Shown here in pieces: positions 1 through 64,000 of a DNA stretch of 64,000 bases. Location: positions 15,001-79,000 of the forward strand of contig CAJHNH020002029.1 in assembly GCA_905116865.2 (NCBI GenBank), given 5' to 3'. The DNA comes from Candidula unifasciata. Lineage: Eukaryota; Mollusca; Gastropoda; Stylommatophora; Geomitridae. Position numbers and translations under genes: made by a program. The notes beneath the pieces are model-generated. The model had not been told where the DNA came from, made no database searches, and worked only from the letters and a program-made list of their open reading frames with translations. Positions within the stretch are counted from its first letter, which is position 1. Every line of letters begins with the position of its first letter.

Positions 1-209
1 TCTTCAAGTGTCTACTCGATAGATCAGTTTGTCCCCTCTGGGTTGATACCCACAGATTAACGCTGCTTATACGATCTCAGCTTAGATGGCAGACCAACAA
101 GACAGATCCCCGACACTTCCTTCAACCTCCAAAGAAGTTGCAATCAGGGCGTAAGCTTTTTTCTTGGCCAAAATAAAATAAAAAAATGTGCCGATAATCA
201 CCACAAAGT

Positions 210-1625
210 ATGTTGAATGTTGAATTAGGAATCGACGTCACTCGGGAACTTCTCATTTGTGCTCCGTCCCCATCTACGGCAGCAAGCGAAGAGTTTCAAT
301 TTCGATGGCAAAAAATAGCCGACTGATTATATTTCCGTCTCATCCTTTTCCTAAGTGTTGAGCGTCGGCCACATTTCCTGGTAACACCTCGAGGCGCCAT
401 TCTCCTCTGACTGCAATAATCTATCGGCGCATCCGCACTGTTTACTCGCTCCCAAAGAACCCGCACAATATCTAGCCTGTCATACATCAGTTCACCACTA
501 AGTGTTGCAGAGTTGGCCAGTCTATCTGCCTGCTCATTTCTCAACACACCGGCATTACATGGAGAAAATATCCAAAGGACTCTAACTACCCGAGACCTCT
601 GAAGTGATGCTTGCCACTCTGCACGAAGCATGCCTGTCTTTATCTTTCTCAACATGCTCTGTGCGTCAGTTACAATGACGGCATGTGCGTACAGCTGATT
701 CTCAAGCCAGCGAAAGGCAGCAAAGACTGCCTCCACCTCCATTCTCAAACTAGACGTTGATATATCATGTACAAAGCTTTGCTGCACAAAGCGATGTCCA
801 TTCACCTTCGCTATGAACCCCCGTTCACTTCTTCGGCCCCTCAACGTAGGGCCATCTGTATAGATAATCACACAACTTGGGCGGGAACTGTCATGAATCA
901 ATTGTTGAATTTCTGATTCTGCAGCGCCATCTGGCCAGTCCCTGCACTCATGGCTTAACGTGATTAGAACACTTCACAAGTATGAAACTTGTTCGGATAC
1001 CTTGACCTACTCCTCTCCTCATTCAAATTTATCAAGCCTGCACACATGTCTAGTTGTGTCTTCAGCTTGCGCCATCCAAAACCTTCCTCTGTTTGGTCTG
1101 TGACCCTTAGCTCTACCTAGGGCTTCATGCAGGAGGTGCCTCTTGTCCGCAGCTACTCTGAGATATGACTTTTCTTGCAGAACATTGAGCCTGTCTGCAA
1201 TAGTAGGCAGTGCAAGCATATATCGCCTACATACTACCGGGATATCTCTTGTACATCCCACAATTACCCCCATGGCTTAATTCTGTATGCGTTCAAGTTT
1301 TATCAGCGGACTCTTTGATATGGTAAGCATTCCAAGTCCGTAATCTATCACCGACAAGATCACATGCTGGAACATTGTGAACAGCATTCTTTGTTCCATG
1401 TCCATTGCTGCCATAATCTTGAATGCATTGAGTCCTTTTTGGCATTTCATCGCAACTGCCTCCACGCGATCCCTATAGGATAGGCTTCTATCAAAAGTGA
1501 TACCCAGGTACCTCAGTTTGCTTTCTCTTTTGATGTTACTGTTATTAATTACATAACATAGCTTTGAACCATTAGGGTGGTGAAGGTGTATTGATGGAAG
1601 CACCAGCACATAAATCAGGCCATCT
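210..1625 (-). mobile_element. LINE remnant (LINE-C): RT C-terminus plus RNase H
   Basis: Degenerate non-LTR retrotransposon read on the minus strand. From about 1610 down to 1020 the frame matches the thumb end of a reverse transcriptase, with LRYLGITFDRSLSYRDR and, after one nonsense codon at 1274-1276, a GVIVGCTRDIP block. The same frame continues with further stops into an RNase H domain (901-296) showing YTDGP, the acidic MEVEAVFAAF segment, VTDAQSML and NEQADRLANSA. RT followed by RNase H is the order of I, R1 and Loa type LINEs. No frameshift is needed across 1.3 kb, only stops, so it is an old dead copy truncated at its 5' side. Related fragments lie at 22918-24029, 36775-37060, 53741-54290 and 58677-58815. 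Confidence 0.75.
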
Positions 1626-1629
1626 TTTT

Positions 1630-2130
1630 CAGTCTTCTGCTTGATAAATAAGTGTGTGATAACTTAGTCCGTTAATTTCTTGATGTTGTCATTCCAGAGT
1701 TTTTCTTTGCCTTCCTCTTCTTCGACTACCCCCCCCCCCCCAATGTTTCTTGAAATACAGTCTTTGCAATCGAATCATGTCTCACCACGTGCCCAAACGA
1801 AGCTAGCTTGCGACATTTCACCTCTGCCAAGAGAGGCTCCTGATGTCAAGCAAATTTGAATATTTTGTCTCTGACATATTTATTAGTTTTGTGTTCTAAA
1901 TAATTCGTAAAATGCGTCTGTTGCATTTACATTTGAAAGTCTGAATCCTCCTTTCCATTTCCACAGTGAGAGTCCAACTGTCACATTCATCTAAGAAGAA
2001 AAGACAACACCAGTGAGGCTTGGAAGATTAGCTCTTACAATTCTATTGTCCAGAGAGCACCACAAAACAGCCGCCTTTTCTGAGTTGATGACAGCACCCA
2101 TTTTTGCAGCTCCAGGGCTATCCGTTGTCT
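1630..2130 (-). mobile_element. LINE reverse transcriptase C-terminal fragment
   Basis: Minus-strand remains of the end of a LINE reverse transcriptase. The stretch GHVVRHDSIAKTVFQETLGG (about 1825-1750) is the conserved tail seen after the RT domain in many CR1/RTE-like LINEs, followed by a decayed basic GKEKLWNDNIKK segment. Upstream on that strand, near 2080-2110, GAVINSEK resembles the RT motif before the YLG block. A poly-C tract at 1731-1740 interrupts it. The exact clade cannot be told. Confidence 0.45.
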
Positions 2131-2229
2131 CATTAAGTAAATATTACAGAAGCGCGAAAAAAAAATATTTCTAAAAGGTGCCGGCGCTGCGTAACGCCAG
2201 GTGTAACTTGCAGTCCTATGCAACTCTAG

Positions 2230-2509
2230 CTCATTCCATGTCTGCCGTCATCATGACCTTCGCCGCAGACTGACACCCACAAAGAGTTAACAGCCAAAGC
2301 TACGTGTGACCCCAAACACAATCTGACCTTTGACATTAACCCCCAGGTGGGTCAAGGACATCAGCCCCCAACAACAAGGACCGGCAGCAGAAGGCAGCCC
2401 CAGTTTCCGCTCTCGCCATCGACAGCCGACATCCTGCAGACCAGAATCCGACAATCTTTGCACAATTTATCCACAAGTATTCGTTCCAAAGCCGCGATCC
2501 CTCGTTCGT
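2230..2509 (+). other. candidate non-coding 5' exon of the thymosin gene
   Basis: Non-repetitive, comparatively GC-rich sequence ending in a strong 5' splice site: GT at 2510-2511 within CGTGTAAGTATA. The next acceptor that fits is TTTTCTTCCAG at 4260-4270, directly before the exon that carries the thymosin start codon. Beta-thymosin genes commonly have an untranslated first exon, so I infer this is the leader. It has an open frame (2330-2554), but that frame lacks a credible ATG. Transcript data are absent, and the 5' limit is a guess. Confidence 0.35.
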
Positions 2510-2969
2510 GTAAGTATACTTTTTAAAACTAGCAAACATCCTGGGTTAAACTGACCCACAACGCCAAGAGATGCCGTTCTTACTTATCAACGTCTTTATT
2601 TGTGAAACTTTGTTGAAGGAAGGAATTTGAAACCGAAGAAAGGGAAAACAATGGAGACCCGCCGCAAACGAAACGATATCAAGTTGTTTCATTTCACAAC
2701 TATGACCTGCGCGTTTTGTTTTTATAATCCGTTTTGATGCGTTGGCTGAACTTAAATATTAGTGTTTCGATATAATCCTAATGATGTGTCATGAGCTATG
2801 GCGACTTCTGTGAAAATAAAGGCATGACTTGTGTATCTGACATTGTTGCTGACCTGGTTTTGACGATAGTCGTAGCGCAGATTGTGGTTTGTAAACACAT
2901 TCTTTTGCGAAGAGCCGTCGGGCCGCTCCTCCGTGTGCGGCAGATAGAGCGGTCAGCTAGTGGAATTTG

Positions 2970-3190
2970 AAAATGTGCAGTTATCCTACCCTTAGCTGGT
3001 ATTTTTCTGGATTTGTTTCCCTGCATTCTGAGCCCTTGAGGTTGATTGCTGCAGATATCACCCACCTCCATTCACCTTTATGATTGGCCTTCTCTTTCCT
3101 GGTGATGACTCCAAGAGTTTCCAAGTCTGTCTGCGTATGTCTTTTTCTTGGACTGCCTCTGGTCTACTCACATTCAATTCTTTTGTGCAA
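2970..3190 (-). mobile_element. LINE C-terminal fragment, same family as 55780-55990
   Basis: The segment with TTGCTGCAGATATCACCCAC and the following 120 bases recurs almost unchanged at 55795-55930. On the minus strand both read as a basic RT tail (a GRPRD/RPEAVQ-like stretch, then YLQQST/VISAAM). Two dispersed, diverged copies make it a repeat rather than a host exon; the clade is uncertain. Confidence 0.4.
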
Positions 3191-3298
3191 GCAGTGTTTG
3201 TCTTGTGTCTTACTAGTTAGGTGACATTAAAAAGCTCACCAAGGATGCTAGTAATAGCAGCAGAACTGTAGTCTTAAATAAAATAAGTTCTTATCACA

Positions 3299-3486
3299 TT
3301 TGCTTCCGTCGAAGTTGTACATATGTCTGAGAGGAACCAACAGCCAGCATACATGTAAGCCAGCTCTGCAAAACAGATGTGCACTTGAAACTCAAAGCAC
3401 TGGAAGAAGACTAAAAGTAAAGATATGGATGAACAACCAGAACTTTCCGTTGGAGTTTAAAGCTGGTGAACACAAAGAAGCAGAAA
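3299..3486 (+). mobile_element. R1 retroposon copy, 5' truncated
   Basis: Partial copy of the most abundant dispersed repeat in the window (R1, full length about 280 bp). It has the hallmark segments CTGAGAGGAACCAACAG, GTAAGCCAGCTCTGCAAAAC and GAACAACCAGAACTTTCCG, and ends in GGTGAACACAAAGAAGC, a decayed form of the family's GAAC(G)C-AAGAAG tail. The first 90 bases of the family consensus are missing. Confidence 0.6.
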
Positions 3487-3489
3487 GGG

Positions 3490-4270
3490 GCATTAAGTGC
3501 ACTCTCCACCCCCTCCCCCCCATCCTCAATCTACCCATTGCCCTCTGACAAACCTCAGCACCAGTACAGCTTCAACCAACAAATTGTAAAACTTTCAGAG
3601 TAAGTGAGAAACACAAATGGCTTAATAACTGCATCAAAAGCTTCACCTAAACTGTTAATGCTTTTATTACCCTTAAACTCCCTTTCTTTAATTATGTCTG
3701 TGTTGATTCAACTCCCCATATATGTCTTTCCTATTCTGAAAATAAAATCATTTTCTCACTGTCTTATGTCACAGATGGATGTTTTATTAACCCTTTGTAT
3801 AGAATAATTAGTTTAACTATTTCTGCCTCTATTTCACTGTAAGGCCTAAGTATTTATTGCTTTTAAACGCAACTCTCTTACATAGATAGGGTTAAAGTAA
3901 CTACTGCTTGAACTGAAAGAGTTAAAACAGCGCACGCCCTTTGCAGTTAAATGCAGTAAGGCCTAAACTCATATTTTATACACCAATCGGCACTTGACGA
4001 GTGTTGTTTTCAACATTATGCTGGCTGCCTTTATTTCCCAGGAGGCTGTATTGACTGAAAGCTGAGGTCATGTTACAAAAAAAAAAAAACTTCCTTTGTT
4101 CAGATTTAAACCAGAAACATTAGGTTCCACAGGTGAGCCTCTAGCTGCTACACCTCAGCAGCTCACTTATTTATTGTAGAACTATTAAATTCATCTTATT
4201 GTGCAGAAAGTTTGCCACAGTTTTATAGTGGGAAATATTCATGAATCCCTGTTCTTCAATTTTCTTCCAG
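3490..4270 (+). other. intron or leader stretch, no gene seen
   Basis: AT-rich sequence without convincing coding potential; short open frames here have no recognisable domains. An A run lies at 4076-4090. The stretch ends in the polypyrimidine acceptor TTCAATTTTCTTCCAG used by the first coding exon of the thymosin gene. Confidence 0.4.
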
Positions 4271-4432
4271 ATATTAGATTTTCAATCATAACTGTGCAGT
4301 AACAAAGATCTGACCAGCCAAGCATGTCAGCCAAGGTTCCCACACAGCTCCTGGAGGAGATCAACAAGACAGACTCCAGCAGCTTGCGACATGTTGAAGC
4401 CCAGGTGAAGAACCTATTGCCTTCTAATGAGG
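4271..4432 (+). CDS. thymosin exon 1 (5'UTR end, start codon, repeat 1)
   Basis: Acceptor TTTTCTTCCAG ends at 4270. The 53-base leader contains a TAA in the reading frame, then ATG at 4324 begins MSAKVPTQLLEEINKTDSSS. The donor GAGG/GTAAGT gives the last exon base at 4432, leaving one base of a split codon. The repeat has an LRHVEA actin motif in place of LKKTET, the least canonical of the five. Confidence 0.85.
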
Positions 4433-7400
4433 GTAAGTTCCGGAGTATAGCCACATCTTTCTGTTTCCTTGTCAGGACAGGACACAGCAGACTGAACAGT
4501 CACGTCACTCTGTTAAGGTTTACATGATTAGGAAGGGCTGTTGCAAATAGGCACACCGCAGTTGGACTTAAATGAATAAACATTGTACTAAACATAATAA
4601 ATACTGGGCTAAAATACAATTAAATATTAGATTTAAATGATAAATATTGGATTTTAAATAATAAATATTAGACTAAAAATACTAAACATTGGACTAAAAG
4701 TTGTGATGTCATTTTGCTCACTGCCAACAAAACCCGTTTTCTTGGTCAAAGGGAGGTAAAGCATTTTTATGTGTGTTTGTGTGTGCACCGTTGTTATTTA
4801 GTAATTACTTCCCATCACATAAAATATTCACCTTTGTCAAAAATCTCTCTAAAAATGCAAATCCATCATTTTAGTGACTTTTAGGCTGTGAGGACGCAAT
4901 AGCTAGCAGGCTTGCCTGTCTGCTCGGTGGTCATAGGGTTCAACCTCCAGTTTTTTTAATAAAAACTGACCAAGATGCCAAATGTCTTCTCTTCCTTTGG
5001 TTTCTTAAGGTAGGGTTTCGGAGGATTATAACAGTGCATTTATTTCTTGTTAAAGATTTTTGCCTGGTTAAATGAAATGGTTAATACCTCTTTAGACGCA
5101 AACCCCAGTTTTAGTCACTTAAACAACTTAAAATAGGATGAGTTAGAGTAATACTTTCCAGGTACTGAAAGAGTTACCTAACACTTTTATAGGGGCAGCA
5201 GAGTGTAGCCAGGTCATAATGAGTTGAGGACTAGATTCATGTCAACAGTGATATCAGTTAGACCATAAGTCAGGACTGTCCCAGTTATAGATAGTCAACA
5301 AAGATAATTATAGATTGTCAACACAGTTGCCAACAAAGACTGGCCTACTGACCTCAGGTCTTTTTATGTGTGGATCTGCCTAGAGATGCAGAGGTGCTGA
5401 ACCACATGTGATGGTACACCAGCACCAGGGCATATACACCAGCACCAAGGCATATTCACCAGCACCAGGGAATATACTGATCAAGATCTATCTCAACTTT
5501 TCGTGGTCAATCTAGAAAAAGATCAAGACCTATCTACAACTCTTCATGGTAGTTTAAGACCTATCTACAACTCTTCATGGTAGTTTAAGACCTATCTACA
5601 ACTTTTCATGGTTATTCTAGAAATATTTCAAGATGTATCTACAACTTTTCTTGGTAGTTTAAGACCTATCTACAACTTTTCATGGTAGTTTAAGACCTAT
5701 CTACAACTTTTCATGGTTATTCTAGAAATATTTCAAGATGTATCTACAACTTTTCTTGGTAGTTTAAGACCTATCTACAACTCTTCATGGTAGTTTAAGA
5801 CCTATCTACAACTTTTCATGGTTATTCTAGAAATATTTCAAGATGTATCTACAACTCTTCAAGGTCATTCTAGAAGTAGTTCAGAACCGGAGATATGATC
5901 ACCATGGTTATCATAAATACATTTAGACTGTATTGAGCTATGCTTCATTCCAAAAGTTAAGTCCAGTGTGCACATCCATTTTGCAAATCTGGCTTAATAT
6001 TTGCAGACTGTTGGTTCCTCGCCTCTCAGGCAGTTGCACTCCAGCATCAAAGAAAACAGCCCTAATTGAGTGGCTTTCATGGCATGCTTGTTAGGGGGCA
6101 GTGTGTCTGTTCTTTTGTCACCAAAATGGGGCCCTGGAATCCACAGGGGAAAGTAGCACTCTTCAGTATGGGCACCGTTTATAGCCCTGGTGATGCCTGG
6201 CCAGTGTTCAAACTCCTGCCATGTCTTTCATCCAGAGTTACAGTTGTAATTGCTGTAGCGAACCTCTCTTTTGAGATGCTGGATGAGTTCTTATACTCTT
6301 ATCGTCTTTTTAAGCCTCACAGTCACACAGAACTTAACCTTTTGGTTGGACATTTTAAGAAGCCTTGTGTTTATGTTCAATAAAGTATTCCTTTTAAAAT
6401 AAGTTTTGTTTGTTGTTTGTTCACCTGCTGTAAACCCCGGCGGAAAGACATGGTTGTTTGTCCATTTCTGGACTGCGTCTTTGTTCCAGGACACGAGTTT
6501 TGTAAGTCAATTTGTTTTACAGATCTTGCTTATTTGTATGCGGACTGTTGGTTTCTTGCCTCTTAGGCAGATGCACTCCAATTTTTTAAGGAAGTCCCCA
6601 ATTGGTCAACTGTTACAACATGCTTGTTGGGGAGGCAGTGGGTCTGTTCTTATATTCCCCACAATGGGACCCCAGAACCCACACAGGGAATAACAGTTTA
6701 AAAATCCTGGCAGTCATCCTTGAAGACCCAGTATGTTGGGTTAGTTAGTTTGTTGACAGATTATCCTAATTGCACCTTGAACCACTCAGTCCAATAGTGC
6801 TCGGATCCTCTCCTCAGTAAATCCTGCAGCATGTATCGGCTGATGACACCAGTCCTGTGTTGGTTTATTCTTCTTCTTTAGCTACCCGCGTAGTGTTCTT
6901 GTTTGGCGACACCCCGTTTAACTTGCTGCTCTTGCAGTCTGACCATGGTTGCAGATTCACAGTTCTCAATTGGTTCACGCAAACATCTTAGATCTCTTAG
7001 AGCATTCAGTATATCAGCCTGGTCCATGGCTTGTCCAGCTTTCACAGTAGCCTTATCTGCAAGCCTATCAGCTTGCTCATTTCCTTGTACCCCCGCATGT
7101 CCTGGCATGAATAAATCTAGTATCTAAATCTGAACCAGTATGTTGTGTGAGTAATCTCATGTGGCTGCTTCTGTTTCAGCCATCATCCAGGAGAAGACAG
7201 CCGAGTTGAGAGACACGATTAACAATTTTAGCAAAGACCAGCTCAAGCATGCAACTACAGAGGAGAAGATTTTTCTCCCAAGCACAGATGGTATGTTCTT
7301 GCTGTACAGTCATGTATGTGTCAGTGTGAAGTTGTTGCCTTTGTTTTATTGTGAAATTGTTGCTTTCAAATTTTAGTGTGAAATGTTTGCCTTGAAGTTG

Positions 7401-10400
7401 TTTTAGTGTGAAGTTGTTGCCTTAAAGTTGTTTTATTGTAAAATTGTTGCTTCAAAGTTGTTTAATTTGAAATTTTTGACCTGAAATTGTTTCAGTTGGA
7501 ATTTGTTGCCTTTAAGTTGTTTTAGTATGAAGTTGTTGTCTTGAAGTTGTTTTAGTGTGAAATTGTTGCCTTGAAGTTGTTTTAGTGGGAAGTTGTTGCC
7601 TTAAAGTTGTTTTAATGTGAAATTGTTGCCTTGAAGTTGTGTTTTATTGTGAAATTGTTGCCTTAAAGTTGTTTTCATGGAAATTGTTGCCTCGAATTTG
7701 TTTTAGTGTTTAGCTAGTACTTGGCTTAGAGCTTAGTGAAAATGTACCACAGTCCTGGTTGTACCACAGTCCTGGTTGTACCACAGTCCTGGTTGTACCA
7801 CAGTCCTGGTTGTAACACAGTCCTGGTTGTACTACAATCCTGGTTGTACCGCAGTCCTGGTTGTACCGCAGTCCTGGTTGTACCGCAGTCCTGGTTGTAT
7901 CGCAGTCCTGGTTGTATCGCAGTCCTGGTTGTACCGCAGTCTTTGTTGTACCACAGTCTTCTTTGTATCACAGTCCTGGTTGTATCACAGTCCTGGTTGT
8001 ATCACAGTCCTGGTTGTATCACAGTCCTGGTTTTATCACAGTCCTGGTTTTACCACAGTCCTGGTTTTACCACAGTCTTGATTGTATCACAGTCCTGGTT
8101 GTATCACAGTCCTGGTTGTATCACAGTCTTGGTTGTACCACAGTCCTGGTTGTATCACAGTCCTGGTTGTACCACAGTCCTGGTTGGTCCATAGTCCTGG
8201 TTGTACCACAGTCCTGGTTGTACCACAGCCCTAGCTCTGTCTCAGTCCTGGTTTTACCACAGCCCTGGTTGTATCACAGTCCTGGTTGTACCACAGTCCT
8301 GGTTGTACCACAGTCCTAGTTGTACCACAGTCCTGGTTGTACCACAGTCCTGGTTGTACCACAGTCCTGGTTGTACCACAGTCCTGGTTGTATCACAGTC
8401 CTGGTTGTATCACAGTCCTGGTTGTATCACAGTCCTGGTTGTATCACAGTCCTGGTTGTACCACAGTCCTGGTTGTATCACAGTCCTGGTTGTACCACAG
8501 TCCTGGTTGTACCACAGTCCTGGTTGTACCACAGTCCTGGTTGTACCACAGTCTTCGTTGTATCACAGTCCTGGTTGTATCACAGTCCTGGTTGTACCAC
8601 AGTCCTGGTTGTACCACAGTCCTGGTTGTACCACAGTCCTGGTTGTATCACAGTCCTGGTTGTACCACAGTCCTGGTTGTATCACAGTCCTGGTTGTACC
8701 ACAGTCCTGGTTGTATCACAGTCCTGGTTGTACCACAGTCTTCGTTGTATCACAGTCTTCTTTGTATCACAGTCCTGGTTGTATCACAGTCCTGGTTGTA
8801 TCACAGTCCTGGTTGTACCACAGTCCTGGTTGTACCACAGTCCTGGTTGTACCACAGTCCTGGTTGTATCACAGTCCTGGTTGTATCACAGTCCTGGTTG
8901 TATCACAGTCCTGGTTGTATCACAGTCCTGGTTGTACCACAGTCCTGGTTGTATCACAGTCCTGGTTGTACCACAGTCCTGGTTGTATCACAGTCCTGGT
9001 TGTACCACAGTCTTCGTTGTATCACAGTCTTCTTTGTATCACAGTCCTGGTTGTATCACAGTCCTGGTTGTATCACAGTCCTGGTTGTACCACAGTCCTG
9101 GTTGTATCACAGTCCTGGTTGTACCACAGTCCTGGTTGTACCACAGTCCTGGTTGTATCACAGTCCTGGTTGTACCACAGTCTTCGTTGTATCACAGTCT
9201 TCGTTGTATCACAGTCCTGGTTGTATCAGGGTTAAATATCCACAGTGGGTAGTTTATAAAATGACCACTGTCGTGGTTTTTGGTCAGTGGTACAAGAGTC
9301 GCACAATGGAAGAGATTGGGGTCTTACTATATGGGTGCTCACATCTACTACACCCAACTGTGTTCAGGAGATGGCACCTTTTGTGTCAGGTAAAAAGTTT
9401 GTTGCATGTCCTTTACAGGGTGTTGCAAAACCAGCTGCACATTTTTAAGCTGTTTGTGATTTCGATAGGCAATTTTGCGTTGAGTAGTTTGTTGCTTACT
9501 GAATATCCGGCTCTCAATACCGCTGTTAAAACAGACCCAAGAAGGTCTGCTGCTAAATTACCCACAGCTGGGGTTGAGCCCGGCACTAGGGAGTTACGAA
9601 GCATGTTCACAACGCCTAAGCCACGGATGCCGACGTCAACTAAAAGGGTTATTAAATAATATGACAGCGTCACTAGTGTTGAGCTTTTGGAGATAAATTG
9701 AAGTGAATCAAGAAGCGAAGAAAAGATGCTGGCAGTGGATAGGGCACATGATGAGACAACCTGAAAATAGTATAACTGTAATGTTTTTGCAATAGAACCT
9801 ATAGGCTCCCCCCACCCACCCCACACACACAAAACGCATGGAGACAGGAAGTTAGAGGGTAAAGTTAAAAAGGAAGGGCGGAGGGAAGTGAGAAAACACT
9901 AAAGAAAATGGGTCATGACCACATTGGAATTACAAAAAAAAAAAAAAAAGATCTTTTTAAAACAACCCATTTTTACACAGGTTACTAATAAATGTATGCC
10001 AAATATAATCTACATTGTAAATTTAAAAAAAAAATAGCATGTAATAATAAATGAAGATAGTAATCTGTAAACACAACAGGATGAAGCGTTGAATCAAATA
10101 CATTTCCAGGGGCCTAAAGAAAACACATGTCTGGTTACTCATTCCCTGGCCTCTACCACTGCCGCTTTCAAGAAAATCTGACATCAACTTGGCTTAAAAA
10201 AGTTATTTAGCTCAAAGGGCACCCCCCTTTCATGCTAGTTTTAGTTAATGAATTTATATTCTGACCTCTAAAGTGTTTGTGCAGGCGTGGAGACAGCTAA
10301 AAGCATTAACTATGCGTCTCCTAAACGGGTCAGTGTGGACAAGTCATAAAAATGACATTTAAGGGGACTTGGCTCCCAGTTGGAAGTGTCGGTTTTGTGG

Positions 10401-13400
10401 CTTCTCTGGGCAAAGGGTTAATGAAAGCAAGTCAGTATTCCAGGCAGACAGATGTCTTTGTCAGATTGGCACCTGACCCTGGCACTGAGCTCTTGCCACA
10501 AGCTTCTGTATTTATGCTCCAGGTATTGATTCTTAGTTAACGCAAACACATGCTTACTCATCCACTTGTATTGTCACTTGTAAACATCAGAGATTCAACA
10601 TGAGAAGGTAGAAGTGGAGTTACGGGAAAGAATTGGATCTTTTCATAAAGAAGAACTTCATCACACGGATACAGAAGTCAAAAATTGGTTGCCGACAGAA
10701 GCTGGTACAAAACCATTTTATACGGTAGTGCCAGATCACGTCGTCCCATCTTACAAACATATACCCCTTTTTCCAGCTTTTTATTTTGGCTTAAACCAAC
10801 TCTATCCTTTGTTGTATTTTTTTCTTGTTTGTAGATTCAATTTATTCCATAGTGATGTTAGCAAGAAAAGTCTTTTTAAGTTTTAGTATCATGCTAGTTA
10901 TGTGGCTGCAACTGGTGCCAGATTACCAGTTCAACCTAAAGAAGGTTTGAGTTCTTATTTTATTGAAAAAAATAAACTTGAATTTTTGGGGTGTTAAAAA
11001 ACAAACATGCAAGCACTCTAGAACGTTCTTCTGGTAAAAACTAAAAGAATTGTGGAAAGCTGCAGTTAATTTGAGTTTAGAGTAGCTGTTAAGAGTTAAC
11101 AGAAGTATACATTAACTAAGACAGTCCTTGAGTTCAGTCACAGGTCAGCAAAATGGAAAGAAGGAGAGACATGACATGACATTGTATTAGTTTGGAAATT
11201 GAGATAACAGAATAGGCCAGTCCAGTGTTGGGTTCTCATAGAATGTAGTTAGTATTTTCTGTGAAATTATAAAGGTCAGTTCTTTTGAAGTCAGAGTGTA
11301 TTTACCTGGGAGGCGAGCCATAACAGTCTGCATGTGGATAAGCCAGATTTTGTGAAACAGATGTGCAGTAAACCTCAGGTTCTGGAACTGGACGAACAAC
11401 CAGAACTTTCAAAACGAGTTTACATCCAGTGAACGCAAAGAAGAACACATGAAGCCAGTAGTTTCCTCTCAGTGGCAGATGTTCAAGTAACAGACAAAAT
11501 TGTCAATTTTAGAAAATGAAAGTATTTTCTTATTAAAGTCATTATTGGTTGGTAGCTAGTGAAGAAGATTGATATAAATGAATGAAATAAAGAGTTCAAT
11601 TTCCTTTGACCTGCTTGAAATCTTTGCTTCTCATTTACTTTTATTGTCCTAAACCCATGCTTGATCATTTCCTAAAAATGTTGAAATCACTTGTTTTCCC
11701 TTCACCTCTGCTTAGATGTAAACGTTTGTTATTTACATTTCCCTTTACTTAAAGACATTTGTCTCATCTATTTCCCTGTACTCAGAGACATTTATCATTT
11801 AGAAAATTCCCTCTGCTTGGAAAAGACATTTATCATTTATATTTCCTGCTTGGAAAAGACATTTATCATTTATATTTGCCTATACTTGGACAAAGTCAGT
11901 TATGTTTCTATGTACTTGGACAACGACATTTATCTTTTGCAAAATTCCTGTACTTAGACAAAAACATTTATCTTTTACAGTTCCCTATACTTGGACAAAG
12001 ACATTTATCATTTACAGTTCCCTATACTTGGACAAAGCCATTTATCATTTACAGTTCCCTATACTTGGACAAAGCCATTTATCATTTACAGTTCCCTATA
12101 CTTGGACAAAGACATTTATCATTTACAGTTCCCTATACTTGGACAAAGACATTTATCATTTACAGTTCCCTATACTTAGACAAAGTCATTTATCATTTAC
12201 AGTTCCCTATACTTGGACAAAGACATTTACATTTCTCTGTACTGGACAAAGTCGTTTACATTTCCCTGTACTTGACATCATTTTATTTTCAACTTCTCAT
12301 TTTCATTTGAGATAATTTCAATTTACTTGGGACAAAAGATACATTTACAAGTCACATGATTGTGCTTTCATTTTTACTTGGAACAGATGTGTCACTCATG
12401 TTGTTTCCCTATATCTGACTTACAAAAGCATTTGTTATTCACTAGATTTCCCTAAATATTTACTGGGGGGGGGGGGGGGGGGGGGAGATTTACTATCTGC
12501 ATAATTTTCCCTTTTCTCTGTAATTAACATTTTTTTCTCTCACCAATACTGGGACAAAATCGATGGACGGGTTCATGCCCCATGCACCCCATTTTACTGT
12601 ATAAACAGTTATATTGAGACACTATATAGCTAGGTGAAGAAACCCACTGTTGTTTATGGATATTGGACGTTGATCTCAGAGAACTAAACTTGAAGAAAAA
12701 CGGAAAAGCTGGAGAAATTAAACAGCAGCTCTAAACCTTGATAAAGATGGCAAGAAACTCTGGAGATTAGCCAAATCACTCAATGAAGAGAGTTTCTCTC
12801 CTAGACAAACAATCACGCTAAGTGATGGTGACAAAATCTTCAGAGGAAAACAAGCTGCAGATTTGTTTGCCAGAACATATAGTGTTGAAAGCAACATGAC
12901 CCTTAATGAGGACCATCAGAGAGAAATAAGGAAAGAAATACAAACAAGCAAACAAACAAATAAGAGACAGACAGATACTCCTGCCTCTATGAGGGAGCCA
13001 TTTACCATGGGCGAACTACAAAATGCCATCTTTAGGCTTAAGTTAAAAAAGTCTGCAGGTCCAGATGAAATCAGCAACGAAATGCTAATCAACCTGAGCT
13101 CATCTGCTAAAGTAAAGCTGCTGGAAATTTTCAACATCAGCTGGGAGAAAGGTTTGGTGCCTCAGGTATGGAGAGAAGCCATCACAATACCCATTTTAAA
13201 AAAAAAGAAAAATTAAGACACAAGCTTCGAGCTATCGCCCAATTAGTCTCACAAGCTGTGTAGGAAAGACATTGGAAAGAATTGTAAATTCAAGACTGAA
13301 ATGGCACTTAGAATCTGAGCAGATCTTGGGTGCCAGAGCAGGCTGGGTTTAGGGAATGTCACAGCATAGAAGACCAAGTCACCTACCTGTCACAAACTGT

Positions 13401-16400
13401 AGAGGATGCCTTCCAAGAGAAGAAAAAGGTCCTGGCGGTATGGGTTGACTTCAAACAAGCTTTTGACAAAGTCTGGAAAGATGGTCTCATTGCAAAACTG
13501 AAGAGAAAAGGAATCCAAGGAAACATGCTAAAATGGATCCAATCCTTCTTACACAGCAGGAGAACTAGAGTCAGTCTTGATGGCCAGCAGAGTAGAAAAG
13601 TGTTACTTCGACAAGGAGTACCACAGGGAGGAGTTATCTCTCCAACTCTCTTTCTTGTGTATATAAATGATCTGGTGAAAGACCTCCCTACAGGAGTAAA
13701 AGCTGCCCTGTATGCAGATGATCTGGCACTCGGGTGTACCGATGAACACACCACAGTGGCAAATATAAGAATGCAGCGAGCAGCAGATCTCTTGATGACA
13801 TGGGCAGAAAAATGGCATGTTGCCATCAACACAGACAAAACATCCACAACGCTTTTCTCTCTTTCCACCAGGGACAAAGCTGCTAGTATTCACCTAGGAA
13901 CATCCTTGCTAAAGGAAGAAAGCTTCCCCACTTATCTTGGAGTAACATTTGATAAAAGGCTCACATGGAGCAAACATATAGAAAATGTAGAAGGGAAGGC
14001 CAGGAGACGACTAGGCCTACTTGGAAAACTGGCAGGTACAGGATGGGGAGCGAATGGAAAAACCCTAAAGAAAGTTTATAATGGAGCGATAAGACCCCAC
14101 TTGGAGTTTGGTGCAACAGCATGGTCAACAGCTGCTAATTCCCATCTACAATCGTTAGACAGAGTGCAAAATCAAGCTCTTAGACTCATCACAGGATCCA
14201 TGAAAACTACACCAATCCTGAAGATGCAGAAAATAACTGCAATGCAGACATTGTCCTATAGAAGAGACACTAAAACTATGATCCAGATGGAGAAGTTTAA
14301 TAGTATGCAGTCACACCCAATGAATAAAAGGTTAGATGATCTGGCATTAGGGCGTCTCAAACGTAGCAGCTTTGTCCATCGGGGGAAAAGACTTAGAAGA
14401 CAGTATCAAGCTGATCTACCTATTAGAACAACACCACTGAAACCTACCCTATACCCTGTACCTTGGGAGCAAGTCAGTGATACAATACAGATAATGACTT
14501 CAGTCAATGGATTCACAACTGGAGATGAGTCCAATGATCTTCAAAAACGAACAGCTGCTCTTAGCATAATTCATGAAAACTATCCCGAACAGTCATGGAT
14601 ACATGTTTACACAGATGGATCAGCAACCAGTGCGGTTAAAAATGGGGGTGCTGGAGTCTTTATTACATACCCAGGCAACCACCGCCACACAAAGTGGATA
14701 CCCACTGGTAAATTCTGTTCCAACTACACAGCAGAGATTGTAGCACTAGAGCAGGCTGCCGAAATGTTACACAACACCAGTTCTGACTGCCACCAAGTAG
14801 TTATATTTACAGATGCGCTTTCAGTGCTTCAAGCCCTCAAGAGTGGCAAACTCCCTCACTTGAGATCAGAACTTGGCAAGGTGGCTGCCCAAAAGTGTAC
14901 TGTACTCCAGTGGGTGCCATCCCACTGTGGTATACCAGGAAACGAAACCGCAGATAAACTTGCTAAAAAAGGGGCAGAATGTGACCAGGAAGAGAATGCA
15001 GTAACATACTATGAGAAGAAAAGGGCCATCAAGGCTATTAGAAGTGAACAGAGTCTGGCCAGAGATGACTACCACTTACTTGACCGGCATGGGCAGGTCA
15101 TTGTCCTACGTCTCAGGACAGGACATAACAAACTTAACCAGCATATGCACAGGCTTCGTCTAAGTAGTTCACCTTTTTGCCCTTGTGGGCTATGTGTGCA
15201 GACTGCAGAACATGTCCTGCAAGACTGTCCCTTGTTCAGCCCATTAAGAAAGGAATACTGGCCCAGTGAGTCACCACTGTACACAAAGTTGTATGGGACT
15301 AAAAATGAACTCATTAAAACAGTCAAGTTTATCACAAGAACCTGTCTGTCGGTGTAAATCAGAAAGCGAACACAAGAAGAAGAAGAAGGACGTTGATCTA
15401 TACTTGGAAGTGTTTGCATTATCTCTGTTTATATAATATAGACAAATATTTCTCTTTACTTTATATAGACAAATATTTCTCTTTGCTTAATATAGACACA
15501 TATTTCTCTTTACATAATATAGACAAAATATTTCTCGTTACTTTATAAAGACAAATATTTCTCTTTACTTTATAAAGACAAATATTTCTCTTTACTTTAT
15601 ATAGACAAATATTTCTCTTCACTTTATATAGAAAAATATTTCTCTTTACTTTATATAGAAAAATATTTCTCTTTACTTTATATAGAAAAATATTTCTCTT
15701 TACTTTATATAGACAAATATTTCTGTTTATAGACAAATATTTATGTTTATAGACAAATATTTATGTTTATAGACAAATATTTCACTTTACGTAATATAGA
15801 CAAATATTTCTCTTCACTTTATATAGACAAATATTTATCTTCACTTTATATAGACAAATATTTATGTTTATAGACAAATATTTCTGTTTATAGACAAATA
15901 TTTCTGTTTATAGACAGATATTTCTGTTTATAGACAAATATTTCTCTTTACATAATATAGACAAATATTTCTCTTCACTCTATATAGACAAATATTTCTC
16001 TTTACTTTATATGGAAAATATTTCTGTTTATAAACAAAAATTTCACTTTACGTAATATAGACAGATATTAATCTTTACTTAATATAGACAAATATTTCTC
16101 TTTATTTTTTATAGACACATATTTCTCTTAATATAGATAAAAATGTCTCTTTACTTAATGTAGAAAAATATTTTTCTTTACTTAATATAGACATAAATTT
16201 CTCTTTACTTTATTTAGACAAATATTTCTCTTTACTTTTTATAGACAGGTATTTCTGTTTATAGACAAATGTTTCTCTTTACTTTATGTAGACAAATATT
16301 TCTCTTTACTTAATATAGACATATATTTCTCTTTACTTTATATAGACATATATTTCTCTTTACCTAATGTAGACATATATTTCTCTTTACTTAATGTAGA

Positions 16401-19400
16401 CATATATTTCTCTTTACTTAATATAGTCAAATATTTCTCTTTACTTAATATAGTCAAATATTTCTCTTTACTTAATATAGACATGTATTTCTCTTTACTT
16501 AATACATATGTATTTCTCTTTACTTAATAGACATATATTTCTATTTATTGACAAATATTTCTCTTTACTTACTATAGACAAAAATGTCTCTTTATACTTA
16601 TTATAGAGAGATACAACCTTCTACTTATAGACAAATATTTCTCTTTACTTAATGCAGACAAAAGCAACATTTTACAGTATTTCTATTACCTATATTTGAA
16701 TAGCAGTATTAGCCATTTACAATATTTTCTTTACCTTGTGCTTTGACAATCATGATTCTGTTGCATTGTTGTTCTTTACCTAGCTGTGGTCATCTATTTA
16801 ATTTTCCTTTGTTTGTGCACAGAGGTTTTATTTGGGCTCCACCACCACATATTTGGTACGCTTCTTGAGCTGAATTTGTACAGAATAATTTACATCAGTA
16901 TCTCCAACTGATCCACCCCGCACTGTAAATAAAAAAAAAAAATTATAAATACAAAATTGTTAAAAACTGTAAAACGGGTTGCTGATAACATTTTTGATCT
17001 AATGACTAGTTTGTACATCTAAAGTTAAGAATGTAGATTAATATGATAACTCCTGCATTTAATTATAGATTAAGAACACATTCCCTCCCAATTTTGATGC
17101 CATTTTATTGGGGGGGGGGGGGGGGGAGGGAGGGAGCGTCCTTGCCACATCTTCAAGGCAGGTGCCTCCTGAAAAAGGTTGGATACCGCTGATCCAGATT
17201 ATTATGTTTAATTCAAATTTTCTGTAATCAGGAATTGCGAATTGAAAGATTGACTCACCATGTGGGTTCTGGGGCCCACTTTTAGAGGGAAATAATAGAC
17301 GGCCCCCCCCAAAACAACCTTGTCATCAGAAACAACTAACTAGGGGTGTTTGTTTGGAGTTGGGCATTATCTGTCCGAGAAGTCAGGAACCACTGATTTG
17401 CATATAAATATTATAGATCTGTGAAATGGATATGCATGCAAAACTCTCAGTTCTGGAACAAGACTAAAGTCGAGAAGTGGGTGAACAACCAGAACTTTTC
17501 CTTTCCACCCACTGGAGTTTACAGCCGCTGGACTGCAAGAAAAAGACATGCTGTGATTCAGACAGTCACTATTTGGAAGTGACTTCAACAGGAGCAGGGA
17601 GCAGAAACCCTGTTCAACCATATAAAACAAATCATTGACCCATCTTGCATTTACAAAGTAGCCACTGTCCGGTTGGCTGGGTTCTTCACACTATTCAACT
17701 GAATTTATTTAGGGGCCACATTTTTTAAAAGGACGATCATCTTCCCTCCTCTAGTGATTGTTCCTGTGAGGAGTTAATTATAATGTTCCTATCTCAGCCT
17801 GGAAGGTGGCATAGACATGCTTCACCATGATAACTCCTAGGTCATGCAGTTGTATTAGTGTCAGAGATTCATTATTGTGCACAAGCCTAGTCTAAACAGG
17901 AATGAAGGTATCTGCTCTGTCCGTGCTTCTTCCTGTATTCTTTGTTGCATTGCTTGCCAGTGGGTTGGTTCATTCAGTACCTTTTATGTCATTATGCCCA
18001 TGAGTGTAGATCCAGGTGAAGCGTGGTTAGGTGCAATTTCCGAGTGCTTTCTGCCCATGGCATGTACTAGCTGTAGTGATTGTGTCTGCTTTATGTTCAT
18101 GGAGTCGTGGGCTACCATGGGTTAACATGTGCTAGCTGTAGTGATTGTGTCTGCTTTATGTTCATGTAGTCGTGGGCTACCATGGGTTAACATGTGCTAG
18201 CCATGGATACTTGTGGCAGTCTACTGCTCCCATCATCATCCTGTATCAGATCCTTTGCAGAACGTCGCTCTCATCACGGTCTGCCTAAAAGTAACTCGGT
18301 CTCTCTCCAGCTCTCCCGCCTCGCGCACTTTCAGTTCCCAGATGAGCAATATTGATAACAACACCTGTCATTGCATTTTTTTTGCAGATCAGTTGAAAAG
18401 TAATTATTTTATCTGCACTGCTAAATCAGTTAAAATATATGCGTAATGTTTCAAAAGTTAGTTTTGTATGTTTTTGTTACAGATGGGATGTTTGTGTATA
18501 TATTATGCTTTCTAGTTATGTCACATTTTATTTTCTTCACAATCTCCATCTTTTCCTTCTTCCAACTGTTCCTCTTTCTACTGTTTTCAAAGAGAATGGT
18601 TGACATCTACTCTTTAACCTGCCTAACTGAGAGGTAAGTATGCATGACTTTTATCATTTTTGTAAACTAAGATTTTACTTCTACTCCATTCAAAGTAGTA
18701 GTCTCTTCCTGTGGACCTTCCCCCTTCCGGGTCACACACATACACACACTACACTGGTTTTGTGTGGGTCATTGCAGGAACTCAGTGGCCTGTTCTATGT
18801 AGTTTACATATTATTAGAGTAACAAAAAAGTGTATTGATCGGGGGGCTTTCTGTTACTCGATTAATTCATAATATTTAACGGCCTCAAAGGTTCCCCCTC
18901 TGTTTATTTATATGTAGTTTACAGTGACTTCCAGAATTTTAGTGTGCAACTTGGCATTTCAGATTTATTACTTTTTTTTTAAAATCGAGGACTAACTTTG
19001 GAATTTGAGACAATCTTGTCCCATGTCCAGTCACACTATTATGTCTTGTCTTCTTGTTTCAGACATTGGACAAGAGAAGAAACAGCAGGAGCTCAAGCAG
19101 TCGATAAGCTGCTTCAAGAGAGATAGCCTCAAGCACGCCGAGACTCAGGAAAAGAACCCGTTGCCTGAAACAGAGGGTAAATATCTTGTCACTGCTAGTG
19201 TCATTCCAACAGAGGGTAAATATCTTGTCACTGCTAGTGTCATTCCAACAGAGGGTAAATATCTTGTCACTGCTAGTGTCATTCCAACAGAGGGTAAATA
19301 TCTTGTCACTGCTAGTGTCCCTCCAACAGAGGGTAAATATCTTGTCACTGTTAGTGTCCCTCCAACAGAGGGTAAATATCTTGTCACTGCTAGTGTCATT

Positions 19401-22400
19401 CCAACAGAGGGTAAATATCTTGTCACTGTTAGTGTCCCTCCAACAGAGGGTAAATATCTTGTCACTGTTAGTGTCCCTCCAACAGAGGGTAAATATCTTG
19501 TCACTGTTAGTTTCCCTCCAACAGAGGGTAAATATCTTGTCACTGTTAGTGTCCCTCCAACAGAGGGTAAATATCTTGTCACTGCTAGTGTCATTCCAAC
19601 AGAGGGTAAATATCTTGTCACTGCTAGTGTCCCTCCAACAGAGGGTAAATATCTTGTCACTGCTAGTGTCCCTCCAACAGAGGGTAAATATCTTGTCACT
19701 GCTAGTGTCATTCCAACAGAGGGTAAATATCTTGTCACTGCTAGTGTCATTCCAACAGAGGGTAAATATCTTGTCACTGCTAGTGTCATTCCAACAGAGG
19801 GTAAATATCTTGTCACTGCTAGTGTCATTCCAACAGAGGGTAAATATCTTGTCACTGCTAGTGTCCCTCCAACAGAGGGTAAATATCTTGTCACTGCTAG
19901 TGTCATTCCAACAGAGGGTAAATATCTTGTCACTGTTAGTGTCCCTCCAACAGAGGGTAAATATCTTGTCACTGTTAGTGTCCCTCCAACAGAGGGTAAA
20001 TATCTTGTCACTGTTAGTTTCCCTCCAACAGAGGGTAAATATCTTGTCACTGTTAGTGTCCCTCCAACAGAGGGTAAATATCTTGTCACTGCTAGTGTCA
20101 TTCCAACAGAGGGTAAATATCTTGTCACTGCTAGTGTCCCTCCAACAGAGGGTAAATATCTTGTCACTGCTAGTGTCCCTCCAACAGAGGGTAAATATCT
20201 TGTCACTGCTAGTGTCATTCCAACAGAGGGTAAATATCTTGTCACTGCTAGTGTCATTCCAACAGAGGGTAAATATCTTGTCACTGCTAGTGTCATTCCA
20301 ACAGAGGGTAAATATCTTGTCACTGCTAGTGTCATTCCAACAGAGGGTAAATATCTTGTCACTGCTAGTGTCCCTCCAACAGAGGGTAAATATCTTGTCA
20401 CTGCTAGTGTCACGAGAAGGAATAAGCAAACAGACAATGTATCAAACGGCACTCATAGAAAGAAGTAGAAAGATAGAAGAACACATTAGACAACATAGAA
20501 ATCGAAAGCTGTAGTTGCCGTGCCGGGAATCGAACCTGCTGTCACCTCCACATGGTGTGTGTGTGCCTCGCTGTGAAAACAAGTGCACTAAGAACATGAA
20601 CAACTAGACACCTCCATGAGAGAGAAGGAAAGAATGTCATTATTGGAACTTAATTACAGTAGGGTAAAAAAAATAATTTAAAAAAAAAAGGGGCGGGGGT
20701 GGAAGGGGTTTTTGAGAAGAGAGAGAAATTGGTGTACATCTTTCCTGTGTTTGTGTGTGTTCCAAGGCCCCACAATCTAACATAAGCATGTTGTAAACGA
20801 CAACTAATCAGTGATTTTTTCCCTCCGAAGTCTGACACGTTTACCTGAGCGGTGAGAAACTAACAGTCTGTATACACGTAAGCCAGATCTGTAAAATGAA
20901 TGCGCATGCAAAACTCAATTTCTAGAAGTGAACAGCAGGAATATCTGCTGGAGTTTACAGCCAGTGAATATGAGGAAGAAGATGATGTCCATCAGGGCAA
21001 GTCAGCTAAGTTTGCCCAGGGTGGAGGTTAGGACAAGAATTCTCGCATGCTATATGGAGCCAGTGTTATCGTGCAGGTTGTGATGCCTGGACAAATAAAT
21101 AAACAAGCCAACAAATTTCTGGAGGCCTCAGAGAGATGATTTTACAGAAGAATCCTTAGAATTCCTTGGAGAGCAGCCCGAATGTTTTGAAAGAGGCGAC
21201 TCAACAGGAGAGAACAAACATCAATTTTTAGACTTTGGACTGGACACTGTGGTCTTCGAGCACACCTGTACAGGATAGGCATAAAAGAATCTGCTGCCTG
21301 TTATTGTGGAGCAGAAAGACAAACCCCTGAACACATACTGCAGTACTGCCCTTACCTCTCCCAGCAAAGACTGGATCTGGCCCAAAGGAGCCACATTGCA
21401 AGAGAAGCTATGGGGGACCGGTGGCGACCTTAAACGCACAATCCTATTTCTGACCCAGACGGGACTCAATGTTTAGCATGACTGATATCGAACGCAGAAG
21501 AAGAAGAAGAAGAAAGAGGCGAGTGCATGAAGACAACTTATCACACATATCAGAAGGAGACATTCATCATGTTTTAGTCGTGTTATGAGAAGAAGGAAAA
21601 TGGAACATATTGTGACAGCTTGTATGAAGTGGCAGTTTTGATTGTAGTTTGTGACACCGTTGATATTATATTGTCCCTGTGTATGTTTTGGGGCCCCATT
21701 TTGTAAAAAAAACAGGAGAGTTGTGAGAATTTAGTCCCTCCTAACAAGCAACAAATTATTAGTTTGCTGACATTGGATGTGTTGGGCCAAAAGGCACAAA
21801 TATCGCAGCCTAACTGTAAACCACAACATGACAACCACCCTTTTAATGGTAAGCTGTTTGTCTGTCTGTGCCTGGAGGCTATTTAATTGTTCCTGTTTTC
21901 TTCAGCCATTGAGCAAGAGAAGAAAGATAACGAATTTCGGCAATCCATCGAAGGATTTGAGAAGACACATCTGAAACATGCTGAGACTGATGAGAAAAAC
22001 CCACTGCCCACTAGCGCAGGTATGTTGTTTTTGTTTCCTTGAAGTCACGATAATCTTTGCCGTTGTCGGTCCCAAGCTGGGATAATAAGGAGGAGGGTTG
22101 GGTGTGGGACTAGTTACCCCACCCTGTAACGGTTTTGTTGTGTGTATAGAAACTTGCAGATAGAATGGAACATTTGACTGTAAGCTCTGGGTGGCATGAA
22201 ATGGCCCAGCAGGACAATGAGGAAGTCCTGATACACTTGGTAGAAGCACATGTCATTTCATTGATAGGTAATGTCATGAGTGTGGTAAATCATCTTCTTC
22301 TTCTTATTCTTCTTCTCCTCCTCCTGCTGCTTCTTCTTCTTCTTCTCCTCCTCCTGCTGCTGCTGCTTCTTCTGTTGTGATTTTTGTGCTCTTCAGCCAA

Positions 22401-24869
22401 TATTTATGACTTCCTCAGGTAGTGGTGTGTGGTTTAACTTTCCAGTGAGTGTGGGCAATGATTCACTTCCACCTGCCAGGATTAACTGTGATCATCATCA
22501 GTCAGCAGGTTCTTAACAGAACGTCTCTGTCTTCACAGCACACTTGAAAGTCTTAGTGCAGTGAAGCAGACGGAGAATCCACACATTGAAAGAGTAATTC
22601 AGTTGGGGGGGGGGGGGGGGAGTAGAGGTTGTGGAAGGTATTCAGCATTGAGGAGGAAACATGACCGGACTTTCAGTCCTTGCAACTGGTACTGTTAGCA
22701 TGTCAACTCTTCGTTGGCTGCTGAAGATGGTGTCAGAGCACCTGTGGGAATGTTCAGAGTGCAGCGATGTCAATTCTGGATTCATTCATGCACACTGACG
22801 TAATGTACCATAGGTGAAACTTGAGTACATTTCAACATGCAGGCAAAGACAAAGTTTCATATTTGATCCAGGGTACGCAGGTGTACAAGGAAATAAGCAT
22901 GCTGATAGGCTTGCAGGTATTGTTTATTTAATAAAGGTTGTACATTGGACAGGACCATAAGTACTCAGATCTCCTGGTGAGTATGCCTTCAAGTGTTTTT
23001 AGGCTGATAACTCCCATTCTGTTTTTTGCTGATGTAATGATTGGTGGCACCTGCATGTTTTTCCTTTCTTGCTGCATGGTACGCCCATGGTTTGCTGCCT
23101 GTTAAGTGAAAAATCATTTTCCACAAAGCTGAAAGCCTCACAGCATTCAGTCTCTTCCAAGTTGTTGATGATGTCTCTGCTGTCCATAGATGGCCCATTC
23201 CTGATAGTTGCATTGCCTGCCAGCGTGTCTGCTCTCTCATTGCCTTTCACACCAGCATGATCTGGGACAAAAATAGGGATTTTGCAAAACACTGCGTGCT
23301 GTATCAGTTGGCGCCACTGTTTTTGTATATGCCCCCACCTTGATCTTCTGTAGCAAGCTCAGTGAGTTGCTGAGAAAGCATGCATAGGTAAACATCTGAG
23401 TTTTCAGCCATTCTAGCACCTTTGTCACAGCCATGACCTCCATTGTTATGTTGCTGGTGGTAGAAGCAAAGGCTTCACTGTCTTCTTTGATTTTTCCTTT
23501 TCTTGCCGTGAAAACCCACACATTTCTTAAGAATTACAAAACCATCTGTATATATAACAGCATTTTCCGGTGATATGTGTTCTTCCACCAAGGCATCAAC
23601 TATTGGTGACGCCAAATCACGGCGCTGTCATGTCAGGGTGATAACCACCACAAAGTACTGTTTATATTCATTTGGTATGGGTATCCATTTCCCCTCCACG
23701 GTTTATGTCTTGAAGGGAAATCACCCGTAGAAGTACTGTCTCTGCACAGCCTAACCAAGACCGGCTTCATTGAAGTCTGTTACCTTTATATGTATTTAGT
23801 TAATCGTGCAGAGGATGTGTACAGATCCCCAGTGATTTTGAGGTAGGCACATGCTTGGCACAGTTCATCCTGCTGTTAATATCTGGAAGATCTAGTAGGT
23901 ATCTCATTGCTCTACATGATGAGCCTAGTATGGTGAGCATTGCGTCATTTTGAACCTTTTCCAGACTGTCGATTTGTGTCTTGCTAAGAGTTAGAATTGC
24001 CATTGCATATTCTGTGACAGAGGCTTTCAGGTGAAGCTGCCATGGACGGCTGATGAGCCATGGACCAGACGGATATTCTGAATGCTCTACGGAGAAGTAA
24101 GATCAAGAGCAAGAGATGACTTCTTCTTCTTTCGTTCGTCTGAAATAAGTTGTCTATATCAGCAATTTTGTCTCTTGTATAAATTTCACTGTTGTTGTTA
24201 ATTCATTCAGTGGTCCATAGAGTTTACGTTCCACTGTTGTCCTTTCTGGCCAAAAGGTTTGCCTTAATGTGTCAAATTCGGTGCAGTCCTGGAGTACATG
24301 CTCAGCTGTCTGGGGCACCTTTCCACAGGTGCACATGGCTGATACGCCTATCTTGAAATTTGTGTACATGTGGTAACGTAATCGGTTGTGCCCTGTTCTA
24401 AGGCGGAGGATAATGACTTGTTCTGATCTGTCCAAAATAAAATAAGTCGTCTTGTGCTGGGGCTGGTGGTTTCCTGATTGATTTAATGATTCTTTTCTTT
24501 TGGTGGTATGTGACTGAATCTGCAATCGTGACCAGACAGTAAGAAGAACATGTTAAAAGGAGTGTGGTCAGACAAGAGCACTTTGCAGGAAGCCAGAGAA
24601 AAAGAATAAACCAACCCAGAACTGGTGCCGGGAGCTGCTACACACGGCAGGATTTACTAAGGAGGGGATCTGAGCACTTATGGACTGAATTGTTTGATGT
24701 GGAATAAGGATAATCTGTCAACAAACTAACAGAGAAAGTTTGATTTAATTACCCTGTTAAAAATTATTATCTAACTTAATAGATCATCATATGATCGTTG
24801 ACCTATACTAACCTATTCTTGTTCTGTCCTTATTCAGAAATAGCTGAGGAGAAAGCTGCAAAAAAGTAA
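4324..24869 (+). CDS. multi-repeat beta-thymosin (five WH2-like actin-binding repeats)
   Basis: Six coding exons join at 4324-4432, 7180-7290, 10591-10704, 19063-19176, 21906-22019 and 24838-24869 (594 bases, 197 residues). Every internal junction is phase 1 and has GT/AG borders, and each exon carries about one repeat. The repeats hold the LKKTET-type actin contact and the following xEKNPLP block in increasingly canonical form: LRHVEAQVKNLLP, LKHATTEEKIFLP, LHHTDTEVKNWLP, LKHAETQEKNPLP and LKHAETDEKNPLP. The last exon adds EIAEEKAAKK and the stop. Known relatives are fly ciboulot and worm tetrathymosin-beta, cytosolic proteins that bind G-actin and can promote filament assembly, unlike the sequestering single-repeat form. 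Repeats 1 and 3 depart most from the consensus and may bind weakly. The introns are loaded with minisatellites and LINE insertions. Additional repeat exons could be alternatively spliced, but I see none in the 8.3-kb gap between exons 3 and 4. Confidence 0.9.
4888..4960 (+). mobile_element. tRNA-like SINE head
   Basis: Sequence resembling a tRNA-derived promoter: an A-box-like ATAGCTAGCAGGC near 4900-4912 and a B-box-like GGGTTCAACCTCC near 4936-4948, followed by a T run. No conserved SINE body follows, so it is a short or decayed copy. It cannot be folded confidently as a functional tRNA from reading alone. Confidence 0.35.
5478..5885 (+). repeat. irregular minisatellite of about 31- and 42-bp units
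   Basis: Tandem units built around AAGACCTATCTACAACT and TTTCATGGTAGTTT alternate with longer units carrying GGTTATTCTAGAAATATTTC. The long and short units occur in a repeating order, suggesting larger segments were duplicated. It lies in thymosin intron 1. Confidence 0.8.
5995..6175 (-). mobile_element. R1 retroposon copy (minus), partial
   Basis: Reverse-oriented R1 fragment recognised by ACTGTTGGTTCCTCGCCTCT, the CATGCTTGTTAGGGGGCAGT segment and the terminal GGGGCCCTGGAATCCACAGG. The tail half of the family is missing. A second R1 copy in the same orientation starts 240 bp downstream. Confidence 0.55.
6418..6692 (-). mobile_element. R1 retroposon copy (minus), near full length
   Basis: Reverse-oriented R1 copy running from GTTCACCTGCTGTAAACCCC (tail side) to GACCCCAGAACCCACACAGG (head side). 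It includes the GGACTGTTGGTTTCTTGCCT and ACATGCTTGTTGGGGAGGCA blocks common to all copies. The terminal GAA run has been lost. Confidence 0.65.
6739..7134 (-). mobile_element. 5'-truncated LINE-A insertion (RNase H end) with target duplication
   Basis: Minus-strand 3' end of an RNase H-bearing LINE: PGHAGVQGNEQADRLADKAT is the classic end of the RNase H fold, followed by AMDQADILNALRDL and a 3' end reading AATCTGTCAACAAACTAAC. It is flanked by an 11-bp duplication, CCAGTATGTTG, at 6728-6738 and 7135-7145, which marks a single retrotransposition event. The insertion lies 45 bp upstream of thymosin exon 2. A second copy of the same 3' end is at 24534-24737. Confidence 0.8.
7180..7290 (+). CDS. 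thymosin exon 2 (repeat 2)
   Basis: Acceptor CTGCTTCTGTTTCAG ends at 7179 and the donor GATG/GTATGT starts at 7291. The split codon gives A, then IIQEKTAELRDTINNFSKD and LKHATTEEKIFLPSTD. The 111 bases make it three bases shorter than the other internal repeat exons. The room between the inserted LINE-A and the acceptor is only 45 bp, so the branch site must lie in the target duplication, the 34 bp after it, or the element itself. Confidence 0.88.
7321..7709 (+). repeat. decayed 30-bp minisatellite directly after exon 2
   Basis: About thirteen diverged units of roughly 30 bp built on TTTTAGTGTGAAGTTGTTGC and CTTGAAGTTG. It starts some 30 bp inside intron 2. The units differ from one another by several substitutions, so the array is old compared with the 17-bp array that follows. 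Confidence 0.8.
7744..9222 (+). repeat. 17-bp minisatellite, 87 copies
   Basis: Perfectly phased array of the unit GTACCACAGTCCTGGTT, with a C/T variant (GTATCAC) and rarer CTTCGTT or CTTCTTT variants. The span, 1479 bp, equals 87 units. Because 17 is not a multiple of three and the unit lacks stops, all three forward frames stay open and encode the same shifted 17-residue peptide. The marker variant TTCGTT recurs at 8554, 8741, 9013 and 9183, spaced by 11, 16 and 10 units with similar C/T patterns between, which points to block duplications. The long open frames here are products of the array, not evidence for a gene. Confidence 0.95.
9406..9650 (-). mobile_element. SINE-2 copy (minus)
   Basis: Minus-strand tRNA-derived SINE. 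The head reads GGCATCCGTGGCTTAGGCG, a B-box-like GGGCTCAACCCCAGC follows, and the body contains GCAGCAGACC and the GCAACAAACTACTCAACGC block. The same body occurs at 46775-47065, 56200-56400 and 61240-61510. Confidence 0.65.
9663..9785 (+). mobile_element. short LINE RT-tail fragment
   Basis: Reads in the + direction as a basic stretch ending WQWIGHMMRQPENSIT, the conserved tail that follows the RT domain in CR1/RTE-like LINEs. It is only about 40 codons long and has no flanking duplication that I can see. Confidence 0.5.
9790..10590 (+). other. thymosin intron 2, 3' part, no gene seen
   Basis: Contains A-rich runs at 9930-9946 and 10023-10036 and otherwise unremarkable sequence. A 62-codon open frame (10352-10540) has no domain I recognise. 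The stretch ends at the acceptor TGTAAACATCAG, whose pyrimidine tract is weak. Confidence 0.4.
10591..10704 (+). CDS. thymosin exon 3 (repeat 3)
   Basis: Begins after ACATCAG at 10590; the split codon gives E, then IQHEKVEVELRERIGSFHKE and LHHTDTEVKNWLPTEA. The donor is GCTG/GTACAA, weaker than the others because it lacks the usual AAGT after GT. Both splice sites are less than ideal, and the actin motif is LHHTDT. The exon is therefore a candidate for optional inclusion, and skipping it keeps the frame because it is 114 bases long. Confidence 0.85.
10705..11290 (+). other. thymosin intron 3, 5' part, no gene seen
   Basis: AT-rich intron sequence without repeats that I recognise and without a plausible additional thymosin repeat in any + frame. 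The open frame running on from exon 3 to 10886 is intron read-through. Confidence 0.4.
11291..11446 (+). mobile_element. R1 retroposon copy, internally deleted
   Basis: Carries GAGGCGAGCCATAACAGTCT, TAAGCCAGATTTTGTGAAAC and ACGAACAACCAGAACTTTC, and ends in GTGAACGCAAAGAAGAAC, a good version of the family's 3' motif. About 15 bases are missing before the GGACGAACAACC segment. Confidence 0.6.
11741..12295 (+). repeat. 37-bp minisatellite in thymosin intron 3
   Basis: About fifteen units with the core CATTTATCATTTACAGTTCC followed by CTATACTTGGACAAAG. The central units (11991-12215) are nearly identical and the outer ones progressively diverge, as expected when an array grows from its middle. 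The unit contains a TTTACAG that resembles a 3' splice site, so the array offers repeated decoy acceptors. Confidence 0.9.
12464..12486 (+). repeat. poly-G run
   Basis: Uninterrupted run of about 23 G between AT-rich flanks, one of several poly-G or poly-C tracts in the window (also 17111-17126, 22605-22620, 28378-28392, 47144-47161, 55122-55138 and 58494-58560). Such runs could fold into G-quadruplexes and are prone to length error in assembly. Confidence 0.8.
12677..15387 (+). mobile_element. Nimb/I-like LINE, 5' truncated, RT plus RNase H, flanked by target duplication
   Basis: A 2.7-kb non-LTR retrotransposon lacking its endonuclease half. The RT fingers start near 12863 (KSAGPDEISNEML), followed by SSYRPISLTSCVGKT, DFKQAFDKVW, RQGVPQGGVISPTLF and the catalytic YADDLAL at about 13711-13731. 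RNase H lies at 14590-14990 (YTDGSAT, TAEIVALEQA, TDALSVLQ, PSHCGIPGNETADKLAKKG), and a C-terminal CPCG-HVLQDCP zinc knuckle comes before the stop at 15355-15357. Two frameshifts kill it: one in the A run near 13197-13213 and one extra G just before 13330. It ends in an AAGAAGAAGAAG tail and is bounded by the 12-bp duplication GGACGTTGATCT at 12665-12676 and 15388-15399. RT plus RNase H with this knuckle fits the I superfamily; Nimb is my best guess. Confidence 0.9.
13330..15357 (+). pseudogene. LINE ORF2 fragment: RT palm, RNase H, zinc knuckle
   Basis: Longest intact frame of the Nimb-like element (675 codons). It runs from PEQAGFRECHSIEDQ (RT motif 2a region) through DFKQAFDKVW, the PQGG turn, YADD and YLGVTFDKRLTWSKHIE to RNase H and the terminal CxC-HxxxxC knuckle. 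The element is 5' truncated and frameshifted upstream of this frame, so no complete polyprotein can be made from this copy. The frame itself is uninterrupted over 2 kb, which suggests a fairly recent insertion. Confidence 0.85.
15428..16660 (+). repeat. 27-bp AT-rich minisatellite
   Basis: Roughly 45 degenerate units of about 27 bp around TATAGACAAATATTTCTC and TTTACTTTA, with shorter units (TTTCTGTTTATAGACAAATA) intercalated. It begins 30 bp after the 3' target duplication of the LINE. Unit length and sequence vary throughout, so it is older than the 17-, 37- and 39-bp arrays. Confidence 0.85.
16665..17250 (+). other. thymosin intron 3 sequence, no gene seen
   Basis: AT-rich intron with an A run at 16930-16940 and a poly-G tract at 17111-17126. 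There is no coding signal or recognisable element. Confidence 0.35.
17255..17560 (+). mobile_element. R1 retroposon copy
   Basis: Starts with ATGTGGGTTCTGGGGCCCAC, contains TGCATGCAAAACTCTCAG and TTCTGGAACAAGACTAAAGT, and ends with TGGAGTTTACAGCCGCTGGA. The middle part (the GTCGTAAGAGTCGACT region) is diverged and the GAA tail is reduced to AAGAAAAAGA. Confidence 0.6.
18061..18191 (+). repeat. 66-bp direct duplication
   Basis: Two adjacent copies of a 65-66 bp segment beginning CATGTACTAGCTGTAGTGAT and ending GTGGGCTACCATGGGTTAA, differing by only two or three substitutions. The flanks from 17560 to 19062 otherwise show nothing I can identify. Confidence 0.85.
19063..19176 (+). CDS. thymosin exon 4 (repeat 4), donor duplicated by a minisatellite
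   Basis: Acceptor TTCTTGTTTCAG ends at 19062; the split codon gives D, then IGQEKKQQELKQSISCFKRD and the canonical LKHAETQEKNPLPETE. The nominal donor is ACAGAGG/GTAAAT with the last exon base at 19176. The same 13 bases recur in each of the following 39-bp units, so this exon has up to 32 equivalent donors. The unit is a multiple of three and has no stop, so the exon could lengthen by any number of 13-codon steps without changing the phase into exon 5. Use of the first donor is assumed here. Confidence 0.88.
19170..20411 (+). repeat. 39-bp minisatellite, 32 copies, built from the exon 4 / intron 4 junction
   Basis: Each unit reads ACAGAGGGTAAATATCTTGT followed by CACTGCTAGTGTCATTCCA, with A/T, ATT/CCT and GTG/TTT variants. 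The first unit begins in the last seven bases of exon 4, so the founder was the splice junction itself. By their translated ends, units 6-18 and 19-31 have the same order of thirteen variants, so a 507-bp block was duplicated (about 19371-19877 and 19878-20384). Four of the six frames are open throughout, including two on the minus strand. Almost all differences are at a few fixed positions, which indicates recent growth and homogenisation. Confidence 0.95.
20512..20600 (-). mobile_element. tRNA-like SINE head (minus)
   Basis: On the minus strand CAGCAGGTTCGATTCCCGGC is an excellent Pol III B box, preceded by TTAGTGCACTTG as a possible A box about 55 bases upstream. The spacing is longer than in a true tRNA, so I treat it as a SINE head or tRNA-derived relic rather than a tRNA gene. 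Confidence 0.4.
20825..20975 (+). mobile_element. R1 retroposon copy, partial
   Basis: Has GAGCGGTGAGAAACTAACAG, TACACGTAAGCCAGATCTGT and GCGCATGCAAAACTCA, and ends TTTACAGCCAGTGAATATGA followed by GGAAGAAGA. The head third of the family is missing. Confidence 0.6.
21200..21511 (+). mobile_element. short 5'-truncated Nimb-like LINE with target duplication
   Basis: Only the last 310 bp of a LINE, closely matching the copy at 42052-42681: the zinc-knuckle region, the GGGGGACCGGTGGCGACC segment, and the 3' end CGAACGCAGAAGAAGAAG. It is flanked by the 11-bp duplication GAAAGAGGCGA at 21189-21199 and 21512-21522. It has small indels relative to the longer copy, so it cannot encode that domain. 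It lies about 395 bp before thymosin exon 5. Confidence 0.85.
21906..22019 (+). CDS. thymosin exon 5 (repeat 5)
   Basis: Acceptor TTCCTGTTTTCTTCAG ends at 21905; the split codon gives A, then IEQEKKDNEFRQSIEGFEKT and LKHAETDEKNPLPTSA. The donor is GCAG/GTATGT. This is the repeat closest to the canonical beta-thymosin sequence. IEQEK at its start matches the linker that follows the NPLP block in single-repeat thymosins. Confidence 0.9.
22285..22378 (+). repeat. TTC/TCC/TGC trinucleotide tract
   Basis: Pyrimidine-rich microsatellite of CTT, CTC and CTG triplets; its open frame of repeated leucines is not a gene. It lies in the last thymosin intron. Confidence 0.8.
22810..22917 (+). mobile_element. 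outer LINE-A copy, left part (RNase H)
   Basis: Plus-strand fragment with PGYAGVQGNKHADRLAG ending abruptly at 22917. The continuation expected from the copy at 6739-7134 (the AMDQADILNALR segment) resumes only at about 24030. About 1.1 kb of minus-strand LINE sequence is inserted between. Confidence 0.6.
22918..24029 (-). mobile_element. inner LINE insertion 1 (minus), RT end plus RNase H
   Basis: On the minus strand the RT end comes first (24003-23800: SKTQIDSLEKVQNDAMLTIL), then RNase H (23520-22999: MEVMAVTKVLEWL, FVPDHAGVKGNERADTLAGN). At least one frameshift, near 23250-23290, breaks the RNase H frame. The block order and residues match the LINE-C type at 210-1625. It splits the outer LINE-A; I see only a short possible target duplication (CAGGT) at its ends. 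Confidence 0.6.
24030..24120 (+). mobile_element. outer LINE-A copy, middle part
   Basis: Continues the plus-strand LINE-A with AMDQTDILNALRR, homologous to AMDQADILNALRD in the 6739-7134 copy, and is then interrupted again by a minus-strand LINE. Confidence 0.55.
24121..24533 (-). mobile_element. inner LINE insertion 2 (minus), Nimb-like 3' end
   Basis: Minus-strand C-terminus of a Nimb-like ORF2: ILRLRTGHNRLRYHMY, a CTCG-HVLQDC zinc knuckle and a stop, then a reduced GAAGAAG tail at 24121-24130. The protein is close to the C-terminal end of the 12677-15387 element but clearly another copy. The LINE-A sequence resumes at about 24534 with CTGCAATCGTGACCAGACAG. Confidence 0.7.
24534..24737 (+). 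mobile_element. outer LINE-A copy, 3' end
   Basis: Matches the 3' end of the LINE-A copy at 6739-7134, ending in the same GGATAATCTGTCAACAAACT sequence. The last exon of the thymosin gene follows only 100 bp downstream. Confidence 0.7.
24838..24869 (+). CDS. thymosin exon 6 (C-terminal tail and stop)
   Basis: Acceptor TTCTGTCCTTATTCAG ends at 24837. The split codon gives E, followed by IAEEKAAKK and TAA at 24867-24869. This corresponds to the short lysine/glutamate-rich tail after the last NPLP block in other beta-thymosins. The phase agrees with exon 5. Confidence 0.88.
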
Positions 24870-26585
24870 ACTCTCGCTGCAGAGAAGATTTCCTGGCCAC
24901 AGCGAAGATACCCAAGGGCATTCAATGTTTACTTTGTCACAGCTTCTGAAAATAATCAGTGATCGTCCGTTTCTGTGAACCTCAAATGTTTGCCATGTTG
25001 TCGGCGGAGAAAGTTCTTCTTTGTTCTGTGGAGATGTGTTTGGTGCCTGGCCTATATATTATCACGTTGTTGCTGAGTTTGTGCATTGGATTAGATTGTC
25101 TTGGCCCTGGGAGGATCATCAGAAGATGCAGGAACCAGGACAGTTAAGGGATGAGAGACCAGTCTGTTGTAGGAGTGTGCCACTTCTTTCACTTGATGCC
25201 CATTTAGCTCGAAGCTCATGTAACATTGTGTGGTGATCACCTGCTGAGCTGAGATCAAATCACAACGTATGTGTTTCATTTGTATGGATATATATCTAAT
25301 AATTGTTGCTTTATTATCCTTTATATTGATGCTTGTATTTGCACGTTTATTTGTGTAATTTCAATGTATTATCAGCATTATTTCAGTCACCGTGTGGTTA
25401 AGGATCTGTTTTAAGTGCAGTAATTTTCTGGATAGTTTCTACTGTTGATTTATTTTTACTTTGTGTCTGTTTTAGGCTAGCTGTCACTGTAATTGGATCT
25501 GCAGGAGGCAGCAAAGAAGAGAGGGGATAATTGGTGGAAGTTGGTTTTTATCAGAAAAGAAGACACACGGGAACCAAAAAATATGAAAAATTACCTCAGA
25601 AAAGAGAAGAAAATGGGAAAAGAAGTCACATATGTAGACAAAAAGAATGGGGGAAAAACAGAATAAAAAACGAAAAATGAGAAAAGAAGAAAAATATATG
25701 AAAAATTGGGGAAATGATGAGAAACAAACAAAAAATGTGAAAGATTAGAGGGAAAAAGAAAAGATACACAATCACATATGGTTACTACCATGAAGTGTTA
25801 TTGTCTTTGTTAATAGCAAATATGGGGATGTGTAATTAATTTGAAAAAAAAAAGTATTCTGTTTATAAGTGAACTTGTGGAATGCCAGGGGAAGCTGTCA
25901 CTTTAATTGCCAAGGAAAGCCCTGGGCAGCCATAGAGCTAGCATTGACATGTCAGTCTCTGACACTGACTGACCTGGCAGGACACAATACAACTATATCA
26001 CCTGTTACATTTTCTGTAGTTCAGTCTGCACATTTATTATTTTCACACATAAAATACAATTGCTAACTTTACAATGGTATAATATGTACCATTATGTTGG
26101 TATTTGGAACAGATGTCGCCATTTTCTGGCATTATCAGTAACATTTACGAAATGCATTTATAACGTAATACAATAACCAAGAGACTGACATTTTAGGAAA
26201 TAGAAATATCCTAGCGTATTTTCACTTTTTTGCACGTAATATTCTTATCTCAGTTGTGGGTGTGAAGCATAGAAGGTGAGCATTTATCGCTGTCCAGGGT
26301 TTCTTGTGAGATATTTGTACTGTTGAATGTTTAATCATGGTTTGTTGTCATACTTTGAACTTCAGATGAATTTCTTTGGAATCGGGAAGAAAGGGCGGGA
26401 GCAGTTGCAGGGAATCAACATGTAATTGAAAGTCAGAAACATGATAGTGATGTGTGTTTTTATCTGGAAGCCATCACACTCAGAAGTTTGTTTTTCTGTG
26501 AGAAGTCTCGCAGCAGCAAGTCTCATGCGCTAAAAATCATTTGTAAGGCCGTAGACACTGGGAACTGCAGTTAGTATATGACTGT
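24870..26585 (+). other. probable thymosin 3' UTR and downstream sequence
   Basis: Non-repetitive AT-rich sequence following the stop, with an A/G-rich stretch at 25555-25790 that contains AATAAA at 25662-25667, a possible polyadenylation signal. No coding exon is evident. The true 3' end cannot be fixed from sequence alone. Confidence 0.4.
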
Positions 26586-26589
26586 CATA

Positions 26590-26765
26590 TCTTTGACAGT
26601 GAATATACTGACAATTATTTTTGGGCAGTGAATATACTGTCATGTCTTTAGCAGTGAATACATTGTTGTGTTTTTGGCAGTGAATACATTGTTGTGTTTT
26701 TGGCAGTGAATACATTGTTGTGTTTTTGGCAGTGAATACATTGTCATATTTTTGGCTTTGAATAG
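26590..26765 (+). repeat. 26-bp minisatellite, about 6 units
   Basis: Units of TTTTTGGCAGTGAATACATT plus GTTGTG; the three central ones are identical and the outer ones diverged. Confidence 0.85.
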
Positions 26766-26921
26766 TTATATAAGTCAAATCCTTGACAGTATTATTAAGC
26801 ATATCCTTGAAGAACTTAATGTTATATCCTTGGTATTTAGTCACCCTCTGCAGTAGGTGAAATAATATCTTCCACAGTGAAAATAGGGTGTGAGACTGAG
26901 ACAGTAATAGTATGAATGAAT

Positions 26922-27059
26922 GCCGGGAAGGCTAACCCGGTCAACAAATGCCTGCAGAATTCGGATGTGTTGGCCGAAAGGTGCAAATATCGCATCCATG
27001 CTGTAAACGGACACAACGCAATTACATCTTTGGATGAACGCAGAAGAAGAAGAAAAAGA
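26922..27059 (+). mobile_element. short LINE 3' end with 13-bp target duplication
   Basis: A 138-bp insert ending in GGATGAACGCAGAAGAAGAAG and bounded by AGTATGAATGAAT at 26909-26921 and 27060-27072. The interior shares the TGTTGG(C/G)C(G/A)AAAGG segment with 21775-21830. It carries the same 3' terminal motif as the Nimb-like LINEs and R1, but its body is different. Confidence 0.75.
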
Positions 27060-27074
27060 AGTATGAATGAATCA

Positions 27075-28370
27075 TAGGGCATTAAACAAACAAAATCTAA
27101 CGCTAAGCCACAATGGAACTCCCAAGATCAAAATTTCAGACAGTGCACATGTTGTTGTTGAATGCCTGAAAGGTTGCAGCTCTACGTTAACTCTTAAGTG
27201 CCTTCACATTTTATAGATTTTATTGTGTGTGCCTTTTCTTATCATGCTATTCTCACATGTATCGCACTTTTGTAAATGCTTTAATTTGTGTACGCAAGTT
27301 CCTTATTGCTTTCTGATTTTATTGTTTCACCAGTCACACATGGTTTTAATACCGCATGTAGCTAGCACAGCATTACAAACAGCCTTAAATAAATGCTAAA
27401 GATTATAACAAATACAATATGTAACACTAGTGAATGTAGTAAGGCGAGGCAAGATGGATACAGGACATTAAAGATGCATTGGAAATAAAAGCAAATGGGG
27501 TTGGAGAGCTGGCTAGGGAAAAGGATACTTGCTAATTGATGATCATCAGTAAATATAGAAAATCAGAAGTGTCATCATTATGCTCATGGCTTTCCTCTAG
27601 GGAAGAAATGTTTCTCAGACTCACCACAAAGTGTCTCAAATAGGTTTTTCTACTCACAGCACTGCGGATTATAGCTGCACTATAAAAAAAAAAGGGTGCA
27701 TTTTCTGTGTACCATTACATTTGTCCAGAAAAAAGCCCTATTATATTACTGTGTTTACTGAAAAGAGATATGAACAAGAAAAAGACAATATAAAATTATA
27801 ACTTCTGCTGGGTTTTTGGTAATGTGTTGTATTAACTCTTTCAGTCGCAGATGGTTTTCGAAGTAGAAACCTAGTCTGGCACAGTAATCACAGTGAGAAA
27901 GACATCAGTGTATGACTTTCAAAGTCTTTTTAATGGATGGCCAGATTTATTTTGCAATCCCAGAACCAAACAGGAAATGCATAACAACACACCATGTGTT
28001 GTGCTGATACATGTGGACCTAAGCGGAGCAGACACGGTGCATAGATTATGACATTGTTTAGTGATGGTAGTATTTTGATGTCTGGTGCTCTAAGTTTCAG
28101 TCTAAAACATGGCCAAGATTTAGATGAACACTTAGTTAATAAGATGTCCAAGCGGCACCACCATGAATTATCAATGTCTAGACCAGAGATACCGATTTAG
28201 TTAACTGTTTTGGAACCTGAGACGGCATCATGCCGTGATTGATATCTGATCTAATTGTCCCCTGTTACAGAAAGAGTTAAGACATTGAAGACTCCTCTTA
28301 TTTTGATGTGGTTACTGCAGACCCCATACTTGTTAATAATCATACTAAAGGACTTATTATAATTTATAAC
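27075..28370 (+). other. intergenic, no gene seen
   Basis: AT-rich unique sequence; short open frames only, none with a recognisable domain. AATAAA at about 27388 could be a distal polyadenylation signal for the thymosin transcript, but it is far downstream. Confidence 0.35.
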
Positions 28371-28377
28371 TATTATC

Positions 28378-28700
28378 CCCCCCCCCCCCCCCAATGCATT
28401 CTGTAACCCAGATCCGCCACATTTTTTGGGGGCCAATCACTATTTTCATTTTTTGAAAAATGATAAGAACCCCCCATAATGTTTTTAGTAAATTTTACCA
28501 TGACCCATCCAAATTTTGGGGTTAAAAATATAAACCCTTTTTGTTTCTTTATTTTTTTGGTGAATGATACAAACCCCTTAATAACTATTTTTTTTTTTTG
28601 GGTGGTAAATGATATGAACCCCCTTACATTTTAAAAAATGTTTTGGGTGTAGATGATATAATGAACCCCTAAATTCATTATTGAAAAAAAATATGATATT
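28378..28700 (+). repeat. poly-C tract and decayed repeat of AATGATATGAACCCC units
   Basis: A run of about 15 C (28378-28392) is followed by several loosely spaced units, each an A/T stretch with TGATA(T/A)GAACCCC. The units are too diverged to assign a firm period. Confidence 0.5.
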
Positions 28701-28755
28701 ATGAATCCTTTAAATTGTTTTGATGGAACACAAAATAGGAAGCATTGATCTAGAC

Positions 28756-28943
28756 CAGTGGTTCTCAACCCTCCTAATGCTGTGACCCCATAATACAGTT
28801 TATTTCTTATGTTGTGGCGACCCCCAAACCATACAGTTATTTTCTTTACTAATTCATGACTTGAATGAATATTTGTTTTGGGATGGTCTTTAGGGATCCT
28901 TGTGAAAGGGTCGTTCAAACCCAAAAAGGGTTGAGAACCAATG
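28756..28943 (+). mobile_element. SPIN-like hAT MITE with 8-bp target duplication
   Basis: A 188-bp non-autonomous DNA transposon. The termini CAGTGGTTCTCAACCCT and its near-perfect inverted copy (AGGGTTGAGAACCAATG on this strand) enclose sequence with TGCTGTGACCCCATAATACA and GTTGTGGCGACCCCCAAACC, which I recall as typical of the SPIN family. The exact 8-bp duplication ATCTAGAC at 28748-28755 and 28944-28951 is the hAT signature. It encodes no transposase. Confidence 0.85.
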
Positions 28944-29032
28944 ATCTAGACCAATTGTTGCCATTGATAACTGGTTTTTAAAAAAAAAAATATCTTTTTA
29001 GCTGCAACTTGAAATTTTTAACCAGCAGCAGT

Positions 29033-29175
29033 AGTAGTTGGAAACAAACATGGCAGTATTGCCTCGACCACTCAGTGAAGTAGTTGGAAACAAACATGGC
29101 AGTATTGCCTCGACCACTCAGTGAAGTAGTTGGAAACAAACATGGCAGTATGGCTTCGACCACTCGGTGTACATC
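29033..29175 (+). repeat. 46-bp tandem triplication
   Basis: Three adjacent copies of a segment beginning GTAGTTGGAAACAAACATGG and ending CTCGACCACTCAGTGAA. The third copy has substitutions and a diverged end. Confidence 0.9.
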
Positions 29176-29179
29176 TCTT

Positions 29180-29920
29180 TCCTCAGCAGGAAACATAAAT
29201 AAATGCCATATGTGACCGTAAACACATACTCACTATTGTTCCCATAACAGCAAGTCTGCACAAATCACTGATCTGTGTTATTGCAATCTGATTGTGTCAC
29301 TTGACTCCGCTCACCTGACTGTTGCTGAGATGTCATGGTTACTTGTCAGGCAAACATTTGATAGATTCCACTCTTGTTTGAAAATTATTATCATTTTCTA
29401 AATTCAGTTGGAGTTTAGAAACGTAATTCTTATGTGTTGCACGGAACCCAGTTTTAACATATGGCTCGTAGTCCTGGAATATTTAGTTGAAAAAAAAATT
29501 TCTTTTGAAGCCCCAGCGATAGGGTTGGGTTTTATGCAGGTAGGGACTGACGAAAATGGAGTTGACCACCCTAACATCCTTCACCTTCGCCTGACACAGT
29601 CACAGCATATGTTGGTGTCAGACTGCAAATGCGTGTTTTATCTGGGCAGTAGTAGCTCATGTTGAATTAGTTAATGATATCAAACTGAGAAGCTGGTTTC
29701 AGCCTGAGAGTCCTCAATGTTACATTGGTTAAAGTGCCTTTTCCATGACAAGTTGACAGTTGCTTGGTAAACATTCCATCCTTATCACTCTGGGACGTTT
29801 ATTCAGTCGAATGTTGCCTGTGACCAGCTGCTACAGCCATGTAATCTTGCTGATTTTATTACAATATTTCATGTACTCAGCTGGTGTTCACTGCTCTTAT
29901 GGATGTGCCTGTGTGTCTGT
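29180..29920 (+). other. intergenic, no gene seen
   Basis: No element or exon recognised. The 85-codon frame at 29408-29665 lacks an identifiable domain and clear splice borders. Confidence 0.35.
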
Positions 29921-29924
29921 TTGA

Positions 29925-30333
29925 GTCTGCATATTTGATAGATGGCTTGGTCAAACTTGGAGAATGGAGGATGGCAGAGTCTCTAAGGACATCCTTTATG
30001 GGGAATTAAAGACAGGAAGAAGAGGTCGAGGCCGACCTCTACTACGATATAAAGATGTATGCAAGCGGGACATGAATGATACAGGTATTGGGGTGGACTC
30101 ATAGGAACAACATGTCATGGACCGTGTTGTGTGGAAAGGGCATATCAGGAAGGGAATGAGACTGAAGGAAGAAATGATTGCAGAAAGGATGAGATCTGAG
30201 TGTCTGAAAAGAAACGGATTAAACACATATGTTGACAACAATGGTCCTGAAATCCCATGCTATCATTGTGGAAGACTTTTCTTGACACGGGCGGGTCTGG
30301 CTAGTCACACTCGCCATCGCCATGGGTTGTGAG
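29925..30333 (+). mobile_element. LINE C-terminal fragment with terminal zinc finger
   Basis: Plus-strand frame with ILYGELKTGRRGRGRPLLRY, the KDVCKRDM and DRVVWKGHIRKGM segments, and a C2H2-like CYHCGRLFLTRAGLASHTRH end before TGA. This basic GRGRP tail followed by a terminal zinc finger is widespread at the end of LINE RTs in animals. A stop at 30102-30104 breaks the frame, so the copy is dead. Confidence 0.75.
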
Positions 30334-30554
30334 TCTTACGCCTCCTTATAGCGCAATATAACACTATCGTCTGATAAGACGGAAAGGTGCCAATGTAATG
30401 TGTGTGTGTGTGTGAAATATTCAGTGTTTGTGTGCCAGATTGTACTAACATTGCGTGATTCACGTCTGGTTGACTTACACAGTGCAACTTGCATTACAAC
30501 TTGAAGGTTGTCTGAGAGTTGAAAAACACAGCAAAAAGTCTGCAGATCCATGCA

Positions 30555-30790
30555 TAAGACGTAAAAAATAGTCAGATTTAGACATAAAAGGTCAGAAATA
30601 AAACATCAGATTCAGACATAAGGGGTTAAAAAAAGTCAAACCAGATTCAGACAGGAAAGGTAAAAAATTGTCAACATCATATTCAGACAGTAGAGGTAAA
30701 CAAATTACCAAACATTGGACTCAGACATGATTGGTCGAAAATAGCCAATCTGTTTCAGATTCTACCACAAGATGTCAAAAATAATCCAAC
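30555..30790 (+). repeat. decayed tandem repeat of CAGATTCAGACA units
   Basis: Six or so loosely conserved 30-bp units each with (C)AGATTCAGACA(T/G) followed by an A-rich GG(T/G)(C/A)A(G/A)AAA stretch. Confidence 0.55.
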
Positions 30791-30999
30791 CAATTGTGGA
30801 ACCATACTTGCTTAGTTAAAAAAAATATATAGCCGAACTTTTGCTCTCACTTGCGCAGTAAGCATGAATAAATACAACTAAAGATGAAATGTATTAAAAG
30901 TCTTTGGTTAAGCACAGCAAGGAAGTAGCCAGAGCAACATTTGAAATACCTGCATGTTGCCTGTAGCAGCATACAGATGTGAGTCCTGGACTGTTCCAT

Positions 31000-31340
31000 G
31001 GTCATTCAGGAGACAAAATAGGGACTTTTGAACTGAAGGGCTATGGAAGGATTCTCAGAATCCCATGAAATAAGAAGAACATAAATATTAGCAACCTATA
31101 AGATCTGAACATCAAGGATGATTCGCTAGTAAACTGCATCTTGTCTAGGAAACCGAAATATTTTGGCCATATCAAGCATCACAATTGATTGGAAAGAACA
31201 GTAGCAGAAGGCACGGTGTGAGGAAGGAAGGGCAGGGGCCGACCAGGACGAAGATGGGTACGTAGCATAAGCAACATCTTGGCTGGAAAGCTGGCGAGAG
31301 ACAGTTTTGGACTAACTGACGACATTCAGCAAAGAAGCTG
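31000..31340 (+). mobile_element. LINE RT-tail fragment
   Basis: Interrupted plus-strand frame containing SRKPKYFGHI, then GRKGRGRPGRRWVRSI and ARDSFGLTDDIQQR, the conserved tail of CR1/RTE-type RTs. Several in-frame stops are present. Confidence 0.6.
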
Positions 31341-31375
31341 CTACATAAAGATGATATTATTCAGGTACATTTAGA

Positions 31376-31645
31376 CAGGGGAGGGGGGGGGGCCGAGGGG
31401 CTAGACGCTCGCCGCGGATCGGAAGGTCGTGGGTTCGCTCCCTGGCGAAGCCTGACAATTTTCAAAGATGACCTTGGCTCCTAGGTCGACCCAGCCTTGA
31501 GTGGGTACCGGGTGCAGTCCTGGGAAGTAAAGGCGGCCGGCGTGATGCTGACCATATCACCCATCTTGTGCAGATTGGTCTATACAAATATAGGTCTTGC
31601 CCTATACGCCTAAAGGCGTGGAAAAGGGTCCTTTCTTTTATTTTT
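31376..31645 (+). mobile_element. SINE-1 copy
   Basis: tRNA-derived SINE: A-box-like GGGGCTAGACGCTCG and B box GGTCGTGGGTTCGCTCC, then a conserved body (GACCTTGGCTCCTAGGTCGA, GTAAAGGCGGCCGGCGTGAT). The perfect hairpin ACGCCTAAAGGCGT precedes GGAAAAGGGTCCTTTC and a T-rich tail. This is the best-preserved copy of the family in the window. Confidence 0.85.
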
Positions 31646-31649
31646 TTTT

Positions 31650-32015
31650 TACATTTAGACAAACATCTGCTGCTCAGAGGTTATAAAATCTACTGTATTT
31701 GGCTGGAGCGTTGTTTCTGAGAGACGAAGCGCTAACAAAACATCCATTTGATTTTCCTTTTGGGTTCCTTCCAATTCCTTCAATTACTTTCAAGAAAAAA
31801 TCAAAAACTCAACCACGTTTAACCTGCTGCTAGCTAGACGAAGCTGCCAACAGTCTCCGGCTGTATTTGTGGTCTTGTTTATTTGCGCCTTCTCTGGGCT
31901 TAATTTCTTCCCTCCAAGTCAGACCGTCAATTCTCTATCCTGTTGTCAACTGTTTTTCTTGCTCTTTCATTTCTGATGGTTCGTTTGTTTGTTTGTTTTA
32001 GTATCCAGAAGCCAT
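31650..32015 (+). other. intergenic, no gene seen
   Basis: AT-rich sequence between two SINEs; nothing recognised. Confidence 0.3.
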
Positions 32016-32017
32016 GA

Positions 32018-32279
32018 GTCGTTAACCCTTAGGCTCGGTATTATGGATATTGCAACCTTTCGGCCTTGATTCCATTGCATATACCATAAAATGGGAGAAA
32101 TGTGGCTTTTCTGCCTACCCCGGGAGTGAACCCAGAAATGTGGCTTTTCTGCCTACCCCGGGAGTGAACCCAGAAATGTGGCTTTTCTGCCTACCCCGGG
32201 AGTGAACCCGGACCACAAGGAGTTCGTCACCCGGTCACCGCGCAATCCGGTTTAGCCAACTACGCTAGAGAGCCGGGCT
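32018..32279 (-). mobile_element. SINE-3 copy (minus) with internal triplication
   Basis: Minus-strand tRNA-derived SINE: head GGCTCTCTAGCGTAGTTGGC, B box GGTCCGGGTTCACTCCC, and 3' end ACCGAGCCTAAGGGTTAAC. A segment of about 43 bp (GAAATGTGGCTTTTCTGCCT plus ACCCCGGGAGTGAACCC) is present three times in tandem. The sister copy at 33388-33578 has it once, so the expansion happened in this copy and tripled part of the promoter-distal body including the B-box end. Confidence 0.75.
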
Positions 32280-32305
32280 TCTGATGTTTCCTCCTTGGTT
32301 TCAGC

Positions 32306-32590
32306 TCCTTCTTCTTCGCGTTCACCAGCTGTATACTCTGGCGGAAAGTTCTGGTTGCTCGTCCACTACTGAACTGCAGTCCTGCTCCAGAACCTGCGTG
32401 TTGCGTGTGCATCGGTTTTACAGATCTCATTCTCTTGAATACAGACTGTTGGTTCCTTGCCTCTCCGGCAGATGCACTCCGACTTCAAAGGGAGCTCCCC
32501 AATTAGTCGACTCTTACGACATGCTTTTGGGGAGGCAGTGGGTCTATTCTTGTTTTCCCCACAATGGCGCCCCGGAACCCACACGGGGGT
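32306..32590 (-). mobile_element. R1 retroposon copy (minus), near full length
   Basis: Starts at the tail side with CTTCTTCTTCGCGTTCACCA (its reverse complement is the family end GAACGCGAAGAAGAAG) and ends at the head with CGCCCCGGAACCCACACGGG. Among the most complete R1 copies here. Confidence 0.75.
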
Positions 32591-32599
32591 CAGCTCCTT

Positions 32600-33385
32600 C
32601 TGATTTGGCCAGGCTTAATTCGTAGGAGAGCGAGATCTCAACATAACGTCCTTTGGATCACCAATTATAATTTTAAAATTGTGAGTATTTTACTTTGCCA
32701 GAAAGTACTGAAAACAATTTTTGGATTTGGATAGATCGAAATCTGAAAATATTCCGTGTTTGACAATAGTGGTCTTATAGTTGTCTTCCTGCAATAAGAG
32801 TTCTTCTATTAAGTGGCATTATGATTAAGCGGGCATTTCTAGCGGATCACCAGGCAATTTCCACAGACCAATGGCTGGAGAACGCCGCTTTATATAATTC
32901 ACTACAACAACACCATCTGCCACAACAAAGACCTTCAAGAACGGTCGTTAACCCAGTTTTCAACCAACAGATGTTTCCACAATAGGCAAAATATTTCCTC
33001 TTGAGAAATCGATAACCATTCCCTTGAGTCTCTGAACACGTCAAGCTAATTATCAGGTATCAGCCTAAGTGCAGTCACCTGAAACAGGCCCAATATGAAA
33101 AACAAGACTTCATGTGTTGGTTGCTGTTCGCGTGCTTGGATATTTCACTCCGCTTGAAAAAATCCAGATCGCGTACTGTTGTACGGAGATTTGATTTGTC
33201 GAGCGCTGTGACTACCGGGTATTTTATTAATGATCTCCGGGCTGTGTGGCAGTGCAAACTCGGCAGGGGAGCCAGCAAAACTGGAAGCTTCGAACCATTA
33301 AAAATCTTTCCCTCCTATCTCCCCCCCCCTTCCCGCCATGAAAGCGTTGATCCAGTTTTGAGGTTTGAACAACGGATCAACATAA
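32600..33385 (+). other. intergenic, no gene seen
   Basis: Unique sequence between the two inverted SINE-3 copies. Short open frames exist on both strands without recognisable domains. Confidence 0.35.
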
Positions 33386-33387
33386 TA

Positions 33388-33578
33388 CCGTCCGGCTCGC
33401 TAGCGTAGTTGGCTAAACCGGACTACTCGGTGACCGGGTGACGAGCTCCTTGTGGTCCGGGTTCATGCCCGGGGGTAGGCAGAAAAGCCACATTTCTCCC
33501 AGATTTACGGTATTTAGCCTATCATGGAATCAATGCCGAAGGGTTGCGATATCCATAATACCGAGCCTAAAGGTTAAC
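33388..33578 (+). mobile_element. SINE-3 copy (plus)
   Basis: Opposite-strand partner of 32018-32279: GTCCGGCTCGCTAGCGTAGT head, A-box-like TAGCGTAGTTGGC, B box GGTCCGGGTTCATGCCC, and 3' end CCGAGCCTAAAGGTTAACT followed by an A run. It has one copy of the 43-bp segment triplicated in its partner. Confidence 0.75.
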
Positions 33579-33629
33579 TAAAAAAAAAAAAAAATTACCA
33601 TAATGCCACACGTGTAGTAACCCTTAAAG

Positions 33630-33990
33630 TGCTCCGTTCTTCTAACTCAAGTCTAAGTCCGAAGAAGCTCAGCACATGCTCTGTAGCACCGGCGAGGATC
33701 CTGAAATACTTCAGGTAGATTTTTTAACTCAAAATTTTGCTCGGGCAGCGCCTTCAGGCAACTCTTTTTTTTTTATTTCCAACTGCCAAGGGACTTTTTA
33801 CGAGCGTATAAATGCACACGGGCGTCCGATCTCACTACCCAGAGACCAGGGTGGATTACTAGAAGTCCCAAGTACACGTGAAACAAAATCCCTGCCCTTA
33901 CCGGGGTTTGAACCCGGAACTTCTAGCACTCGAGGCGGACATCGTCTCCCATTATTTACTGAAAACCTCTGAGGGTCGGCCCACATTAAT
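33630..33990 (-). mobile_element. SINE-4 copy (minus)
   Basis: On the minus strand GTTCCGGGTTCAAACCCCGG is a strong Pol III B box, preceded by CCGCCTCGAGTGCTAGAAG. The body (CACCGGCGAGGATCCTGAAA on the + strand) is shared with 51395-51640. tRNA-derived SINE by promoter and by repetition. Confidence 0.65.
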
Positions 33991-34094
33991 TGCGCCTCAT
34001 GTCTGTCTGTCTGTCTGTTTTTGTGTGCATTCGAACCCATCTGCCTAATCTGAGAAAGCATCATCACTTACGACACTTGGTGCCTTGATTTCGT

Positions 34095-34365
34095 CGCTAC
34101 TCTCCTTGTGGGTTCCGGAGAAAAAGAAAAAAAAAAAGGAACAGACACTTTGCTCCCTAGTAAGCATGTCGTAAGAGTCGACTAATTTGGGTCTTTCTTT
34201 CGAAGTCGGAGTGCATCTGCGTGACAGGCAAGGAACCAACAATCTGAATAATGTTAAGACAGATCTGTAAAACGGATGTGCATAAAACTCAAGTCTTGGA
34301 ACAGAAGTGGACGAACAACCAAGGCTTTCTGTAGGAATTTACAGCTGGGGAACGCCAAGAAGAAA
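34095..34365 (+). mobile_element. R1 retroposon copy, near full length
   Basis: Runs from CTCCTTGTGGGTTCCGGAG through AGCATGTCGTAAGAGTCGAC and GTCGGAGTGCATCTGCGTGA to GGGGAACGCCAAGAAGAAA. A second copy in the same orientation starts 130 bp downstream. Confidence 0.75.
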
Positions 34366-34497
34366 AAGAAACAGGTTCCCTGCTTATGACACTTCGGCAC
34401 TAAGTGGGTGCTGACGTCAACATCACACCGGCCTCTTTTACTTCCCACAAGATATCTGGAGACATATTTTCGCTTGGTCGACATTTTAGAGGCCCTA

Positions 34498-34785
34498 ATA
34501 CTACATTCCCTGTGTGGATTCCGGAGCCCCATTGTGGGGGAAAACAAGAATAGACCCAGTGCCTTCACTACAAGCATGTCGTAAGAGTCGACTTACAGGA
34601 GGTTTCCTTATAAGTCGGAGCGTATCTGTCTGAGAGGCAAGGAACCAGCTCACAAGTCAGATCTGTAAAACAGATAGGCAAGCAACACTCAGGTTCTGGA
34701 ACAAGACCAGAGTCCAGACGTGGACGAATAACTAGAATTTTTCGCGGGAGTTTACAACCGATGAACACGAAGAAGAAGGAGAAAC
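34498..34785 (+). mobile_element. R1 retroposon copy, near full length
   Basis: Begins CTACATTCCCTGTGTGGATT, contains AGCATGTCGTAAGAGTCGAC and GTTCTGGAACAAGACCAGAG, and ends GATGAACACGAAGAAGAAG. Its sequence differs by about one base in ten from the neighbouring copy, so the two are separate insertions rather than a recent duplication. Confidence 0.75.
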
Positions 34786-34789
34786 ACTG

Positions 34790-36000
34790 CATTATTGCAA
34801 ACGAAATTCAAGTGAAGATACTGAAGTAGAGAAGGACTTAGACGAAGACAAAAGAGAAAACAAAGACGAAGAAGATGTGGGGGACGTCAGAAGAAGATTC
34901 GGGAAAAGAAACAAAAAAATCAGATAACAACGGACAAACAATCCTTATATTTTCAAAACATAACCGATCGATACTACTGTTAACTTGATCCAGTTAAGGG
35001 AAATCGATAGAATATTAGAACGACCTTCCCTATCTTAAAATAAAAAGATATCGAGCCAGATCAATAAAGTCCGCACCAGTAGGGGTTCACCGCTATTGAT
35101 ACCACAACACCCAAGTCCCCACGAGACCAGCAACTGTTTCCTGCTGCCACTCCAAGAGCTGCCTTGTAACTTGAGAGGCCCTATAATTGGTTTTCTGAAA
35201 TATTTCGCATTGGTGTGTCAACAAATATTTGTGGCGACGTTATTTCGTTCCAGCCGTTAGTGCTATCATTACTATGTAAATGTATTGTGCTTACTGAAAG
35301 TTCATCGATATCGTAAATTATTTTGCAATTATAATATCTAGAAATTACGATAACACCTTCATTAATTCAGTGTGCACTTAAAGTATATAAGTAAATGTTA
35401 TATGAGATTGTATGTGTTCTACAACACATTTAAAAGACGTGAATATTTTCTAAAATTTCCGGGTATTTCCTAGTGATTGTGTTCTCAATTTATGGTATTT
35501 TTTTTATATTTTTTTTATTTACACATATCTACGTATGTAGATTACGAAATCTGTGTGATTGTTTTGTGGTGTTTAAGAAAGCTTCAGACTTTCGAGTCAC
35601 AATAAACTAAAACTATAATTTAGTACACACAAACAGTAGAACCAGTCAGCTTTACAGTATCACAGAAACAACGTAATCGACAAATGAACGTTGCAGCTAG
35701 AGTGCCTTCAGCAGCACCTTTTGTAGATCTACAATACTACAAGTGTGGACAATAATACATAAAATAACGTAATTGACTATCTCCGATAGAAGTCACGTCT
35801 CAGTATGACCAGTAGATTTGTTGGTGAAGCTGCGAGGAGTTTTGAATCGCCGATCTAGATCATTTCACTCAGGATCTTCTCCAGGTTTGCACTATATTTT
35901 TAATCTACATATAAACTGGGAGAAAAAAGTGTATATGCCTGGAAAAAAAAAATAGAAATTTGACGTCCAGAGTATCGTTTTTATTGCCCCGGGTTTTTAT
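34790..36000 (+). other. intergenic, no gene seen
   Basis: Starts with an A/G-rich stretch continuing the R1 tail (34790-34930), then unique AT-rich sequence. No frame above 60 codons occurs over about 1.2 kb. Confidence 0.4.
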
Positions 36001-36011
36001 TCCATAAAGCT

Positions 36012-36012
<1 letters not shown>

Positions 36013-36092
<80 letters not shown>
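36013..36092 (+). repeat. (CT)n microsatellite, about 40 units
   Basis: Uninterrupted CT dinucleotide run of roughly 80 bases. Confidence 0.95.
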
Positions 36093-36095
<3 letters not shown>

Positions 36096-36409
36096 GAGCG
36101 ACTTGTCGCCCGAAGTTCCAACAACGACTATAGGGTTCCTGAAATACCTGAACTTGTGAACCGAACAGCAGGCCTCATAGTCGAACTACAACATTCCGAG
36201 CACAATTAGTAGCAATTTTCACCAAAAAATATCCCCTTCAGTCCTTGGGTTTTAAATGGGATACAAAGTGTTAACTGAACTTTCAGAGTATAAATTAATT
36301 AGTTTATTTATCGTGTAGTTATTTATCTAAGACAGTTACATGATCTGTATTTTTATTTCAAATATTGCTTTGTTTACACTTTTTTTGGTTGTGGTATAAA
36401 TTTTACAGT

Positions 36410-36700
36410 GACTTTCCTGTGTAGGTTCTGGGGCCGCATCCATTTTGGGACCCTCCCCCCCCCCCAAAAAAAAATAATAGACCAACGGTTTCCCTAACAA
36501 GCATGTCGTACAAGGCGACCAGTTAAGGGTAGTTCCTTCGAAGACTGAGTACATTTGCCGGAGATGCCAGGAACGACCAGTCTGCATGGAAATAAGCTAG
36601 ATCTGCAAAACAGATAAAGATGCAAAACGAAAGTTCTGGAACAAGACCAAAGTCGAAAAGTGGAGAAACAGCCAGAACTTTCCGCCTGGAAAGAAGTACT
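36410..36700 (+). mobile_element. R1 retroposon copy
   Basis: Begins TTTCCTGTGTAGGTTCTGGG, with AGCATGTCGTACAAGGCGAC and GTTCTGGAACAAGACCAAAG, and ends near AACAGCCAGAACTTTCCGC without a GAA tail. A poly-C/poly-A segment at 36456-36474 lies near its head. Confidence 0.65.
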
Positions 36701-36774
36701 ATGCATATTTCTCGGGTACAAGGCAAACAACGTTAGCATTTCGACACGAAAGCCTCCGGATTTCTCCTGTTTAT

Positions 36775-37060
36775 TGAGTTGAGTTTAGTTGAGTCAAGAA
36801 TTGACATCACAGCACTCGGGGCATTCCCATGCATGCTTCGTCCTCACCTTCAGCAGCCAGCGCAGAGTTCCAGTACTGATGATACCGGTCACAATCTAGT
36901 TAAATGTCTGTCTTGCCTTTCCTCTGAGTGTAGTCAGCCGGCCAGACCCGCTGGTTACACCCAGGTGCCTCATTCTCTCCAGGGCATAATAATCTCCCGT
37001 TTCTTTTTTACGGTGGTGATTCTTTTATGGTTGACACCTAGTTGTCTGGTAGTCTGGTAG
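36775..37060 (-). mobile_element. LINE-C 3'-end fragment (minus)
   Basis: Shares GAATTGACATCACAGC(A/C)CTCGG and the CTTCAGCAGCCAGCG(C/A) segments with 225-420, 53740-53890 and 58677-58815, all on the same strand relative to the LINE-C RNase H frame. Only the non-coding end is present. Confidence 0.55.
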
Positions 37061-37164
37061 TCTTAGTTTCAGCTTCATAGCAAACGGGTCACTCCATCTT
37101 TGCTCCGCTCCTGTGCCAACGAAAAACACACAGAATGTTTATCACAGTATTAGAATTGCAGTTC

Positions 37165-37500
37165 ATCATTGATGGTAGCAGAAGTCGCCAACAGATCAGC
37201 AGTTGCCCACGCGATCAGTTTTAATCACATACGGGCACTACAACACTGCACGACAGGCATCGCGCCATTTTCTGAATCTACAATTCACACCAACACGTTG
37301 GTCACAGTCGAAAAAACATTCCAAATGCAATCCGCAGCTCACAGGGTCACGCCATGCATTCAACTCAGAAGCTGGGCGACGAAACTATATCCAGTCTACA
37401 AATGGAGCAAAAATGCATCGGCCACCGTCCGGCAGAAGCAAAAAATTTGCCTCTGTTTTGAACAGTGCCGCTGCCTAACGTCCATTTTGACTGGAAGTTG
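37165..37500 (+). repeat. R2 dispersed repeat
   Basis: Carries ACTGCACGACAGGC-type sequence, then ACAGTCGAAAAAACATTCCA and CACGCCATGCATTCAACTCA with GAAGCTGGGCGACGAAAC. Related sequence is at 40985-41290 and, for the last part, at 50248-50390. Function and class unknown; no terminal repeats noticed. Confidence 0.5.
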
Positions 37501-37652
37501 TATGTTTGTTAGTGTTATTAATCAAATTATTCCGATAACATAACAACTTTTTTGTTTGTTCTCTTGAGAAAATATGAAAAAACTGTGTTTCGCTTGAGAT
37601 AACTGGGTTAAGAAATTGTGCAAATAGGTTAGCAGGCGCGGTATTTACTTTG

Positions 37653-37870
37653 TTCACCGGCTGTGAGCTGCGGCGGAAAGTCCTGGTTGTTCGTCCATTT
37701 GGACTTTGGCTTATTTGTGTGTAGTTGTTCCTTGCCGCTCGGGCAGGTGCACTCCGACTTCGAAGTAAATTCTAAATTACTCGACTCCTACGTCATGCTT
37801 GATGGGGAGGCAGTGGGTTTGATCTTGTTGTCTCCACAACGGGGCCCCAGAACCCACACGGGGAGCATTT
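37653..37870 (-). mobile_element. R1 retroposon copy (minus)
   Basis: From GTTCACCGGCTGTGAGCTGC to GGCCCCAGAACCCACACGGG, missing the central GTAAGCCAGATCTG block (a deletion of about 60 bp). Confidence 0.65.
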
Positions 37871-38218
37871 TGTCTAAAATGTCTACCACGCGTAAAATGG
37901 GTATCAGGATAACGTGTGGGAGTAACCGAGGCCGCCATGATGTTGACACCGGCACCCACTGAGTGCCGTCTGGGTTCAGCACTGTACACCTGAACGCCAT
38001 TGACGTGAAACATGTCATTTACTTTAGACTTAATGAGGCCCTGAGCTATATAGAACTCTCAGACCCTTACTGCTTTAAATTACACCAGTAATCTCAGGAA
38101 AGTATATAATTTATACGTCTTTTAAATATATGTATAATAGAAATATACTGTCGTACAATTTTATTATAAGGATTAATAAAAATGTGTCTGCAAAATCAAA
38201 ATTTATACAAAGTAAAGA

Positions 38219-38512
38219 TCCGTTTTCACGCCTTTAGGCGCATCGCGCATATGGGAAAAGCACCCATATTTTACAGACCAATCAGCACTAGGTTGGTAAT
38301 GCATTATCATTCGCCATGTTAGGTTGGTTGGCATTACGCCAGCCGTCTTTACTTCCATAGGACAAACATCATGGTACCCATTTTAGGCTGGGTCGACTTG
38401 CGACTCCCCATACTATGATAAAAATCCACTCAGCCAGCCCTGGGTTACGATCGCAGTACGTTGGTATTACGAGCCGGACTCGCAACGCCTAAGCAACGGA
38501 CGCCACACATAA
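38219..38512 (-). mobile_element. SINE-1 copy (minus)
   Basis: Minus-strand SINE with the 3' hairpin (CACGCCTTTAGGCG on this strand), the body segment TTACGCCAGCCGTCTTTACT and a head whose reverse complement is GGCGTCCGTTGCTTAGGCG. That head is the one seen on SINE-2 copies, showing that heads and bodies are exchanged between the two families. Confidence 0.75.
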
Positions 38513-38695
38513 TTTATATAATTAATTATATTAAAGGCTCTATTAAAAGTAAATTGTATTGTGTATGGGGGAGGGGGGGGGGGGGCATTTGTTGGGACCC
38601 CTGCAGATTGTGAGGCCCCCAAGCTAATGCCTAAATCCAGCACGGTTGATTTTTCTAACTAGCTGTAATACATTCCCCAGCGGCATCAACAAGAT

Positions 38696-39475
38696 GCTGT
38701 TTGCTATGTTAATCAGCTCTCTATTTGCCATGTTAATCAGCTCTCTATTAGCCATGTTAATCAGGTATCTATTTGCCATGTTAATCAGCTCTCTGTTTGC
38801 CATGTTAATAAACTCTCTATTTGCCATGTTAATCAGCTATCTATATCCTATAATAATCGGGTAATCTATTTGCCATATTAATCAGCTATCTATTTGCCAT
38901 GTTAATCAGCTATCTATTTGCTATAATATTCGGCTTTCTATTTGCAATGTTAATCAGCTATATTTTTGCCATGTTAATCAGCTATCTATTTGCTATAAAA
39001 ATCGGTTATCTATTTGCCATGTTAATCAGCTATCTATTTGCTATAATAATCGGCTATCTATTTGCCATGTTAATCAGCTCTCTATTTTCCATGTTAATCA
39101 GCTCTCTATTTGCCATGTTAATCAGCTCTCTGTTTGCCATGTTAATCAGCTCTCTATTTGCTATAATAATCGGCTATCTATTTGCCATGATAATCAGCTA
39201 TCTATTTGCCATGTTAATCAGCTATCTATTTGCTATAATAATCGGCTATCTATTTGCCATGTTAATCAGCTATCTATTTGCCATGTTAAGCAGCTCTCTA
39301 TTTGCTATAATAATCGGCTATCTATTTGCTATAATAATCAGCTATCTATTTACCGTGTTAATCAGCTCTCTGTTTTCTATGTTAATCAGCTTTTTATTTG
39401 CCATGTTAATCAGCTCTCTATTTGCTATAATAATCGGCTTTCTAATTACCATGTTAATCAGCTTTCTATATCTTT
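38696..39475 (+). repeat. 24-bp minisatellite, about 32 units
   Basis: Units of ATGTTAATCAGCTATCTATT plus TGCC, with an alternative unit containing CTATAATAATCGGC. The 24-bp period is eight codons, so one frame (38899-39498) reads a hydrophobic LISYLFAM-like octapeptide over and over. It ends 100 bp before the first exon of the coiled-coil gene. I regard the frame as a by-product of the repeat. Confidence 0.9.
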
Positions 39476-39578
39476 GTCTTAGACAGATAAGAAGTTGAGC
39501 TATAAACCGGGGAGAAAAAAACAGAAAATTAACTATAAACCGGTCAAAGCAATGTCGGATATTTATTATTTCTAACGG

Positions 39579-54695
<15,117 letters not shown>

Positions 54696-54735
54696 TACAT
54701 TTATACCCTCGAAGAAAAAAGAGTACTTAGTTTGT

Positions 54736-54741
54736 ATTAAA
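54736..54741 (+). promoter_or_regulatory. candidate polyadenylation signal
   Basis: ATTAAA 41 bases after the stop codon of the coiled-coil gene. It is the second commonest animal polyadenylation hexamer; the short 3' UTR it implies is plausible but unproven. Confidence 0.4.
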
Positions 54742-54877
54742 GAAATTAGACCAATCTGTGAAAAAAGCGGCGTTTATAGAAGATAGATACTATTGTGAAT
54801 AGAGCGGCGATTAAATGAAGACAGACACAATTGTGAACAAAGCCGCGTTTATATGATGACAACGAGGTACAGGAGAA

Positions 54878-55060
54878 TCGGCTGGCCGAACGGTTAAGAG
54901 CTCTCAAGCGGGAGACCCAGGTTCGAATCATCCATAAGGTCGTGGATTTTTTCCTGTCGGGGGCAAAACTAAAACTCCTGCACAGTCCGTGGCGACAGCC
55001 CTAGCCATGCGGCCATATGGATCTTTAAATGTGATTTAGTTTTTTTTCTAGTAACTTATC
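54878..55060 (+). mobile_element. tRNA-Ser/Leu-like SINE
   Basis: The head GGCTGGCCGAACGGTTAAGA (A box) with GACCCAGGTTCGAATCAT (B box) looks like a class II tRNA 5' half. It continues into a body (CAGTCCGTGGCGACAGCCCT) ending near a T run, not into a tRNA acceptor stem. I therefore call a SINE with a Pol III promoter. Confidence 0.55.
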
Positions 55061-55061
55061 A

Positions 55062-55775
55062 CATCACGCCGGCTTAGAGATTTGATAGGGAACTTCCCAG
55101 ACAGTCCCATAGTATTGGAGAGGGGGGGGGGGGGGGGAGGGTTAGGCTTAAAAGTTATCGCTATTCATTAAACCCTAGCCCTAACCGCCCCTCCCCTATA
55201 GTATGGTATGGTCTGGGGATTTCTCTACCGAATCTCAAAGCCGGCGTGTTGTGGTGAGTTATTAGAAAAGAACCTGTGATGTAATTGTTATAGTATATGA
55301 AGTATGTGGGCTCTGAGTCTTGTAAAACTTGAAAGTTGATTAACAATGCCAAGTTTGATTATAAACTAAACACCCCAATTCTTATATAGTAAATAATAAT
55401 TCTTAATAAAGATCTTACATTATGTTCTAACTTGCATTTATTTCATTTGCATGATGCAATGCTTCTGTTCTAAAAAAGAAGATGGTTAAAAAAAAAAAAA
55501 AAAAAAGAATGTTTTGAATTAAAATGTACGTTCAGAAAAGAAACATTCCCCCTCTTGTTCATATTTTCATAATTATAATAAAATAAAGATAGCATGATGC
55601 CACAACCAGGCCTCATGTTTTCAGAAAGAATCTTCTCGAGTATTTCTCTTGCAATTTCCTAGAGAGCGATGATTGATGTACAGTGCTGGACATACAGTTG
55701 CCAAAAGGCCACCAGACAAATATGACTACAAAGAGTTTATCTTCATTGAGGGTCTACGCTTCCACTTCTTCATCG
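55062..55775 (+). other. intergenic, no gene seen
   Basis: Includes a poly-G tract (55122-55138) and an A run at 55491-55507, otherwise unique AT-rich sequence. Confidence 0.35.
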
Positions 55776-55779
55776 TCCC

Positions 55780-55990
55780 AAGCACCTTGAGGTTCATTGC
55801 TGCAGATATCACCCACCTCCATTCATCTCTTCTCTCTGGTTGGACTTCTCTTTCCAGTTGGTGACACCAAGTCTTTGTAGGTCTGTCTGGACATGATCTC
55901 TATTCTGGTCTGTCTCGTGGTCTACGACCAATAAGCTCCCTTGTGTAAACAGTTGTTACCTCTGTCATCTGACATTCTCTCAATATGTCC
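55780..55990 (-). mobile_element. LINE C-terminal fragment (minus)
   Basis: Second copy of the segment at 2970-3190 (CTTGAGGTTCATTGCTGCAG, ATCACCCACCTCCATTCA). Its minus-strand frame is interrupted. Confidence 0.45.
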
Positions 55991-56199
55991 AAGCCATTTC
56001 AGCTTACTGGTCCTCATAATGCCAGGGGTCAGTGGTGATTTAATCAGAATATGAATGTCGGTGTTGCTTCTCGCTCTCCATTCACAGCTAATATCTATGT
56101 ATATACTGTGATCTGAACATCAGAAGTGTTCAGCGAACAAGTAGAAGCCGACGTGTTAGTGATAAAGTAATGGTCTTAGTATTGGTTAGCTAGCTGTGT

Positions 56200-56400
56200 A
56201 TCCTTTACAGGACATTGCAGAACCAACCGCAGCATTTATTGGCTGTTGTGGTTTTTCTAGACAAATTTACGTCCAGTAGTTTGCCTTTGATTTGTGGACG
56301 GTCGGATTCTCGATACCACGGTCGAAACCGACGCAAGGCACAAGGCCTTCAGCTGGGATGGAAACCGGCAACCCGGCATTACGAACCGTTCGCTACGCAA
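56200..56400 (-). mobile_element. SINE-2 copy (minus), tail and body
   Basis: TACGTCCAGTAGTTTGCCTT, TCGATACCACGGTCGAAACC and CAGCTGGGATGGAAACCGGC align with the SINE-2 copies at 9406-9650 and 46775-47065. Confidence 0.6.
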
Positions 56401-56477
56401 AAGGTAGTTGTAAGAGTAGTACGCGTGCTGGTAATATTATTAATAAAAAGAAGAAATAGGAGGGAAAGCCGGGAAAG

Positions 56478-56550
56478 CCGGGAAGAAGAAGAAGAAGAAG
56501 AAGAAGAAGAAGAAGAAGAACAACAACAACAGCAACAACAAGAACAATAA
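56478..56550 (+). repeat. (GAA)n(CAA)n microsatellite
   Basis: About 13 GAA triplets followed by CAA/CAG triplets. Confidence 0.9.
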
Positions 56551-56680
56551 AAAGAGGCAGGAGAAAGATACAACGGCAACGCCAACGAAAAAAAAAAAAA
56601 ACACAAGCAAGAAGCAGTAGCCAGCAAAGCAGAAGGGAAAGCTTGATAGGCGTCATTGTGGCAGAGCTCATGTTCTGATC

Positions 56681-56983
56681 TTGGCTGATTACAATGATCT
56701 GAGTGAGGTCTTGACCAGTCGGGTAGTCGCCCCTGAAGCATTAATGCCGCTGCAACGCTTCCTCAAAGAGATAAAAGATGTCATCTCACAGCAACGCCTT
56801 TCATCATCAGCGACCAGGTCGCCCATCGGCTCGTCGGTGGACGACTTCGTCGCCGGTCGAGATCAGTATTTGGGCCTGTCTCCTTTGATGGCATCAACAC
56901 CACTTGTGTCCTTTTTAGGGCTCTTGGTAGCGTGCTATGCTAAGCCATTTTATATGGCGCACATAGCCTTGCCACTATTATAG
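56681..56983 (+). CDS. open frame of unknown origin
   Basis: Plus-strand frame of 100 codons opening with a TTG or preceding in-frame sequence (ADYNDLSEVLTSRVVAPEAL, RFLKEIKDVISQQR) and ending in a hydrophobic LGLLVACYAKPF segment. No ATG is close to its start, no domain is recognised and no splice border is obvious. It might be the gag-like part of a mobile element or a fragment of a host gene. Confidence 0.2.
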   Translation: MADYNDLSEVLTSRVVAPEALMPLQRFLKEIKDVISQQRLSSSATRSPIGSSVDDFVAGRDQYLGLSPLMASTPLVSFLGLLVACYAKPFYMAHIALPLL

Positions 56984-57159
56984 CCTAAAGCTTCACCTTC
57001 GGGGATGCTGGTTGAACGTGACGATTTTTTAGGGTGCTTTGTTTGTTGGAGCAAAACATCGGATCGGATCGGCAAGGCCTTTCCGGAACGCCAAGATAGA
57101 ATAGCTCGGGTGACACGAAGCAAATACAATTGTAGGAATCGGGTTAAACACTGAACAAG

Positions 57160-57440
57160 AACTCCCCGTGTGAGTGCCGGGGGCAAGTGTAGAAAAAAAA
57201 AAAAAAAAAGACGAGGTGGGGGTGGGGGGACAGAGCAGATGCACCTCCCCCCCCAAACAAGCAAATAGTAAGAGCAGAATAATTAGGGGTTTGTTCGAAG
57301 TTGGAGTGCATCTGCCTGGCAGGCGACGAACCAACAGTCTGATCTGTTAAACAGACATGGGCATAACATTCAACTTCTGGAACCAGATTAATCAGAAGTG
57401 GACGAACAACCGGATCTTTCCAACAGTGGAGGTGAAGAAA
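57160..57440 (+). mobile_element. R1 retroposon copy
   Basis: From ACTCCCCGTGTGAGTGCCGG to CAACAGTGGAGGTGAAGAAA, with TGCATCTGCCTGGCAGGCGA and GAACCAACAGTCTGATCTGT in the middle. A run of A at 57193-57209 sits near its head. Confidence 0.65.
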
Positions 57441-57859
57441 AATAAGAAAAAGAACAAGAACAGAAGGGAACCCAAATGTGACACTAAACAAGACAAGCCG
57501 AAGTTAAAAAATGTGGGTTAAATACAAAACACAAGCGTAATGTCTAAAAATGGGTTAAACAACATAAATTGTGGGTTTAACACTCAACAGAATGAAGCAC
57601 GAGACACCAGCTTGTATTATTGAAAAAACATGGTACCGAAGTCATCTCTTTTTCTTGTCACTTTATAAGTCTACATCATGGGCAGAAGTCTGTATGCATA
57701 TATAGTGTTAGAGGGAGCACACCAGCGCGCACGCACGCACACACACACACACGTCTTCGAGGTCAAAGTAGATGACAGGGTCAATCCCTGGCAAACACAC
57801 TATAACTTTGGATTTCTATATGGTCTAGTTTATCATTCTGTCAAATTCTTTGTGTTTGG

Positions 57860-58267
57860 TTGTTTATTACAAGTAATATTTCTACTGCCTTAACCACGAT
57901 GGAAATGAAATGTTTACATACTATGCTAGGTGTAAAGAAGAAACGTCAACTTAGGAACGATGACATCAGCAGGAGAGTCGGCACAGAACCAATACTGAAC
58001 TTTATAGGTAGACAACAAATCAAATGGTTTGGCCATGTAACAAGATTGGCATCAGACAGGGCACCACAGAGAGCAATGTTATACAGACACAACGGTAACA
58101 GAACCGAAGGTCGACCATGCAGAAGAGGGACCACAGAAATATCAAACACTGAAAAGTACTTTATACGAAGCGAACAGAAGGACCTGTCCCAGAGATCTCT
58201 TCCTGCCCTGACGCCGCGAGGTATTCTAGGGGTAGAGACAAGAAGAAGAATAAGTACAACACAATAG
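57860..58267 (+). mobile_element. LINE RT C-terminal fragment
   Basis: Frame of 135 codons: KCLHTMLGVKKKRQLRNDDI, then the hallmark RQQIKWFGHVTRLA, RAPQRAMLY and GRPCRRGTTEIS segments of the RT tail in CR1/RTE-like LINEs. It ends at TAG 58265-58267. A uniform uninterrupted frame, but no RT core upstream, so it is 5' truncated. Confidence 0.75.
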
Positions 58268-58492
58268 AACCGGCCAATCAAATCTGTCACTGAAATGTTC
58301 CTTGTATTCTTGACACAGCATTACTGTTCAGTGTGTTTGTAACTTTTGTTGTGTTTGTTATTCAACATATGCTGAGTTAATATAAATGTATTTGTGGTGC
58401 CATTTCAGTGGTTTGAAACAATTCTGTCCACATTTCATAGTTGTGGATTCCAGGTGTACGATAGATGGGTTAATGAAACACCTTTGGAAATG

Positions 58493-58493
<1 letters not shown>

Positions 58494-58547
<54 letters not shown>

Positions 58548-58560
58548 GGGGGGGGGGGGG
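58494..58560 (+). repeat. poly-G run of about 67 bases
   Basis: G tract broken by a single A at about 58547. It is the longest of many G/C homopolymers in the window; its true length is uncertain because such runs are error-prone. Confidence 0.9.
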
Positions 58561-58676
58561 TGGTTGGTCACGCATCTTAGTACACTAATTTCTGCAGCGA
58601 GGCTCTGTCGTTGTTTGGAGGTGACAGGTACGATTTCCGACACAATAACTATCCATTTTGATTGTTAAGTTGTTTA

Positions 58677-58815
58677 ATGTTTAATTAAGAATTGACATCA
58701 CAGCCCTCGGGTCATTCCCAAAAACGCTTTATCCCCATCTTCAGCAGCAAGGACAGAGTTCTAATTCAGATGTTACCATAACAGTCTGGTTGTATATGAT
58801 TTGTTGTCTAGAGGT
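58677..58815 (-). mobile_element. LINE-C 3'-end fragment (minus)
   Basis: AAGAATTGACATCACAGCCC, CTTTATCCCCATCTTCAGCA and CAGTCTGGTTGTATATG match the non-coding end of LINE-C at 225-360 and 53740-53850. Confidence 0.55.
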
Positions 58816-59225
58816 CATTCTATCTTTCTACTTCTTTCCATGAGTGCCGATCAATACAGGTTTGTTTATTATATATGTATATATTATTTCTGCGGCCTCA
58901 GAGGTTCCAAAACTGTTGTTTCCATCTATAAAACTATAAGTCTAACATGATATACCCCATTCCCCAGTAGCAAGAAAATCGTCCTGTATGTTTTCCATTC
59001 ATACTTTAAGCGGGAAACCCCCCCCCCTCCCCCACAAAGGCTTCTCAATAAGTTGTCACATCAACTAGAACATGTAAATTCAGTAAAAAATCCAAACAAT
59101 TATTATATGCACACATGTGTTCTTTACACACATGCACAACTCACACATATCTAATATTAAAACACAAATAATCTTGACACATATGCAGTGTGTAGGTGCA
59201 TGTAACTATTATAGATAATCATCAT

Positions 59226-59470
59226 CATTATGTGCCCTGCCAACCGGCGTAGGCGCTCACGCCTCTCCACAGATCACGACCCCTGGTTGTCTGGAAGAGC
59301 TCTGTTGACGATATCCCTCCATGCCATCGTTTCAGCCCATCCAGCATCATCTCTCTTGGTCAGCCCCTACTCATTTTCCCACTGATCTTTCCAGTTGTCA
59401 CTTTCCACTGCCTCTCTGCTCATTACGTGGCCAAAGAACAGTGTTTATCTCCTTCCTTCTTATTGTTGTA
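59226..59470 (-). mobile_element. LINE RT-tail fragment (minus)
   Basis: The minus strand reads GWAETMAWRDIVNRALPDNQ with a stop and frame breaks, the W-R-D tail pattern of animal LINE RTs. Short and decayed. Confidence 0.4.
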
Positions 59471-59559
59471 TATAAAGATCTACGTTCATTAACTTCTTTT
59501 AAACAATCAAACTGTTACAGGTATAGTTACATAATGTTTACGCTCATTTAAATTATATA

Positions 59560-60190
59560 CACTTGTAGTTGTAGCATTCTCAACCTTGAGTTGTTTATCC
59601 CGCACCCAATCTTGAGGGGACAAACTGCAGTGCACCACATGTATAACCTTAACTCACATAACCTTTACACTCTTGTTACCTGTACAAGTCACATGCACAA
59701 TTCCTGTAATATTTACATATGTGTAACATTTACGCAATGTAACCTTTACATTGCAAAACCTTTACACCCGTGTAACTATACATAGCAAGTTCAACTCATG
59801 TAATCTTTACATACATATATATTGAACAACTCAGGTAATCTTGACATACATATAACATTTAGACACATGTAACTGTTGTACGCACACAGAGCCTTTAAAT
59901 ACTCCTTCCATTTTCACTCATATAAACAATGTATGCACGTAATATTTGCACACAGGCAAAATTTACAAGTATGTACAGCGTGCTCACATACACACCAAAC
60001 ATATGTACAGCGTGTGCACTTAAACACTTTATGAACACTAAAAAGTACCCACATGTCTGAACCTACAATGCTTGCACAAACATACATTTTACACAATCTT
60101 GCGCACTTCTGAACATATGCACACATTTCCTTTATGCATGAGTAAACATTATTGAACATATGAATGTGTGCACATGTAATAATAGTGCAT
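59560..60190 (+). repeat. decayed repeat rich in ACATGTAAC/TTTACA
   Basis: Loosely periodic sequence in which CATGTAAC, CTTTACA and ACACATGT recur every 20-30 bases. No exact unit survives. No gene is seen here or in the pyrimidine-rich stretch that follows to 60780. Confidence 0.45.
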
Positions 60191-60870
60191 ATTTTAGGAC
60201 TGTAGCAAACAAATATGTGCGTGCACAGACTTCCAGGTTCTGAACCAATAGCAGATTGCTCCAGTACATTCTGGACTAGGCTTTGACCTCTGAACCAAAC
60301 CACCATTGAGGGATGGTGGCTGACCTGTGACCTAATTTGTGGCAATGACTGTTTTTGCTCATCTTTTTTTTTGTACGCCCTCTTTTTAATTTTGTTTCTT
60401 TCAATCTCCTTTCCTCGCCATCTCGATGCTGCTATCAATATTTCATCCTCTTTTTATATCTCTCTTATTCTTCATGAAATTGTCTTTTTTTTTATTTTCC
60501 TTTGTCTTTGTCTTTTTCTTATTCCTTTTTTCCTTCATCAACGCCATTGTCTTCCTTTTTATTCGTCTTTTTTATCTGCCGTCTTCTCTTCTGTTTTCTA
60601 TATCTCCCACCCAGCTGCTATTGCTACTCTCTCCATTTGGTCATGTTTGATTTCTTTGTGTTTTTTCTCTCCCTTCTCTATTGTGCTGAATGAAGTTATT
60701 GTAACAGTTCTTGCCATTTCAACTGTTGTGCTGAAATCATTTTGTTATAGAAATCTGCTCAGTTTTGCAACTCGCTCAGTTCGATTGTTGTACGGAGTGC
60801 CAGAGTGTTAAGTTGATCGCCCGCATCCGTTCTGGAAAACGTTGAAGAAACCAAACAGAGGCAGGGATAG

Positions 60871-61158
60871 TCAGCTGGCGTGGACGCATCCTTTGACCAT
60901 CAGGTTCCCACCTTCGTAGTCATACAATACCGGCCAGATGAAGTAGTTGATTTTCTTTGCCTTTGATTGGTCACATGACCACCAGAGTTTGTGTTTGGCT
61001 TCATCGAACCTGCTATCGGAGCAGCACAACTTCATGGGCGGTTTCTGAAGCACCATCTGCCAAGTCAGCGCTCCACATTGCCGCACATAGTTCTGCAGGG
61101 AGGGGTCAGGGAAGTGAGAGACGACCGGGGATGAGTAGTCCACGGCTTCTTTCGTCAA
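60871..61158 (-). CDS. MIEAP/SPATA18-like C-terminal domain, last exon (partial gene)
   Basis: Minus-strand frame of 95 codons ending at TGA (60873-60871). SLQNYVRQCGALTWQMVLQK, PPMKLCCSD, FDEAKHKLWWSC, INYFIWPVLYDYEGG and NLMVKGCV follow the order of the C-terminal domain of mitochondria-eating protein: a helix with cysteine, PP, a W, the IWPxLY strand, then VKG. Members of this family are involved in mitochondrial quality control, and the domain is numerous in molluscs. A splice acceptor on the minus strand (CATCCATGACTAG before TTGACGAAAG) would start the exon at 61158. Earlier exons would have to lie at higher coordinates past the 37-bp array, beyond 64000. I judge the family from pattern memory, without an alignment. 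Confidence 0.6.
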   Translation of the reverse strand: MTKEAVDYSSPVVSHFPDPSLQNYVRQCGALTWQMVLQKPPMKLCCSDSRFDEAKHKLWWSCDQSKAKKINYFIWPVLYDYEGGNLMVKGCVHAS

Positions 61159-61239
61159 CTAGTCATGGATGAAAAAGATAAAAAAATATTCTGTACAGAT
61201 TTGTACAATATAAATTGGCATTGTTATATAACTAAGCTA

Positions 61240-61510
61240 TCAGATGGCGTCTGTGGCTTAGGCGTTGCAGATGGGCTTCACAATGCCTTGGTGCGGGGTA
61301 CAATCACAGCTGCTGGCAATTTGGCAGCAGACCACCTTGCGCTGGTTTGACAATGGTGTCGAGAGCCATAGACTCCAGCAGTAGCAAACTACTGTACATA
61401 AATTGGCTCAGAAAAACCGCAACAGTGTAGATTGGTAAATATAAAATTATGTCTAACATAATGAGCCTGATGCGCCTCTTGGATTTAAATTAAAAACAAA
61501 CCTTTACTTT
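61240..61510 (+). mobile_element. SINE-2 copy with a SINE-1-type tail
   Basis: Head GGCGTCTGTGGCTTAGGCG, body GCAATTTGGCAGCAGACCAC and AGCAGTAGCAAACTACTG (SINE-2), but the 3' end CTGATGCGCCTCTTGG and CCTTTACTTTTG belong to the SINE-1 tail. It shows that the two families share a 3' end. Confidence 0.65.
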
Positions 61511-61550
61511 TGTTAATAATCTTGACAAAATTAAATTTCTTTTTTTTGGG

Positions 61551-63752
61551 TAATTATTTACACAGTAACTGAATTTCTTTGGTCCAGTAATTATTCACAG
61601 AGTAACTGAATTGCTTTGGTCCAGTAATTATTCACAGAGTAACTGAATTTCTTTGGTCCAGTAATTATTCACACAGTAACTGAATTGCTTTGGTCCAGTA
61701 ATTATTCACACAGTAACTGAACTGCTTTGGTCCAGTAATTATTCACACAGTAGCTGAATTGCTTTGGTCCAGTAATTATTCACAGAGTAACTGAATTGCT
61801 TTGGTCCAGTAATTATTCACAGAGTAACTGAATTTCTTTGGTCCAGTAATTATTTACACAGTAACTGAATTGCTTTGGTCCAGTAATTATTCACACAGTA
61901 GCTGAATTGCTTTGGTCCAGTAATTATTCACACAGTAACTGAATTGCTTTGGTCCAGTAATTATTCACACAGTAACTGAATTGCTTTGGTCCAGTAATTA
62001 TTCACACAGTAACTGAATAGCTATGGTCCAGTAATTATTCACACAGTAACTGAATTGCTTTGGTCCAGTAATTATTCACACAGTAACTGAATTGCTTTGG
62101 TCCAGTAATTATTCACACAGTAGCTGAATTGCTTTGGTCCAGTAATTATTCACACAGTAGCTGAATTGCTTTGGTCCAGTAATTATTCACACAGTAACTG
62201 AATTGCTTTGGTCCAGTAATTATTCACACAGTAACTGAATTGCTTTGGTCCAGTAATTATTCACACAGTAACTGAATTGCTTTGGTCCAGTAATTATTCA
62301 CACAGTAACTGAATTGCTTTGGTCCAGTAATTATTCACACAGTAACTGAATTGCTTTGGTCCAGTAATTATTCACACAGTAACTGAATTGCTTTGGTCCA
62401 GTAATTATTCACACAGTAACTGAATTGCTTTGGTCCAGTAATTATTCACACAGTAACTGAATTGCTTTGGTCCAGTAATTATTCACACAGTAACTGAATT
62501 GCTTTGGTCCAGTAATTATTCACACAGTAACTGAATTGCTTTGGTCCAGTAATTATTCACACAGTAACTGAATTGCTTTGGTCCAGTAATTATTCACACA
62601 GTAACTGAATTGCTTTGGTCCAGTAATTATTCACACAGTAACTGAATTGCTTTGGTCCAGTAATTATTCACACAGTAACTGAATTGCTTTGGTCCAGTAA
62701 TTATTCACACAGTTACTGAATTGCTTTGGTCCAGTAATTATTCACACAGTAACTGAATTGCTTTGGTCCAGTAATTATTCACACAGTAGCTGAATTGCTT
62801 TGGTCCAGTAATTATTCACACAGTAGCTGAATTGCTTTGGTCCAGTAATTATTCACACAGTAACTGAATTGCTTTGGTCCAGTAATTATTCACACAGTAA
62901 CTGAATTGCTTTGGTCCAGTAATTATTCACACAGTAACTGAATTGCTTTGGTCCAGTAATTATTCACACAGTAACTGAATTGCTTTGGTCCAGTAATTAT
63001 TCACACAGTAACTGAATTGCTTTGGTCCAGTAATTATTCACACAGTAACTGAATTGCTTTGGTCCAGTAATTATTCACACAGTAACTGAATTGCTTTGGT
63101 CCAGTAATTATTCACACAGTAACTGAATTGCTTTGGTCCAGTAATTATTCACACAGTAACTGAATTGCTTTGGTCCAGTAATTATTCACACAGTAACTGA
63201 ATTGCTTTGGTCCAGTAATTATTCACACAGTAACTGAATTGCTTTGGTCCAGTAATTATTCACACAGTAACTAAATAGCTATGGTCCAGTAATTATTCAC
63301 ACAGTAACTGAATTGCTTTGGTCCAGTAATTAGTCACACAGTAACTGAATTGCTTTGGTCCAGTAATTATTCACACAGTAGCTGAATTGCTTTGGTCCAG
63401 TAATTATTCACACAGTAACTGAATTGCTTTGGTCCAGTAATTATTCACACAGTAACTGAATTGCTTTGGTCCAGTAATTATTCACACAGTAACTGAATTG
63501 CTTTGGTCCAGTAATTATTCACACAGTAACTGAATTGCTTTGGTCCAGTAATTATTCACACAGTAACTGAATTGCTTTGGTCCAGTAATTATTCACACAG
63601 TAACTGAATTGCTTTGGTCCAGTAATTATTCACACAGTAACTGAATTGCTTTGGTCCAGTAATTATTCACACAGTAACTGAATTGCTTTGGTCCAGTAAT
63701 TATTCACACAGTAACTGAATTGCTTTGGTCCAGTAATTATTCACACAGTAAC
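61551..63752 (+). repeat. 37-bp minisatellite, about 59 units
   Basis: Units of TAATTATTCACACAGTAACT plus GAATTGCTTTGGTCCAG. Most units are identical; variants (CAGAGTAAC, CAGTAGCTG, ATAGCTATGG) are scattered and the earliest units are the most diverged. One frame is not open, so there is no coding claim. It ends 30 bp before a minus-strand SINE-1. Confidence 0.96.
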
Positions 63753-63779
63753 TGAATTGACTTGTATGTTAAAAAATCA

Positions 63780-64000
63780 AAAAGTAAGGACCCTTTTCCA
63801 CGCCTTCAGGCGTATTGGGCACATAGGGCTAGACCGATATTCTAAAGACCAATCAGCACTCAGTGGGTGATGTGGTCAACATCACACCGACCGCCTTTAC
63901 TTCCCATGACTCTGCCTGGTACTAATTTAAGACTGGGTCTCTACCTGGGAGCCAAGGTAATTTTTGAAAACAAGTTCGGCTCTATCAGGATGAACTGACT
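63780..64000 (-). mobile_element. SINE-1 copy (minus), cut by the window end
   Basis: Begins with AAGGACCCTTTTCCACGCCT (reverse complement of the family tail), with the hairpin ACGCCTTCAGGCGT, the body CATCACACCGACCGCCTTTA and CTACCTGGGAGCCAAGGTAA. The promoter head lies beyond the window. Confidence 0.8.

Follow-up and report, generated by a model that had tools for sequence, protein, structure and literature searches.

The window, a stretch of 64,000 nucleotides from the gastropod Candidula unifasciata, contains an intact gene for a beta-thymosin with five repeats. Its six coding exons join into 591 nt that encode 197 amino acids, followed by a TAA stop codon, and the joined coding sequence has no internal stops. 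The features of the gene are as follows.

4324..4432, + strand: coding exon 1 of the five-repeat beta-thymosin gene, with the ATG at 4324 and a phase 1 end at GAGG/GTAAGT
7180..7290, + strand: coding exon 2 (thymosin repeat 2), phase 1-1
10591..10704, + strand: coding exon 3 (thymosin repeat 3), phase 1-1
19063..19176, + strand: coding exon 4 (thymosin repeat 4), 114 nt, phase 1-1, donor CAGAGG/GTAAAT
20412..21905, + strand: remainder of intron 4, from the end of a repeat array to exon 5, with an in-frame TAG at 20466-20468 and AATAAA at 21094 and 21098
21906..22019, + strand: coding exon 5 (thymosin repeat 5), phase 1-1, acceptor TTTTCTTCAG/CC
24838..24869, + strand: probable terminal coding exon, (E)IAEEKAAKK and stop TAA at 24867-24869, acceptor TCCTTATTCAG/AA, placed by pattern search and in-frame join

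The whole protein matches the Pfam family Thymosin (PF01290) in five stretches, scoring 145.4 bits where the cut-off is 24.8 (E 3.9e-43). A profile was also built from the five exons that had first been located by pattern search. Among the open frames of both strands, only those five exons lie above its inclusion threshold. The terminal exon is one of two downstream candidates from the pattern search; the pyrimidine share before its acceptor is 0.85, compared with 0.25 in the other. The best match among thymosins in the database is a protein of the clam Mercenaria, with 40% identity over 95%. Judged by sequence identity, the database relatives of the snail protein are distant.

Intron 3 contains a retrotransposon. 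Among the best 120 of its 1340 matches, the closest reaches 85%, and the named matches include the gastropods Bradybaena, Littorina, Batillaria, and Elysia, the bivalve Ostrea, and a record labelled Solemya velum gill symbiont. These relatives point to a gastropod as the probable source of the DNA, although retrotransposons are able to cross between species.

A minisatellite at the edge of exon 4

The 3' edge of exon 4 is the beginning of a tandem array that runs far into intron 4.

19164..20411, + strand: minisatellite with a 39-bp unit in 32 copies; in each copy, 13 nt correspond to the end of exon 4 and the following 26 nt to the start of the intron
19398..19904, + strand: units 7-19, the first 507-bp block of a higher-order duplication
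19905..20411, + strand: units 20-32, the second 507-bp block, identical to the first letter for letter

All 32 units are 39 bp long and follow one another without interruption. In the register of the exon boundary, the unit reads CCTGAAACAGAGG/GTAAATATCTTGTCACTGCTAGTGTC, with 13 exonic and 26 intronic nucleotides. Every unit (32/32) contains CAGAGG/GTAAAT, which is the donor of exon 4 itself, and keeps the phase of the exon. The GT dinucleotides of the donors lie at 19177+39k, the last one at 20386. The 24-mer around the donor, ACAGAGGGTAAATATCTTGTCACT, occurs in 32 exact copies, all of them inside the array. A search of the whole window for further matches with up to three mismatches found none outside the array, and none was expected from 100 shuffles.

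The reading frame of exon 4 stays open through the whole array, and the first stop codon is the TAG at 20466-20468. Joined products with 1, 2, or 31 extra units have 210, 223, or 600 residues, compared with 197 for none, and contain no internal stops. Most of this anatomy had been proposed by an earlier sequence-only reading: an array of 39-bp units extending to 20411, the exon's own donor in each unit, and a stop-free unit of 13 codons that leaves the phase unchanged. It had also located the array at an exon of a beta-thymosin, in the stretch separating actin-binding repeats 4 and 5, where each additional unit would add 13 residues. All of these points are borne out. The same reading had the repeat begin within the last seven bases of the exon. 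The start does fall inside the exon, but the similarity reaches further. Eight exonic nucleotides (19169-19176) match the other units perfectly, and the 13 exonic nucleotides 19164-19176 (CCTGAAACAGAGG) differ from the CCTCCA-type units by two mismatches. This exonic unit, unit 1, alone has CCTGAA; the others have CCTCCA or ATTCCA.

The units fall into six types, in the order ABBBCDECFCDBDDBBBBDECFCDBDDBBBBD. At a lag of 13 units, the order contains a run of 14 equal units, a length that was reached in none of 2000 shuffles of the unit order. The identical 507-bp blocks point to either a recent change or an assembly error, as far as can be read from the sequence. In the latter case the assembly would have inflated the array, for instance by placing two alleles head to tail, and the real array would have about 19 units. 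Identity of units 7-19 and 20-32 over all 507 bp is what such an error would leave, and a lancelet array of a related kind appears to be aberrantly assembled in a genome draft, according to a legend in the supplement of PMC3087553. Against this explanation, another array of the window, at 61550-63759, has a comparable perfect self-match of 558 bp at a lag of 666. It was the only other one with such a block among nine arrays examined, the thymosin array with refined ends and the others with the ends given by the repeat search. Since a similar block is present there, block duplication may be usual in this window. An assembly error is judged quite unlikely. It would be compatible with any of the explanations of the array discussed below, and the existence of the array is unaffected by it.

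Constraint and coincidence

The window is rich in repeats. Of the 61 rows from a repeat search, 38 passed the limits of a period of 10 or more and 2.5 or more copies, and these were merged into 22 tandem arrays. Together these cover 10,524 of the 64,000 bp.

Several properties of the donor array were considered as signs of selection and rejected against this background. An open frame is common by chance: unit type B has no stop in four of its six frames, and when this unit is simply shuffled, 42% of 20,000 versions are open in the frame of the exon. Nor is the length of the unit unusual, since 13 of the 38 repeat rows have a period that is a multiple of three. The absence of indels (0%) is shared with several other arrays of the window. 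The position at a splice site was compared with rotations of the arrays around the window in steps of 5 bp. In 15% of the rotations an array edge coincides with one of the nine splice sites included, and in 68% at least one of the nine lies inside an array. The position of the array at a splice site is a mild coincidence.

The invariance of the donor and the lack of changes at third codon positions were rejected as well. Only four columns vary among units 2-32. All four lie outside the 11-nt donor window, which happens by chance with a probability of 0.25, and none of the four is a third codon position, for which the chance is 0.18. Because so few columns vary and both outcomes are this probable by chance, the sequence gives no visible constraint on donor or coding, with little power to see one.

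These observations bear on the idea that the array serves as a ruler for a linker. In this model, regulation or selection acts on the choice of donor or on the length of the array, and the array thereby determines how far apart actin-binding repeats 4 and 5 lie. Such a role would agree with 32 invariant donors in units that all have 39 bp, the same phase, and no stop codon. On the other hand, constraint has left no trace in the variable columns. Under coding constraint, synonymous changes would gather at the third positions, which are precisely the ones without changes, and several arrays elsewhere in the window are just as free of indels. The most distant donors would also need exons of up to 1323 nt, and exon definition disfavours long exons. 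The suggestion of a linker ruler, drawn from the sequence, is weak, and regulation or selection of this kind is very doubtful.

Donor choice and the spacer between repeats

If the first donor of the array is used, the junction between repeats 4 and 5 reads LPETEAIEQEK. The span from LP to EK has 7 residues, as in the other three junctions tested. The same length was found in 132 of 200 such spans in 63 thymosin homologues. Of the 68 spans with another length, 40 were inspected; two of the 68 have 33 residues (7+26), one of them being the P0010 insert. Since donor 1 gives the canonical spacer, it is probably the main donor, with the rest of the array forming part of the intron. Exon definition, by which long exons are disfavoured, also speaks for the first donor.

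Signs of the peptide encoded by the array were sought in two ways. The words GKYL, KYLVT, and EGKY are found in none of the 63 thymosin homologues, among which the top match is only 40% identical and none appears to be a close relative. A search of the protein database with the array peptide, in which only the 7991 candidates with the most shared words were scored, returned 4 matches, all of them to WD40-like proteins that share common words of the GKYLVTAS type.

The sequence-only reading had gone on to propose that the downstream donors are used and that the array sets the length of the spacer. This proposal finds no support in the canonical spacer given by donor 1 or in the WD40-like matches of the linker peptide. 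In its widest form, several of the 32 donors would be used in a mix set by the length of the array, and individuals or tissues would differ in the spacing of repeats 4 and 5. Such a variable ruler is very unlikely.

A more modest possibility is that one to a few downstream donors are appreciably used together with donor 1. The resulting isoforms would carry 13, 26, or 39 additional residues between repeats 4 and 5, with no dedicated function. The donors are identical and the products with 1, 2, and 31 extra units remain in frame, both of which favour such use; the lack of the linker words in the homologues, distant as these are, counts against it.

The strength of the donors was compared by pairing with the 5' end of U1, scored for two of the gene's five donors. 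All donors of the array reach -6.2 kcal/mol, compared with -8.3 for the donor of exon 5, and five further GT sites in the interval 19063-21905 pair more strongly than the array donors. Because the array donors are identical, their sequence gives donor 1 no advantage. Predicted folding does not favour donor 1 either. Of three donors scored, donor 12 in the middle of the array has a probability of 0.064 that its 11 nt are unpaired, and donors 1 and 32 have 0.003. The identity of the donors and the greater predicted accessibility of donor 12 both count against donor 1 as the main donor.

Repeated donors might also act without being spliced. U1 is known to suppress polyadenylation within introns in other animals. 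The array could likewise be a platform that binds U1 snRNP and suppresses premature polyadenylation at the AATAAA signals at 21094 and 21098. It does offer 32 sites that can pair with U1 upstream of two such signals in intron 4, but the pairing is moderate and weaker than that of the five other GT sites in this interval. This explanation is extremely improbable.

As possible acceptors, the units overlap with the true ones: the pyrimidine share is 0.55-0.6 at three AG positions of the unit and 0.6-0.8 for the acceptors of exons 2-5. Scans for tRNAs and Rfam families found nothing.

Relatives in other animals and the origin of the array

Tandem repeats of exon-intron boundaries are described as "mirages" in several genes of lancelets (PMC3087553, PMC3902484). 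Their units are 10-160 bp long, and haplotypes of BflGb6 with 6 and 3 units are reported (PMC3087553). According to the authors, data on Adh3 and RT-PCR suggest that regular splicing is undisturbed, although they warn for the globin genes that the signals of a mirage could be cryptic sites giving alternative transcripts (PMC3087553). According to a second account, no aberrant mRNAs arise from the mirages of Adh and TnC; PGBD5 is named there as a further gene, with imperfect repeats (PMC3902484).

The snail array has the anatomy of a mirage. It consists of tandem units that span the boundary of exon and intron, it carries a copy of the splice signal in each, and its period of 39 bp lies within the range of the lancelet units. 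Likewise, the unit at the edge has escaped homogenisation in both. The differences are that the snail array is found in a mollusc, has 32 near-identical units rather than the 6 and 3 of BflGb6, and is known here from its sequence, whereas splicing was examined in the lancelets. Compared with the mirages as described, it also stands on the donor side, and its unit is a whole number of codons that stays open in the frame of the exon.

Another relative is the human gene IFI6 (6-16, G1P3). Its minisatellite has a unit of 12 nt. As in the snail, the units supply several donors; in the snail, all 32 carry the exon's own donor in identical form. Two downstream units of IFI6 are reported to serve as donors, resulting in three mRNA species (Turri et al. 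1995, cited in PMC4526556). The same work is cited for interference with splicing (PMC3618361) and is included in the reference lists of PMC2915984 and PMC2572611. The gene and the sequence are different from those of the snail, and for IFI6 the use of downstream units with the resulting transcript variants is reported.

IFI6 is thus the precedent for appreciable use of a few downstream donors in the snail. The lancelet arrays, which are of a like kind and are said in the two reports to leave mRNAs unchanged, count against it. Such use is considered unlikely, though less so than the ruler or the platform for U1.

Other beta-thymosins with several repeats also have isoforms. In the silkworm, BmTHY1 and BmTHY2 arise by alternative splicing, and exons 2 and 3 have about 114 nt (PMC4608725), a length similar to that of the repeat-bearing exons of the snail. 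Mercenaria has the isoforms X1 and X2. In both cases the isoforms differ in their repeats; in the passages covered, whole exons or repeats are skipped without a donor array, in contrast to the snail gene with its array. The 38-bp VNTR in intron 6 of TERT and a repeat in intron 5 of dog LHX3 are both presented as linked to splicing. Intronic repeats are therefore not always inert, and these two, together with the reported use of IFI6 donors and the warning about cryptic sites in lancelets, speak against regarding the snail array as mere intron.

No earlier array of splice sites, whether from a mollusc or from a thymosin gene, came up among the listed papers of an open-licence library. The sequence-only reading knew of no described case at a beta-thymosin exon; for beta-thymosins these searches agree with it, but minisatellites at exon boundaries are published, as the lancelet mirages and IFI6 illustrate.

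The likely explanation is a minisatellite of the mirage type, in which a 39-bp segment at the edge of exon 4 expanded to 32 units, donor 1 is mainly used, and the rest leaves as intron. Several observations agree with this. Units of equal length start in the exon and run into the intron. Unit 1 at the edge is unlike the rest, just as array edges escape homogenisation in a lancelet mirage (PMC3087553). The gene is otherwise intact, and the canonical spacer and frame obtained with donor 1 are compatible with undisturbed splicing. The high density of arrays in the window and the similar block duplication at 61550-63759, in an array outside the gene, fit this explanation as well.

By this mirage-type process, a segment straddling the 3' edge of exon 4 would first have been duplicated and then expanded, as the pattern of the units suggests; the mechanism would be unequal exchange or slippage. 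The last large step of growth was apparently the duplication of the block of 13 units (507 bp). The spliceosome would mainly use the donor at 19177, giving the normal exon of 114 nt and the normal spacer, and the remaining 31 units would be removed with intron 4. If one of the next few donors were occasionally chosen instead, the protein would gain 13 residues per additional unit. A wrong choice of donor keeps the frame, since each unit adds exactly 13 codons and the frame of the exon meets no stop in the array. Since the alternatives are in frame, errors would be cheap, and this may be why the array has been tolerated and has persisted.

What makes the array notable is its row of 32 near-identical donors, all in frame, inside an intact gene for an actin-binding protein. 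It is an unusually long, in-frame member of the known minisatellites at splice sites, and is probably spliced out, perhaps with minor use of nearby donors. If inert, it would extend such minisatellites from lancelets and a human gene to a mollusc, and its 32 identical donors, spaced 39 nt apart, would be a clean natural system for learning how the spliceosome picks one of them. If several donors are used, a change in the number of repeats would be a direct change in the length of an actin-binding protein.

Other minisatellites

Two minisatellites occupy the second intron of the thymosin gene, and another array lies outside the gene.

7341-9225, strand not given: two minisatellites, second intron of the thymosin gene, from tandem repeat rows
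61550-63759, strand not given: 37-bp minisatellite, about 60 copies, very regular (98% matches, no indels)

The first of the intronic pair consists of 12 copies of a 30-bp unit and begins 51 bp past exon 2, while the second, with 87 copies of a 17-bp unit, runs from 7743. The splice site lies outside both. The 37-bp array matches itself perfectly over 558 bp at a lag of 666 bp, or 18 units. Like the 39-bp array at exon 4 of the thymosin gene, it carries a block duplication.

Retrotransposon and other open frames

13312-15357, + strand: non-LTR retrotransposon open frame encoding reverse transcriptase/RNase H, third intron of the thymosin gene, from protein database matches
42032-42643, + strand: RNase H-like piece, recognised by eye
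24154-24552, - strand: RNase H-like piece, recognised by eye
50387-51103, + strand: open frame of 238 residues

Among the matches listed, the retrotransposon protein has 85% identity to one database protein and 68% identity, over 84%, to a protein of Bradybaena similaris. A comparable RNase H-like fragment was seen by eye in intron 4, near 21240-21420. By eye, the 238-residue frame looks like a coiled-coil coding exon of a different gene.

A Bombyx isoform with a long spacer

One Bombyx thymosin isoform (P0010) has about 26 additional residues at an early inter-repeat junction, giving an LP..EK spacer, the stretch between adjoining repeats, of 33 residues compared with 7. These residues look as though that protein model included translated intron sequence from beside a thymosin exon.
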